In this document: in pieces, positions 1-64,000 of the stretch
Position numbering within the stretch: position 1 is the stretch's first letter
How the letters are laid out: each line of letters starts with the position of its first letter
NCBI GenBank assembly: GCA_025357875.1
Contig: JANYLK010000126.1
Location: 29,315 to 93,314 of the forward strand
Reading direction: 5' to 3'
Source of the DNA: Granulicella sp.
GTDB taxonomy: Bacteria; Acidobacteriota; Terriglobia; Terriglobales; Acidobacteriaceae
Length of the DNA stretch: 64,000 bases
Notes under the pieces: model-generated
What the model saw: the letters and a program-made list of their open reading frames with translations, nothing else
What the model was told of the DNA's origin: nothing
The model's database searches: none
Program-made: the position numbers and the translations under genes

Positions 1-455
1 CATGCGGGGGGGCCGAAGCTCGCATCGCAGCGCTAAAACGCGATTCATAAAATATGACTGGTCCCTCTGCACCACTGGCCTCAGGCGATGCGGGTATCCA
101 CCCCGCAGATGAGGGCGAACTTTATCCACCTTTGCGACAGCTTCCGCGCCTTGCCGTTCCGTATGCTGATCTCTATCGCCGCGTGCGAGTGCAGGAGACC
201 ATATTTGAGCTACTCACGCAGCAGTATGAATTGGCTCGTATCGAGGAAGCGAAGGATCTTCCTGTAATCGCCGTGATCGACCCTGCCGGCGTACCGGAAA
301 AGAAATCCTACCCACCTCGCCTTATGCTTGTGCTCTTGCTCACGTTCATCTTCATTGCGGCCACGGCGATTGCAATCCTTCCACGCAATCACTGGTCGGG
401 AGTGGACTCCGGCGATCCCCGCAAGAAGCTGGCCAATGAAGTTTTCAGATCATAA
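1..455 (+). pseudogene. C-terminal remnant of Wzz/GNVR-type polysaccharide chain-length determinant
   Basis: Frame 3 reads ..AEARIAALKRDS*NMTGPSAPLASGD..PPLRQLPRLAVPYADLYRRVRVQETIFELLTQQYELARIEEAKDLPVIAVIDPAGVPEKKSYPP + TM segment; GNVR-like C-terminus with an in-frame TAA at 48-50; 5' part outside the window. Confidence 0.7.
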
Positions 456-498
456 GCAGGCGGACTCGCTCGGTCGCTAGGCCAGGTCGAGGTGGTGC

Positions 499-1825
499 AT
501 GAGACGGCACCTCACGAATGCGGTGTACGGTGTGCTCAACTATGCTTCATACCCGCTCGGAATGCTGCTGACTGCGCCAATCATCCTGCACAATTTCGGC
601 GTCTCCGAGTATGGACTATGGATGATCGCCACGGCATTCGTCAGTGCTGGCGGTATCATCGCTTCTGGCTTCTGCGATGCAGACATACACGGGTCGCACA
701 ACTTCGTGGTAGCGGAAAAATCGTCTGCATGGCGCATGCGGTCCGAAGCCTGATAAGCATCAACTTTGTACTGGGGTTCACGCTCGCGGCTGTTGTCTGG
801 ATCGCATCGCCACTTCTGGCTCGACACAACGCCGTGCCAAGCCTCATGCCCGTCGGGGAATGCCTGATCTGTATGCGAATCGTAAGCGGGTTCATCCTGA
901 TGCGTGCGATTGAGAGCGTAGGGGTCAGCACACAGCGGCTTTTGAGCAATACCGGGGAACAGTGCAGATAACCACTGCCGTCCGCCTACTCACGCTTGCG
1001 TCTACTGCAATGCTCGCCATGATGGGCTGGCGAACTCCTAGCATTCTGGTGGCCACCGTGGTATTGATGTTCGTCGGAACGTGCATGCAGTTCCGTGAAC
1101 TTCGGGTGTTTCTCGGACCCGTAAGGGTGTGACCGACATTCCAGCCTGAGGCAATTAGGGCTTTATTGAGCCGCGGTGTCTTTGCATGGTTGCAGACATT
1201 GGGTAGCGTCGTCTTCGGACAGTTTGATCGAATACTCCTGGGTATTCCCATGGAGGCGTTAGCGGTCGCTCCCTATGCGTAGTGCGTTTAATTTGCACAG
1301 CCCATCTTTGGACCACCCGCCTCCGGCCTACATTTCCTGTTTCCGTACCTCGCGGGGTGCGCGGGCGTGATCTCAGGCGCAGCGTTGAAGCGAACCCTAC
1401 TGAAGGCATTTCTTTGTAATTTTTTATTAATCGCCATTGGCGCGGGAATTTTGCTTCTACGGGGCGATCGCTTGATTCAAATATGGGCCGGGCCGGCCGG
1501 CTCTCAAGCGGCCGCCGGAATTCTTACACCAATCGTGATTGGCTCAGCCCTGATGGGTCTCAGCGTTTCTGGCACCTATGCGATGCAGGCGCTTGGACTT
1601 TTTCAGACGGTCGCGTTGATCAGTGTGGGCGGAAGAGCAGCGATGTTGCTGTTGATGATCTATCTGCTCCACCACCAGGGCCTTCAGGAACGCGTCGGCT
1701 ATGGTGCGGTCGCGTTGCTGGTCTATCTGTCGTTGTTGCTCGGAACAGAAATGGTAAATAAACAATCGGACTCCGGCTCGTCGATGGCGATTCCATTTCA
1801 AATGCAGGAGGAAACACAGTCGTGA
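499..1825 (+). pseudogene. Wzx-like polysaccharide flippase, frameshifted
   Basis: Fragments in different frames: MRRHLTNAVYGVLNYASYPLGMLLTAPIILHNFGVSEYGLWMIATAF (499..), VRSLISINFVLGFTLAAVVWIASPLLA (in ORF 492..971), and 1367..1825 with multiple TM segments. Confidence 0.7.
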
Positions 1826-1868
1826 GGATATGGTCACTGCCGCTTCCTTCTCATCGAACATTTTCTGA

Positions 1869-2885
1869 GTGCAGCGTCATGCCCTGAATACGGTCACGTG
1901 CCTACTGTTCCGTCCTGAGATTTCACACGTGGATCTGATTGTCGTGCCATGGTGGACGCATATGGTGGAGTCCGCAAACTACGGTGCAGACGGCCGCGTC
2001 ACAATGCATGCAGCCGAAATCGACAACATTTCTCTAAGTCAAAATCTCTGGCATTACCGCGGTCTTCCTGCGCTTGCCGCGCGACTGCAACCTGGCGTGT
2101 TGCATCTTTCTCATCCCGTGCTCTGCATGCGGCTTCGCTTCGCTGCCCAACGGTGCTCACCCTGCACGATCTGTACCCATTTGAGATTCCCCGCAATTTC
2201 CGCCTACCCCACGTAGTCTTCAATCGTTTGATCTTGCAGCAACGGCCTAGGAAAATGGATGCCGTAGCCTGCGTCTCAGATAGCACGATGACGCTGCTAG
2301 GTCACTCTGTACCATCCCTGTGGAGAAGAGCTGTGCGAATTTATAACTGCGTTGAGCGGGAACCTCAGTACACGTCACAACTACCGATTCCTCGATGGCA
2401 TAGCGAACCATTGCTCCTCAGCATTGCGCAACACCGCCGGAACAAAACCCTACCGCTACTTATTCAAACATTTTGTCGGTCACTTCGTAAGCGTGAGATT
2501 GATCCGAACATGAACCTGCTGGTCGTTGGCATCGCTGGGCCGGAAACTCGGAACATTCATATGCTTATCTTTAAGCTCAGACTCAGCCGCAGCATACAGC
2601 TGCTTCATGGCTTGTCCGGGTCAGAGTTGCAGTGGTGCTAAGCACGATGCGAAGTGCTTGTTGCCCCTTCGGAGACAGAAAGATTTGGCCTTCCGGTTGC
2701 CTAAGGCCTGCTGGCGGGCGGGCGCGTTGTGTTCGGACATGCCCCCTTTCCATGAAGTTGGAGCTACGTATTGCCGCTTTGTGGCGTTAGGAAGCGGCGA
2801 AGAAGAAGCGCTAACGTTAGCGATCCGGGATACGCTGCAAGAGCCTACAGGGGAGCTGGTGTCTCTTCCACACTTGTCCGCATAG
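1869..2885 (+). pseudogene. Glycosyltransferase family 4-like, frameshifted
   Basis: SQNLWHYRGLPALAARLQPGVLHLSHPV (ORF 1869) continues in another frame as CPTVLTLHDLYPFEIPRNFRLPHVVFNRLILQQ..VDAVACVSDSTMTLLG (ORF 1949), then CSDMPPFHEVGATYCRFVALGSGEEEALTLAIRDTL in a third (ORF 2526). Confidence 0.75.
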
Positions 2886-2963
2886 GTTCTTGCAACCCAG
2901 TCAATTCCGGTAACCACTCTTGCAGGCTACCAGCGTGTTGCACAAGACCCTGTATCTAATTCC

Positions 2964-3767
2964 GTGTCGGCACATGGTTACACCGATCTGTTTGGCGCTA
3001 GAGTAGGTGCGATTGCTCTCGACATGACAGTCGATAGGTCTGACCGATCCATTGCATCTCGCAATCGCGGCTGCATATGTGTCACGGGCGTTCATGGAGT
3101 GATGGAACCATGCATTCTTAAATACTCCCGATGGTATGCCGATGTTCTAGATTGGTCACTATCAGGGGCATTTGCAGATAAACCGCATATGCGGCCCGGA
3201 CTATTGGGCGGCTATGTACCAACTTCCCGTCAAACGTTGCTACCGGCACTTTTTATCCGGAGGCCAACTAAGCATGGCACAACTTTTAAAAGCAGCACTC
3301 CAAAGGAGGTTTTCGTGCTGCAAGTAGTCGGGACATACACAGCTCCATTCAGTGATCTCTCTTCTAAAAAAGAACAGAAGTTGTTGAGCGAAGTAAGGGA
3401 TCTAAAAGCGCACATTCTGTGGCTCGGCCTGAGTACGCCGAAGCAAGAGAGATTTATGGCGCAGTATATCGACCGCCTGCAAGTGCCTCTACTAGTTGGA
3501 GGTGGAGTTGCGTTCGACTTTCATATCGAACGTATTTACGATTGCTCCGATTGGGTAACACGACCGGGGCTGCAGTCGCTGCATCGCCTTATTCAAGATC
3601 TGGGACACCCCTGGAAACGGTATGTTCGCAATAATCCTGCATTAATCTGGAACATAACATTGCAGGCGCTCAAGTTGCGACAGTTTCCCACCAGCGGCGA
3701 AGTAGACATATTCCAAGCACAAGAGAACGTCGGAGTTGCCGATGACGTTGGAGCGTGTCGCATTTAA
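2964..3767 (+). pseudogene. WecG/TagA/CpsF-family glycosyltransferase with compensating frameshifts and an amber codon
   Basis: Open frame gives CVTGVHGVMEP and later QVVGTYTAPFSDLSSKKEQKLLSEVRDLKAHILWLGLSTPKQERFMAQYIDRLQVPLLVGGGVAFDF; the missing middle (DGMPMF*..CGPDYWAAMYQLPVKRCYRHFLSGGQLSMAQLLKAALQRRFS) is read in another frame at about 3130-3325. Confidence 0.85.
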
Positions 3768-4129
3768 TTCCAAATTATGCGGCACCAATATGGGGACAAT
3801 TCATTAACGCGTGGATGACGAGCCGTGAGGCGTTCATGACTAACTTGGAGACAGCTGGTATTGCAATCGGAATAGATTAGATCGACGACCTAGCTGTCCG
3901 GTCGTCGGGAATGCCTGGATCGAAGGGAACGCTGAACTACGGCGAGCTCTTGTCGATCGTTAGTTTTCTACCCCATCTGCTTTCGCCAGGCAGCCAAGGC
4001 ATTTCACAAATGTATAGCCACTGAGCCGCTTCGCGATCCAGCAACAATATTGTTTTGTAGGTGCCTATGAATCTAAATATAACAAAGTCGGAAAATACGA
4101 TAATACCCCTGCGGCGAGTAGTCTAACCT

Positions 4130-5300
4130 TGCCCTCGCGGTCGACTTCTTCCTTTCAATCCACTCCGTCATTTCGGTGTTTTGTGTGCGCCGTTTAGGTA
4201 AAGATCCGCAGATAGATACCGAGACCAAGCTTGGGTTCAATTTCTTCATCCTCGGGCTCGTATGCTTTGCGCAATTAGGGACTGCGAATCAAACGTTTCA
4301 CGCCACCTTGCGCTTAGCTAGCATTCGGTGGGTAATTTTGTGTCTGAGTATTTCCGGATGCGGTCGATTGTGGAGCGAGACGGCTTTGCTCACCACCTCT
4401 ATCGTTTACTGGTGTGGCACCGCCTCCGATGTCGTGATAGTGGTCCTGCTCTTGACCGCCGGTTCTGCAAGAGGAACCGTGATTTCGTTGATGAAGGGCT
4501 TTGTCTGGGGTGCTTGCTGCATCGCCCTGATCGCTTGAATGATGCACACGCAGTACGATCTGCGGCTCGGTGACGGCAACTTCTATAATTCCAATACAGT
4601 TGCTGATATCTGCGCCTTTGCGTTTTGCTACTCTCAATACCTGCTGCGGCGGAATGAAGGTAAGTCGACGCTCACCATTTTATTTCTGGTGACACTCATT
4701 CGCAGCCTAACTAAGACCACCATCGTCGCTTTCCCTGTGAGCGCATGCTATCTTCTGATTCAGGATTGATCCATAGGCCGCAAGGTCAGGATACTTTCAC
4801 CTTTGCATCGATTTTAATCATCTTTGTCTTCTAGGGTCTCTCCGAGGCCTATTGCGATTTCTATACGACGTACGGCAATCAGTCCGAGACTTTGACAGGA
4901 CGAACCGCAATATGTGGCCTATGTACTAGGAGCAGCAATTCAACATCCCTTGATCGGCCATGGGTTGGATTCCATGTGAAAAGTTGTTCCTACTTTTGGA
5001 ATATGTGAAGCAAGACACGCCGAAAACGAACTCCTGGAACAGCTCTATTGCTATGGCCTAGCAGGCGTCGTCGTTCTCTGTGGCCTATACACAAGTCTCT
5101 ATCAGAAGATTGGAAGAGTTCAGCCGGGGCCGGTCAGGATCATCTTCGTCAGCATCCTGATTTACGTAATGGTCACGGATTTGCCGAAGCTGAGCCTTTC
5201 GACCTGCTGCTTCCTTCATGGTCAGTGGTTATGATTGCCATGCTCGTGAACTGTGCCGAAGAAGTGAGACAAGAAGGGACGATCGTATTGCTCCGAGCGC
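4130..5300 (+). pseudogene. O-antigen ligase/polymerase-like (Wzy/ExoQ) multi-TM protein, fragmented
   Basis: Hydrophobic fragments in several frames: ORF 4176..4538; LGDGNFYNSNTVADICAFAFCYSQYLLRRNEGKSTLTILFLVTLIRSLTKTTIVAF (4539..); AENELLEQLYCYGLAGVVVLCGLY; EAEPFDLLLPSWSVVMIAMLVNCAEE (5048..). Confidence 0.6.
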
Positions 5301-5409
5301 CGTTTGAAGCTGATTCTGCGATGGAATTGTCACCCAATTGTAATTTGTGAGCATTCGCCGAAATATTGGATTAGTATCGGCCAAAATGGTAAACGGAGGT
5401 CGAAATACT

Positions 5410-6150
5410 ATGGTTACTGATACTGATTTGGTTGGAGAAGAGATAGAACTCGATAGTGTGTCTCCAACAAACCTCGGCACAATCCTTGTCATTGAAGATG
5501 ACCCGCGCATGCAGAAGGTCCTGCGCAGAATCTTTGTTAGTGAGCATTATGCTGTTGCCGTCGCCGGTGATGGTCAAACTGGGCTTGAGTTGTTTCAGAG
5601 CGAACGGCCGATCGCTGTCGTTCTCGATCTGATTCTTCCGAAGATATCCGGCCGCGAGTTGTGCCAGACCTTCAAGAGCCTCTCGAATGAAACTCCGATT
5701 GTTGTTCTGAGTGCGATCAGTGAAGTGGTCGACAAGGTGCTGCTCCTGGAATTGGGTGCGGACGACTACGTCACCAAACCCTTTAGCCCACGAGAACTTA
5801 CGGCTCGCGTTCAGGCAGCGATCCGAAGACAACGGAAGCCAGTCGGGGCCACATTGTTTCGTTTTGCGGATTGCGAGATCGACTTCAAGAGTATGGGCGC
5901 GCGGCGTAACGGTATTCCCGTGATCCTCACTGCCCACGAGTTCAAGCTGCTGAAGTTCTTCACAGACAATATTGACCACGTGCTTACACGGGAGCTTCTG
6001 CTCAATGAGGTTTGGGGATACAACTCGTATCCGACTACGCGGACCGTCGATAATCAAATACTGAAGCTGCGTCAGAAGCTAGAGCCAGATCCGGCCAATC
6101 CAAAGCATTTGTTGACGATTTACGGTGCAGGATACAAATTTGTCCCATAA
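5410..6150 (+). CDS. OmpR/PhoB-family response regulator
   Basis: Receiver (VIEDDPRMQKVLRRIF..VLDLILPKISGRE..LGADDYVTKPFSPREL) plus winged helix (TVDNQILKLRQKLEPDP..GAGYKF). GGAGG at 5395-5399 upstream of ATG 5410. Confidence 0.95.
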   Translation: MVTDTDLVGEEIELDSVSPTNLGTILVIEDDPRMQKVLRRIFVSEHYAVAVAGDGQTGLELFQSERPIAVVLDLILPKISGRELCQTFKSLSNETPIVVLSAISEVVDKVLLLELGADDYVTKPFSPRELTARVQAAIRRQRKPVGATLFRFADCEIDFKSMGARRNGIPVILTAHEFKLLKFFTDNIDHVLTRELLLNEVWGYNSYPTTRTVDNQILKLRQKLEPDPANPKHLLTIYGAGYKFVP

Positions 6151-6184
6151 AGTCAAAGTTGGTTGCACGTCGGACGATGCCACT

Positions 6185-8002
6185 ATGGAGGCAAGTCGCA
6201 CCCTCAAGAGGCAGGGCATCCGAACGCACGTCCTGCTTGTTGTCGCCATGGCGCTGGTCATTTCAATCGTCACGGGTGTAAGTCTGCTGCTGATCCGCAA
6301 TCTCCTGCGTGCCGAGGTGACCAACAACTTGTCGCAGGATCTCAGCCATTCCGTCATCACTTTTCAGAATCTGCAAGCCGAACGGGTGGGAGCGCTTGAG
6401 CGCGAAAATTCTCTGCTTGCTAAACTCCCGACTCTCAAAGCCTTGATGACCAGCGGTGATGACCTCACCATTCAGGATGGAGCAACTGAATTCTGGCAAC
6501 TGAGCGGAGACGACCTGTTTGCTCTCGCGGATTCGAGTGGGCGGGTAGTGGCAGCGTATTCCAAAGGTGCACCCGCTGACGCAACTCTTCGTCAGGGAAT
6601 GAAGGCTCTGTTGGCTTCTCGAGGCAGACACTATCTTATCGATGGTCGTGGGCTCTATGTCTGCTCGATTCTTCCGGTTTACTTCGGAACCGATGAAGAG
6701 GGGACGCTCTTGGGGTATGTTGTCAGCGGCGTTTCCATTGAACGAACGGTGCGCGAGATCAGCCAGCCTACCGGGGTGGAAGCTACTTTTCTTAGCGGCG
6801 GGGCGATTGTAGCCAGCACACTGAGTCCTGCTGGGCAGGCCAGTTTGGCGACGCAGCCCCGCCTATTTTCTGGACCGCTGGAGGAGCCGTCAACAGTAGA
6901 TTTTGGCAGCACGCGATTTCTTGCTGCGACGGAAGACCTATCCGCAACCGCCACTTCTCCTCTAAAGCTGCTCGTTCTGAAGTCCTTCGAGCCAGCGGAG
7001 CGTTCTATCAATCGGATTGACCGGATGGTATTAAGCGCCGGCTTACTGGCTTTGCTTTCGGGCACAATTCTGATGGTTGCACTTTCGCGGCTGGTGACTC
7101 GCCCGTTGGAGGAGCTTTCACGAAGTGTCATAGCGTTCGGCGTGGGCGATGGAAAATACCGAATACCAAGGTATGGCACGCAGGAAGTACGACAACTCAG
7201 TACAGCCTTCGCCGACATGCGCAACGAGATTCAGCAGGCTAACCGGGCACTGCTTGAATCAGAACGACTAGCCACGATTGGCCGTATGGCAAGTTCGGTA
7301 TCGCATGATCTTCGCCATTATCTGGCCGCAATTTATGCGAACTCGGAATTTCTTGCTTCGGATCGGCTCTCGGAAAAGGAACGGACGGAGATCTTTGCGG
7401 ATGTGCGTACGGCGGTGCATGGGACGACCGACCTGATTGAATCGCTGCTGATCTTCAGTCGCACTGGAGCTGGCGTTAAACGATCGCCGGAGTTGATGGC
7501 CACGCTTGTGGAGAATGCGGCTACACTGATCCGCGCGCATCCCGATGCGGAGGGAGTGTCGCTGGTGACGCGGTGCGACGATCCCGCGCACACCGTAATT
7601 ACCGCCGATGGCAAGCAGATGGAACGTGCGATTTCGAATCTTATGCTCAATGCATGCCAGGCCGGGCGCAGCACCAAGGTCGTCGTTGCCCTTGAAGTAC
7701 GGGAGGAGCATATGATTGTTAGCGTTATCGACAATGGCGAAGGGGTTCCGGAAGGCATTCGCAACAGTCTCTTTGAACCCTTTGTTAGCGAAGGAAAGCA
7801 GAAGGGTACGGGCCTTGGTCTTACCCTGGCTCACTGCATTGCAGCTGAGCATGGAGGAGAGGTTGTCCTGCTGCGAAGCTGTCCTGGTGAAACGATCTTT
7901 CAAATGAAGTTTGTGCGCGAACTTCAATCCTATGATGAACCGGCCGTATCCGAGGCAATTCGTCGCAAAAGGGTCATCGAGCATGAGAACTTACGGTTCT
8001 AG
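6185..8002 (+). CDS. Membrane sensor histidine kinase with HAMP
   Basis: Two TM segments, HAMP (LSRLVTRPLEELSRSV), H-box SSVSHDLRHYLAAIYANSEFL, N-box MLNACQAG, DNGEGVPEG, GTGLGLTLAH. ORF can begin at GTG 6125; ATG 6185 chosen. Confidence 0.92.
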   Translation: MEASRTLKRQGIRTHVLLVVAMALVISIVTGVSLLLIRNLLRAEVTNNLSQDLSHSVITFQNLQAERVGALERENSLLAKLPTLKALMTSGDDLTIQDGATEFWQLSGDDLFALADSSGRVVAAYSKGAPADATLRQGMKALLASRGRHYLIDGRGLYVCSILPVYFGTDEEGTLLGYVVSGVSIERTVREISQPTGVEATFLSGGAIVASTLSPAGQASLATQPRLFSGPLEEPSTVDFGSTRFLAATEDLSATATSPLKLLVLKSFEPAERSINRIDRMVLSAGLLALLSGTILMVALSRLVTRPLEELSRSVIAFGVGDGKYRIPRYGTQEVRQLSTAFADMRNEIQQANRALLESERLATIGRMASSVSHDLRHYLAAIYANSEFLASDRLSEKERTEIFADVRTAVHGTTDLIESLLIFSRTGAGVKRSPELMATLVENAATLIRAHPDAEGVSLVTRCDDPAHTVITADGKQMERAISNLMLNACQAGRSTKVVVALEVREEHMIVSVIDNGEGVPEGIRNSLFEPFVSEGKQKGTGLGLTLAHCIAAEHGGEVVLLRSCPGETIFQMKFVRELQSYDEPAVSEAIRRKRVIEHENLRF

Positions 8003-9578
8003 ACCAAAACGATATTATCCCGTTCGAAGCGCAATCCGAGTAGTGCCCTTTCTGGCGCTGTTCTTCGGACTTGGGCCGCACCTTCTTGTCGCGCAAACCG
8101 GAAATCAAGGGAGCCTGTTAGAACAGGTGCGGAACTTGACCGACTCCATGGCGCGAACGCAAGCCCAGCTTCAGCAGTCGCAACAACAACTCGACGTGAT
8201 GCGTCAGCAACTGTTTGTATTGCAGCGTCAGATGGCGCAAACCGGATCAAGGGTATCGATTCCTGAGCTTTCGGCTCCTACTCCGCAAACCTCTTCTTCC
8301 GTGTCAGCGCCGAACGCCTCCAATGCGGCTGCCGCGATCGATGACCTCCGGGAGCGGCAGGCAATGCAACAGTCCCAGATAGCTACTCACGAGCAATCGA
8401 AAGTGGAAAGCGAATCAAAGTATCCGGTTAAGATCACTGGCCTGTTGCTGCTGAATGGTTTTATCAATACAGGAGCCGTCGACATGGCGGCTACGCCAAC
8501 CATTTCGATTCCCGGTTTGGGCAGTACAGGAGTTTCGCTGCGGCAAACCGTGCTGGGTTTTACGGCCCGCGGTCCACATCTGTTTGGTGCTCGCAGCTAT
8601 GCCGATCTGAATGTGGATTTTGGTGGCAATTCGCAGCTAGGCACTCCGACGACGAGCTACACCGGGTACTACAACGCCAACACTACGTTACTGCGGCTCC
8701 GCACCGCCCACGCGGGCCTAGAGTGGCAGCACGCCGGGGCATATTTCTCGCTCGATCGCCCAATCTTCAGCCCGGACGCGCCCACTTCGCTGGCCGCAAT
8801 GGCCGAGCCGGCGCTGGCGTGGTCGGGCAACTTGTGGACCTGGAATCCCCAACTCGGGATCACCCACGATATAGGGTTGTCGGGCTCTCGCAGTCTCCGC
8901 CTGCAAGCCGGATTGATGGATGTTGGCGATGCTCCTGTGTCTCCGGTCATTCACTATGCCAGCACGACAGGGGCAACGCCCACCGCAGCAGAAGCGAGTC
9001 GCTGGCCCGGCGCGGAAGCCCGTATCGCGCTCGTCGGCTCTAACCCGGACGGGGGCAACCACATTGGATTCGGCGGTTATTTCGCGCCTCATCTCAGTCC
9101 GGCAGGCCAACGCTTCGACGCGTGGGCTGGCACCCTGGACGCGAGGTTGATGCTGCCCGGCCGGCTTGAACTGACTGGGACCTTTTACCGCGGAGAAGCA
9201 TTGGGCGGTCTTGGGGGCGGAGCATTCAAAGATTTTGTGGATTACGTCAATCCGTATTCAGGCAAGTACTACTTTCGGCCGCTCGACGACGTGGGAGGAT
9301 GGGCGCAAATAAAAGAAAGATTCAGTGAACGGCTGGAATTCAACACTGCAATCGGACTGGATAATGTCTTCGCCCGAGAATTACGTCGATATGCTGTTCC
9401 TGGCGGCACCATGTATCAGAATCTTGCAAGAAATCGCACCTATACCGGTAACGTGATTTATAGTCCGACCGCCTACCTACTCTTTTCGCTGGAGTACCGA
9501 TACCTCTACAGTTCGCCGATTGCCGGCATGTCGACGGGGAGCAATATCATTGGCGTAGCCGCGGGGTACAAGTTTTGA
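7983..9578 (+). CDS. Outer-membrane porin with N-terminal coiled coil (DcaP-like)
   Basis: Signal peptide, Gln-rich coiled coil (LLEQVRNLTDSMARTQAQLQQSQQQLDVMRQQLFVLQRQM), then alternating beta-barrel pattern ending in ..GVAAGYKF. Confidence 0.75.
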   Translation: MRTYGSRPKRYYPVRSAIRVVPFLALFFGLGPHLLVAQTGNQGSLLEQVRNLTDSMARTQAQLQQSQQQLDVMRQQLFVLQRQMAQTGSRVSIPELSAPTPQTSSSVSAPNASNAAAAIDDLRERQAMQQSQIATHEQSKVESESKYPVKITGLLLLNGFINTGAVDMAATPTISIPGLGSTGVSLRQTVLGFTARGPHLFGARSYADLNVDFGGNSQLGTPTTSYTGYYNANTTLLRLRTAHAGLEWQHAGAYFSLDRPIFSPDAPTSLAAMAEPALAWSGNLWTWNPQLGITHDIGLSGSRSLRLQAGLMDVGDAPVSPVIHYASTTGATPTAAEASRWPGAEARIALVGSNPDGGNHIGFGGYFAPHLSPAGQRFDAWAGTLDARLMLPGRLELTGTFYRGEALGGLGGGAFKDFVDYVNPYSGKYYFRPLDDVGGWAQIKERFSERLEFNTAIGLDNVFARELRRYAVPGGTMYQNLARNRTYTGNVIYSPTAYLLFSLEYRYLYSSPIAGMSTGSNIIGVAAGYKF

Positions 9579-10303
9579 CGAGAAACAAACGGCTCTGTAA
9601 TTGGATACTCTTTGCCGTTGCAATGGCGCCGGGCATGATTTGCGCCCAGACACGATCTTCACCGCTTCAAGTCGGGGAAGTACAGCTTCGGATAAATTCA
9701 ACGCAGGCGGGAAAACATCGGATCGTACCGGCCGTCATTTGGCTGGAGCCGCTCGCAGGGGCTCCGGCTCTACCCTTTTCCTCCGCCAGACACTACACGC
9801 TACTGCAAAAGAATCGACAATTCATTCCGCATCTTCAGGTTATTCCGGTAGGCACCGCAGTTTCGTTTCCCAATGCTGACCCTTTTTTTCACAACGTCTT
9901 TTCGCTTTTCGATGGCAAACGCTTCGACCTCGGCCTCTATGAGGCTGGCTCGAGTAAGTCAGTCACCTTTACTCGCGAGGGTGTCTCGTATATTTTTTGC
10001 GATATTCATCCAGAGATGAGCGCGGTTGTACTGGCGCTGCCGACGCCGCTCTACGCGGTGGCGGATGCGAACGACTCGTTTGTGCTCCGCGATGTTCCTT
10101 CGGGAGATTACAACCTGCACCTATGGGTGGAGGGAGTGCCGCAGAATGTTGTCGATGGCTTGACTCGCCTCGTGCATCTTACCGCGCAAACCGTTGATCT
10201 CGGGATGCTGGATGTCCCGACTATGTCCGGTGGAATGGAACATCATCGAGATAAATTCGGGAACACGTACGATCCGCACTCCAAATCCCCGTACGGACCG
10301 TGA
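9575..10303 (+). CDS. Secreted cupredoxin/plastocyanin-like protein
   Basis: FPNADPFFHNVFSLF..SYIFCDIHPEMSA gives H...C..H..M type-1 Cu ligand spacing; signal peptide; TTG start overlaps upstream stop (TTGA). Confidence 0.75.
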   Translation: MTRNKRLCNWILFAVAMAPGMICAQTRSSPLQVGEVQLRINSTQAGKHRIVPAVIWLEPLAGAPALPFSSARHYTLLQKNRQFIPHLQVIPVGTAVSFPNADPFFHNVFSLFDGKRFDLGLYEAGSSKSVTFTREGVSYIFCDIHPEMSAVVLALPTPLYAVADANDSFVLRDVPSGDYNLHLWVEGVPQNVVDGLTRLVHLTAQTVDLGMLDVPTMSGGMEHHRDKFGNTYDPHSKSPYGP

Positions 10304-10329
10304 TGCCCGAGGTAAACGTTCACACTCCG

Positions 10330-11649
10330 TCAGACCCGGACCTCCCAACCCTTTTCGTAGGTGCGTCCCCACATCTTCATCGCATCGGCGTCGTTGAGGA
10401 CGCGTCCGGTCTTGCTATCGAGCTTGAGTTCGCGGTTCACTCGCCATGCGATGTTCGAGAGTTGGAGCATGGTGACGCTGGTGTTGGCGACGGCGATCGG
10501 CGAGTGTAATTTCTCCCCCGTTCGAATCCCTGCGATCAGGTTGGCAAAGTGCGCGTCGGTCATGCTGTCGCGACTGAGCAGGTCGCGTGACGAACCCTTG
10601 TCCGACGCCTTGAAGGAATCGGTCATCTTGCCATTCAGGTCATACACCTCATAGCCCGCACGATCGATAAGAACGGACCCAGTAGTGCCATTCACCAGGA
10701 TGCCGCGATCCCGACCGAAGTACGGCATACCGTTGCAGCACTTCCCCTCCCACGTAATCATCTTGCCGGAGTATTCGAAGTTGGTGACCATGGTGTCGTA
10801 GAACTGCCAGTCATCCTGGGTCTGGTAGCGCCCAGCCGAAGCAGTGACGCGCTCGGGATACCCCGCGTCGAGCGCCCACCGTGCGATGTCTACTTCGTGG
10901 GTTCCGTTATTCAGGCTCTCTCCCGTGCCATAGCGGAAGAGCCAATGCCAGTTGTAAGGATGGATGTTGTCTTTATATTCGCTACGCGGCGCCGGCCCTT
11001 GCCACAGATCCCAGTTCAGCGTGTCCGGTGCGGGTACAACTTTGCCAATACCCATCGGCTTGCGCGAGTTCGAATACCACGTCTTCGCGAAGTAGGCGCG
11101 GCCGATGAGACCATCGTGAATCTGCTGAACCATCTTAATAGTGTGGGGGGATGATCGCTGTTGGTCGCCAACCTGCACGAGCTTGCCGTACTTCTGCTGT
11201 GCTTCGACCAGCAACTCGCCTTCGCGCGGATTGTGGCTGGATGGCTTCTCGACGTACACGTGCTTTCCGGCCTTGAGCCCAAGGACCGCCATCGGAGCGT
11301 GCCAATGATCGGGGCAGGCAATCGTGATGACGTCAACATCCTTTGCATCCAGCGCTTTACGAAAATCGCCAAGAGCAATTGGTGCATAGTCCAAGGTCTT
11401 CAAAGCTTCGGCAGAATATTTCGCCAGCACCGTGGAGTCGACATCGCAGCAGTAAGCCAGGCGCGCGTTCGCCCTATTGTTCGCCACCGCGGACAGGTGA
11501 GCGCGGCCTCGACCATTAAGACCCACAACGGCGAAGTTGACTCGCTCGTTGGCGCCTAAGATCTGTCCATAGCTTTTAGCGGTACGGGTTATTGCAGCTC
11601 CCGCTGCAGAAACGGCGATCCCGTTGATGAATGTGCGACGTGTGACCAT
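10330..11649 (-). CDS. Gfo/Idh/MocA-family oxidoreductase (Tat-exported)
   Basis: Twin-Arg leader MVTRRTFINGIAVSAAGAA; NAD-binding NFAVVGLNGRGRAHLSAV; DHWHAPMAVLGLKAGKHVYVEKPSSHN. Confidence 0.92.
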   Translation of the reverse strand: MVTRRTFINGIAVSAAGAAITRTAKSYGQILGANERVNFAVVGLNGRGRAHLSAVANNRANARLAYCCDVDSTVLAKYSAEALKTLDYAPIALGDFRKALDAKDVDVITIACPDHWHAPMAVLGLKAGKHVYVEKPSSHNPREGELLVEAQQKYGKLVQVGDQQRSSPHTIKMVQQIHDGLIGRAYFAKTWYSNSRKPMGIGKVVPAPDTLNWDLWQGPAPRSEYKDNIHPYNWHWLFRYGTGESLNNGTHEVDIARWALDAGYPERVTASAGRYQTQDDWQFYDTMVTNFEYSGKMITWEGKCCNGMPYFGRDRGILVNGTTGSVLIDRAGYEVYDLNGKMTDSFKASDKGSSRDLLSRDSMTDAHFANLIAGIRTGEKLHSPIAVANTSVTMLQLSNIAWRVNRELKLDSKTGRVLNDADAMKMWGRTYEKGWEVRV

Positions 11650-11909
11650 GGATGCTTCTCCTCCGATTGGTTTGCAAGATTAGCCTAAACCTTCAACCAT
11701 CTTTGTGTCAGGCGGCCGAGACCGATAGGGCCTAATCCTTCGGTATTGGCAGGCGATCGTTTGACACGAGATGAAAGTAATTTCATTCTTGATTCAGCTC
11801 TTGCTCATCTCAGCCGACCATCTTTCAATATGGCACGTGATTCTGACTAGCCGGCGGATGAGCGATAACGGAGCCTCACCGTCAAATCTTCGTACAGTCC
11901 AGGAGATCC

Positions 11910-12443
11910 ATGAAAACAGCAACCACGGTATTCTTTGCAACGATATTGACCGTTCTGAGCCAGGTTCCGGCCTCCGCTCAGGAGACACGAGACCAGGCCA
12001 TCGCAGGGATGCGCAAGGTGGATGCGAAAGAGATGGACCCCACGTACACCAAGCCTGCCCCATACGCACAGAAGCTAGCGGAAGAGGCGTTGGCGAATCA
12101 TCCTGAGGTGATCTTGATCGCGATCCACGCGCAGCCGCCTAGGCACAAGAATCTCATCGTCGCGTCAAATTTTGGTCGCATTGGCAAGATCGGGGATGAA
12201 GATGATCTGCGCTGCATCCGCACTGGCAAGAGCAATCTCGAGCTGAATGCAACCGGCAAGCATTTTGAAGATGAGCTGATTTTGCAGGACGCCTCCGGCA
12301 AGACGATTGGCGCATTGGGTGTGGTCTTCAACTTCAAGCCGGGGGATGACAAAATCGCGCTGGCCAAGATTGCCGACCAGGTTCGCGATGAGATGAAGCC
12401 AAAGCTTCCAAACAAGGCAGCCTTGTTTGGGCCTGTCAAGTAA
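11910..12443 (+). CDS. Secreted hypothetical protein
   Basis: Signal peptide MKTATTVFFATILTVLSQVPASAQ; intact 177-aa ORF; no family confidently recognised. Confidence 0.65.
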   Translation: MKTATTVFFATILTVLSQVPASAQETRDQAIAGMRKVDAKEMDPTYTKPAPYAQKLAEEALANHPEVILIAIHAQPPRHKNLIVASNFGRIGKIGDEDDLRCIRTGKSNLELNATGKHFEDELILQDASGKTIGALGVVFNFKPGDDKIALAKIADQVRDEMKPKLPNKAALFGPVK

Positions 12444-12477
12444 CGCGTACACGCCCGTTCGACGTTGTCTTGATTGC

Positions 12478-12522
12478 GACCGGCAAGTGACATCATCGTC
12501 ACCTTGCCGGTCGTTCTCTTGT
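12478..12522. terminator. Bidirectional hairpin terminator between convergent genes
   Basis: GACCGGCAAGTGAC-atcatc-GTCACCTTGCCGGTC (one-base bulge) followed by gttctcttg, between 11910..12443(+) and pckG(-). Confidence 0.7.
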
Positions 12523-12535
12523 TGGCGAGTTCGAC

Positions 12536-14353
12536 TTATAGGCGGCAGATGAGTAACTCACGCTCGTAGATCATCTCCGGCGGCAGATGGTCGTGCAGAG
12601 CGATGAAGAGCTCCTCATGCCCCATGACTTCCTGCTTCCATGCAGCGCGGTCTACGCGCTGTAGCTCGTCGAATTGGGCTTGCGGAAACTCGAGACCGTT
12701 CCAGTAAATGTCTTCGTAGTGGGGCGTCCAGCCGATGGGCGTCTCCTTGCCTTGCGCTCGGCCACCGACTCTATCCACAATCCACTTGAGTACGCGCATG
12801 TTTTCGCTGAAGCCCGGCCATAGGAATTTGCCATTCTCACTCTTGCGGAACCAGTTCACGTGGAAGACTCGCGGGGTCGTGGAAAGAGAGCGTTGCATTC
12901 TGATCCAGTGACGAAAATAGTCTCCCATGTGATAACCGCAAAACGGGAGCATGGCCATGGGATCGCGTCGCACCTTGCCGAGCGCGCCTGCGGCAGCCGC
13001 AGTTGTCTCCGATCCCATCGTGGCTGCGGAATATACGCCTGCACTCCAGTTGAATGCCTGAAACACAAGCGGCATAGTGGTCGAGCGGCGTCCTCCGAAA
13101 ATGATTGCGCTGATTGGAACTCCAGCGGGCGACTCCCACGACTCGTCAATCACGGGACATTGCGAAGCAGGCGCGGTAAATCGACCGTTTGGATGGGCGG
13201 CCGTTGCTCCAGTGGCCTTGGCAATCTCGGGCGTCCAACGCTGGCCTTTCCAATCCAGGCATTCGGCCGGTGGAATATCAGTCATCCCCTCCCACCAGAC
13301 TCCGCCGTCGGGAGTCAGCGCGACGTTGGTGAAGATGGTGTTTTTGCGCAGGGTTGCCATTGCGTTCGGGTTCGTCTTCGCGGAGGTGCCGGGCGCGACG
13401 CCAAAGAATCCGGACTCCGGATTGATCGCACGCAGCGATCCATTCGCATCTGGCTTGATCCATGCAATGTCGTCGCCGACCGTCCACACTTTCCAGCCCT
13501 CCATGCCGCGCGGTGTCACCATCATCGCGAAGTTGGTCTTGCCGCAGGCGGAGGGGAACGCAGCTGCGACGTAGGTCTTTTGACCCTGCGGATTTTCCAG
13601 GCCGACGATCAACATGTGTTCTGCCATCCAGCCTTCATCGCGGGCAATGTTCGATGCAATCCGCAGGGCGAAACACTTCTTTCCAAGCAGCGCATTGCCA
13701 CCGTACCCAGAGCCATAGCTCCAGATCTCACGCGTCTCAGGAAAGTGAACGATGTACTTCTCGTCGTTACACGGCCATGGAACGTCCTTCTGGCGTCCGA
13801 GAAGGGGTGCGCCAACACTGTGCATGCAGGACACGACGCGCTGAATATCCTTATCGATCTCGGCCAACACAGGCAAGCCTACGCGAGCCATGATGCGCAT
13901 GTTGACTACGGCATACTCTGAGTCGGTCAGTTGAACGCCCAGTTGCGACATGGGCGATCCGACTGGGCCCATGCTGAACGCCAGCACATACATCGTTCGA
14001 CCGCGCATGCATCCGCGGAACAATTGTTTCAGCTTACGTCGCATGACGAAGGGATCTTCCCAATTGTTTGTAGGTCCGGCATTGTCCTTGCTGAGGCTGC
14101 AGATGTAGGTTCGCTCCTCAACTCGCGCTACGTCTTTCGCATCGGACCGGGCATAAAAGCAGCCGGGCCATAGATCGGGATTCAACTTCGTGAAAGTTCC
14201 GACATCCATCAACTTTCCGCAGAGAAAGTCGTACTCCGCCTGTGACCCGTCGATCCAGTGAATAGTGTCGGGCTGGGTCAGGTCGGCCATCTTCTCGACC
14301 CAGCGGGCCAGGTGCTTATTGGTTGTCAATGGCGCAGAGATGGTCTTTATCAT
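12536..14353 (-). CDS. pckG: Phosphoenolpyruvate carboxykinase (GTP)
   Basis: [70 protein letters not shown]; start M(IKTISAPL) chosen. Confidence 0.96.
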
Positions 14354-14402
14354 GTCGTCTGGTCCCTCCTCAATTGTTTGTTCGATGTATCTCCGCAAGG
14401 GA

Positions 14403-14448
14403 TTTCTCAAAGATACGTAACTTTTTTGGGACAAACTTTCTCAAAGAT
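14403..14448. repeat. 12-bp direct repeat TTTCTCAAAGAT x2 upstream of pckG
   Basis: tttctcaaagat at 14403-14414 and 14437-14448, start-to-start 34 bp. Confidence 0.8.
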
Positions 14449-14491
14449 CGCTCGGGATATTTGGCGAAGCTTGAAATCAAAATGAGTTACT

Positions 14492-16009
14492 TTACATCTT
14501 CGTTTGGGAAAATTCCTCAGCCGGATCTTCGCTTGCCATCGGCGTCGGCTGGACTCGTACTGTCTGCGCAGCCGAGTGTTGGAGATCAGCAACCTGGCGG
14601 GGAGATAGATTGAGGAGCGGAAGCTCTATACGGAGCGTCGTGCTCTTGCCTTCCTCGCTTTCGATAAAGAGGGTGCCGTCGTGGGCTCCGCAGATCGCCT
14701 TCACGATCGCCAGCCCAAGACCGGTGCCGCCGGATTCCCGAGTTCGCGCCCGGTCCGCACGATAGAAGCGCTCGAAGACATGGGGCAGCGACTCGGGTGA
14801 AATCCCAATGCCCGTGTCCGCAACTGTGAGCGCCGCACGTTCATTTTCTGCGAGTAATCGAACCGTGATCCTGCCGCCGTTGGGAGTGTATTTGATGGCG
14901 TTATCGACCAGATTTACAATCACCTGCTTCAGGCGCATCGCATCTCCGGTTACAAAGACAGGTGCGGTGATTTGGCATTCGAGCGCAATTTCCTTCTCCT
15001 CGGCCATCAGTCCCATATGTTCGAGAGTCACCTGCAGGATGTTGGTCAGGTCGATTGGCAGCATCTCCATGCGCTCTCCACCTCCGTCCAGCCGGGAGAT
15101 CGTCATCAGACTATTAACAATGCGTGACATACGGTCGCCTTCTTCGAGTGCGCTGCTGATGCCGTCCATCGCCGGTGGGGTTAGGTCTGGAATTTGCAGC
15201 AGTGCCTCCAACTCGCCGCGGATGATGGTGAGCGGGGTACGCAATTCGTGCGAAGCGTCGGCTGAGAATCGCTGGTTGTGGGCGAGCGCTTCCTCCATGC
15301 GTTCGATCATGCGATTAAGCGCGAGCGACAGCCGTTCCAGCTCGTCGCCGGATGGAATGATTGGCAGGCGCTTGCCCATATGCGTGAGGCCAACATGCTC
15401 GGCCTGTTCGGTCAGTTCCACGACCGGCCGCAGTGGACGGGCCATCAGCAAGTAGCCACCAACCGCGGAGATCAGCAGAATCGCAGGTGTCGCAATCAAC
15501 AGAATCTTGAGCAGACTATAGAGCAAGTGCGTCAGGGGTTCCATGCTCGCGCCGGTCTCAACCAGGATCAGTGCGCCGCTCGGCGGCCTGTAGCCCATGG
15601 TGTACATCATCATGGGCTGTCCGGCCGCGTCGGTGGCACGATGAAAGCTGCTGAGGTTCAGCGGATCGGCAGGCAGCGGCAACGTAGTAACGCGCAGCAG
15701 AGGATCGCGTATATCGCCTGACTGGTAGAGCACTTTGCCACCCTGCGAGACGCGCACGAATGGATCGGCAATGCCGGGAGGATACGATTCGCTCATCTCG
15801 GCCAGGAACCAGGCTTGTCCTTGTTTGTCCAGAGGCACGAGGTAGTCAGCCACGACGGTACGCGCCGTGTTGCTGAGTGACCGCTCCATGGACCTGGTTA
15901 GATACGCCCGCGCGCCCGCATACACGGCAACGCTGAAGAAAAGCAGTGCAAGCGCGAGCATCCCGACGTAGAACGCGGTGACCCTTGCGCGAAGGGAGTT
16001 GCGGTTCAT
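14492..16009 (-). CDS. Sensor histidine kinase
   Basis: HAMP-like linker, FSADASHELRTPLTIIRGELEALL, NLVDNAIKYTPNGG, DTGIGISPESLPHVFERFYRAD, GGTGLGLAIVKAI. Confidence 0.95.
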   Translation of the reverse strand: MNRNSLRARVTAFYVGMLALALLFFSVAVYAGARAYLTRSMERSLSNTARTVVADYLVPLDKQGQAWFLAEMSESYPPGIADPFVRVSQGGKVLYQSGDIRDPLLRVTTLPLPADPLNLSSFHRATDAAGQPMMMYTMGYRPPSGALILVETGASMEPLTHLLYSLLKILLIATPAILLISAVGGYLLMARPLRPVVELTEQAEHVGLTHMGKRLPIIPSGDELERLSLALNRMIERMEEALAHNQRFSADASHELRTPLTIIRGELEALLQIPDLTPPAMDGISSALEEGDRMSRIVNSLMTISRLDGGGERMEMLPIDLTNILQVTLEHMGLMAEEKEIALECQITAPVFVTGDAMRLKQVIVNLVDNAIKYTPNGGRITVRLLAENERAALTVADTGIGISPESLPHVFERFYRADRARTRESGGTGLGLAIVKAICGAHDGTLFIESEEGKSTTLRIELPLLNLSPRQVADLQHSAAQTVRVQPTPMASEDPAEEFSQTKM

Positions 16010-16686
16010 GATTCGTTCACGCCGCGAATCATGTAGCCGGTTCCGCGCACAGTGCGAATCATCTTGAAAATGTTGCCGTCGTCAACCTTCGCGCGAAGGT
16101 GGCGCACGTACACGTCCACAATATTGGTAATGCCGTCGAAGCTCTGGTCCCACACGTGCTCGATAATCATGTTGCGTGAGAGGACGCGCTCGGCGTTCTG
16201 CATGAGGTACTCAAGCAACGCATACTCCTTGGCGGTCAGTTCCACCCGCTTGCCGCCGCGCTTCACCTGCTGGGTGAGGCGATCGAGTTCGAGATCCCCA
16301 ATGCGCAGCGTGCTCGACCGGTTGACGGGTCCGCGGCGCAGCAGTGCCTTTACGCGCATCAGCAGTTCTGCAAAGGCGAATGGCTTGGTCAGGTAATCGT
16401 CCGCACCGAGTTCAAAGAGCTTCACCTTATCGTCGATAGAATCTCGCGCGGTCAGAATCAGCACCGGCACAAAGGTGTTCTTCCGCCGCACTCGCTGCAG
16501 CACCTCGGTGCCGGAGACGCGCGGCAGCATCAGGTCGAGGATGATGAGATCGTAGGGATAGGTTTCCGCAAACTCAAGCCCTTCCAGACCGTCCGCGGTA
16601 ATGTCGACCGCATACCGTTCGGCGATCAGCCCTCGTTTGACTAGGGCTGAGACCTTTTGCTCGTCTTCAATAAGTAGGATTCGCAT
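16006..16686 (-). CDS. OmpR-family response regulator
   Basis: MRILLIEDEQKVSALVKRGL..LIILDLMLPRVSG..LGADDYLTKPFAFAEL; overlaps the kinase start by 4 nt. Confidence 0.95.
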   Translation of the reverse strand: MRILLIEDEQKVSALVKRGLIAERYAVDITADGLEGLEFAETYPYDLIILDLMLPRVSGTEVLQRVRRKNTFVPVLILTARDSIDDKVKLFELGADDYLTKPFAFAELLMRVKALLRRGPVNRSSTLRIGDLELDRLTQQVKRGGKRVELTAKEYALLEYLMQNAERVLSRNMIIEHVWDQSFDGITNIVDVYVRHLRAKVDDGNIFKMIRTVRGTGYMIRGVNES

Positions 16687-16875
16687 GATCTTTAACGCCT
16701 CCATTAACTAGGCCGGGCATGAACCTTTGCTGAACCATACATAAAAATGGCTTCATGCTCCGAACCGGACTTGCGTTAGCAAAAAAGCGCTTCCAAGATG
16801 AACACATTTTTATATGGACTTCAAGACAGGCTCATCCAACGCCCAGAAGCTAACTGTTGTGCCTCAGGAGCCACC

Positions 16876-17904
16876 ATGCCTATTTCGGTAATTCGCAGAG
16901 TAGTTATCGCCGCTTCTCTTGCCGTCGTCGCCCTACCGGGGACTCAGGCTCAGAACGCGTCTTCGGTCAAGCTGCTCAAGTCAGTCGATTTGCCTGGCTA
17001 TAGTGGCGATTTCGACCATTTCGCGGTCGATTACGATCGCAACCGTCTTCTACTGGCGGCGGAAGATCACGGCACGCTGGAAGTCTTCGACCTGAAGACC
17101 TCTGCGCACCTGCGCAGTGTCGCCGGCTTTGGCGCCCCGCACAGCATCCTTGTGCGCAAAGGGTCACCTACAGTACTGGTTACGGACAGCGAAAAGCAGG
17201 GCGCAACCCTACGAGATGCTGCAACCTACGCGAAGAAGTCACCGGTATTGTTGACCCCCGGCTCTGACACCTCGAAGTATGACGCCGTCTCGAACGTGCT
17301 GTACATCGTTACCGGCGGCAAGGACGTGGACATGAAGACGGCGAACCTGGAAGCCGTCAATCCAGATACTGGCGCGAAACTCGGCATGGTCACCTTCCAA
17401 GACAATCATGTCGAAGCCATGGCCTTCGTCGATAGCGATCCTCGCTTGTTCATCAATCTCACCCAGACCAACAAACTCGCAGTTCTTGATCGCAAGACGT
17501 TGAAGGTACTCAACATCTGGCCGGTGTCACCTGCACAACAAAATGCAATGGTCGAGTTCGATCCCGCGCAGCACAGGCTTTACGTCGTCTGCCGCGCTCC
17601 TGGAATGGTCGTCGTAATGAACTCGGATACTGGAGCTGTCGTGAACACGCAACCCGCGCCGCTCCGCGCCGACGAGGTACAGTACGACGCAGCCTCGCAT
17701 CGGCTCTACGTGCCCGGCGGCGAAGGGTACATGGGCATCTACGACACCTTGGACCCTAACCATCTAAAGCAGATTGAAAAAGTAACTACGGCGCGGGGGG
17801 CGAAGACGGCACTGCTTCTGCCTGCGCAGCATCGTTTGTTTGTGGCCGTATCACCGGGGGACACCAAGGCAATGGCCAAAGTGCTTACCTATGAAATAAA
17901 GTAG
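16876..17904 (+). CDS. Secreted YncE-like beta-propeller protein
   Basis: Signal peptide and repeated blades (FDHFAVDYDRNRLLLAAEDHGTLEVFD; YDAVSNVLYIVTGGKD; VEFDPAQHRLYVVCRAPGMVVVMNSDTG). Confidence 0.75.
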   Translation: MPISVIRRVVIAASLAVVALPGTQAQNASSVKLLKSVDLPGYSGDFDHFAVDYDRNRLLLAAEDHGTLEVFDLKTSAHLRSVAGFGAPHSILVRKGSPTVLVTDSEKQGATLRDAATYAKKSPVLLTPGSDTSKYDAVSNVLYIVTGGKDVDMKTANLEAVNPDTGAKLGMVTFQDNHVEAMAFVDSDPRLFINLTQTNKLAVLDRKTLKVLNIWPVSPAQQNAMVEFDPAQHRLYVVCRAPGMVVVMNSDTGAVVNTQPAPLRADEVQYDAASHRLYVPGGEGYMGIYDTLDPNHLKQIEKVTTARGAKTALLLPAQHRLFVAVSPGDTKAMAKVLTYEIK

Positions 17905-17994
17905 TGCCGGCAGAACCTTGTCGCCGCCCTCCAACGGAATCGAGTACGTTCGTTAGCGGTGCCATCGAGACGCAACGAGCGTAGAGAGAGACGC

Positions 17995-19401
17995 ATGATC
18001 GCAGCCACATCGGTCACCTCACATCCCGTGCCAACGAAAAAGCGCAGGCAGTCGCTGCTCGGCCGTGCAACTGCCTTCTTCGTCTTTCTCTTTGAGAAGG
18101 TGATGCCGGATCCGTTCGTCTTCGCCGTGCTGCTCACCTTCCTCGCTTCGGTGCTGGCATTCTTCTTTGCGCCGAATGCATCTCCGAGACAAGTTGCCGC
18201 GGCCTGGTACGCAGGTGTCTTCAATCTATTTACCTTTGCGTTTCAGATGGTCATCATGCTGGTGGCGGGACACGCGCTCGCCAGTGCTCCTGTGATTCGT
18301 CGCCTGCTTGCCCGGATCGCCGCGATACCGCGCTCACCGGAGGACGCAATCTCGCTCATCATTGTGGTCTCAATGATTGCGTCATGGGTGAACTGGGGAC
18401 TTGGTCTGGTGACGGCAGCTCTGCTTGCCCGAGAGATGGCCAAGCGGATTCCGGTCGACTTCGGCTGGCTCGTCGCGGCGGGTTACAGCGGCTACGTCAT
18501 TTCAACAGAAGGACTCTCGGGGTCGATCGCGCTCTCACAGTCGACCCATGGATCCGCCCTCAACATCGTCGAAAAGATCACTGGGCATCTCACCCCACTC
18601 TCCGAAACCATCTTCACCCGGTTCAACCTAATTCCTATCGCCGTGCTTCTGGTGATCCTTCCAATCGTGTTCCGCTACATTGGTCCGACCGCCCAGAACA
18701 GCCAAGCCGCCGACCCTGCGCGCCTGCGAGCGGAAGACGAGGACACGCCGACGAAGGAGGAAGCGGGTACATTTGGAGCGATGCTTGACCATGCCTGGAT
18801 CTTGAATGTGATGCTCGTTCTCTTCATCGCCAACGCCGTCGTTATGGAGCTCATACGTACCCACGGCTCCATCGACTTGAACTCCGTCATCATGACACTG
18901 CTGGCGCTTGGCTTGCTACTCCACTGGACTCCGGCAGCCTACGTCGCCGCCATTAAGCACGCGGCCCGCAGTTCCGGCTCACTCATACTTCAATACCCTC
19001 TCTACGGCGGCTTGATGGGTATCATCACCACCACTGGTCTCGCTGGAGTCCTGTCTAAGGTTTTTATCCGCTACTCTACCGCGCACACGCTTCCCTTCTT
19101 CACCTACCTGACGTCGATGATCATCACTCTATTTGTGCCCAGCGGAGGTGGTCACTGGGCTGTGCAGGGCCCCTTTGCCGTGCCAGCGGCGCAGATTCTC
19201 CACTCCTCCCTCGCCGGTACCACCATGGCCGTCGCTATGGGAGAGTCAGTCGCCAACATGGTGCAACCCTTCTGGGCGCTTCCTATCCTTGCCATCGCCG
19301 GCATCAAGATGCGACGGATGATGGGATTCATGGTCATCACCTTCGTCGTCTCCGCCATCATCTTCGGCCTGTCACTACTGTTTCTGCTTCCTGCTTCATA
19401 A
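17995..19401 (+). CDS. Short-chain fatty acid transporter, AtoE family
   Basis: Polytopic; FEKVMPDPFVFAVLLTF..SWVNWGLGLVTAALLAREM..FVPSGGGHWAVQGPF..VANMVQPFWALPILAIAGI. Confidence 0.88.
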   Translation: MIAATSVTSHPVPTKKRRQSLLGRATAFFVFLFEKVMPDPFVFAVLLTFLASVLAFFFAPNASPRQVAAAWYAGVFNLFTFAFQMVIMLVAGHALASAPVIRRLLARIAAIPRSPEDAISLIIVVSMIASWVNWGLGLVTAALLAREMAKRIPVDFGWLVAAGYSGYVISTEGLSGSIALSQSTHGSALNIVEKITGHLTPLSETIFTRFNLIPIAVLLVILPIVFRYIGPTAQNSQAADPARLRAEDEDTPTKEEAGTFGAMLDHAWILNVMLVLFIANAVVMELIRTHGSIDLNSVIMTLLALGLLLHWTPAAYVAAIKHAARSSGSLILQYPLYGGLMGIITTTGLAGVLSKVFIRYSTAHTLPFFTYLTSMIITLFVPSGGGHWAVQGPFAVPAAQILHSSLAGTTMAVAMGESVANMVQPFWALPILAIAGIKMRRMMGFMVITFVVSAIIFGLSLLFLLPAS

Positions 19402-19691
19402 GGCCAGCTTTGTGGACAACCGCACCTCTGGTCAACCAGTGGCTGGTGGAGTATTCTCCGTTGTCGTCACCAAAAACTCGGCAACTATGACACCGAAGAT
19501 CCGTATTCTGCTTGATTAGTCGCGGGATTCGCTCGCTCAAATAACACCGCTCAAAAACAGGTGAACAAGTTTTTATCTAAACTTCACAAATCCTTCATTC
19601 CGGCCACCGTAAATGACATTCGGCACACTTTGCATCTGCTTCCCGGAGTTGAATAGCGCACTGGCCGTTTGCCAGTAATGAGGGGTTCCCA

Positions 19692-22600
19692 ATGAGTACG
19701 CGCCGCATACATGCGAGATTTCTGATCTTCCTTCTGTTGCTTGTGGTCCCGGCAGCCGTATCGTCCGCGCAGGTCTCGACAGGTACGATTGGTGGCACCG
19801 TCACCGACAGTAAGGGCGCTGTCGTCCCACACGCCGCTGTCATCATCACTAACAACGACACCGGCATCCAGACCCGCTCCGTCACCGGTTCGACCGGCGA
19901 CTACTCCGCACCCAATCTGCAGACTGGTGCCTACACGGTTTCAGTCTCTGTGCCCGGCTTCTCCGAGGGGACGATCAATAATGTTCAACTGAATGTCGGC
20001 GCTGAGCCGGAGATCAATTTCTCGCTCAAGGTTGGTGTAGTCGGCACGACGATCGAGGTAACCAGCGCCCAGGCCACTGTCGATCTGATCTCCTCCACTA
20101 CGATGCCCGTGGTTGATCAGCGAACCATCGTCGAGCTGCCCTTAAATGGCCGCGACTGGACCTCACTCGCCAACTTGCAACCCGGCGTCGCCGCGGTCCG
20201 CACCCAGCCCGCTGTCGCCGTCAGCAACCAGCGCGCCAACCGCGGTGTCGGCTCGCAGCTCACTGTCAGCGGAGCACGTCCTCAACAGAACAACTACCGC
20301 GTGGATGGCGTCAGCATCAACGACTATTCGAATGGCGGCCCCGGTGGCGTGATCGGCTCGAACCTTGGCGTCGATGCCATTCAGGAGTTTTCCGTCGTCA
20401 CCTCCAACGCCACTGCCGACTACGGCAAGACGGCGGGCGGTGTGATCAACGCCGTCACTCGCGCCGGTGGCAACAAATTTCATGGCAGCGCATACGAGTT
20501 TCTGCGCAACTCCGCTCTCGATGCACGCGATGAGTTCGATGCAGTCAACTCCATCGCCCATTTCCGCCGGAACCAGTTTGGCGCCTCCATCGGAGGCCCG
20601 ATTCACCGAGACCAAACCTTCTTCTTCTTCGACTACGAAGGCCTGCGCCAATACAAGGGCATCAGCATCAGCAGCAACGTTCCCAATGCCGATGCACGAG
20701 GCGGGCTGCTCGTTTGCACTCAACCCGCACTTCCCGCCTCGCAGAACCCCAACTGCTTCACGCCAGGCACCACTACAGTAGCCGCATCCGGAACCACGGG
20801 CAAGCAGCAGACCGCCGTGAACTCCTCTGTCACCCGCTACCTCACTTTCTACCCACTGCCAAATTCCGGGACGATCAACAGTCCCACCAGCGACATCGGA
20901 CTTTTCCTCTTCAACGCGCCCTCCGTCAGTCACGAAAACTTCTATACGGGCCGCCTGGATCACAATGTCTCTGCCAAGGACAGCCTCAGTTCCACTTACT
21001 TTTACGACACTGGCGCTCTTCAGTCTCCCGATCCGTTCAATATCCGCATCACCGGCAACATCGCCCAGCGCGAACTGGTCACGGTTGGCGAATCCCACGT
21101 CTTCAGCCCGAGCATCATCAACTCGTTGAAGGTTGGATACAGCCGTGTGGTCTCCATCGCACCCACTACGCTGGCTGCCATCAACGCATCCGCCGGAGAT
21201 ACTTCCCTGGGATTCGCGCCGAACCTCCCTGTAGGCCTGATCAATGTCGGAGGTATCTCGAATTTCCAGGGAGGTCTCAAGGCCACCGGCGAGTTCGACT
21301 TCCACCTCAACTCCTACCAACTCTACGATGACGTCTATTACAGCCACGGCAATCACACCATCAAGATCGGATTCGCCGTCGAGCGTCTGCAGAATAACCA
21401 GCTCGGCACTGCGAATCCCAACGGCCAGTTTGTCTTCTCGAACCTCGCGAGCTTCCTCTCCGCAACCCCCACAAGCTTCAACGGGCCACTCACGCAAGGG
21501 ACTGCGCCACGCGATCTCCGCCAGTCAGTCTTCGGTGCATACATCACCGACAACTATCGCATCACCCCGACCCTCACCCTGAATCTCGGCATTCGCTATG
21601 AGCCCGTCACCGTCCCCACGGAGACCGCCAATCGCCTCGCACTGCTGAAGACACTTACCGCCAATCCCACCACCGATCCGACCGCCAATCATACCGGAAG
21701 CCCCTACTTCCAGAACTCCAGCCTCAAGAATTTCGCACCCCGTATCGGCTTTGCATGGGATCCCTTTAATAAGGATAAGACCTCTGTCCGCGGCGGATAC
21801 GGCATCTACGACACGCAAACGCTCAACTACCTGTACGAAGGTCTCTCCATCTTCACCGCGCCGTATCTCCAACTCGGCAACGTCTCGGCCGGAGCCTGCC
21901 CGCCCGCGCCAGCACCCTGCAATACGCTGGTTGCTGGAGACTTTCCCAAGAATGCTTACGCCAAAATGAACGCGGCCGGTCCCGTAGGTCTGCGCTACGC
22001 CTACACCGACCAGCAGCCCAAGCGCGGCTTCATCCAGCAGTACAGTCTGAACGTCCAGCAGCAGTTCCCGTACGACTTCACCATGCAGGTCGGCTACGCC
22101 GGATCACGCGGTATCCATCTTCCCTACCGTGTAGACGACGTCAACACCGTACAGCCCATCATCGACGCGCAGGGCTACGGATTCTTTGGTCCAAACTGTG
22201 CTGCTGGAAGCTGCAAGACCACCGCTCAACTCACCGCCGCCAAGTTGAACCCTAACGTCGGCCAGATCTCTGCTGTCTTTATGTCTGGCTATTCCCACTA
22301 CAACTCGCTTCAGGCAAGCCTGAACAAGCGCTTCGCTCACAGCACCCAAATGGGACTCTCGTACACTTGGGCGAAGTCAATCGATGACGGCTCTTCGTCA
22401 ACCTTTGGCGACACATTCGCTAACTCCGTCTCCAGCCTTCCAACCTGGGCGCCCGATCGTCGACGTGCTATCTCCGACTTCATCGTCGCGCACAACATCG
22501 TCCTCAACTACCTCTACGAACTTCCCAAGGTCAGCGAGACCTCACCCCTCTCTGCGCTGCTTAACGGATGGCAGTGGGGAGGCATCTACCAGTTCAGCAC

Positions 22601-23090
22601 CGGGGAGCCCTTCACTCCGCTCATCAGCGGCGATTCCCTTAGCCTTAAGAGCGGAGATGCCTTTGCCTTCCCTGATCGGCTGAGGGGCCCAGGCTGCAGC
22701 GGAAACCCAGTCAAATCATTCAGCGCCACCAATCGCTCTTACGTAAATGCCGCATGTTTCGCCTTCCCCACGTTCGACCCGGTCACCGGCTACACCCACC
22801 TCGGCAACGCCGGCCGCAACTCCATCATTGGACCAAGCCTCAGCGAGTTCGATACTTCCCTCGTCAAGAACACCCGCTTTAGTGCTTTCTCCGAGCAGCT
22901 TAACATCCAGTTCCGCGCCGAACTTTTCAACGTCCTCAATCACGGTAACTATGGCCCTCCCCCGAAGGCGGGCACCCAGTTCTTCAGCGCCAACGGATCT
23001 CCGCTCTCGGCGGCCTCCGCAGGAGTGCTTGTAGGCCCTGCTGCAACCAGTTCACGTCAAGCTCAGTTCGCGCTAAAAATATTGTTCTAA
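19692..23090 (+). CDS. Oar-like TonB-dependent receptor with carboxypeptidase-regulatory-like N-domain
   Basis: GTIGGTVTDSKGAVVPHAAVIITN..; plug (RTIVELPLNGRDWTSLANLQPGV, YRVDGVSIND); long beta-barrel C-terminus. Confidence 0.93.
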   Translation: MSTRRIHARFLIFLLLLVVPAAVSSAQVSTGTIGGTVTDSKGAVVPHAAVIITNNDTGIQTRSVTGSTGDYSAPNLQTGAYTVSVSVPGFSEGTINNVQLNVGAEPEINFSLKVGVVGTTIEVTSAQATVDLISSTTMPVVDQRTIVELPLNGRDWTSLANLQPGVAAVRTQPAVAVSNQRANRGVGSQLTVSGARPQQNNYRVDGVSINDYSNGGPGGVIGSNLGVDAIQEFSVVTSNATADYGKTAGGVINAVTRAGGNKFHGSAYEFLRNSALDARDEFDAVNSIAHFRRNQFGASIGGPIHRDQTFFFFDYEGLRQYKGISISSNVPNADARGGLLVCTQPALPASQNPNCFTPGTTTVAASGTTGKQQTAVNSSVTRYLTFYPLPNSGTINSPTSDIGLFLFNAPSVSHENFYTGRLDHNVSAKDSLSSTYFYDTGALQSPDPFNIRITGNIAQRELVTVGESHVFSPSIINSLKVGYSRVVSIAPTTLAAINASAGDTSLGFAPNLPVGLINVGGISNFQGGLKATGEFDFHLNSYQLYDDVYYSHGNHTIKIGFAVERLQNNQLGTANPNGQFVFSNLASFLSATPTSFNGPLTQGTAPRDLRQSVFGAYITDNYRITPTLTLNLGIRYEPVTVPTETANRLALLKTLTANPTTDPTANHTGSPYFQNSSLKNFAPRIGFAWDPFNKDKTSVRGGYGIYDTQTLNYLYEGLSIFTAPYLQLGNVSAGACPPAPAPCNTLVAGDFPKNAYAKMNAAGPVGLRYAYTDQQPKRGFIQQYSLNVQQQFPYDFTMQVGYAGSRGIHLPYRVDDVNTVQPIIDAQGYGFFGPNCAAGSCKTTAQLTAAKLNPNVGQISAVFMSGYSHYNSLQASLNKRFAHSTQMGLSYTWAKSIDDGSSSTFGDTFANSVSSLPTWAPDRRRAISDFIVAHNIVLNYLYELPKVSETSPLSALLNGWQWGGIYQFSTGEPFTPLISGDSLSLKSGDAFAFPDRLRGPGCSGNPVKSFSATNRSYVNAACFAFPTFDPVTGYTHLGNAGRNSIIGPSLSEFDTSLVKNTRFSAFSEQLNIQFRAELFNVLNHGNYGPPPKAGTQFFSANGSPLSAASAGVLVGPAATSSRQAQFALKILF

Positions 23091-23122
23091 TACGAGTAGA
23101 CAAACAAACCAGATTCGCGGGT

Positions 23123-23152
23123 GGGAGGGGACAGCCAAGTCTCTCCCGTTTT
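23123..23152 (+). terminator. Rho-independent terminator-like hairpin after the TonB receptor
   Basis: GGGAGGGGAC-agccaa-GTCTCTCCC followed by gtttt. Confidence 0.55.
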
Positions 23153-23261
23153 CTGCAGTGGCGGAAGGGAAACGTTGGGAAGATTCAAGGATGTCGGGTC
23201 TAACTATTTAAGCGGATAGCCGCGTCCAAGTCGAGTGTTCTGACTTGGTAGGATATCGATT

Positions 23262-24392
23262 ATGACTGCTTATAGGAAGCGTGCGCTCGTGACTGGAGGA
23301 GCAGGCCTGATCGGTTCTCACATCGTCGACCTGCTGCTCAACGAGGGTTGGACGGTTCGCATATTCGACAATCTGGAGCCGCAGACTCACAAACATGGTA
23401 AGCCTGAGTGGATCAATCCAGCTGCCGAATTCCGGCAAGGCAATGTGCAGGACTACGAGGCTATGCGGTCCGCGCTGATCGACATCGATGTTGTCTTTCA
23501 TGAGGCGGCCTACGGCGGATACATGCCTGAGATGGCGAAGTATGTTCTCGTAAATAGTTTCGGCACCGCGCAAATGCTGGAAATCATTCGCGACCATGAG
23601 CTGCCAATCAGGAAGGTTATCGTTGCAAGCTCGCAAGCTGTCTACAGCGAAGGTGCCGCTGACTGTCCGGAACATGGACCCGTGGTGCCTCAGCTTCGCC
23701 CCGCGGAGCAGCTTCGCTCAGGCGACTTCCATGTCCACTGCCCGGTCTGCGGCAAACCGACGTCCTCGATCCCAACGCCAGAGAGCACCCCAGGTGGAGG
23801 CGAGACAGTCTATGCCCTAACCAAAGTCGATCAGGAACGCCTCGTCTTGCTTTGGGGCAAGCAGACTGGTATTCCGACCGTCGCGCTTCGCTATTCCTGC
23901 ACCTACGGTCCAAGGCAGTCGCTGTTCAATCCCTACACCGGGGTCATTGCGATCTTTTGTACCCGCTTGCTCAACAATGAGCCGCCGGTCATGTACGAAG
24001 ATGGCCTGCAGACGCGCGATCTCTGTTTCGTGGAGGACATCGCTCGCGCTAATCTGCTGGTCGCCACCACGGATAAGCTGGATGGCCTGCCCGTGAATGT
24101 AGGCAGCGGACGCGCCACCAGCGTGCGCAATCTTGCCGGCATCATTGCTGATCAGCTAGGTGTTGCAATTGCGCCTTTGGCCCGAGGCGAGTTCCGTCCG
24201 GGGGAGATTCGCTCGCTCATCTCAGACATAAGCCGCATTCGCACCATCGGTTTCGAGCCCCTGACCACGATCGAGCAAGGGATCGCCCGTTACATCGAAT
24301 GGATCAAAACCCAAGGCGCCATCGAAGACTACTTCAGCAGGGCTGAGGCAGGTTTGCGGGCCAAGGGGATTGTGCAGAGCGTGGAGGCTTAG
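23262..24392 (+). CDS. NAD-dependent sugar epimerase/dehydratase (extended SDR) with Cys-rich insert
   Basis: ALVTGGAGLIGSHIVDLLL, TVYALTKVDQERL active-site YxxxK; insert containing DCPEHG...HCPVCGKP. Confidence 0.88.
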   Translation: MTAYRKRALVTGGAGLIGSHIVDLLLNEGWTVRIFDNLEPQTHKHGKPEWINPAAEFRQGNVQDYEAMRSALIDIDVVFHEAAYGGYMPEMAKYVLVNSFGTAQMLEIIRDHELPIRKVIVASSQAVYSEGAADCPEHGPVVPQLRPAEQLRSGDFHVHCPVCGKPTSSIPTPESTPGGGETVYALTKVDQERLVLLWGKQTGIPTVALRYSCTYGPRQSLFNPYTGVIAIFCTRLLNNEPPVMYEDGLQTRDLCFVEDIARANLLVATTDKLDGLPVNVGSGRATSVRNLAGIIADQLGVAIAPLARGEFRPGEIRSLISDISRIRTIGFEPLTTIEQGIARYIEWIKTQGAIEDYFSRAEAGLRAKGIVQSVEA

Positions 24393-24471
24393 GTGTTGGT
24401 TTGTCGATGCGAGCGGACAATTCGGGACAACGATCGCTTCGCCTGTCATAATTACACCGAGGCTAAACTCG

Positions 24472-25515
24472 TTGAAACGTTCTCCGAATCAGGGGTTCAC
24501 CCCAAGACTTAGTATCCGTAGCGTGGCTTCGCGGGCACGGGTTTCGATTGCTACTGTCTCTCGCACGATCAATCACGTGTCGACAGTAAACGCTGTGCTC
24601 GCGGCCAGGGTTTGGAAAGCTGTCGATGAGTTGAACTACTTCCCAAACAGCCAGGCACGCGCGCTCGTTTCCGGTAAAAGTAAATTGCTGGGCCTCATCA
24701 TCTCCGAGATAACCAACCCTTTCTTCCCTGAACTGATCCAGGAATTTGAGAAGGTGGCCGTTGAGCGAGGATACGAGATTCTGATCGGTTCCACCAATTA
24801 TGAGCCCAAGACAATGGAGCTCTGCGCACGCCGTATGTTCGAGCGACAGGTTGACGGAGTCGCGATTATGACCTTTGGGATCGAACAATTTCTTCTGGAC
24901 CGATTCGCGTCCGACGATGTGCCCGTCATCTTTATCGATATACCGTCAAAGCATCCGCGCAGTGATATTCTTTCGGTGGATTATCGCGCCGGGATTTGGG
25001 AAGGCGTCCAGCATCTTGCCGCGCTCGGACATCGCAAAGTAGCTTTCATCAGCGGACCCTTACAGCACCGTTCGGCCGGTGCACGAAAGTCGGCATTTCT
25101 TGATTGCATCCGCTGCGCGGGGATCAAACCCAACCAGAAATGGCTCATCGAGGGGAATCATACGCTGGAAGGCGGACGCGACGCGATGCAGAAAATCCTC
25201 GCGCTGCCCGACCTTCCGACAGCAATTATGTGCTCCAACGACATGACCGCCATCGGAGTGCAACACGCACTTTTCGATGCGAGCTTGAAAATTCCAGAAG
25301 ACTTCTCGCTGATCGGATTCGATGACATCCACCTTGCTGAATATACGATTCCGCCGCTGACCACCGTCCAGATGTCGTGCAAAGATCTGGCGCAGGCCGC
25401 GATGACCAGTTTGCTCTCGCGTCTACAGCCGCGGAAAGATAAAGTCGAGCCAGAGGAGCCCATCACCACACGACTTGTTGTGCGCCGGACGACCGGACCG
25501 CCGAAGGCTTCCTGA
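24472..25515 (+). CDS. LacI-family transcriptional regulator
   Basis: HTH SIRSVASRARVSIATVSRTINHVSTVNAVLAARVWKAVDELNYFPNSQARALVSGKSKLLGLIISEITNPFFPEL; start codon uncertain (TTG 24472 suggested). Confidence 0.93.
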   Translation: MKRSPNQGFTPRLSIRSVASRARVSIATVSRTINHVSTVNAVLAARVWKAVDELNYFPNSQARALVSGKSKLLGLIISEITNPFFPELIQEFEKVAVERGYEILIGSTNYEPKTMELCARRMFERQVDGVAIMTFGIEQFLLDRFASDDVPVIFIDIPSKHPRSDILSVDYRAGIWEGVQHLAALGHRKVAFISGPLQHRSAGARKSAFLDCIRCAGIKPNQKWLIEGNHTLEGGRDAMQKILALPDLPTAIMCSNDMTAIGVQHALFDASLKIPEDFSLIGFDDIHLAEYTIPPLTTVQMSCKDLAQAAMTSLLSRLQPRKDKVEPEEPITTRLVVRRTTGPPKAS

Positions 25516-25590
25516 ACGCCCGGCGCGTGGAAGATCCACTATCCCGCTGATTCCGCTTGAGATCTTCAGAAAGGCACGGCTTGTAGCCGG

Positions 25591-26706
25591 CTACTGCTGA
25601 ATTGCCGGCCAGTCGCCGGGCCAGGTAATGGTATTCACGAAGAGGTAGTCAAGATAGTTTGAGGCGACACTCAACGCGTGATACGTAATCAAGTCGCCGT
25701 GCACTGAATCGATGAGGACGGTGGAACCGCCTGGTGCGGTCCAGAGCGCACCGGACTGCAGAATAATGATTCCCCCGCCCTGCAGCATTGACGTTCCTGA
25801 CTGATCCACGAACGGCCCCTGCGGACTGGAGGAGCGTCCCACTGCAATTTTGTAGTTGTCTGTGGAGCTGACGTTATTGCAGCAGTAATCAAACGAGACA
25901 AATAGGTAGTAGTAGTTATTGTGCTTGACGAGATTCGGTCCCTCGATCGGATTATTCTGAACTAATGGGCGCGTGGCTAGATTAACGATTGCGGCGTTGA
26001 TGGTGGAAAGCATACCGGTCGCCGGATTGATCTCGCGCTGATAGATCCCTCCCCAATAACTTCCGTAGGTCAACCAGATGTGGTTCACGGTTCCGGACGT
26101 ATCCGTGTCAATCAGAATACTGGGATCGATCGCGTTGAAGTTGTCGCTGCTCTGAGACGAGAGCACGATGCCCTGATCCACCCACTTGTAAGCAGGGTCG
26201 GTCTGGATCATGGTCGTGTTGGTCGCGACGCCGATAAGCGAGTGGTTCTGGCCAAAAACGGAGGCCGCATAGTAGACATGATAGAGCCCATTGAAGTAGC
26301 TGATGTCGGGCGCCCAGAAGATCTTGAAGGCCGGAAAGACGTTCAAAATAGTCTGTGGCACGAAGTTGAAGACTTGGCCGCATCGCGACCAAGTCAGCTT
26401 ATCGGTCGAGCAATGGATGGGGAGATAGCCTACCTGCGGATTCCCGGGTTGATCGCCGGGGTCAGTAGAAAGGGAGTAGTAGACCCCCGCCTGGTAGACG
26501 ATCGAGGGGTCGTGTACCAAGGTGATTGCGCCAGACAGAGCGAAAGTTGGGGCCATTGCCGACCCCGCGGCGGGCGTTGATGTCGGGCTTGAGGCGGGCG
26601 GTGAAGAGCTGCCGCAACCAAGAATAAAACCGAGCGTGCCGACAGGTATGATGCGGAGGAAATGGAAGCGTCTAAGTAGGTGACGGAAGGGAGAAACCAG
26701 GAACAT
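25591..26706 (-). CDS. GH43-like endo-arabinanase/arabinosidase, putative lipoprotein
   Basis: LVHDPSIVYQ, FWAPDISYFNGLYHVYYAASVFG, NAIDPSIL, NPIEGPNLVKHNNYYYLFVSFDYCCNN; lipobox-like LGCG. Confidence 0.9.
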   Translation of the reverse strand: MFLVSPFRHLLRRFHFLRIIPVGTLGFILGCGSSSPPASSPTSTPAAGSAMAPTFALSGAITLVHDPSIVYQAGVYYSLSTDPGDQPGNPQVGYLPIHCSTDKLTWSRCGQVFNFVPQTILNVFPAFKIFWAPDISYFNGLYHVYYAASVFGQNHSLIGVATNTTMIQTDPAYKWVDQGIVLSSQSSDNFNAIDPSILIDTDTSGTVNHIWLTYGSYWGGIYQREINPATGMLSTINAAIVNLATRPLVQNNPIEGPNLVKHNNYYYLFVSFDYCCNNVSSTDNYKIAVGRSSSPQGPFVDQSGTSMLQGGGIIILQSGALWTAPGGSTVLIDSVHGDLITYHALSVASNYLDYLFVNTITWPGDWPAIQQ

Positions 26707-26759
26707 GTGGAACTCCTACGCCGGTAGGCAGGGGTTCGCCTGGCCATATAGACGGCCCG

Positions 26760-26771
26760 GTAAATGTTTAC
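26760..26771. promoter_or_regulatory. Candidate operator GTAAATGTTTAC upstream of a GH43 gene
   Basis: 5-bp inverted arms GTAAA/TTTAC, about 54 bp upstream of the GH43 start at 26706. Confidence 0.3.
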
Positions 26772-26825
26772 TGAGTGGCTTCGACTCTACGGTGTTCGAT
26801 CATCCACTGTCAATAAATTGCGGCC

Positions 26826-27188
26826 CTACTGGACGCTAAGCTGGGGTGCTACCTGGCGAGGGGGTTTCGCCCGGCAATGCTGGAGGTACCGCACGAGCTC
26901 TTCGACCTCATCTCCGGTGAGTGCCTCCCGAAATGCCGGCATTGCCCCGCTACCTTCCAGAATCTGCTGACGCAACGCATTCTTGTTCTTTCTGCGGCCG
27001 ACTCCGCTGAGGTCTGGTCCCTTGTGGCCGCCAATCCCCCCGATCGCGTGGCATTGAAGGCACCCCTTATCATGAAACTCTGTCGCCCCGCGCTCGTTCG
27101 CGGGCTCACCCGCACCTTTCCGCGTGAGCGACAGAGTGAAAACCAAAAGTAGGACGAAGCGTTGCCAGATCTTGATCGGTATTCTCAA
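26826..27188 (-). CDS. Secreted monoheme c-type cytochrome
   Basis: CLQCHAIGGIGGHKGPDLSGVG, distal Met (GAMPAFREALT); TTG start overlaps upstream stop (TTGA). Confidence 0.9.
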   Translation of the reverse strand: MRIPIKIWQRFVLLLVFTLSLTRKGAGEPANERGATEFHDKGCLQCHAIGGIGGHKGPDLSGVGRRKNKNALRQQILEGSGAMPAFREALTGDEVEELVRYLQHCRAKPPRQVAPQLSVQ

Positions 27189-29404
27189 TGGCTTTTTTCA
27201 AGCGATGTGGAGGGTCCCATGTCGGTATCGCTGTGGACGTGCCAGGGAACGCTCTCCGCGGCGATCTCGTCATGATTTCTCAGGAACTCGAGCGCGTATG
27301 TATTCGCGGTCGGATCATCTTTTTGGTCGGCGAAGCGTGCAGACTCAATCGCTGCCTCCGGCTTCATTCCAAGCCGGCGATAGAGAATAGAAAGGTTGTA
27401 GTGGGCTGCAAGGTCGTCTGGATCGATGGCCTGTAGCCGCTCGTACTCGCCCCTGGCCTGCTGATACAGGTGCTGTTGGTAATACGAAAAGCCGAGTTCC
27501 CGATGAGCGTCGCGCGAGTTTGGAAAAGCTGCAGCGACTTTCTTCAGATCATCAATTGCACCGTCGAGGTTGCCCTGGTTCCGCTCCACCAAAGCGAGAT
27601 AGTAGAGCGCCCTCGGATTCCCCGGGCTGAGGCTAAGCGCCTTGGTCAGATCAACGCGCGCGACGTCATACTTCTCCCATTGGAAGTTCGCCAGCGCAAT
27701 ATTGGTATATGCGTCCACGTAGTCCGGCCGCAGCCGCGCCACCTGCTCAAAAGCGTGTACCGCCTCGCCGTATTGTTGCGCGTCGAGCAGACCGATGCCG
27801 TAGTTGTTCCAGCGCATCCACTCCGGATTGTCGGCAGGATCAGCCGGTTCCGGATCGTTCGAGCCAATGCGCAACAGCCGCGTTCTTGTTGCCATGACCA
27901 CTAGTGGCTCGGTCGTATGCTTGCCCATGCCAAAGTCGATGAAGTGCTGATTGAAGCGGCGGTAGTCGACCTGCGCAGTTACGGATAGCGCCCCGGAAGT
28001 GAGTTTTTCCGGTACACGGAACTGATAACGTACCACCTGCGATCGTCCCGCCTGGATCGTGTTGTTATATGCCACAACGCGGTTGGCCCATACCTGGTGC
28101 AGGTCGTTCAGTTTACCTTCCTTGTTGATCAGGCGGTTCGTGAAGCTATGAGCACGCTCGTCGAGACTGCCGTCAGGCTTCAGGAAGCCACTCTGCATAA
28201 TCGTCGCGCCGGACGGATCCTTGACGGTGAATTGCACCCACGATTCATAGATATCGCGCTGTTCCGGGACATGGCTGTGCGCCGCTCCCTTATTCTGAAT
28301 GACCACCGAAACCGTTACCGCATCGCCACCGTGCAACGCGTAAGGCTGAGTTCCAAGAGGCGCGACCAGACTATGCTCGGTCTGCTTCTCCACGGCAAAC
28401 AGGTCCACGTTGAAGACGCCTGCCTGCAGGAAGGCCACAGTCTTCTGCAATTGATCGTCGTAGTGAAAATAGGTGGGGATCATGGTGTTCGCGCCCAGCC
28501 AGCGGTGCGAGGCGAACTGCCCGTTCTTCGCTCCTGGGTCCAATCCTGTCAGAGGCGCCCTCGTCATGTGACATGTCTGACAAGTAGAGACGGCAGGCTT
28601 GACATAAAAAGGTAGTGGCGATTGCTTCGCGTACGACGACATCTGCCATTCGTCGGAGAGAAAGATAGCACGTTGCCATTTATAGTCGTTCAAGCTAGCG
28701 GGCAGAGCAGCTTTGTGGCAGCTCGAGCAGAACTCGGGCGAGCGATAGAAGTCCTTCATCACTGCCTTACTGTGTCGGTCGAGATGCGCCAGAATCTCGG
28801 CGTCGCTCACCTTGCCTACGATCGGTTTGCCTGACTCGTCCAGCAACACCGTCGGTTGGCCCATCACATAACTTCCAGTGCCGCGCTGATCGACCTTCTG
28901 GATGGAGTGGCAGACCGAGCATGTGATTCCATCGTCATCAGTAGGGCGCTTCTGCGCTACGCCCTTGGTCATCGACCCGGACGTCAATGCGATGGGATTG
29001 TGGCAGCCTTCGCAATGCCGCCCAAACTCGACGCCCTTCCCATTCATCAGCAGGCTGACGTTCTTCGTATACCAGGGCGCTCGGAATGAATTTGCGTGGG
29101 CCGACTGCCTCCACTGCGTATGTGCTTCCTGATGACAGTGTCCGCAGTAGGCCGCCGTCGGAAATGTCTTCGGGTCAATGAACTCGCCCGTATCAGTTGT
29201 CGCATTGGAAGGAAGGAATGGCTGGCCCGCACCGAGGTGGAAGTCATAGGTCTGCGCGATGTGCTCGCTATAAACGTGTCTTGCAGCTACCGGATCTTCA
29301 TCCGCGTGAGCCGTCTTTGTTGGCACCAGATGCGCCACGGCCGCGGAGATCATGCCACCGGCGAGCGCGCAGAGTAGAACGTGTTGAACCCTTCTCCAAT
29401 TCAT
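27185..29404 (-). CDS. Pentaheme c-type cytochrome with C-terminal TPR repeats
   Basis: Five CXXCH motifs (CGHCH, CEGCH, CSVCH, CSSCH, CQTCH) followed by TPR repeats (NNYGIGLLDAQQYGEAVHAFEQVARLRPDYVDAY...). Confidence 0.92.
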   Translation of the reverse strand: MNWRRVQHVLLCALAGGMISAAVAHLVPTKTAHADEDPVAARHVYSEHIAQTYDFHLGAGQPFLPSNATTDTGEFIDPKTFPTAAYCGHCHQEAHTQWRQSAHANSFRAPWYTKNVSLLMNGKGVEFGRHCEGCHNPIALTSGSMTKGVAQKRPTDDDGITCSVCHSIQKVDQRGTGSYVMGQPTVLLDESGKPIVGKVSDAEILAHLDRHSKAVMKDFYRSPEFCSSCHKAALPASLNDYKWQRAIFLSDEWQMSSYAKQSPLPFYVKPAVSTCQTCHMTRAPLTGLDPGAKNGQFASHRWLGANTMIPTYFHYDDQLQKTVAFLQAGVFNVDLFAVEKQTEHSLVAPLGTQPYALHGGDAVTVSVVIQNKGAAHSHVPEQRDIYESWVQFTVKDPSGATIMQSGFLKPDGSLDERAHSFTNRLINKEGKLNDLHQVWANRVVAYNNTIQAGRSQVVRYQFRVPEKLTSGALSVTAQVDYRRFNQHFIDFGMGKHTTEPLVVMATRTRLLRIGSNDPEPADPADNPEWMRWNNYGIGLLDAQQYGEAVHAFEQVARLRPDYVDAYTNIALANFQWEKYDVARVDLTKALSLSPGNPRALYYLALVERNQGNLDGAIDDLKKVAAAFPNSRDAHRELGFSYYQQHLYQQARGEYERLQAIDPDDLAAHYNLSILYRRLGMKPEAAIESARFADQKDDPTANTYALEFLRNHDEIAAESVPWHVHSDTDMGPSTSLEKSH

Positions 29405-31329
29405 CTCGCTGGCTCCGCAGATGTTTTCTTCTGGCCTGAAACCGCACCCGCGTGCGCTCCACTCAAAGGCACCGGAGCGAGCACTTTACCCGTGCCGCTG
29501 CCCTCGACCACGTTGTAGATTGCGTCCACGCCGGGGAGCGCGATCTGCTCGACGACTCCGCTCGGCCAGTGAACTTCCAGTGATTCGATCTTAGCCGCCG
29601 CGCCAATTCCGAAGTGCAGACGTGGATCGGAAGACGACGCAAAACTCCCTCCGCTCACTACATCGCCTCGTTGCTTGAAGCCATTCGCCTTCAGGTAAAC
29701 CGTAGCGCCGATCGCATCACGCGGGCTCTTCGCGCCTCCCACCAGCCGCAGCCCCACCCAGTGATTCTGGTTAGCGACCACGTTGTGCAGGAAGGACGGC
29801 GTTCCATCCAGATTGTTGATGATGGCATCGATTTTGCCATCGTTGAACAGGTCGCCGAAGGCCATGCCCCGGCCGACTCCCAGCTTCGCTAGGCTCGTTC
29901 CCTCGACCGCTGGAACCAGCTCCAGCTTGCCATTGACATTGTGAAACAAGAGCGGCCGCTGCTGCCAGGTCGTGCCCCAGTTCATCTGGTCTACCTGCGG
30001 GTAGACATGCCCGTTCACTTCGATTAGATCGAGCCAACCATCGTTGTCGTAATCGAAGAACGAGGTGCCCCAGCCTAGGAATGGAATGGTAGGCTCCGCA
30101 ATACCCATCTGATAGCTCACATCGGTGAAATTTGCGTCGCCATCGTTGCGGTAGAGCGGCTTGTAGTCGTCGGAGAAGGTCGTATTGAATACATCGATCA
30201 GCCCGTTGTGGGTCAGGTCGCCGGCTGCAATACCCATCGACGCTGTCTCTCGGCCACTTTCGTTCAGGGCATAGCCGGAGGCAAAGCTCGCATCCTCGAA
30301 GGTGCCATCGCCCTTGTTCAGATAGAGGTAGTTGGGAGTCGAGTCGTCGGCAACCAAAAGATCCATCTTGCCGTCGTTGTTCACGTCGACGAACAGAGAA
30401 GCCAAGCCATAATAGGCAGCTTTATCCGCAACGCCAGCGGCAGCACTCACATCGGTGAAGGTTCCATCTCCGTTGTTGTGGAATAGATGATCCGGCTCAC
30501 CCTTTAGACCGCGCGGTCCGCACATTACCTTGACACCGCGAAACTGGCAGAAGCTATACGCTACACTCCGCGATCCCTGGGCTGGAGGATCGGCGATTTC
30601 GTAGTGAACATACCCTGGAACGAAGAGGTCCAACTTGCCGTCGCCGTCGTAGTCGCCCCATGTCGCTCCGGTCGACCAATTGCCCAACGCAACGCCAGCC
30701 TTCTCCGCCACGTCGGTAAACGTGCCGTCGTGATTGTTGTGATACAGCCGATTCTTGCCGAAGTTCGAGACATAGATATCGGGCCAGCCATCGTTGTCGT
30801 AGTCCGCGATCGCCACGCCGAAACCCCAACGGTCGTTTGCCACTCCGGCCTGCTGAGTCACGTCCGTGAACGTACCATCGCGATTGTTGTGGAAGAGCGC
30901 GGCGTGTGGCGGCGTCGCCTTGCCCGACATCGCTTCGTAGGTCGATCCATTCACCAGGTAGATGTCCATCCATCCGTCGTTGTCGTAATCGATCAGGCCG
31001 ACGCCCGAGCCCACCGTCTCCAAGATGAACTGCTTTTCGGGCGTCCCCATCTTGTGTCGCCACTTCGCCAGACCAGAACTCTCTGCGATGTCTTGAAAGA
31101 TTACCGGGCCGGTCTTAACGAAGCCGCCCGCTGTGATCGGCCGATGCTCCGGATCGAGCACCACCGCGTGCGGACCGCCCGTATTCACGCCGCCCATCGC
31201 CGCGGGCTGCGCGCCTTCCGTAGGCCTCTGCGCCTGCTGGTCGGTGGTTGATTGCGCCGCTGCAGGCAGCACAAGGCAAGCCAATAGCAGGAACGAAGAA
31301 AATCGGAAGAGCTGTTTACTGCGTCGCAT
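29401..31329 (-). CDS. CRTAC1-family protein: FG-GAP/VCBS repeats + ASPIC/UnbV
   Basis: Repeated YDNDGWxDIYVxNxG..LYHNNxDGTFTDV motifs; C-terminal HFGIGAAAKIESLEVHWPSGVVEQI; RBS ggagaag before ATG 31329; stop overlaps downstream start (ATGA). Confidence 0.93.
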   Translation of the reverse strand: MRRSKQLFRFSSFLLLACLVLPAAAQSTTDQQAQRPTEGAQPAAMGGVNTGGPHAVVLDPEHRPITAGGFVKTGPVIFQDIAESSGLAKWRHKMGTPEKQFILETVGSGVGLIDYDNDGWMDIYLVNGSTYEAMSGKATPPHAALFHNNRDGTFTDVTQQAGVANDRWGFGVAIADYDNDGWPDIYVSNFGKNRLYHNNHDGTFTDVAEKAGVALGNWSTGATWGDYDGDGKLDLFVPGYVHYEIADPPAQGSRSVAYSFCQFRGVKVMCGPRGLKGEPDHLFHNNGDGTFTDVSAAAGVADKAAYYGLASLFVDVNNDGKMDLLVADDSTPNYLYLNKGDGTFEDASFASGYALNESGRETASMGIAAGDLTHNGLIDVFNTTFSDDYKPLYRNDGDANFTDVSYQMGIAEPTIPFLGWGTSFFDYDNDGWLDLIEVNGHVYPQVDQMNWGTTWQQRPLLFHNVNGKLELVPAVEGTSLAKLGVGRGMAFGDLFNDGKIDAIINNLDGTPSFLHNVVANQNHWVGLRLVGGAKSPRDAIGATVYLKANGFKQRGDVVSGGSFASSSDPRLHFGIGAAAKIESLEVHWPSGVVEQIALPGVDAIYNVVEGSGTGKVLAPVPLSGAHAGAVSGQKKTSAEPAR

Positions 31330-31525
31330 GTTTACTTCTCCACCGGCACTTGCACCGGCGTTTGAACCGGCACGCCTGTTTGCCGGCGCAGGCTGGTCCG
31401 GCTCGTCTATTGTTAGCATTTTGTCCGTACTGACGTCATCCACCTTTTGATTGATACCGCTGGGCCATAAAATCTCAACTGACTTTACCATCACATCGCT
31501 GCCCAGGCCAAAGTGCTATCCATGC
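31330..31525 (-). pseudogene. C-terminal ASPIC/UnbV tail of a lost upstream CRTAC1 gene
   Basis: Minus strand reads *HFGLGSDVMVKSVEILWPSGINQKVDDVSTDKMLTIDEPDQ in frame with, and upstream of, the intact CRTAC1 gene; no FG-GAP body precedes it. Confidence 0.8.
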
Positions 31526-31547
31526 GGTGGCGCCCAAACCTCCATTG

Positions 31548-32729
31548 TCACTTAACATCCTCGTCGAGCCGGGCCGATGGCCAACCATCCTCCCATCCCA
31601 CCGTCGAAATGTGCAGCGCCGGCCGGCCGTTCTCTGCGCTGTAAGCATGAAACACAAGTATGTCTTTATCAGCAGTATGCAGCAAAGACCCTCCGCCGGG
31701 CCCAAGCCACTTCCCATTCGCGCTCAGCAATGGGGATCCGCCACCCTCCAGCATCGGCTTGCCATCGCGATCCGCATAGGGCCCAGTCACGTTTTTTGAG
31801 CGACCAACCGTCGTCCGGTAGGTGCTCTTCAGCCCGCGGCAACACAGGTCCCACGACACGAACAGGTAGTAGAAATCCCCGTGGCGAAGGATGAACGGCG
31901 CCTCAATTGCCTCAGTGCCAGGCGGCAGATCGGGATTGCGCGGAGTCACCGAAGCCGTCTTCGCTCGCGCTGCCAGCGAATATTGTCGGGTGTCCTTCGC
32001 CGACAGCAGACCGGTCTTACGGTCGAGGTGCCGCATCTTGATTCCCGTCCAGAAGCTGCCAAAGGCAAGCCATGCTTCACCTTTCTCATCGAGAATCAAG
32101 TTCGGATCGATCGCATTGAAATCCTCTTGTTCGGTGGAACGAAGCACGAGTCCGCGGTCCACCCATTTCGATCTCTCACTCGTCGAGTCAAGGGTCTCGT
32201 TAGTGGCCAGCGCAATCCCCGAGGTGTTCTTCCCGAAGACCGAAAATGAGTAATACAAGTGGTACAGCCCATCAAAGTAGGAGATGTCGGGAGCCCAGAG
32301 GTCCTTTGTCTGCGGACTTATGTCGTGAATCCAGGTTGGAACCGTGTCAAACACATGTCCGCATCGAGTCCACTGATGCAGATCAGGGGAGCATCTGATC
32401 GGAAACTGTCCGATCGGCGCTGGCCGAGCTACGCCTGAATCAGTCGCTGATCCCGGGGGGGCACTGACGCCGGGTTGGCCGGATGACGCAGCGTTTCCCG
32501 GTGGGGCCGACGCTCCCAACGGTCTAGGCGGATAAGCCGCTCCTGTAGCGAAGACGTAGTACGTGCCGTGATCGAAGCCAATAGATGGATCGTGTGTTCC
32601 GGCAATATCGCCCGACAACTCGAGCGCCTGCGGTGTCTCCGCAGCCTTCTGACCAACAGCGCCAGTGAACGCGAAGATTCCCAGGATGACTACGGCTGCT
32701 GAGCTGCAGTGTTGGTGTGAATTTTTCAT
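31548..32729 (-). CDS. GH43-like arabinanase with Pro/Gly/Ala-rich internal insert
   Basis: THDPSIGFDHGTYYVFATG, LWAPDISYFDGLYHLYYSFSVFG, NAIDPNLIL, AIEAPFILRHGDFYYLFVSWDLCCRG; insert PPRPLGASAPPGNAASSGQPGVSAPPGSATDSGVARPAP. Confidence 0.9.
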   Translation of the reverse strand: MKNSHQHCSSAAVVILGIFAFTGAVGQKAAETPQALELSGDIAGTHDPSIGFDHGTYYVFATGAAYPPRPLGASAPPGNAASSGQPGVSAPPGSATDSGVARPAPIGQFPIRCSPDLHQWTRCGHVFDTVPTWIHDISPQTKDLWAPDISYFDGLYHLYYSFSVFGKNTSGIALATNETLDSTSERSKWVDRGLVLRSTEQEDFNAIDPNLILDEKGEAWLAFGSFWTGIKMRHLDRKTGLLSAKDTRQYSLAARAKTASVTPRNPDLPPGTEAIEAPFILRHGDFYYLFVSWDLCCRGLKSTYRTTVGRSKNVTGPYADRDGKPMLEGGGSPLLSANGKWLGPGGGSLLHTADKDILVFHAYSAENGRPALHISTVGWEDGWPSARLDEDVK

Positions 32730-32805
32730 CGTGTCTCCCGGGATAGCGATTGTCATCCCTGTTGCTTCGTCCGCGCTCACGCCGCTGATCGGCCAGTCAG
32801 ACCCG

Positions 32806-33300
32806 CTAATTGCCACCATCCGCATCGGTAGGAATCTGCTCCTCGCGGGGTAATTGCCGATGGTTGTCTATCTTGCTCGCTCGCTTGTCAGCCTGCATCT
32901 TTTCCGCCGCATCCCGCAACATGCGGAATTGTGCCAGCGCAGCGTTCGCCTCGCCCATACGGTGCATCCGGCGATATACACGGGCAGCTGATAGAAGGCT
33001 AGCGTGTTCAGCGTCGTGTCGCCTCTGGCGATACTCGGACGTTGCAGGTTAGCGATTCTGGCTGCATCTTGCGCAGGATCCACCTGCGCTCGCCCCAGAT
33101 AATAGTATGTACTCTCAAAAGCCTAGCTTGAGTTGCATCGCTTGCTCCAGCAACGACACCGCTTGCTGCCATCGCCCCAAACACAGACTTCTGCTAATCC
33201 AGATCATTTGGCGGGAGTTCCGCGTCTCCTCGCCGACCAGTATAGTGCAACGTTTCATGCCCATCCGCGATCGAAAGGCTGGCAAACGGTGAAAGCCTGC
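32806..33300 (-). pseudogene. TPR-repeat protein remnant
   Basis: SLCLGRWQQAVSLLEQAMQLKLGF* then ESTYYYLGRAQVDPAQDAARIAN then (other frame) ARVYRRMHRMGEANAALAQFRMLRDAAEKMQADKRA. Confidence 0.7.
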
Positions 33301-33392
33301 CTGCCCTATTGTTGATTGATCAATGGTCAATAATGAATCTTCAACACCAACTAAACGTTTCGCGGTCCGATCAACAGCCGCTATCGAGATTC

Positions 33393-36266
33393 TCAGAACT
33401 CGTAGTCGAGTGAGAACTGGATACGACGGGCCGCGGAGGTGCCAATTGGACGATTGAACGTTTGCTGCGCCACGGCGTCTGAGCCGTAGGCCGTGCTCAT
33501 CAGCGAGACATTGCGATGATTCAACAAATTGAATGCCTCGGCAACGAGGTCGAGATGGCCATGGCCGAGCGCGACCATTTTGATAACGCGCAAGTCCAAA
33601 TCGACGCTGAGTGGTGTCGAAAGAGAATTCCGCGCATACCCGATTGGGCGAGCTGCGAAGGGGTAAATATGTTCGCGATTGCTGTCAAGCCCAATAATCG
33701 GATGTTCACGAAAACCGCTTGCGACGTTAAGGATGGGCGCAAACTCAAGTCCGGTAAGTAGACGAATTAACTTGCCGGGGTTGGCGTTGGCGGCTGCATC
33801 CTGAGGGTCGTTTAAGTCCGGGCCAATCAGCCAAAGTCCACTCAGGGTGAGGCGATGTGGCTGATCCTGCAGAGATGGTGCTCGTTCTACTAGGAGATCA
33901 TACGGGTTCTGTGGCTGCTCGCTGTCAAAGGATGCGTCGTCCAGAGTCTTTGAGAAGGTGTAGCCAGCGAGGAGTTGAAAATCGTTCGTGAATTGACGGT
34001 TGAGCGTAACCGTTGCTCCGTCGTAATTTGATCCCGCCGAACTGGCAAACTGGTTGATCGCATCATAGGCAGGGTTGAGGCGCAGTGGCGAGAAGACCAG
34101 GGTTCCGAGCTGTTGCGGTTTCGGAACACTGACCCCAAGGCTCGCTGCATTTTGCAAAGTCAACCGAGCGGGTTGGGCGAGGTTCGTGTTCGTCGTGCGT
34201 CCAAGGTGGACTCCGTGAACGTACTGGTACTCGGCCTTGAGGGTGGTCCTAAGAGGCAGAGCTAGTTCAGCGCTAAACGAGGCGACTTCGCTATAAGGAT
34301 TTTGGAGGGCTTGCTGCACGGTCCAGATACTCGGAGCCACGGATGTGAGCGACTGCCGCGGCCTGGCCCCGGTGCGATAGAGAGTGGTCGCCGCTGTGTC
34401 TTCCAGTATTTGGCTAAAGCCACGACTGCCATCCAGTTGCAGAAGTCGATCGACGGTCGACAGCAGATAGCGGTCATAGAAGATCCCGAATCCAGACCGG
34501 AGAACGAGGGACTTGCCAGGCATCCACGCGACACCAACCCGAGGGCTGAAGTTCAGGGCATGCTGAGGAAGATTCCCGGGGAGGTGATTGTCCTCGTACC
34601 GGATACCGAGGTCAATCGCCAGGCTGCGGGCGGTGGTCCAATGATCTTGCACGTACGCCTTAGACCGATATCCTGTGAAGTTTGAATTGGGAGCGCTGTA
34701 GAAGGATTGAATGAAAAAATCCGGCGCCGCGGCGGTGAATGCGCTGAGAGTCGAGAAAACGAAGAACCCGCGACTTCCATCCAGCACCTGGGCACGCAGA
34801 GACACGCGGTCAATCCCTGAACCAGCTTGAATGAGATGATGCCCTCTTTGAAGCATCGCGGCTTCCTCAAATTCAAGATGCGTCTCGAATCGCCGGCTGT
34901 TGCCCTGATACGGAGTCCCAAATAGCGCAACTCCCGGGATGAGCACCCCAGGGAACACTGCCGTCCCTGTGCGCTCGACTGCTTTTCGCTGCGAAATCTC
35001 AAAGCTGAACTTGTTGAGAAACTCGCTCGAGAGGTTTGAGGTCAGAGTTCCGTTGATACTGTTGTCCGCGGTAAACGACGAGCCACGCGCCGAGCGGTCA
35101 GAGAGTTCGTCAGTGTTATATGCGTCTGCCACATTGCGGGAGTTGGTGAAGGCGTACCGCACCATGGCGGATTGGTGAGCCGAAAAGATACTGTCCAGCC
35201 TCCCGGAGACCTCGGCCTCTTGATCTGTTGTGGGAAAGAAGCCTGTCTGCAGCGTAAGTCCCTGGACTGGCCCTGGCCGCTGAAGTGCAATGTTCAACTG
35301 GCTGATGGTCGCCTGATTGAGATCGTTCGCATCTTCGCCGCGAGCCAGTTCCTGTTCGGCAGCTGCGTAGTAGAACGTCTTGTTTCGCTGAATCGCTCCA
35401 CCCAGCGCCACTCCAGCTCGAAAACGATTTTCGTCAGGCTTGTACGGGTAAATCCCGAGTGGCGGGGTGCTGTTCAGTGCGCCGTTCTGCTCGAAGATGA
35501 AGGCGTCTCCATGCCTTTGGTTCATGCCTTCGCGGGTCTGCACGTCGATGGAGCCGCCCGCGGCGCCTCCGGACTCGGCTGAAAATCCGTGATTCACAAT
35601 CTGAAAATCGCTGATTGCTTCCGGGGAAAGCTGAGTGCGGCTACTCCCCGTGAACTCGTCGTCGTCGGAGACACCATCGATATGAACGGAATTACTGGAT
35701 GGACGCAGGCCACCGAATCCAAAGCCGCCGTTACTTTGAGAAGTAGTCTCCTGCGAAAACACCGGATTAGCGGGTGTGGCCTGTGGCGACAGCAGGACGA
35801 AGGTCAGGTAATTGCGATTCGAGATCGGAAGTTCTTCGACGCGATCACGATCGATATTGACGACAGACGAGGTTTGGGTAGTGTCAAAAGAGGACTGCCC
35901 TGCACTGACGTTTACCGTTTGACTGGTTCCCGCGATCGCAAGAGTAAATGTCAGTTGACTGTTTCGCCCCACAGCCACCGTAACAGCGGTATGGGTGGCC
36001 ATCGCAAAGCCCGGCGACGAAGCACGAACGGTAAACATCCCGCTTGGTATATCGAGGAGCGAAAATATTCCTTCGGGACTTGCAATCTTCACTCGCTCAA
36101 AGCCATCTTCACCCGAAACCGTAATGGCGGCTCCGGAAAGCGGGCGGCCATCTGTCATAACGACAGAACCAGAAATCATGCCGCTCTGACCCAGTTGCGC
36201 GTACAAAGGAATGACAGCGGTGAAGAAAGAGCCGACGCACAGCAATACGAACTCGATACGAAACAT
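33393..36266 (-). CDS. Oar-like TonB-dependent receptor
   Basis: ISGSVVMTDGRPLSGAAITVSG..; RVEELPISNRNYLTFVLLSPQATP, VHIDGVSDDDEFTG plug; C-terminal barrel ending RRIQFSLDYEF. Confidence 0.92.
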   Translation of the reverse strand: MFRIEFVLLCVGSFFTAVIPLYAQLGQSGMISGSVVMTDGRPLSGAAITVSGEDGFERVKIASPEGIFSLLDIPSGMFTVRASSPGFAMATHTAVTVAVGRNSQLTFTLAIAGTSQTVNVSAGQSSFDTTQTSSVVNIDRDRVEELPISNRNYLTFVLLSPQATPANPVFSQETTSQSNGGFGFGGLRPSSNSVHIDGVSDDDEFTGSSRTQLSPEAISDFQIVNHGFSAESGGAAGGSIDVQTREGMNQRHGDAFIFEQNGALNSTPPLGIYPYKPDENRFRAGVALGGAIQRNKTFYYAAAEQELARGEDANDLNQATISQLNIALQRPGPVQGLTLQTGFFPTTDQEAEVSGRLDSIFSAHQSAMVRYAFTNSRNVADAYNTDELSDRSARGSSFTADNSINGTLTSNLSSEFLNKFSFEISQRKAVERTGTAVFPGVLIPGVALFGTPYQGNSRRFETHLEFEEAAMLQRGHHLIQAGSGIDRVSLRAQVLDGSRGFFVFSTLSAFTAAAPDFFIQSFYSAPNSNFTGYRSKAYVQDHWTTARSLAIDLGIRYEDNHLPGNLPQHALNFSPRVGVAWMPGKSLVLRSGFGIFYDRYLLSTVDRLLQLDGSRGFSQILEDTAATTLYRTGARPRQSLTSVAPSIWTVQQALQNPYSEVASFSAELALPLRTTLKAEYQYVHGVHLGRTTNTNLAQPARLTLQNAASLGVSVPKPQQLGTLVFSPLRLNPAYDAINQFASSAGSNYDGATVTLNRQFTNDFQLLAGYTFSKTLDDASFDSEQPQNPYDLLVERAPSLQDQPHRLTLSGLWLIGPDLNDPQDAAANANPGKLIRLLTGLEFAPILNVASGFREHPIIGLDSNREHIYPFAARPIGYARNSLSTPLSVDLDLRVIKMVALGHGHLDLVAEAFNLLNHRNVSLMSTAYGSDAVAQQTFNRPIGTSAARRIQFSLDYEF

Positions 36267-36636
36267 GGAGGAGAATCTCCGGGAGGCAAAAGGAAGCGTG
36301 GTCCATGGTTGCTGGGCAGTGGAAGATGGTGGCAGCTCGAATCGCACAGTCCGCTCGTTGAGGAGTATCCTGCCGGTTGGTGTGCGGCGGTACTGTGTGT
36401 TCTGGTACTCGATGAGTTTACTTTGGAGCGGCAGGTGTGATTCGGATGTTGCCCATCTTCATATCGCCCGGCATGCCTTTCATCTTCGTCATCCGAACCG
36501 CAAGGTTGGCAAGCATGTCTACGCAACGCACACCCACCACCACCCCGCTTTTACGGAACTACGACGCCAAGTTCGCACTGCATAGTGTCACAAAATCGAT
36601 TTGCTTCGCATGTCAGGACCTTAGTCCGGCGGCCGG

Positions 36637-39600
36637 CTACGGTGCCGGAGGCGGGGCGACGCCAACGATCCTGACCCGTGAACCGAACCGCTTGAAATCG
36701 CGGAACTCTATTTCGTTCAGCAGAGCCTCGTGCTTGCCCTGCCGGATGCTGACCGCCGCGTGGATCGGCATGAGATAGTCGTGCCCGTTGACGGCGATGT
36801 AGTCGTAGTCGACCGCAAGCGAGGAAGCATGGATCGAGAAGTTCCGAGGGATTTCGTCGGCCTCGAGGGTGATTCTGCGGACCCCGAAAGTGGCCGAATC
36901 GATGTAGACATTGCCGTGGAAAGCCACGTTTAGCTGGCTATTGTTACTGCCGGTCAAACCGTAGTTAGAGTTCTCCTGCCGAACCCTGTAACTGAAGACC
37001 TGCGCCTTTCCTGAGCCGAGAATGTCCGTCTCCTTCCACTGAAACTCCGCCTTTGCGTCAGGTTGGAATACGGCGCTGAGGACGCCGCCGAACTGGCCAT
37101 GCGAGCTCATGCCCTTGAGATCGTCCGGCGCAATGCTGCTGCGTTCGCCGTTAGCCTGCAGCATGGTTCGGGACTCGATGCGATCCTGAAACTTGAGTAG
37201 CTGCGCCACCTGGTCCTTATGCTTCCACTCGCCGCTGCCCGAGGAATTGGTCGAACGAGTCGTGACTTCGACACAGTAAAAGTTTGGCAGTGACTCAGCA
37301 TAGTGAAGCGCCCTAACTCTTGCGCCGTCGATGATCGACGTGATTTCGCCGGGCGGCGGAGCGGGAACAGGGTCCACGGGAGAGGTGATGACAAGCTTGC
37401 TCGGCGACAACGCAGCGATGCCGGGGAGATTGGCATCGTCCGCAGAATCGTCAGGGGCGCTCCCGGGAACCGTGGGTTTCGCACCGTCGGCGCTGGCCAA
37501 CTCGGTACCGTGAATGATGAAGGTGAGAGTACGAAGTGTAGACTTGGTCCCCTGTGTCAGGACAGCTGCCACCTCATATTTTCCCGGCGAGAGCGAACGG
37601 GCCTGCATGGTCGCGAGGTAGGGTACGGCGGTGGCGGCACCTGCGTCGGAACGGACGGGCAGGAGCATTCGACCAACGGACTTTCCATTCTTGTGCACCT
37701 GCATCTCCAGCTTGATAGCGTCGCCGCCGTCGCCGGGATGGATGATGAAGAAGAAGGAGATGTCTTTGGCATCGCGCGCGACTTCGCCCGAAAGATTGGG
37801 TACCACTTTGGCATTGCCATAACGCAAGGGCTCAAGGGGGTCGGCGTCGATGCGGAACGGGTCGGTACGCCGAACCAGGGCCATGTCGCTGAGACCGAGC
37901 CCGATGGGGTTGGCAGGGACTTCGAAGTTGATGCGCTGGGCGCCGGCCTTCTGGCTGTTGTGATCGAGGATTGCGGTCTCTAGAACATAGTGGCCGGGAG
38001 GAGCAACGAAGTGGCGTTGGAGAGTTACGACCTCAGCCTGGGTCGCTTGCAGGGACTCGATGGCGCCGCGGCGGGGAATGTCCTCGGAGAAGTGGTCGAT
38101 GACCGTGCCTGCCGTGTTTTTAATCTGCGCGACGATCGAGAGGTGAAGGGAGTAAAGCCTGGTGTTGGTGTCTTCCCGGACCTCGACTCCGGACAGCGGC
38201 GCTTCGATAACGAGGGTGTTGACATTCCCGTCGACGAGTTGGCCCATGCGGAGGACTCCAGCGCGGAACTGGAGGTCGTTGGGGAGCTGCTCGGCTTCAA
38301 GGAGCTTGAGCAGCGGAACTTCGAACGGCTTGACGGTGGAAACCGAGCCAGGCGCGAGCGCAAAGTAGCCGGCACGGTAGCGAAGGACGATATTCTTACG
38401 GAGCGAGGCGACATGCACAGGGCGGAAGCTGCCATCGTAGTCCGCGATGGCAGGAACAAAAGTTGCCTCGTAGTATGTGGTCATATCGTCGCCAAGGCGT
38501 TTGAGGGGCTTCTTTAGATTGTCCCCGCCGACGATGTAGGCTCCTCCGGTATTTGAAGCCAGAGTGCCGAGCGGGCTGCTGGTTCCGGAGAGGCCCTCGG
38601 ACTCGATACGCCCGGCCTGGTCGATGGCCGCATTAAATGTGCCTTGACTGGTTGGCTCAGTAGATCCCCGGCCGCCCGCCGCCCTGGCAGCCGCCGTAAG
38701 AGAGCCAACGGAGGGGGCGATCGCAACGGACGCCAACAGCTTGTTGCTGGAGCGCTCGTCCAGGGCGCTGAGGTCGACAATGTAGAAGGTCACTCCGGAG
38801 CGATTTGCCTCGCCAACAACCGAGCTGACCATGTCGACTGCGTTGGAATCCATCTGAAAGCCTTGAGTGAAGTAGATGACGACCTTGCGGCCAGCGATCT
38901 CGCGCTGGGTCCGGGCCAGAGCCAGCAGACCGGCGAGCGTTGGTTGGCTGTTCTGGTCCTGGATGACACGCTGCGATTCCATGAGGCCGGCGAGCAGCAC
39001 TTTTGCCAGAGCGCGGTCGGTGGCGGGAACGGTGTTACCTGAGGCGTCGGCACCGGTCTGTGCGACTGCCTGTAGATCCTTCTCAGGGCCAGCGGAGTTC
39101 CCGGGATCGCCCGGCTTATCCTGTACGGTAGCCATAACCACCGCTTTGTCGATTTCGGCGCGGTCGGAGGTGAATGTGTGCAACAAGCGGAGGCGGCTAC
39201 CGACGTTCAGGACTGCGAATGACGAGCCTTCGGGGATTGCCTTGATGATCCTGGGTGCGATGTCACGGGCGTTCTTGTCGCCGGCCGAGTCGAGCCTGCC
39301 GAAGACCAGGGTCACCTTGCGCACGTTCGTTGGATCATCTTTGATGAGATGGAGGTTGGTCAGCTTGACGGTAGTTCCACCGTCGGTGACGGCGATCTGC
39401 GACGGCTGGAGATCCAGAATGGGGCGACCTTTCTCGTCGTGAACGAGGAGATCGAGAGACACTTCTTCGGCGTTGACGGCAATCGCAGCAGCGACAGGCC
39501 CCGGAGGAACTGGCGCCTGGCCGTGCGCATTGCAGTCCACAAGAAACATGGCGAGTACTGCAGTTGAAAGCCGTAGCAGTATCTCGCGAGTGGGTCGCGG

Positions 39601-39684
39601 CAGTCTGCGATTGGAAGTGAGAAGCACTGTTCTACCCGTGGGCGTAGTGTGATTTCGAAATGAAATGGCAGGTGCGTGCAACAA
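36637..39684 (-). CDS. VWFA-related acidobacterial-domain secreted protein
   Basis: AEEVSLDLLVHDEKGRPILDLQPSQIAVTDGGTTVKLTN..VTLVFGRLDSAGD..KVVIYFTQGFQMDSNAVDMVSSVVGEANRSGVTFYIVDLSALD; matches the TIGR03436-type pattern from memory. Confidence 0.85.
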   Translation of the reverse strand: MLHAPAISFRNHTTPTGRTVLLTSNRRLPRPTREILLRLSTAVLAMFLVDCNAHGQAPVPPGPVAAAIAVNAEEVSLDLLVHDEKGRPILDLQPSQIAVTDGGTTVKLTNLHLIKDDPTNVRKVTLVFGRLDSAGDKNARDIAPRIIKAIPEGSSFAVLNVGSRLRLLHTFTSDRAEIDKAVVMATVQDKPGDPGNSAGPEKDLQAVAQTGADASGNTVPATDRALAKVLLAGLMESQRVIQDQNSQPTLAGLLALARTQREIAGRKVVIYFTQGFQMDSNAVDMVSSVVGEANRSGVTFYIVDLSALDERSSNKLLASVAIAPSVGSLTAAARAAGGRGSTEPTSQGTFNAAIDQAGRIESEGLSGTSSPLGTLASNTGGAYIVGGDNLKKPLKRLGDDMTTYYEATFVPAIADYDGSFRPVHVASLRKNIVLRYRAGYFALAPGSVSTVKPFEVPLLKLLEAEQLPNDLQFRAGVLRMGQLVDGNVNTLVIEAPLSGVEVREDTNTRLYSLHLSIVAQIKNTAGTVIDHFSEDIPRRGAIESLQATQAEVVTLQRHFVAPPGHYVLETAILDHNSQKAGAQRINFEVPANPIGLGLSDMALVRRTDPFRIDADPLEPLRYGNAKVVPNLSGEVARDAKDISFFFIIHPGDGGDAIKLEMQVHKNGKSVGRMLLPVRSDAGAATAVPYLATMQARSLSPGKYEVAAVLTQGTKSTLRTLTFIIHGTELASADGAKPTVPGSAPDDSADDANLPGIAALSPSKLVITSPVDPVPAPPPGEITSIIDGARVRALHYAESLPNFYCVEVTTRSTNSSGSGEWKHKDQVAQLLKFQDRIESRTMLQANGERSSIAPDDLKGMSSHGQFGGVLSAVFQPDAKAEFQWKETDILGSGKAQVFSYRVRQENSNYGLTGSNNSQLNVAFHGNVYIDSATFGVRRITLEADEIPRNFSIHASSLAVDYDYIAVNGHDYLMPIHAAVSIRQGKHEALLNEIEFRDFKRFGSRVRIVGVAPPPAP

Positions 39685-39957
39685 GTGTGTGCGACTTACT
39701 ATATCTACAATTCTCAGCAGCTATTGCCGTCGACGAGCGCGGAGTAGGGGAATCGGATGAAAAAAAGCCGTGGATGCAGTCTGCCGCTAACCCCTCTCCA
39801 CATGAAATGCCTGCTAACAGGGAAAAATTTAGGGAAAGCTGCGCGTTTTCGCTTGGTCCTACCTAAGAAAAAGTCGAGCAAACCCGACGTCTTGTGGGGA
39901 TGCCTCTCCAGCGTGAACAGGGAATAACAGTAAACCTACAGGGAGTTTGGATCTACG

Positions 39958-42900
39958 TCATTGACGTCTCCTGTGATACCGATTGGGCGCACCGGGTGTG
40001 GGAATGTTGTCCGCGATCTGTGCTCCGCTGGCATGCGCGCGGGTGAGTGCAGTGGTGAGGGTGATGCCCGTGCCGAAGACTGGTGCGCCGGCGGCGTGTG
40101 CATACTTGAGCGGTTCGGCGATGGTGATAACGGGAACGCCTCTTCTGCCGCCGGAGGCAACAACCGCTGTCTCAGAGTTCGCACCGCTGTCGATGGTGAT
40201 GGTCTGGCCGGGTCGGAAGCCAAACGCGTTGGTGACTGGGATCGTGGCCGCACCCACGCCGGTGGCGGTGTCCACGGTCGTGGCGCCCGGCGTGCCAATC
40301 GTCGCGACCACGGTGGTCTCCTGGTTCGCTCCGGTATCGATTGTAATGGTCTGGCCAGTGTCAAAGCCCTCCACGCTGGCGACTTTGATATTGGTCGCGC
40401 CGGCGATCGACGAGGCCGCCAAGGCTGCAGCGGCCTGGGTCACGAAATCCGTGCAGTTGCTGTCGGTGTCGCTGCCGTCCGGAGAGCGACCCGCGCTCGT
40501 ACCCGGGCCGGGCGCAGCCACATGGCAGCCACTCTGCCCTGATCCGGCGGTTGCCTGGTAGCCCTCGGCAACCCATGGGTCGACCAGAAGGCCGTAGTTG
40601 AGGCTGTCGACAACCAGTCCACCAGCGTCACGCAGCACCATGCTGCCGGCGCTCGGGGAGAGGGCGGGACCTCCGAACCACTGGTTGGGCTGCACCGTTG
40701 CCTGGTAGCCAGCGATCTTAGCTTGCCCGTCGTGCACAACCGAGTTGATGCCGTGTTCGTGGACCAAAGCACTGTCGAGCGCAACGCCGGTGCCCAGAGG
40801 CTGAACGGGTTCGTTGCTTGCGTGGGCAAAAGCCGTCGCCGGCTGGAAGCTGATCCCGGTTCCGCGATCGCTGAAGGGCATGTTTGACGCATGACTGAAC
40901 ATTAGCGGTGCGGCAACGTCGAGGCCCGAACCTGGGGCCATTACCGCCTCGCCGTTGGGATGCGCCTGGGCAAGGGCCGGCGTAAAGTCAACGCCGGTGC
41001 CGGTCGGACCTGGGGTGCCAACTGTGGTGATGGTAACCGTCTCGCCGGGGGTGCCGACGGTCATCTTGTCGCCCACTGTAAAGCCGTTTGCGTTGCGGAC
41101 TTTGATATTGGTCGCGCCAGCGCCCGCATTCGCCAGCAGAGCGGCGCGGCTTGCCTGCGTGCCAACGTGCGTGACCGTGACCGTCTCGATCCCATGGCCG
41201 ACACTGTCGATGTCCAGCCTGATCGTGTCACCGGTCGAGATATTGGCGACAGACGTCACCTTGATGTTCGTCGAGCCAGCAGCTGCATCGGCGCCCAGGT
41301 AGGCCTGGGTACCCTGCTTGCCAACTGCAGTAACCGTTGCCACCTCATACCGCTCCGTCGTTCCTGCGACACTTGGGTAGGTTGCACCGTGACCGATGGC
41401 CATCTTCTCGCCGACCGCGAAGCCGGACACGTTGGTGACGGGCACGTTGGTTGAGCCAGCGGGGATCGTGATCACAGGACCGTCAGGGAGGGGTTGCCAC
41501 AGCGTCGTGTTGTTGCCCACCGCCGTCCCAATACTTCCGATCTTGCGATTCTCCAGGTTGGAGCCAGTGCCGATGCCGATTGCATCGCCAACTGTCATGC
41601 CGGTGGTGCTCCTAACGTAAATAGTGGAATCGCCTCCGCGCGCGGGAACAGCCAACCCGGAGCTAGACAGACCGAGCACGTAGAAACCGCCCGCGGCGAG
41701 CTTGGTTCCCGCCGGAACTTTGATCGCTGAAAAGATGGCTTGCTGGGTTGGGTGTTCGGTCAAAGTCCAGTTGGAGACATCAACGCTACTGGTTCCGGCG
41801 TTGTAGAGCTCGATGAATGAGTTCGTTGAGTTGGCGGGAGCGAGAGTGCTAACGCGAAACTCGTTGATCTTAATCGGGCTGACGTTCCGGACCTTCTCCG
41901 CGATTGTTGCCTCGAGATTCTTCCCGCTGTTCACAGGGTTCGTCCACGAGGCTTTGGCAATTAGGTCGCCGTTAAATGTGACCGGCCCCGAAGTCACCTT
42001 GAAAATCGCGTTCACGCTCGTACCGGATGCGACCGGGTCGGCGAACGTCTTCGCGGTTTCGGTTGTGCCTGAAGCCAGTGCACTCCATCCCTTAGGTGCG
42101 AAGATGCTCAGCTTGACGCCAGAGGCTGGGGCGCCCGTGGTGTTTGTAAACGTCACCGTGGTGTCCTGCGATGATCGCGGCGAGAACGTCTGAAGTCCTG
42201 AAGGAGTGGCAGTAGCCGACACCGGCCCGAGGCTCAACTGCTGCACGTCATATCTGGCGGCAGCGACGTTGGCCTGTACAAGTTGGTCCGTGGCGTTGGT
42301 CGGGAAGGTCTTTGCGGCCGTCATCGCGCCTTCATAGAAGGTGCCCTGCGAACTGTTGCTATTGTCCCCACCATTGCCCAGGAGAATAGCCCCCTGCTTG
42401 CGCATCGGGTCATAGGTGGAGTTGATGCGCGGTCCGTCGAACATGACTGATAGGCTGCCGTGCTGTGCGTCGCCCCCCATGGAGGTCCAGTGGTGTGGTT
42501 CGCCCTTGGCCATCGCGGTCACGAATCGCCATGTAATGCTTGGCAGGTTTGCACACGATTTGGATCCATCCGGGTTTACACAGCCGACCAGGTTATTTTC
42601 CTGGTCAGTCATAACCCATGGGCCCGGGGGCGAACCGTGATACCAGCCTGCGGAGTCACCGTAGTACGTTGTTTCCATGGTTCCGTTGCCGTCGTCGCGG
42701 CTGTCGGTTTCCGCGTTGCCATAGTCGAAGCAGCAGCCTGCGTTGTAATGCAAGCCGTTGATGACCCAATACTGCCCTTCAGCCTGGTCGTCGACCGCGG
42801 TACCCTTCACGTCGTTCTGGCGAAGCCCCATGCCAGGCTCGATGAAGACGCCATAAACTTTATGGCCCATAGCCGTAATTGGCGCCATGTCGGCAATAGG

Positions 42901-43335
42901 GAGATTGTTGAACCCCCCCATGGCTGGACCGCTGAATCCGCCGCGGGGTGCCTGGGTGAGGTCGTTATGCTTGCCGGACTGGTCATAGATGGTGGCGATC
43001 CAGCAGTAGGTGTTGGCGCAGAATGCATCCTGTTTGGCGGCGTCGGCGTATCCGCCCGCATCTGAGCCGGAAGGCGGGACGACACCGATGTCCAGGGTCG
43101 TGCGGTCGGACTGACGCAGGACCTGATAGAGAGGTCCGTTGTAGGAGCCGTACAGAGCGCGTGTGGTGCTGTGAGCGGCGACGCATGGGTTGCCGGCAGC
43201 GGCATAGATGTCACATGGTCCTTCCGGCCTGTGCGAATTGGGTTCGGCTCCGGCCTGTGCTGCCATTGCTAACGTGGTGCCACTTAGAGTAACCGCCAGT
43301 GCGACTGTTAGCGCGAGAGTGATTCTCATTTTCAT
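39958..43335 (-). CDS. GH54-type alpha-L-arabinofuranosidase with NEW3-like, split LTD and beta-repeat modules
   Basis: GPCDIYAAAGNPCVAAHSTTRALYGSYNGPLYQVLRQSDRTTLDIGV..CWIATIYDQSGKHNDLTQAP..YWVINGLHYNAGCCFDYGNAETD; then PKGW-type NEW3, IKINEFRVSTLAPANSTNSFIELYNAGTSSVDVSNW (LTD) and GATNIKV repeats. Confidence 0.88.
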   Translation of the reverse strand: MKMRITLALTVALAVTLSGTTLAMAAQAGAEPNSHRPEGPCDIYAAAGNPCVAAHSTTRALYGSYNGPLYQVLRQSDRTTLDIGVVPPSGSDAGGYADAAKQDAFCANTYCWIATIYDQSGKHNDLTQAPRGGFSGPAMGGFNNLPIADMAPITAMGHKVYGVFIEPGMGLRQNDVKGTAVDDQAEGQYWVINGLHYNAGCCFDYGNAETDSRDDGNGTMETTYYGDSAGWYHGSPPGPWVMTDQENNLVGCVNPDGSKSCANLPSITWRFVTAMAKGEPHHWTSMGGDAQHGSLSVMFDGPRINSTYDPMRKQGAILLGNGGDNSNSSQGTFYEGAMTAAKTFPTNATDQLVQANVAAARYDVQQLSLGPVSATATPSGLQTFSPRSSQDTTVTFTNTTGAPASGVKLSIFAPKGWSALASGTTETAKTFADPVASGTSVNAIFKVTSGPVTFNGDLIAKASWTNPVNSGKNLEATIAEKVRNVSPIKINEFRVSTLAPANSTNSFIELYNAGTSSVDVSNWTLTEHPTQQAIFSAIKVPAGTKLAAGGFYVLGLSSSGLAVPARGGDSTIYVRSTTGMTVGDAIGIGTGSNLENRKIGSIGTAVGNNTTLWQPLPDGPVITIPAGSTNVPVTNVSGFAVGEKMAIGHGATYPSVAGTTERYEVATVTAVGKQGTQAYLGADAAAGSTNIKVTSVANISTGDTIRLDIDSVGHGIETVTVTHVGTQASRAALLANAGAGATNIKVRNANGFTVGDKMTVGTPGETVTITTVGTPGPTGTGVDFTPALAQAHPNGEAVMAPGSGLDVAAPLMFSHASNMPFSDRGTGISFQPATAFAHASNEPVQPLGTGVALDSALVHEHGINSVVHDGQAKIAGYQATVQPNQWFGGPALSPSAGSMVLRDAGGLVVDSLNYGLLVDPWVAEGYQATAGSGQSGCHVAAPGPGTSAGRSPDGSDTDSNCTDFVTQAAAALAASSIAGATNIKVASVEGFDTGQTITIDTGANQETTVVATIGTPGATTVDTATGVGAATIPVTNAFGFRPGQTITIDSGANSETAVVASGGRRGVPVITIAEPLKYAHAAGAPVFGTGITLTTALTRAHASGAQIADNIPTPGAPNRYHRRRQ

Positions 43336-43768
43336 GTTTGTCCTGTTTGCTCTGCCGAGTTTGTTCGGCATCTGGAATTCTCACGGTTCCGGGGATACAA
43401 ATGCAAGCGAATCGAAGCGCATGGCAATGAATTGCTCATGGAATCACCGAGCGAAGTATTTCGAAAGATAGCCAAATTGACTTGTCCACGCTGCACAGCA
43501 GTCTCAACCCCGAAACGCGTGGAAGGAGATTGTGAGGGAATAGTACCTGGTGCTTCCGGATAATAAACAAAAATTGGGTTGGCAACGGCACTTCACTCAC
43601 GTACTATTCTGCGATCCCAATCGGTGACTGATTCGACGCGCTGAGCTTTTAGTTTCCGCTGTGTCTGCTAGGCGTATGACTCGGATTTGACACGCTTACA
43701 AATGCGCTAATGATGCGCAATTGAAGCGTGCATACTTCCGAAGACTATCCACATCCCGAGGCTCTGAT

Positions 43769-46700
43769 ATGAAACAAGCCTGCAAACTGACAATATCGAA
43801 TCCGCTTGCCGGCATGGTGCTTCGCCCGCGGCAGATAGCCGCCTTCGCATTGCTCTGCGTTCTCGCAATCGGCTTGAGCGCGAACGCGCAGCAGACGACC
43901 GCCACCATCGTCGGAAACATAACAGATACCACTGGCGCTGTGATTGTCGGTGCAGTTGTGAAGATCACAAACATCGGGACAAACACCATCCGTACGACGG
44001 TGACGGACGGGTCGGGAGTGTACACACTGCCCGGCATCCCTGTCGGCACTTACAACCTGACCATCGAAATGGCCAGCTTTCAGTCGGAAAGAGTAGACGC
44101 TATTATCCTGGAGGCCAGCCAGACTGCTCGCCATGACTTCAAGCTTTCCGCCGGCAAGGTGAGTGAGGTTATCGAAGTCCAGGGCTCCGAAGCTGCCGCA
44201 GTGCTCCAGACCGAGACGGGCGCCGTGGGTGAGGTCATTAACGCGAAGAAGATCGAAGATCTCCCTCTCAACGGGCGTAACTTTATTCAATTGGCTCAGT
44301 TGATTCCCGGGGTCAATACTGGAACCTCCGGGTCCATCACTGTACGACGAGCGCGTGGATCGGTGGGCTCCACGGATCCCAACGGCGGCTCAACGGCGAT
44401 TCAGGTGAATGGACAACGAGATACCCAGAACCGCTACTCGATTGATGGTATTGAGTCGATGGATTACGACGCATTTACTTACAGCTTCTCCACCTCCGTC
44501 GATGCAATCGCGGAATTCCGCGTCGACACAAGCAGCAGCGGCCCAGACGGCGGCGCGGCTGCAGGCGCGAATGTGAACCAGATCATCAAGTCAGGCAGCA
44601 ATAAATTGCACGGCACTTTATTTGAATTCAATCGCAACAATGTCTTCACGCAGACCTACGATGCGATCGCTAAGATCGACTCCAAACCTCCGCGGTTGAA
44701 TCGCAATCAATTTGGTGGCAACGTCGGCGGCCCGGTCGTCATTCCACACGTCTATAACGGCCATGACAAGACCTTTTTCTTCATTAATGCGGAAACCGGC
44801 TATGGACTGAATGGCGCAACTCCACAGCAAGCCACTGTGCCCGATGACAGCGTACGGAACGGCATCCTCGATTCAAGCATCTTCGTCGGAGTGCAGGCGG
44901 TCCCGGGAGGCTGTCCTTCTGTCTGTGATCCTTTCACGGGCACCGTCTATCAGGTCGGCGACAAAATCACACTCAATGCGAATTCGGCGCTCTTACTCAA
45001 GCCAACCGTAACCCCAGTAGCAACGATTGGGGGCACCGTCGGCCCCAGCTTGCTTACCAACTTTCTGACAACTCCGATCAAGACACTCAACTTTCAGCAC
45101 CAATACATCGGTCGTCTGGACCATACTCTTGGGGCGCGGGACAACATCAGCGGTCACTACGTTTACGATGACACCTTCAGCAACGGAGTCTCATTTTATG
45201 GTCACGACAATGACGATAATGACGCCGTGACTAAGCATCTCGCAATGTCAGAGACCCATATCCTCTCTCCTGCAATCGTCAACGAATTCCGATACGGCCG
45301 GCAGGATTTCAAGGAGTTTGAGACATTCGGGACCACCGGCAATCCGGCCTATAACATTGCGAACGGCTTGCTCGGAATTCCATTCTCGTCCTCAGACCCC
45401 CACTTCTACGGGGGAATAAACACGACTATCAGCGGCCCCGGCCAGACCTATCGCCTGTTCGGCAACCTGCGCAACATCGGTCCGCGTAACCGCGCCAATG
45501 GCATTAACCAGTTTGTCGATAATTTGTCTTGGCAACGCGGCAGGCACGCGATGAAATTCGGCGTGGATATCGGCCGGCGCACGGACTATTTCAGCCAGGC
45601 GCGCGACCCCCATGGATCGTTCTCGTTCGATGGCCGTTATACCGGTTCGGCACTGCTCGACTTTTTGCTGGGCTATGTCAGTGGTGACAGCATCAACCCG
45701 ACGGTCACCAGGACGAGTATTTCAAGTTTGATCCAGGCGTATTCCTTCCAGGACAACTGGACGGTGCGCAATGGCCTTACTCTGAATCTTGGCATACGCT
45801 GGGACCACTATGCACCCTATACCCAGGATGACGACAAGTACGCCGACATCTATATCGGGCCAGACGGCCTAAATCCCGGGAACGTCGCCACTCCTGCCAA
45901 CTCGCCTTATGGAAGAGGCTTGATCCAACCGGTTTACCACGATTTCCAGCCCCGCCTCGGATTTGCCTGGCAGGTCGAGGAAAAGTTCGTTGTGCGCGGC
46001 GGGTATGGTCTCTACTTCACACCGGAGATCGATAACGCCTGGTTTGCCATGGCCGAAGGTGCGCAGGCACAAAGTGGAGCCGCCCTTACCGGAAATCCCG
46101 GTCGAACCGGAACGACTACCGCCCTCAAGTTACCAAACTTGACCCTGACCAACCCGTTCCCGGGAGTTGTAACCGGAGGACCAAGCACCTATCCCTTTGC
46201 GATCGCAATGGACCAGCATCTGCAGGACCAGATGACGTCGCAATTCAACCTCGCTATTCAGCGGCAACTTCCCGGGAAATTTAGCGTGGAGGTCGGATAC
46301 GTGGGCGCGCTCGGCCGTCACAATTTCGTTACGGAGAATGTGAACATCCCCATGCCCATCAACCCCGCCAGCACAACGTTGTCGGTCAATGCGAGACGTC
46401 CGAACCAGAACTTCCTGCGCAACGTTCAAGCAGACTACTCAATTGGCTCATCGACCTATCATGCGCTGCAAACCAAGGTCGAGCGGCGTGTCGGCCAGGG
46501 TTTAAATATCCTCGCTTCCTATACATGGTCGAAATCGATCTCCGGGCCGGCAGACATCGGCGGAGCCGTCGGCGGTGGATTCTATGGCGCGGCTCCTCTC
46601 AACGTGTACGATCCTCGCACGGATCGGTCGCTTTCGCTGTTCGACATTCCTCAGCGGTTTGTTGGGACGGTGCTGTATGACGTCCCTTTTTTCCGCCACT

Positions 46701-47191
46701 CAACTGGATTCAAGAAAATGCTGCTTGACGGATTCCAGGTCTCTACCATTCTGACCGCCGCGTCCGGCATACCCGCCGCGGTCACTGACACCGCGCAAAC
46801 GACAGCTACAGGAATCGCGTCAAGACCCGACCGTGTGCCCGGAAAGGTGGTCAGCCTTGGTCGATCTGGCAGAACTCCCTTGGCGCAATTCAACACTGCG
46901 GCCTTCACGGTTGCACAACCTGGAGAGTTTGGCACGTCGCCACGCACGGGCGCCGTACGGCTCCCAGGTGTGCTGAACGATGACTTCTCTGCGACCAAAG
47001 GATTCAAGTTTGGAGAGGTGCGAAACCTTCAGTTACGCGCCGACTTTTTCAACCTGGCGAAACACTATAACCCCGATCCATCCACCATCGGACTTGCACG
47101 CAACGCGGCAACTTTTGGAAAGATCAACAACGGTCTTTCTGGAGGCTTCGCAACCCGCGTCATTCAAATCGGCGCAAAGCTGTATTTCTAG
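43769..47191 (+). CDS. Oar-like TonB-dependent receptor
   Basis: TIVGNITDTTGAVIVGAVVKITN..; KIEDLPLNGRNFIQLAQLIPGV, YSIDGIESMDYDAF; barrel C-terminus RVIQIGAKLYF. Confidence 0.93.
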   Translation: MKQACKLTISNPLAGMVLRPRQIAAFALLCVLAIGLSANAQQTTATIVGNITDTTGAVIVGAVVKITNIGTNTIRTTVTDGSGVYTLPGIPVGTYNLTIEMASFQSERVDAIILEASQTARHDFKLSAGKVSEVIEVQGSEAAAVLQTETGAVGEVINAKKIEDLPLNGRNFIQLAQLIPGVNTGTSGSITVRRARGSVGSTDPNGGSTAIQVNGQRDTQNRYSIDGIESMDYDAFTYSFSTSVDAIAEFRVDTSSSGPDGGAAAGANVNQIIKSGSNKLHGTLFEFNRNNVFTQTYDAIAKIDSKPPRLNRNQFGGNVGGPVVIPHVYNGHDKTFFFINAETGYGLNGATPQQATVPDDSVRNGILDSSIFVGVQAVPGGCPSVCDPFTGTVYQVGDKITLNANSALLLKPTVTPVATIGGTVGPSLLTNFLTTPIKTLNFQHQYIGRLDHTLGARDNISGHYVYDDTFSNGVSFYGHDNDDNDAVTKHLAMSETHILSPAIVNEFRYGRQDFKEFETFGTTGNPAYNIANGLLGIPFSSSDPHFYGGINTTISGPGQTYRLFGNLRNIGPRNRANGINQFVDNLSWQRGRHAMKFGVDIGRRTDYFSQARDPHGSFSFDGRYTGSALLDFLLGYVSGDSINPTVTRTSISSLIQAYSFQDNWTVRNGLTLNLGIRWDHYAPYTQDDDKYADIYIGPDGLNPGNVATPANSPYGRGLIQPVYHDFQPRLGFAWQVEEKFVVRGGYGLYFTPEIDNAWFAMAEGAQAQSGAALTGNPGRTGTTTALKLPNLTLTNPFPGVVTGGPSTYPFAIAMDQHLQDQMTSQFNLAIQRQLPGKFSVEVGYVGALGRHNFVTENVNIPMPINPASTTLSVNARRPNQNFLRNVQADYSIGSSTYHALQTKVERRVGQGLNILASYTWSKSISGPADIGGAVGGGFYGAAPLNVYDPRTDRSLSLFDIPQRFVGTVLYDVPFFRHSTGFKKMLLDGFQVSTILTAASGIPAAVTDTAQTTATGIASRPDRVPGKVVSLGRSGRTPLAQFNTAAFTVAQPGEFGTSPRTGAVRLPGVLNDDFSATKGFKFGEVRNLQLRADFFNLAKHYNPDPSTIGLARNAATFGKINNGLSGGFATRVIQIGAKLYF

Positions 47192-47266
47192 CAACACCAG
47201 CGGTCGCTGTTGTCCGAAGTCAGTCGCTTCGTATGCTGCGGTCAGCTACGTCTATGGTCGCGGGGA

Positions 47267-49315
47267 ATGATGATGCCAGTAGCAGCCCAACAAACTGATC
47301 TGTCCAGACGAAATTTTCTCATTACCTCGGCGGCCGCCTTCACCAGTCTTCATACCCTCGTTTCATTTGGCCAAAACGGCAAGGAGAAGGTAGATCCCGC
47401 CGCACCCCGCGGTAGGCAACGCAACCTCCTGGTCAGGTCCTGTACCGCCGAAAAGCTAGCCAAGTCGCTGATTCCGTCTACAAGCTATCGCCCTTTTCCC
47501 ACCGTCACCGATCGCAAGTCATGGGAAAGCATTTCTCCCGCAACCCGCGTAAGTCTTGTCACCGCGGGTGAAAAGTATCTTGGATTCAAGTGGCCCGAGA
47601 TGCCGGCAGCGGTATTTCTCGAGTACGCAAGAAATGGAAATCGTACGGACTACGAGCGCCTTCGCGGTGCCCGGATGGCCGCCCTTCAGGCACTAGCCTT
47701 CGCTGAGTGCATCGAAGCGAAAGGCCGCTTCGTCGACGACGTCGTCAATGGAATTTGGGCAACCTGCGAAGAAAGCTTTTGGGGAGTTCCCGCCCATCTC
47801 TACATTCAAAAAGCCGACCTCGGTCTGCCCGACCCTCGCGATCCGATCGTGGATCTGTTTGCGGCCCAGACGTCTGCTTTGTTAGCCACAGTGGTGTACC
47901 TGCTCGGAACCAGTCTGGACGAGGTGTCGCCACTTATTAGGGATCGAGTTTATATAGAGTGCGAACGCCGAATCTTTGATCCGCTTCTCAAGCAGAATTT
48001 CATGTGGATGGGCCTTCCAGGCGGCAAGGCGCGGCACGACCTTCCCTGGATTGAAGTGCCTGAGGGAGAAGTTCAACCAGTCAACAACTGGGACGCGTGG
48101 ATCTGCTGGAACTGGCTGACGACGGTCCTGTTCGTCGACCAGGACGAAGATCGCCGCGGCAAGAGCGTACAGAAGATTTTTGTTTGCCTGGACAAATTCA
48201 TCAATAGCTATCCCGACGACGGTGGCTGCGAGGAGGGTCCCGGCTACTGGAACGTCGCTGCCGGAGCGATGTTTGACGCGCTTGAACTCCTGCATTCGGC
48301 TACGAATGGGGCTGTCGACATCTACGGCGAGCCGCTCATCACAGAGATGGCTCTCTACATGAATCGCGTGCATGTCGGTGGCAATTACTACCTCAACCCG
48401 GGCGATGCCAGTCCTATTATTCATCTTGATGTCGACAAGATATTCCGGTTCGGTACTCGCCTGAAAAATCCGGACCTCCTCTCGCTGGCAATCTCCAGCA
48501 TGCCGGCTGACTATCTCCCGAGCGCGCTGCCTGCCATATTCGCCGAAGCAAATTTACGTCGCCAGCCGCATGCCAAGCCGCGCTTGCTTCGCGATACCTG
48601 GCTCCCTGATTCGCACGTCATGGCAGCCCGCTGCAAAGCTGAGTCAACCGACGGTCTGTATCTTGCTTGCATCGCGGCCGACAATGGCAAGAGTCACAGC
48701 CACAATGACACAGGCAACTTTTGGGTCTACTCAAATGGCCGGCCAGTGCTTATCGACCTCGGACAGGAGACATATCAGAAAAAGAGCTTCGGTGCCCATC
48801 GCTACGAGATTCCCTCCACCCAATCACCGTTTCATAACCTGCCTACTATCGCAGGCGTTGACCAAGGCGTAGGGCCTCAGTTCCGGGCCACCGATCTTGC
48901 TTACAGTGCGGATGATCGACATGCAGAGTTGAGGATGGAGCTTCGCAATTCTTACCCAAATTCGGCCAAGATCAAGACCTGGACCCGCACCGTAGGTTTG
49001 GAACGCGCCCGCAATGCGATCACAATCGAAGACGTTTACATCTTGACCGGCGCGACCAACGACGTGACGCTCAACCTTATGACCGCATGCACGATCACCA
49101 AGGGTGCTGGCCAACTTCGGCTGGCCAATTCTGACGGCTCCTCGTGTGCCGTTATCACTTTCGATCCTGCGGTCTTGTCGGCCAACATGGAGACGATTTA
49201 TCTCGACAACGAAGAGTTGGTGCAAAACTGGGGTTCCGCGGTCTATCGCATACGCTTCAAATCTCTTCGATCTGAGACGTCCGGAAGTTTGAAACTACTC
49301 ATAACCGGGACATGA
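47267..49315 (+). CDS. Heparinase II/III-like protein (Tat leader)
   Basis: LSRRNFLITSAAAF; toroid-like region (NNWDAWICWNWLTTVLF..GGCEEGPGYWNVAAG) and C-terminal DNGKSHSHNDTGNFWVYSNGRPVLIDLG. Confidence 0.85.
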   Translation: MMMPVAAQQTDLSRRNFLITSAAAFTSLHTLVSFGQNGKEKVDPAAPRGRQRNLLVRSCTAEKLAKSLIPSTSYRPFPTVTDRKSWESISPATRVSLVTAGEKYLGFKWPEMPAAVFLEYARNGNRTDYERLRGARMAALQALAFAECIEAKGRFVDDVVNGIWATCEESFWGVPAHLYIQKADLGLPDPRDPIVDLFAAQTSALLATVVYLLGTSLDEVSPLIRDRVYIECERRIFDPLLKQNFMWMGLPGGKARHDLPWIEVPEGEVQPVNNWDAWICWNWLTTVLFVDQDEDRRGKSVQKIFVCLDKFINSYPDDGGCEEGPGYWNVAAGAMFDALELLHSATNGAVDIYGEPLITEMALYMNRVHVGGNYYLNPGDASPIIHLDVDKIFRFGTRLKNPDLLSLAISSMPADYLPSALPAIFAEANLRRQPHAKPRLLRDTWLPDSHVMAARCKAESTDGLYLACIAADNGKSHSHNDTGNFWVYSNGRPVLIDLGQETYQKKSFGAHRYEIPSTQSPFHNLPTIAGVDQGVGPQFRATDLAYSADDRHAELRMELRNSYPNSAKIKTWTRTVGLERARNAITIEDVYILTGATNDVTLNLMTACTITKGAGQLRLANSDGSSCAVITFDPAVLSANMETIYLDNEELVQNWGSAVYRIRFKSLRSETSGSLKLLITGT

Positions 49316-49460
49316 GCGGTCCACTGAATTTTTGTGATTGTCGGTTGCTCTTATCCTTCACCGATACATGACCAACCAGCGAGCAATCGCAGCCGAAACC
49401 GGTCTCCATCGCTGTGCGAAATGTTTTCAGGTTTCCGGATAGTTCTCGTTTAGCTCAAAG

Positions 49461-49478
49461 TTTTTCAAATTTGAGAAA
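49461..49478. promoter_or_regulatory. 18-bp near-perfect palindrome upstream of GH127 gene
   Basis: tttttcaaatttgagaaa, one mismatched pair, about 72 bp upstream of ATG 49550. Confidence 0.35.
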
Positions 49479-49549
49479 TCGTTATCTTGACTAGGAGTCG
49501 AGGCGGGGATTAGAAAGGTTTGTCGACAAAATACACAGGGTGAACCAAT

Positions 49550-51643
49550 ATGAAACGCAGACTTTCCCGCCGCAAATTCATTGCTTCCGCCGCACTCTCA
49601 ATGGTGCCGTCCGCAATCGCATACGCCCACTTAAAGAGTTACCCCCTCCTTTCCTTTTTAGCGGACGAACTCAAGACAGCTAAAGGGCTCAAGGCAGACT
49701 GGAAAGATGCCGGGGTGATCGACTTGTCTAATTCTCCGCACGCCAAGCTGAGAACTGTTCCGGTGCGCGCGGTCGTTATCCAGGATGGTTTCTGGTCCAG
49801 GAGACAAAAGACTAATTTGGTCGCAAGCATTCCCAGCATGCATGACGAATTGCTTGAGCATGGTCGCATGGATAATTTTCTTCGACTTGAAGGCAAGTCT
49901 ACTGCCCCGCAGAAGGGACCTGTGTTTTCCGACTCGGACATATACAAATGGACTGAGGCGGTCGGGTTTCAGTTACAGATCGCTGACAACCCTGAGCTAA
50001 GGAAGACGACCGAAGCGATGATCCGTGATGTCGTCGCTATCCAGGAACCGAGTGGATACCTGAATACTTATTACAACGATGATAGAAAGCTGTTGCGTAT
50101 GCAGTACGACATCCAGACCACCGGCCATGAGCTTTATTGCATCGGCCATATGCTTCAGGGGGCGATTTCATATTATCGGGCAACGGGAGATCTGACCCTG
50201 CTCAATGCAGGCAGACGGTTTGTAGATGATTTTCTAATTCCTAACTACGGGCCGGGTGCAAACCAGAAGGCTATTGTGTCCGGTCATCCAGAGATCGAGA
50301 TGGCATTGATAGAACTCTCGCGTACTACTGGTGAGCGCAAATACGTGGACCTGGCCGGGTACATCCTTCACGGGGATCAACGGGTTCCGCTAAAACCTCA
50401 GCAGATTGTCTATATGTACTGCGGATCACCATTCACCTCGCGGACCAAACTTGAAGGCCACGCGGTGCGGGCGATGTATGCGTGTTGCGGGGCCACGGAC
50501 TATTACCTGGAGACCGGTGATCAGGCCTATTGGAAGACGCTGAATGTACTTTGGAACGATCTGACAGCGCATCAGCTCTACATAAATGGCGGTGTAGGAG
50601 CGCGGGCAGTTGGCGAGTCGTTCGGGGATCAATATGAGCTCCCAAATGCGCAGGCCTATGGCGAGAGCTGCGCAGCAATCGGAAACATGATGTGGAACTG
50701 GCGGATGCTGGCAGCCTCCGGCGAAGCGAAGTTCGCCGACGTTATTGAGCGAGCGCTTTATAACGGGATCAACTCGGGTATGTCGCTCGACGGAAAAACC
50801 TATTGCTATCGCAATCCTCTAGCGTTCGACCCAGCGGGCGAATCGAGAGACAGACATCTGGTTGACGGCAAGATCCGCAATGCGTGGTACGACACGACCT
50901 GCTGTCCAGCAAACCTTGAGCGTACGTTTGCATCGCTTTCAGGGTATTTCTACAGCACAAATACGGACGGCATTTACGTTCATCTGTATGACAACTCGGA
51001 GATGAACTGGCACCTGCATGATGGCACAGCCTTGAAGGTAGAGCAGAAGACGAACTATCCATGGAGCGGCGATGTAAAGCTAACGCTTAGACCTGCGGTT
51101 CCGAGCGAGTTTGTCATGTACGTCCGAATCCCGGGCTGGTCGACAAAAAACAGCGTCAAGGTAAACGGCGAAGAAGTAGCAGGTGCAAAGCCGGGCGAAT
51201 ACCTTGCGATTCGGCGACGTTGGGCGGAACATGACACGATCGATTTGAACTTCGATATGACCACGCACCTGCTGAAAGCAAACCCTGCTGTGTCAGAGGA
51301 TCACGGGCGAGTCGCATTTCAGCGCGGACCGCTCGTGTTCTGTATGGAGCATCTGGACCAGCAAGAGCACAGTGTGGGAATGAACCTTGCTGGCTACACG
51401 GTGCTGCCGGATGAATCAACGACCGAACATTACGAGGCCAATTTGTTGGATGGAGTGATGGTGCTGACTCATCCGGCAACGATCAGTAAGTCAGCGACGG
51501 ACATGGCTCTGTACTTTCCCGCCTCAACTCCGAAGATGCCGGAAAGTCCAACAACAATAAAGCTGATTCCTTACTATGCATGGGCAAATAGGGAGTCCGC
51601 ATCGATGCAGGTTTGGATCCCGTACAAGGATGCCCAAAGTTGA
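49550..51643 (+). CDS. GH127/DUF1680 beta-L-arabinofuranosidase-type protein
   Basis: LSRRKFIASAA leader; VQDGFW-like VVIQDGFWSRR; GHELYCIGHMLQGAISYYRATGD; SFGDQYELPNAQAYGESCAAIG; DTTCCPANLERTFASL. Confidence 0.92.
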   Translation: MKRRLSRRKFIASAALSMVPSAIAYAHLKSYPLLSFLADELKTAKGLKADWKDAGVIDLSNSPHAKLRTVPVRAVVIQDGFWSRRQKTNLVASIPSMHDELLEHGRMDNFLRLEGKSTAPQKGPVFSDSDIYKWTEAVGFQLQIADNPELRKTTEAMIRDVVAIQEPSGYLNTYYNDDRKLLRMQYDIQTTGHELYCIGHMLQGAISYYRATGDLTLLNAGRRFVDDFLIPNYGPGANQKAIVSGHPEIEMALIELSRTTGERKYVDLAGYILHGDQRVPLKPQQIVYMYCGSPFTSRTKLEGHAVRAMYACCGATDYYLETGDQAYWKTLNVLWNDLTAHQLYINGGVGARAVGESFGDQYELPNAQAYGESCAAIGNMMWNWRMLAASGEAKFADVIERALYNGINSGMSLDGKTYCYRNPLAFDPAGESRDRHLVDGKIRNAWYDTTCCPANLERTFASLSGYFYSTNTDGIYVHLYDNSEMNWHLHDGTALKVEQKTNYPWSGDVKLTLRPAVPSEFVMYVRIPGWSTKNSVKVNGEEVAGAKPGEYLAIRRRWAEHDTIDLNFDMTTHLLKANPAVSEDHGRVAFQRGPLVFCMEHLDQQEHSVGMNLAGYTVLPDESTTEHYEANLLDGVMVLTHPATISKSATDMALYFPASTPKMPESPTTIKLIPYYAWANRESASMQVWIPYKDAQS

Positions 51644-51667
51644 TGATGGCTAATCGTCATTGAAACA

Positions 51668-51708
51668 GCCCGCGATCTCTAGACCTATCTCCAATAGAGA
51701 TCGCGGGC
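51668..51708. terminator. Perfect 13-bp stem hairpin between convergent GH127-type genes
   Basis: GCCCGCGATCTCT-agacctatctccaat-AGAGATCGCGGGC. Confidence 0.6.
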
Positions 51709-51715
51709 CGAATGC

Positions 51716-53551
51716 TTAGGTTTGCTGATAAAGACGGTAGGATTCGTCCTTGATTTCGGGGTAAGGGAGCATGCGGACTTTACCTTTGTTGGTTGCGACT
51801 TCCCATGCCGGGGAGTTGCCAATGCGCTGGGCGGCGAGCAGTTGATTCTGACTCATCGTGGAGTCGGAGGGCTCAATCGCGAAGAGGGCGACCGGCCCAT
51901 AGAGAAGAGCGACCAGCCGCTGATGATGGTCGTCGATGGGCGTGAGACGCAGGGGCATGTCGAGTGAGAATTCGACGCGATCGCCGTCCTTCCAGGTCCG
52001 GTCGATGTTGGCCCAGGTGCCGGGCGTGAGAGTCACCTCAATGGGATTGCCGTTGATTGTGACTTTGGACTTGCTGCCCGCCCATGCGGGGACGCGGAGG
52101 GCGATGGTGAAATGCTCTGGATGTGAGAGCGCAAGATGCATGCTGGTGTCGCCGTTGGCAGGATACTGAGTATCCTGAGTGAGCGTGACACGCGCGCTTC
52201 CCTGCTTCCAAGTCACGCGTGAGGGAACGTATAGGTTGACGTTAATCCCCTGTGCGCTGCGGAGGTACGAGCTGATACCGTAGTCGGCCGTGAGCTGTGG
52301 GAAGGTGCCGGCGCAACAAGGCCACTTCTGCTCGTAATCCACCTTTCTGGCATCACGATTGTAGTCGGCGTAGTAGAAGCTGACGCCGTCCGGGCGAATC
52401 GGCCTGGCACCGAGGATGGTGTTGTAGAGAATGGTTTCCATGCTATCGCCGTAGCGGCTATCGCCGGTAACTCGCATCAGGTAGCGCGTGATCTTGAAAT
52501 GGCCGTAAGCACCACAGGGGGTTTCGAAGCTGCTGTGTGTCTTGATAAGGCTATCGGCAAGTTCGTCACTCTCTGGCTTGACGAAGCCTTCGTTAGGGCC
52601 CCAGCCACCGGTGGCATAGCTCTGAGCTTGAACGAATGCGAAGCCATTACGGACTGCAGCAAGGTGCTTCTCACTGTGATCGGTGATGTAGGCCTGCATC
52701 GCGGAACAAAGGCCGTTTACGTGGCTGTAGGCGTGTTGTCCGGGAAGCATGTTCTTGTTCAACGCGAGAGGTCCGAAGTAAGTGTCATCCTGCAGGAAGC
52801 GTTGAGCAAGCTGGCGATAGCGTGCACCAGCACCGCGCTGATATGCGAGATACAGATTTTCAGGAAGGGTGTAGGTCTCGTCCCATGTCCAGGAAATGTT
52901 TTTGTGAGGTCGCGCAGCCATCTCTTCGCGGTTGAGGGCTTTGGCAGGAAGATAAGGCAGGACTGCATCCGTCGCGTGGTTGAGGACAGCGAGAGCTTGC
53001 GGATCACTGGCGAACTGGTGAGCGTCGATCAGACCGCAGTTGGTCTTGTCGAAAGTGTAGGCAGGAAGGCAGTAGTTTTTGTAAAACTTTTCGCTGATGG
53101 TTGGCGCGAAGCCGGCAACTAGCCTCTGGACCTTGGCCTGGGTGGCTTTATCTCCAGTAACGGCGTAGGCCCGTGACAGACCGGACACCCACTGTCCGAA
53201 GGTGTGGCCGGGCACATAGCCGGTCATGTTCTTGGGCGGGTCGAAGAGGTCGGAGGGAGAGTACCAGCCGCCAAGGTCATCACCGGGAGCGGGCATGCCC
53301 GAAAGCTGACGAAAGGGCTTGAGCATGCTGTCCTCGTTGAGTTGGAGAAACAGCTCGTGATTTTGCCGAAACTGCACAAGCATAGGGCCATCGAGGAGTT
53401 GCACATCCCGGTAGTCGAATTGGGTAAGGGGCGTGCGCGTCATGCTCATCGCAGCCGGCGAGTCCGACGCATTCGCATTTCGCAACACTGCAACACTTGC
53501 GGCCAGGGCTGCACTATTCTTCAAAAACTCTCGACGGCTTGGTTTAGGCAT
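51716..53551 (-). CDS. Second DUF1680/GH127-like (beta-L-arabinofuranosidase domain) protein
   Basis: SRREFLKNSAALAAS Tat-like leader; VQLLDGPMLVQFRQNHELFLQL; HTFGQWVSGLSRAYAVTGD; CGAYGHFKITRYLMRVTGDSRYGDSMETILYNTILG; WPCCAGTFPQL. Confidence 0.88.
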   Translation of the reverse strand: MPKPSRREFLKNSAALAASVAVLRNANASDSPAAMSMTRTPLTQFDYRDVQLLDGPMLVQFRQNHELFLQLNEDSMLKPFRQLSGMPAPGDDLGGWYSPSDLFDPPKNMTGYVPGHTFGQWVSGLSRAYAVTGDKATQAKVQRLVAGFAPTISEKFYKNYCLPAYTFDKTNCGLIDAHQFASDPQALAVLNHATDAVLPYLPAKALNREEMAARPHKNISWTWDETYTLPENLYLAYQRGAGARYRQLAQRFLQDDTYFGPLALNKNMLPGQHAYSHVNGLCSAMQAYITDHSEKHLAAVRNGFAFVQAQSYATGGWGPNEGFVKPESDELADSLIKTHSSFETPCGAYGHFKITRYLMRVTGDSRYGDSMETILYNTILGARPIRPDGVSFYYADYNRDARKVDYEQKWPCCAGTFPQLTADYGISSYLRSAQGINVNLYVPSRVTWKQGSARVTLTQDTQYPANGDTSMHLALSHPEHFTIALRVPAWAGSKSKVTINGNPIEVTLTPGTWANIDRTWKDGDRVEFSLDMPLRLTPIDDHHQRLVALLYGPVALFAIEPSDSTMSQNQLLAAQRIGNSPAWEVATNKGKVRMLPYPEIKDESYRLYQQT

Positions 53552-53694
53552 TTTGGAATCCTCGTTTTCATACTCGTAGCCAGCTATGTCAGCTCGACTC
53601 ATTCTCCTGGAGTGACGAGTTTGAGTTGACATGGAAATATCGAATTGTGGGCGCCATCCAGAGTTGGGAAAACGGGTTACGATCCGACGCGCCT

Positions 53695-55173
53695 TCACTG
53701 CCCAGGTTGGGCCTCCTGAAGAATAAACTTCGTTTTAATTTCTTGGTTATGCACCTTAGCGTCCTGAAGTTTTCTGACCAGGACCTCCGCTCTGTCCGAG
53801 TGATGCAATTTATGTTCAGCGAGGAGTTCCTGATAGAGCGCAACTTCATCGTAGGGATCGCGTTTTGTAGCCTCCTCTGCTTGAATGACGACGCTCCCAC
53901 AATCATTGTGGCGGAGCAGTAACACGCATAAGAGATCTCGCGCGGGTTGATAGCCAGGTTCAAGTTGTACGGCACGTTGCGCGGCAGCTATCGCCTTTTC
54001 TAAAACCGTGTGGTCCGGATTTTCGACTTGCGAAAGCGCTTCCGCGTAAAGATATTGTAGGAGCGGATCGTCATGGTGAGTATGGCTCTCTTCTTCAAAG
54101 AGCTTCAACGCAGCAACAGCGTCGTGCTTCTGATTAAACAGCATACCGATGGCATCTTGGGCGAATGACAATTGGGGGTCAAGACGATGAGCATCCTCAA
54201 AATCTTTAAGAGCGCTTTCCATCTGGCTCATCTGCTCCTCGAGAACACCGCGTGCCAGATATAAGCGCGCCTCCGCGGGAAGCTGCTGGATACCGATGGT
54301 AAGGAAGTCTGCTCCGACTTTGAATGCGCCATGATTGAAGGACATCTCTGCGAATGCCAGGTATGCCATGGCGTCTCGTGGCTTTAACTCGATTGCTTTG
54401 CGGAACCATTCGACGGCTTGCGGCGTTTGGTTATTGGCTTCGGCGATTTGAGCGGCTAGCAAGAACGCGGCGCCATCCGTCGCGGCTGCGCCAAGCAAAG
54501 GCTGTAGTGTGGCGAGTGAGCCGGTCCAGTCTTTTGCGTCTGCCTGCGCGCGGGCAAGGGCTATCCTGTTCGTGCTATTGTCCTGCAGCGCCACGAGCCG
54601 GGATATCTGACGAACTGCATCCGCATGTCGGCCCAAAGCGACCAGGCATGCGGCATATTCTCGCAAGGCTGATGGGGTTGCCTCAACGTGCGCAGGTGCC
54701 TTGTTGTAGTTTTCGACAGCACCGGCACAGTCTCCTTCACGCACGTTGAGCGAGGCTAGCATGGCATAACCGGTCTCGTCTGCGGGACGAAGTAGGATGA
54801 CCCGTCTTACGAGAGCTTCAGCTTCGGCGTTCTTGAGGAGAAAGGCGGTCTCTGCCGCGCCCTCGAGTGCAGCGAGCGATTGCGGGCATTGAACCATCGC
54901 GGCACGGAAGGCTTCGAAAGCGGGCTCAAATCTTGCTTCTCCGCGATAAGCCAAACCTAGAAATACCTTGACGCTACAGTCGTTTGGTGTGGCGGCCAAA
55001 TAAGCTGTCGCTGCCCGCTCGGCTTGCTGAAAACGGTGGGCTACAAGCAGATTGTATATCTCCACTTTTGTCCCCTGAACCTGCTGCCCGGAGGATCGTC
55101 GCACTAAGTCTGGCAGCAGCAGCAGCAGAATGCAGAGAACCGGGATCGTGATACTGATTCGGTTTGACTTCAT
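53695..55173 (-). CDS. Secreted TPR-repeat protein
   Basis: Signal peptide (ISITIPVLCILLLLLPDLVRRSSGQ) and many TPR units (KVFLGLAYRGEARFEPAFEAFRAAMVQCPQ; AMAYLAFAEMSFNHGAFKVGADFLTIGIQQLP). Confidence 0.9.
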   Translation of the reverse strand: MKSNRISITIPVLCILLLLLPDLVRRSSGQQVQGTKVEIYNLLVAHRFQQAERAATAYLAATPNDCSVKVFLGLAYRGEARFEPAFEAFRAAMVQCPQSLAALEGAAETAFLLKNAEAEALVRRVILLRPADETGYAMLASLNVREGDCAGAVENYNKAPAHVEATPSALREYAACLVALGRHADAVRQISRLVALQDNSTNRIALARAQADAKDWTGSLATLQPLLGAAATDGAAFLLAAQIAEANNQTPQAVEWFRKAIELKPRDAMAYLAFAEMSFNHGAFKVGADFLTIGIQQLPAEARLYLARGVLEEQMSQMESALKDFEDAHRLDPQLSFAQDAIGMLFNQKHDAVAALKLFEEESHTHHDDPLLQYLYAEALSQVENPDHTVLEKAIAAAQRAVQLEPGYQPARDLLCVLLLRHNDCGSVVIQAEEATKRDPYDEVALYQELLAEHKLHHSDRAEVLVRKLQDAKVHNQEIKTKFILQEAQPGQ

Positions 55174-55241
55174 AAAAAATCAAGGTAGCTCTTTTGCGGC
55201 AAGGCTGCAGCTGGTCGGCCAGCCGCAGCTCTCGTCTCAGG

Positions 55242-58200
55242 TTAGAAGGTAAGCTTGCCTCCGATTTGAATGAAGCGTGGAACTGCCTGCCCCGTGGCTC
55301 TTCCAAAGTTTCCGTCGGGTAAATTCGTGTCCACGTTTGTCAAATTTGGATGGTTGAAGACATTGAAGAATTCAAGTCTTAGCTGGAACGATACCGACTC
55401 CAAAAAATTAGTATTCTTCAGGAGTGCCGCGTCCCATTGCTGGAAGGACGGCGCGCGAAATGCAGCATAGCGTTCGTTGCCTTCCGTTCCAAAGGCTGGC
55501 TGTGCAAAATTTCCCGAAGTAAAGATCCCCTTCAGATAGTCCTGCCTACTGGTCTTGTAGCTGTAACTGACTACATCCGGATAGTCGCGATTGTCGCCGT
55601 CTGCGTTATAGTCTCCGCTATTCGCGGCATAGCCAATATATTTTCCAGTTGAGTCCTTCAATGGAACGAAGGGAGCATTCGTTGCAACCGTGATGGGATT
55701 TCCATTTTGAATTATAGTTGTCCCACTTATTTTCCATCCAGAAGTTACTCTGCCTATAAAGCCTCTGCCTTGGTCGTACCCGGGGAACTCGTAGTTCCAC
55801 GCCAATGAGAATCGGTTGGGCGAATCCCAGATAGAAGGAGCATAGTACTGGTGTGGATTAATATATGTGGGATAAACCTGGGTATCGTCCTTTGATGCCG
55901 AGTGCGTGTACGAGGCGTCGAAGAAGGCCCTGTTGAATCTGCCCCGCAGCGCAACGATTAGGGCATTGTAGTTTGACTCACGATCGTTCTGCGTATAGCT
56001 GACCTGCCCAAAGCTGGTGTTGAGACGAGTGGGGATCAGGCTGTTATGGGCAATCAGATCACCAGCCCGAGAGTTGATATCCTGCCCATAGCTCACGTTG
56101 AATACCTGGCCGCCGCCAGAGAGAAGTTTGCGACCAGCAGCCCCGGTATATATGAACGAACCTACAAGATGTCTGCCGAGTTCATGATCCACCGCAGCCG
56201 AGTATGTGTAAGTTACCGGCGAAACCAGGTCCGGGTCTATACCCCCAATATTGAATTGCAGTCCAGTAATTCCTCCCTTTGCATTCAGAGGTCTCGCGGG
56301 CAGTACAGGATAAGGGAAGTTGAACGGTTTTTCGTTAGCAGTCCCCAATCCAAATATGGGAGCAGGCGACCCACCTGCCTGAAACGTGGGAAAAATATTT
56401 CCGGGAGGATTGCCGCGGTACTCTTCCTGAAGGTTCGCCAGAGTAGGCCAATTATGGAAAAAGCCGAATCCTCCTTTGATCAACCACTTACCATCTCCCG
56501 TTGCATCCAACGCAGCGCCGAATCGTGGGCTGAAAACATCTGTTACCGATCGATTGAGAGCATGATGGTGTGGGATGACCGAGCCATTTCCAATCCGGTC
56601 CTGCAATGTCGGACCAGGCCCCATGAAGAAGTTTCCAAAGACTGTGCTGGGGGTACGAGCGTAGGGATTGCCAAAATCATCCCAGCGTATCCCATAGTTG
56701 AAAGTCAATCTGCGGCTTGCTTTCCAGGTGTCCTCAACGAAAGCCCCATGTGTCGTTCCAGCGGCGTCCCAGCTGTATTGCGTTTTTTCACCAGTAGTTG
56801 GATCGTAGGCGACGCCTGACTCCGTAAACACGTTATCCCGAGCGAGATCGAGTAGACTGCTGAAGTTAAAATTCGGCTGATCATAGGGTCCGTTGAATAC
56901 TTCCACGTCGTCAGCGAACAGCCCCTCATATCCCAATCGAAGATTGTGCGAGCGCACGATGTGGGTGATTACATCGCGCCAGTGGTAATTGTGTTGGATG
57001 AAGTCTCCCTGAGCAAAGCCCGAACCAAAGCCCTGACCTCCGCCGGTGACGTTCACTACCGGAATGCTAAAGAGGCCGGTTGCGGGCTGAACACCCTCAA
57101 CTCTCATCGCGGCAAAAGAAGCTTCGTTTACCGTATCAGGACTGAAGGTATGGGTTTCGTTGCCTTGCACAGCATATTGACGAAAATTGTTCGTGGTCTT
57201 GAAGGCCGCACGCGGATTGGTTCCGTTATTGCTGAGCGTCGTCCGATAGAAGGTTCCATACAAACGCTCTTTGCCAAAATTCTTATCTACTCTAAGGTTG
57301 TATTGAAGACCGTTGCGGTATGCCGTGTTGGAATAACCGCCACTGTCGAGAATCGGTGTACTACATGGAAGATTGAATGTGGACGGAGTGCCGCAGATCG
57401 GCGACCCGTTTGTATTTACCGGATACAACGTAGCGGCCGTCTGGACGACGGTGACGTTGGAGACATTAGTTACCGGATATGTGTTGAGTAACTTCGTCCC
57501 GATCGTGTTTGGGAAGGCGCCGGCGGCCCACGTCGCGAATGCGGGATCGTTGAAAGTGATGTTCGAGGTGATCGCATTTGACGCCCGTAGAGGCTCGATC
57601 GCGAAGAAAAAGAAGCCGGCCTCATGCCTAGGGATAAGCGGGCCCCCAATAGCCGCAGAGATGTTGTTGCTGTGGAATGGGTTGTACCTATGCGTAAATT
57701 CGGTTGCAGCCAGAAACTTTTGATAGGTGAAGTAGTCACTGGCGGTCCCGTGATATGTACTTGTGCCGGACTTAGTTGTCATTGTCATCTGTATCGAGCT
57801 GGCGCGACCGTAATCAACGTTGTAAGTGTTTGTCTGAATCGTGGCTTCCTGGATGGAATCTGGGTTTGGAGTCAGATTCAGAACTCCGGGACGAATGGAA
57901 CTACTTACATCAAGCCCATCCACGATGTACATGTTGCCAACGGCACCCTGTCCGTTAGCGCTGGCATCAACTTGTGTCTCCGTTGAATAATTGTCGCGTC
58001 CAGAACCTGGGCTACCATTCGACGTTACCCCGGTTCCGGTGACGCCTGGGGCAAGTGTGACCAGAGAGATCATATTGCGGCCCGCAAGCGGTAACGAGGA
58101 CAGTGTTTCTGTGGACAAGGTCTCTTGAACTCGAGTATCCCCCGTGTCGAGTAAGGGGCCTTGGGAGTTAACGTTGACTGTCTCGATCGAACTGCCAACC

Positions 58201-58532
58201 GTAAGATTAACCGGGATATTAAGGGGCTGATTAGTTTCAAGGGTCAGCGTGGTACGGGACGTACTAAAGCCTTTGATTGTGGTCGTCAACTCATAAGGCC
58301 CTGGGGCCAGACTCACGAATTGGTAGATGCCGGCCCCGGAAGAGGTGGTGACTCGTTGCTCATTTGTCGCAGTGTTGCGAAGTTTAACGGCGGCGCCGGG
58401 TATCACGGCCCCACTAGGATCAGCAATGACGCCTGAAATGGACCCGCCAAACTGGGCAAATGCTCCATGAGCAACAAAAATCATCGAGCATAGTGCGATC
58501 AAAGCAAAGATGCGTCTTCCGGCTATTGCCAT
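55242..58532 (-). CDS. Oar-like TonB-dependent receptor
   Basis: GSISGVIADPSGAVIPGAAVKLRN..; LSSLPLAGRNMISLVTLAPGVTG, MYIVDGLDVSSS; barrel C-terminus RFIQIGGKLTF. Confidence 0.93.
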   Translation of the reverse strand: MAIAGRRIFALIALCSMIFVAHGAFAQFGGSISGVIADPSGAVIPGAAVKLRNTATNEQRVTTSSGAGIYQFVSLAPGPYELTTTIKGFSTSRTTLTLETNQPLNIPVNLTVGSSIETVNVNSQGPLLDTGDTRVQETLSTETLSSLPLAGRNMISLVTLAPGVTGTGVTSNGSPGSGRDNYSTETQVDASANGQGAVGNMYIVDGLDVSSSIRPGVLNLTPNPDSIQEATIQTNTYNVDYGRASSIQMTMTTKSGTSTYHGTASDYFTYQKFLAATEFTHRYNPFHSNNISAAIGGPLIPRHEAGFFFFAIEPLRASNAITSNITFNDPAFATWAAGAFPNTIGTKLLNTYPVTNVSNVTVVQTAATLYPVNTNGSPICGTPSTFNLPCSTPILDSGGYSNTAYRNGLQYNLRVDKNFGKERLYGTFYRTTLSNNGTNPRAAFKTTNNFRQYAVQGNETHTFSPDTVNEASFAAMRVEGVQPATGLFSIPVVNVTGGGQGFGSGFAQGDFIQHNYHWRDVITHIVRSHNLRLGYEGLFADDVEVFNGPYDQPNFNFSSLLDLARDNVFTESGVAYDPTTGEKTQYSWDAAGTTHGAFVEDTWKASRRLTFNYGIRWDDFGNPYARTPSTVFGNFFMGPGPTLQDRIGNGSVIPHHHALNRSVTDVFSPRFGAALDATGDGKWLIKGGFGFFHNWPTLANLQEEYRGNPPGNIFPTFQAGGSPAPIFGLGTANEKPFNFPYPVLPARPLNAKGGITGLQFNIGGIDPDLVSPVTYTYSAAVDHELGRHLVGSFIYTGAAGRKLLSGGGQVFNVSYGQDINSRAGDLIAHNSLIPTRLNTSFGQVSYTQNDRESNYNALIVALRGRFNRAFFDASYTHSASKDDTQVYPTYINPHQYYAPSIWDSPNRFSLAWNYEFPGYDQGRGFIGRVTSGWKISGTTIIQNGNPITVATNAPFVPLKDSTGKYIGYAANSGDYNADGDNRDYPDVVSYSYKTSRQDYLKGIFTSGNFAQPAFGTEGNERYAAFRAPSFQQWDAALLKNTNFLESVSFQLRLEFFNVFNHPNLTNVDTNLPDGNFGRATGQAVPRFIQIGGKLTF

Positions 58533-58596
58533 CGTGATACCTCCGAAATTCAAGTGTTAGTGCTAGCTCAAAGCGCCTGCAATGTTCGCACTAAAT

Positions 58597-58625
58597 AAAA
58601 GGTTTACTGAGAAAAGGTTTACTGA
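58597..58625. repeat. Tandem 14-bp repeat AAAAGGTTTACTGA (period 15) upstream of TonB receptor
   Basis: aaaaggtttactga at 58597-58610 and 58612-58625. Confidence 0.7.
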
Positions 58626-58767
58626 ATACTACAAAATCTTTTAGATAGATAAATGTGAATCTATGTATCCTGGGCAAATTTCCATCTTTAGTTGGAGATC
58701 GCTATGGTCCGATGTAACGAATTCCAGAATTTATAGGCGCGGAGGCAGGCTTGTCAAGAGATTACTT

Positions 58768-58819
58768 CAAATGGATATTCGCCTCAAAATCAGCAAATGG
58801 ATATTCGCCTCAAAATCAG
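58768..58819. repeat. Perfect 26-bp tandem duplication
   Basis: caaatggatattcgcctcaaaatcag x2. Confidence 0.9.
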
Positions 58820-58879
58820 CGCCGAATCAAGCGTTTGGGTGACCGCTAGAGTGAGACAGTGCGAGAAATCCTGCATGCC

Positions 58880-59570
58880 CCCGCGTGAGATTTTCTTGGC
58901 GAACGGGAGTTGAGATTCAGCGTGAGCGAGGTAGGGGAAGCGGAGGTGCATGCGCAGATCGTACCCGTAGTTGGTGGTCGCGACGAACTAGCGCCGCCTC
59001 AGGCCTAGCAGATTATCCTCCGCCATCAGCCGGGCTACGCGTTTGTGATTCACCGCCCAGCCATGGTTATGCAGCTCCCGCGTCACCCGTCGTAGCAGTA
59101 GTTGCTGCGATGCGTGACCACGATCTCCAGCATCTTCGCCTGCAATTCCATCTCTTCGGAACGCGACTCGCGCTGCTGCCAGTGACGATAAAACCTGCCC
59201 GGCTAACCTGGCCCAGCCGGCACATCGACTCGATACTAAGGTGCGCTGCAGAACGCTTCACTTGGACTTCCTCGTAGGTGCAGTCTCACCGGAGCCGCTG
59301 ACGTCGAGCCTTGATTCTGCGCAACACACCTTGTAAGACATCCGCTTCAAGCACCTTAGTCGCAAGCGACTGCTTCAACGCCAGTTCTACTTCTTCAACG
59401 CACACTCGCAGCTGCCCTCCCGCTTGCTCGTCTGATCCTAGCGAATCAAACGGTCGCGCCAGTTATAGAAAACACGCTTGTGCAACCTCAACTCAGCCGC
59501 AAGAACACTATGCGACCCACTCCATCCGAGCTACCGCAGCCCGCTTTCCTCAAAACTCCATTCCCGGTAA
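58880..59570 (-). mobile_element. Degenerate IS3-family element (OrfA and truncated OrfB)
   Basis: Minus strand, frame-corrected: ..ALKQSLATKVLEADVLQGVLRRIKARRQRLR.. then SIESMCRLGQVSRAGFYRHWQQRES..EMELQAKMLEIVVTHRSNYCYDGVTRELHNHGWAVNHKRVARLMAEDNLLGLRRR; frameshifts/stops, no DDE domain left. Confidence 0.75.
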
Positions 59571-59576
59571 CTCGCT

Positions 59577-59867
59577 TCATCCACTCCCCCATTGCATGAA
59601 ACTCGGGACTTCAACACTGATGGGGTCACTCCATGCCTTACGGAGGTTATCGGAGATTAGGTTTACCGATGGGTTTGGCTGGAACGTCTGAAGGGCCGGG
59701 AGGGATGGCAGGTTAGAGGCGGAGGGCCTGGCCCGCATTTTGCCTGCAACCCGAACCTCCTGTGCTAACGATGTGGACACTGCCACCAGTCCGGCCCGAA
59801 TTAGAAGGATCATCGCACGCACAGATACTGTCCTAAAGTGCGTGCAAGTAAGCTTAAACAACGACAT
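59577..59867 (-). CDS. Short ORF with signal-peptide-like N-terminus, possibly truncated next to the IS remnant
   Basis: MSLFKLTCTHFRTVSVRAMILLIRAGLVAVSTSLAQE...; ends beside the IS3 remnant. Confidence 0.3.
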   Translation of the reverse strand: MSLFKLTCTHFRTVSVRAMILLIRAGLVAVSTSLAQEVRVAGKMRARPSASNLPSLPALQTFQPNPSVNLISDNLRKAWSDPISVEVPSFMQWGSG

Positions 59868-60349
59868 ATGCCCCTTCGGTCGATTGAAACTTGTAATGCA
59901 CGTTTCAAACAATTAGCAGTGAGTCTACCGGGACATTTGTCTGAAGTTTTGGCTTCGGATAGTAAAATCTGCGTGATTACTGTAGGGCTTACATTTAATA
60001 CAGCCGACGCGTATTAGGAGCTTTCGAAGAATGGCAGAGTGCCCTAGACTGACGTGTGTGCCTGAAGGCCTACCCCGTATCATCAGAGTCTCCGCTTGAA
60101 ACAGGGACGCGTCTATCTCGCCGCCGGTTTGCAGCTCAACCTGTCGAAATAACCTGGCTGTGAAGTTTGTTTCGCGGAAGACTTGCCGGACGGCTTCATA
60201 GACGCCCAAATCCTGCTTCTGCATGGCACTGCTATCCACACCTAAAAGGCACAGCGTCAACGCCACGACGCTTGATCGCACGAATGCAGCCTTATGGATG
60301 AAGTGGGTCATAGCATTTTTTGTTCCCGCCGCGGGCCGTGTGCCGGCTG

Positions 60350-61015
60350 GTTGGTCGATGGAGGTGTATTCGTCGCAGCGCACGTCCTTCAAGGTCTGCC
60401 TGATACCGGAAAGCCATAATATTTCGACCGTCGCAGCCTTCTTGAGACCGAGTCCGAAGTGCAGGCGCTTGTCGCTTGAGGAAAGATAGCTTCCCGCGGT
60501 CGAGACCATCTCCCCCTGCGACCCCACGGAGGTCTTCACCTTTACCTCTGCGCCTATCGCATCGCGGTTGCTGGTATGCCAACGAGCTTAAGTTCAAGCC
60601 CGTGACTGGAGTTATCAGCGCGACTGCGGATGATGTGTGCCGTGCCGTCGTTGAAAATATCTCCGACCGCCATCCCGCGAGCGACCCAGGCCTGCTGAAA
60701 GACGTCGCCGGACTGCGCGGAAACATCGACGAAGCCTTTGCCAGTGTTGCGCGCCAGCAGCATCGGTTCGCGATAGTGAATGGAGGAAAAATTTTGCTCG
60801 ATGTTGTCGAGGTCATGTCCTTGGGTAATGAGAAGATCCTCGCCCGCCGGTCCTGCCGTCATCGCGTCCATTGTGGATATGGGCAATCCTTTCGTACCAT
60901 AGCAAATGACATCGACGTAGTCGCGCCGGAGCAGGCTTTGCCGAAGCTCCCCGTCGCCAGCGCGTTTTGGCTGCTCAAGCCCAGCCTCAAGGTGCTTGGC
61001 CTTGGGCAACCGCAA
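60350..61015 (-). pseudogene. CRTAC1/ASPIC-UnbV pseudogene
   Basis: NFSSIHYREPMLLARNTGKGFVDVSAQSGDVFQQAWVARGMAVGDIFNDG (ORF 60554..61015) and, in another frame, GEMVSTAGSYLSSSDKRLHFGLGLKKAATVEILWLSGIRQTLKDV. Confidence 0.85.
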
Positions 61016-61035
61016 TGACCTTCGGAGAAATACTC

Positions 61036-63585
61036 ATGAAGATTTCAATTTTTCGTTGTTCGCTTGCCGTTACGAAGAGGGCGATCGCACTATCAATCCC
61101 GCAGCCGCCGGGACTGAAAAAGATTAAGGTATGCAGTACCCAAAACTCTGAGGCAGCTTTGGTGCCTAGCTATTCCGCATTCCTTCTTTCGGCGATTCTT
61201 TTAGCGGCCCTGAGTTCCGCTGTGGGTTGTTCTGCCAATGGCGGAGGCGTTGCTGCGACCAACCCCACCCCTGCGCCAACCAGTACCACTTTGGCTCTAT
61301 CCAGTTCTTCTGCGAATGTTGGGGATTCGGTAACCCTTACGGCCACAGTGACCGCTGGCGTGGGGAGTTCCCCCACGGGATCCGTGACCTTCAACGATGG
61401 CACGATCAGCCTTGTGACGGTTGCGTTAAATAGCTCCGGGCAAGCGGTGGGATCAAGCTCGACCCTGGCTGCCGGCACTCACAGTCTGACCGCCAGCTAC
61501 ATAGGCAACACCTCATTTGCCGCTTCCAAGTCCAGCGCGGCTATATTGATCGTGGCGGTCCCAACCCTACAAAGCGTTCTGACCCTTGTCGCCTCTGCGG
61601 CCACGGCCGTGCAGGGACTACCGGTCGAACTAGTTGCTACCGTAGCCGCCGCGTCTGGCTCTGGCTTGCCAACCGGCATGGTGACGTTTTCGAATGGCGC
61701 GATCAATCTTGGGACAGCGTTGGTGGACCCGACAGGAGCAGCACACTTTACTTCGACTTTGCTTCCCGCTGGCGCCAACTTTATTCAAGCGACTTACAAC
61801 GGCGATGCAAACTATGCTACTTCTACGTCTGTGCCGGCCAGCGTGGGCGTCAATCCGTCGGCCGCCTCCGTATACAGCAACCCCCTCACACTCAACGTAA
61901 CGAATTCTCTTCGGGCCGAAAGCTGTGCGGACCCTGCCATTTACAAAGACCAAAACGGCGGCGTCAACACATGGTATCTCTATTGCACGGGCGATGCGCT
62001 TTACGCTGGAGATCCTAGCTATCGATACATTAATATCTTCCACTCATCCGACCTCGTGAATTGGACCTACAATTCAAACGCATTCTCAGGTTTGCCGCGC
62101 TGGACAAGTGCGAATCTGCAGTCGCTGTGGGCGCCAGCGATAAAGTACTTCAACGGTCACTACTATCTCTACTACGCAACTCCGGAATCGAATCTTCCAG
62201 GCAATAATGGTTCAGCGATCGGCGTCGGTATCAGCACAAGTCCAGCGGGTCCTTTTGTGGATTCCGGAGGTCCAGTCGTGGATGGGTCCCCAGCTACAAA
62301 CTGCTGCGCCGGATACTACCGATCCACCATCGACCCCGATGAAATCCAGGATTCGTCTGGACAAAGATGGATTATTTTTGGCAGCTTTACCGGTGGTATC
62401 TTCGTACGCAAGCTTTCGGCAGACGGTCTTACGTCAGATCTGTCGAGCGAACTTCAGATCGCAATCGACAATCGATATGAAGGCGGAAACTGGTGGTTCC
62501 ATCAGGGTTACTACTACCTCTTCGCATCCGCGACGAATTGTTGCAATGGACCGCTAAGCGGCTATGGTGTCTTCGTTGGCCGTTCAACATCCCCAGCGGG
62601 CCCGTACCTCGATGCTCAAGGCATATCCATGGCCGCGATCAATGGGGGAGGAACGCCAGTAATTAAGATGAACGGCAATAGCGTAATTGGACCCGGGGGT
62701 AATGTAATCTTCACCGACGAGGCAGGCCAGGATTACATCCTCTATCACGGCCTCATAGACAAAAGCCCGTATTATCCGGGTAGTGTGGGATATAGCAAAC
62801 GCCCGGGCTACATCGATGCCATCGACTGGGTTAACGGATGGCCTGTGACCCGAGGCGGATTCGGGCCTTCCGATCGAGAAGCGCCGCAGCCACTCCCTGC
62901 TGCACAGCCTCACGGCACCAACAGCTATGCTACGTTTCTTAAAGCGCAGGATGCTCCTCGTACAGCAATTGCACCCTTCTCAGATTCATTCACGGGCACC
63001 ACACTAAAGCCGCAATGGTCATTCATCCATGGCGCTCCGCCGTATGCCCTCACGGGAAGCGGGTATCAAGTGCAGACGGTTGGTTTCGATACCACGAATG
63101 CCATGCCGAAGGTTCCTCTCCTGGCGGAAGCTGCACCTGCTGGCGACTACATGGTGGAGACGCAGTTGACCATCAGTCTTCCCGCTTCCGGCAATGGACA
63201 CGACTTCGCACAAGCTGGCCTCTTGATCTACGGCAACGACAGCAACTATGTTCGTCTGGATTTATATTCGAACAGTGATACACGTCAAGTCGAATTCATT
63301 AAGGCCGAAACAGCAGAGGCCGTAGGGTATCCGACCTGGGGTGGAACCCAACTTGGGCCTCCGAGTGTAGCCACCCAAGTCAGTGCCTGGTTGCGGATCG
63401 TCAAGAGGAATGTAAACGGTCAGGAGCACTATACCGCTTACAGCAGCGGGGACGGTACGAACTGGATTGGAAGTGGCACCTGGACCCACACACTGGGGGC
63501 GGGGGCAAAGATATGCCTTTACGCCGGAAATCTTGCCGGATTTACTGCCGGCTTTGCCTACGTGCGCGTATCGAACCTTCAGTAG
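61036..63585 (+). CDS. Secreted GH43-like protein with two Ig-like repeats and a C-terminal jelly-roll-like module
   Basis: Ig-like (SVTLTATVTAGVGSSPTGSVTFNDG.., VELVATVAAASGSGLPTGMVTFSNG..), GH43 (CADPAIYKDQNG, LWAPAIKYFNGHYYLYYATPE, STIDPDEIQDSSGQRWIIFGSF, YEGGNWWFHQGYYYLFASATNCCNG); RBS ggagaaa before ATG 61036. Confidence 0.9.
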   Translation: MKISIFRCSLAVTKRAIALSIPQPPGLKKIKVCSTQNSEAALVPSYSAFLLSAILLAALSSAVGCSANGGGVAATNPTPAPTSTTLALSSSSANVGDSVTLTATVTAGVGSSPTGSVTFNDGTISLVTVALNSSGQAVGSSSTLAAGTHSLTASYIGNTSFAASKSSAAILIVAVPTLQSVLTLVASAATAVQGLPVELVATVAAASGSGLPTGMVTFSNGAINLGTALVDPTGAAHFTSTLLPAGANFIQATYNGDANYATSTSVPASVGVNPSAASVYSNPLTLNVTNSLRAESCADPAIYKDQNGGVNTWYLYCTGDALYAGDPSYRYINIFHSSDLVNWTYNSNAFSGLPRWTSANLQSLWAPAIKYFNGHYYLYYATPESNLPGNNGSAIGVGISTSPAGPFVDSGGPVVDGSPATNCCAGYYRSTIDPDEIQDSSGQRWIIFGSFTGGIFVRKLSADGLTSDLSSELQIAIDNRYEGGNWWFHQGYYYLFASATNCCNGPLSGYGVFVGRSTSPAGPYLDAQGISMAAINGGGTPVIKMNGNSVIGPGGNVIFTDEAGQDYILYHGLIDKSPYYPGSVGYSKRPGYIDAIDWVNGWPVTRGGFGPSDREAPQPLPAAQPHGTNSYATFLKAQDAPRTAIAPFSDSFTGTTLKPQWSFIHGAPPYALTGSGYQVQTVGFDTTNAMPKVPLLAEAAPAGDYMVETQLTISLPASGNGHDFAQAGLLIYGNDSNYVRLDLYSNSDTRQVEFIKAETAEAVGYPTWGGTQLGPPSVATQVSAWLRIVKRNVNGQEHYTAYSSGDGTNWIGSGTWTHTLGAGAKICLYAGNLAGFTAGFAYVRVSNLQ

Positions 63586-63795
63586 CGAACTCAGGCCGGC
63601 CTGCCGAGACTGGCAATGAAGAACGGCAGCTATTGATTGCCTACTCAAATCTGGATCGGAGGCGATGGAGAATGATCGCAAACACTGTATGTTGCCCGTT
63701 TCTACTATTTTGTTTGACGAATGCGCATGGTACGGCTGTTGTGAATGATAACAAGTTAGCCGGCTTGCTTAGAATGGCCCAGGGAGATCCACCAA

Positions 63796-64000
63796 ATGAG
63801 CTCGCTACGAAGGATTTCTGTTCCACTTTTCGCTCTCTTGTGTGCCACGTCGAACGGCGCAGCCCAGGTCGTTCCAGCAGCCGTACAAGCCGCTAAGACT
63901 CAGGGAGGCAGTTTCACAGACCCGCTGCTCGATAGTGGTCCCAACCCCGGGGTCGTTTAGTAGAAAGGCTTCTACTACTACTCCGACTTGCCTGCTGCAC
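63796..64000 (+). pseudogene. GH43-like gene start interrupted by tandem amber codons (runs off window)
   Basis: MSSLRRISVPLFALLCATSNGAAQ..SFTDPLLDSGPNPGVV**KGFYYYSDLPAA, same frame on both sides of TAG TAG at about 63958-63963. Confidence 0.65.

Follow-up and report, generated by a model that had tools for sequence, protein, structure and literature searches.

The arabinofuranosidase gene and its neighbourhood

The gene under study occupies positions 39958..43371 on the reverse strand of the window, by which we mean the whole stretch of 64,000 nucleotides analysed here. The ORF and its Pfam matches define a protein of 1137 aa that combines GH54, NEW3 and lamin-tail (LTD) domains; the parts of this protein are given below by their window coordinates, all on the reverse strand. 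The 1125-aa protein described in the first-pass annotation lies in the identical frame and starts at Met13 (position 43335). From this methionine onwards runs a putative Sec signal peptide, MKMRITLALTVALAVTLSGTTLAMAA (43258..43335), which was judged by eye from the sequence, and the 1137-aa protein is probably secreted.

The GH54 catalytic domain (residues 52-374; 42250..43218) matches Pfam family PF09206 over nearly its full length (profile 1-314 of 315, E 1.8e-124; 415 bits, cut-off 25). Its nearest solved structures are GH54 arabinofuranosidase B throughout, including AbfB of A. kawachii (1wd3, E 1e-103). In the alignment with this homologue, Glu258 (42598..42600) corresponds to Glu221 of AkAbfB at chain position 204, which we take to be the catalytic nucleophile, and Asp336 (42364..42366) corresponds to Asp297 at chain position 280, presumably the acid/base; both are invariant in 76 of 76 sequences. 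Likewise, Cys213-Cys214 (42730..42735), invariant in 74 of 74, aligns with the vicinal cysteine pair of AkAbfB, which we assume to form a vicinal disulfide. From what is known of the family, the putative reaction would be hydrolysis of non-reducing terminal alpha-L-arabinofuranosyl residues with retention of configuration.

Downstream of the catalytic domain, residues 402-472 (41956..42168) resemble NEW3, also known as NPCBM_assoc (PF10633, E 4.7e-5), at 23.9 bits, just below the Pfam cut-off of 24.4. A C-terminal CBM42 is typical of fungal GH54 enzymes and does not define the family; Pfam gave no AbfB/CBM42 match in the 1137-aa protein at E 1. Parsing the protein with domain HMMs, a check proposed in the first-pass annotation, thus yields GH54, NEW3 and the N-terminal part of an LTD (residues 499-571). 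The genome contains no paralogue of this gene.

Around the GH54 gene, the window forms an arabinose-polysaccharide cluster that includes three GH43 genes (25591-26706, 31548-32825 and 60967-63585) and two GH127 genes (49550-51643 and 51716-53698). Four genes in these 64 kb (19692-23090, 33393-36347, 43721-47191 and 55242-58553) encode large proteins with CarboxypepD_reg and OMP_b-brl_4 domains, which are probably uptake partners of the enzymes. Such a neighbourhood is consistent with the import and degradation of a polymer rich in arabinose. A heparinase-like gene is also present. Directly downstream of the GH54 gene lies a gene for a 1015-aa protein (36637-39684) without a Pfam match at E 1e-5.

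A lamin-tail domain with two repeat insertions

The remainder of the protein comprises three LTD pieces separated by two repeat-containing inserts. The first LTD piece (residues 497-574; 41650..41883) is followed by insert 1 (residues 575-895; 40687..41649), the second LTD piece (residues 896-978; 40438..40686), insert 2 (residues 979-1120; 40012..40437) and a closing piece that contains TPGAPN (residues 1121-1137; 39961..40011). The usual uninterrupted layout is absent, and the two inserts of 321 and 142 residues together add 463 residues. Ordinary LTDs are uninterrupted and have ~110-145 residues.

In the intact protein, the Pfam match is confined to the N-terminal portion of the LTD. The first piece scores 39.8 bits against PF00932 (profile 8-70; cut-off 34.3), and the second stretch by itself is unrecognised by Pfam. 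Joining the pieces extends the match to profile positions 8-108 of 109 and raises the score to 45.8 bits. This gain is modest; the control in which unrelated sequence was placed at the junction reached 39.0 bits. In a profile comparison with hhalign, against a profile built from five uninterrupted LTDs of a single Verrucomicrobial genome, the joined family alignment matched from end to end, including the GRxPDG and TPGAxN motifs, with a score of 112.7 (E 2e-18). The first piece by itself scored 69.4, and the second piece with the tail scored 54.6. Controls in which the order was swapped (71.8) or the second piece was foreign (71.3) remained at E 1e-11, and the inserts alone scored 14.9 and 10.0 and did not match the uninterrupted LTDs.

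Insert 2 begins beyond the Pfam match to the LTD model and ends before the conserved end motif GRxPDG...TPGAxN is complete, a motif that is also present in uninterrupted LTDs. Three relatives (L034, L056 and L077) lack insert 2. In these sequences the DF motif runs directly into TPGAPN, and the LTD tail is contiguous. On the catalytic-domain tree the absence of insert 2 requires three changes, and in any single one of the three relatives it may be a draft-assembly error.

Pfam joining, hhalign joining and the relatives without insert 2 agree, and thus support a single LTD with repeat arrays nested at two places, as judged from sequence comparison. This is the arrangement proposed in the first-pass annotation, in which an LTD is interrupted twice by repeats and then closes with TPGAPN. 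An alternative explanation would be that the two LTD-like stretches are separate, with a C-terminal stretch unrelated to LTDs in a protein that is a linear string of domains. The failure of Pfam to recognise the second stretch would be consistent with such a layout. However, the joined sequence matches uninterrupted LTDs in the right order and up to both end motifs, while the swapped and foreign controls show no such gain, which makes separate stretches very improbable. For the whole C-terminal region, AlphaFold2 gave a model with pLDDT 85 and pTM 0.75 that is confident in both LTD halves.

Insert 1 contains four full units, u1 (residues 579-638; 41458..41637), u2 (639-698; 41278..41457), u3 (699-751; 41119..41277) and u4 (752-789; 41005..41118), followed by four half units with the pattern GTGxxLxxPLxxxHxxxxxV (790-884; 40720..41004). 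Insert 2 contains two full and two half units. The beta repeats are ~50-60 residues each. Their mutual similarity is well above chance, in line with the repeats noted in the first-pass annotation: in a test with 300 shuffles, 13 of the 15 unit pairs scored above every shuffle, and for the remaining two 3 of 300 shuffles scored as high; z values ranged from 3 to 16. The stretch from 751 to 809, which comprises u4 and the first half unit, is missing in 22 of 70 relatives.

Modelled alone with AlphaFold2 (pLDDT 90.6, pTM 0.80), insert 1 is predicted to fold independently, and the repeat unit is likely to be a small beta-barrel-like fold. A Foldseek comparison of insert 1 with the solved structures in the PDB yielded no match with E under 0.001. 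The best of the weak fold matches were phage tail or depolymerase proteins, including the K1 lyase (7w1c) and the P560 depolymerase (7vul). A weak likeness to the K1-lyase Rider domain PF24149 is also seen in the sequence of u3 (E 1.7e-4), although its 22.4 bits fall under the curated cut-off of 27. Eight predicted viral structures matched below 0.001 with poor superposition, and viral contigs yielded one 33-residue match to the repeats and no alignment of the whole tail. A phage origin of the repeats was rejected, as no sequence relative was present in 50,697 phage records and the phage fold matches are weak. Matches of the repeats to FliMN_C were at or below the cut-off and covered 27-41 residues, and were taken as chance.

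Distribution, selection and origin

Relatives were collected in one scan, from which the best 80 of 146 were kept. These best 80 are of the GH54-LTD protein type, and insert 1 is present in all that are complete enough to judge; a pattern search among their loci found no relative that lacks it. They come mainly from Acidobacteriota, and also from Planctomycetota, Verrucomicrobiota, Bacteroidota, Gemmatimonadota and two Massilia isolates. With ~80 loci among these best relatives, the architecture is not rare, contrary to its description as unusual in the first-pass annotation. Members of the family are frequent in Acidobacteria of soil and peat, organisms that degrade plant polymers.

The insert-1 profile occurs in 32 of 170 genomes of the order to which the window belongs, nearly always in ORFs of GH54-LTD size. 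In the samples of Verrucomicrobiota, Pseudomonadota and Planctomycetota, each match to this profile lies in an ORF of the GH54-LTD type, and in the former two phyla the ORFs that match the repeats are the same ORFs that carry the LTD-type GH54. Inspected Acidobacteriota sequences with more distant matches to insert 2 also start with GH54. The repeats thus appear tied to the GH54-LTD enzyme within the sampled genomes of Acidobacteriota, Verrucomicrobiota, Pseudomonadota and Planctomycetota.

Several loci deserve separate mention. A contig titled Rhodanobacteraceae (L018) seems to be identical with G1228:C166, which belongs to a genome placed in the acidobacterial genus of the window, and the coordinates match. 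This suggests that the title of the record is wrong; metagenome bins can carry misleading titles. On the Novosphingobium plasmid pP6W1 (L111, 5890-7923), a protein annotated as hypothetical (WP_052505932.1) represents the C-terminal part of the family without GH54, and its gene is located a short distance downstream of an ISKra4 transposase. We considered this protein as a free-standing LTD protein and rejected that reading; it is a fragment located near the transposase gene, and probably a truncated remnant. Another locus (L112) has a pair of neighbouring GH54 genes from different subfamilies (8019-11225 and 11661-14663). Both depart from the family frame at an identical point in insert 2, possibly through slippage or an assembly error in a G-rich stretch.

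Mean pairwise identity was 0.80 for GH54, 0.70 for the LTD pieces, 0.66 for insert 1, 0.59 for NEW3 and 0.56 for insert 2. Our results show that both inserts are under purifying selection: across seven pairs, dN/dS ranged from 0.10 to 0.24 in insert 1 and from 0.16 to 0.32 in insert 2, and hence stayed below 0.35 in both. Insert 1 also has invariant columns outside the repeat pattern (e.g., W, H, N and F). Insert 2, which was lost in three relatives, is non-essential. Relatives with and without insert 2 therefore offer a natural experiment.

In the catalytic-domain tree, a single bacterial clade (SH-aLRT 98) unites the LTD-type GH54s, and a long branch separates it from the fungal row, which is one sequence. 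This clade has two subfamilies, and the split LTD occurs in both. Some of the tree labels that denote absence of an LTD reflect a strict pattern or cut loci instead of true absence, and counts of these labels were therefore left aside. The window's copy is placed among its Acidobacteriaceae kin, and a phylogeny with this one fungal row gives no sign of the fungal acquisition hinted at in the first-pass annotation. Horizontal transfer from fungi to Acidobacteria might be suspected, because GH54 is best characterised in fungi and the match to AkAbfB is strong, but it is extremely unlikely given the well-supported bacterial clade, the nesting of the window's gene within Acidobacteriaceae and the grouping by Motta et al. 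(2021; PMC8155123), who also keep bacterial sequences apart from a group made up entirely of Ascomycetes. Within the LTD-type clade the phyla are intermixed, which is compatible with exchange among bacteria or with misbinned contigs.

Possible role and comparison with known systems

The enzyme would be a secreted GH54 exo-alpha-L-arabinofuranosidase that trims arabinose from plant polysaccharides. Behind its catalytic domain and NEW3, one Ig-like LTD would carry arrays of small beta-barrel-like repeats on two loops, one in the middle of the LTD core and one just ahead of the closing end motif. The LTD may serve as a fixed clamp, with the arrays projecting from it. In place of the fungal CBM42, LTD and arrays could tether the enzyme to its polymer substrate or to the cell surface, and determine how far it reaches. 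We consider it reasonably probable that the protein is a secreted arabinofuranosidase of an arabinose cluster whose LTD and arrays serve in this way, where binding and spacing are candidate roles that we infer. A more specific proposal, that the LTD-borne array is a new type of carbohydrate-binding module in which an Ig-like domain presents tandem beta barrels and replaces CBM42 in this bacterial branch of GH54, is rather unlikely. As a defined and foldable region, the tail is a candidate for a kind of polymer-binding module that has not been described.

Possibly, the arrays bind nothing and form a rigid spacer, with the LTD merely as its structural base. The repeats are regular and vary in copy number, as the deletions around u4 and the losses of insert 2 illustrate, and both inserts are less conserved than the catalytic domain. 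However, insert 1 was found in every complete relative examined, has invariant residues outside the repeats and is conserved about as well as the LTD, so that a pure spacer seems a doubtful, though serious, explanation. Another explanation might be that LTD and arrays anchor the protein to the cell surface or outer membrane and do not bind substrate. The gene adjoins genes for outer-membrane barrels, and a membrane-directing role has been proposed for bacterial LTDs (Mans et al., 2004, cited in PMC6085458). Yet, the sequence shows no lipobox, no PEP-CTERM-like end and no signal for covalent anchoring, and in a cell assay ExeM could largely do without its LTD (PMC6085458). We therefore regard an anchor as unlikely, and prefer the reading of an enzyme held on its substrate or surface by LTD and arrays.

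Among the closest known systems is group Bacterium I of Motta et al. (2021; PMC8155123), which comprises GH54 enzymes with LTD and NPCBM_assoc domains from Acidobacteria, Verrucomicrobia and Proteobacteria. The domain combination is that of the window protein and the taxa overlap, and the window protein most likely belongs to this group. A RICIN domain, also listed there for Bacterium I, was not found in the window protein. The suggestion in the first-pass annotation that the architecture is possibly undescribed stands in part: the combination of GH54, NPCBM_assoc and LTD was listed in 2021, whereas that paper gives domain names only, its section on these enzymes mentions neither nesting nor repeats, and we found no description of either in the open-licence literature. 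The protein represents a genuine and conserved variant within a known enzyme family; its tail is nested, and no published description of such a tail was found. Ordinary annotation hides such nested insertions, since Pfam recognises only half of the LTD and assigns no name to any of the inserted residues.

Compared to other LTDs of PF00932, such as that of the Shewanella nuclease ExeM (PMC6085458), the window protein shares the core and the generic end motif, and differs in its two insertions. Bacterial GH54 members that lack CBM42 are already known (PMC8155123). In comparison with AbfB of A. kawachii, the window protein has a homologous catalytic domain and retains the nucleophile, the acid/base and the vicinal cysteine pair. 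The two enzymes diverge at their C-terminal ends, where AkAbfB carries a CBM42 beta-trefoil and the window protein carries NEW3, a split LTD and repeat arrays.
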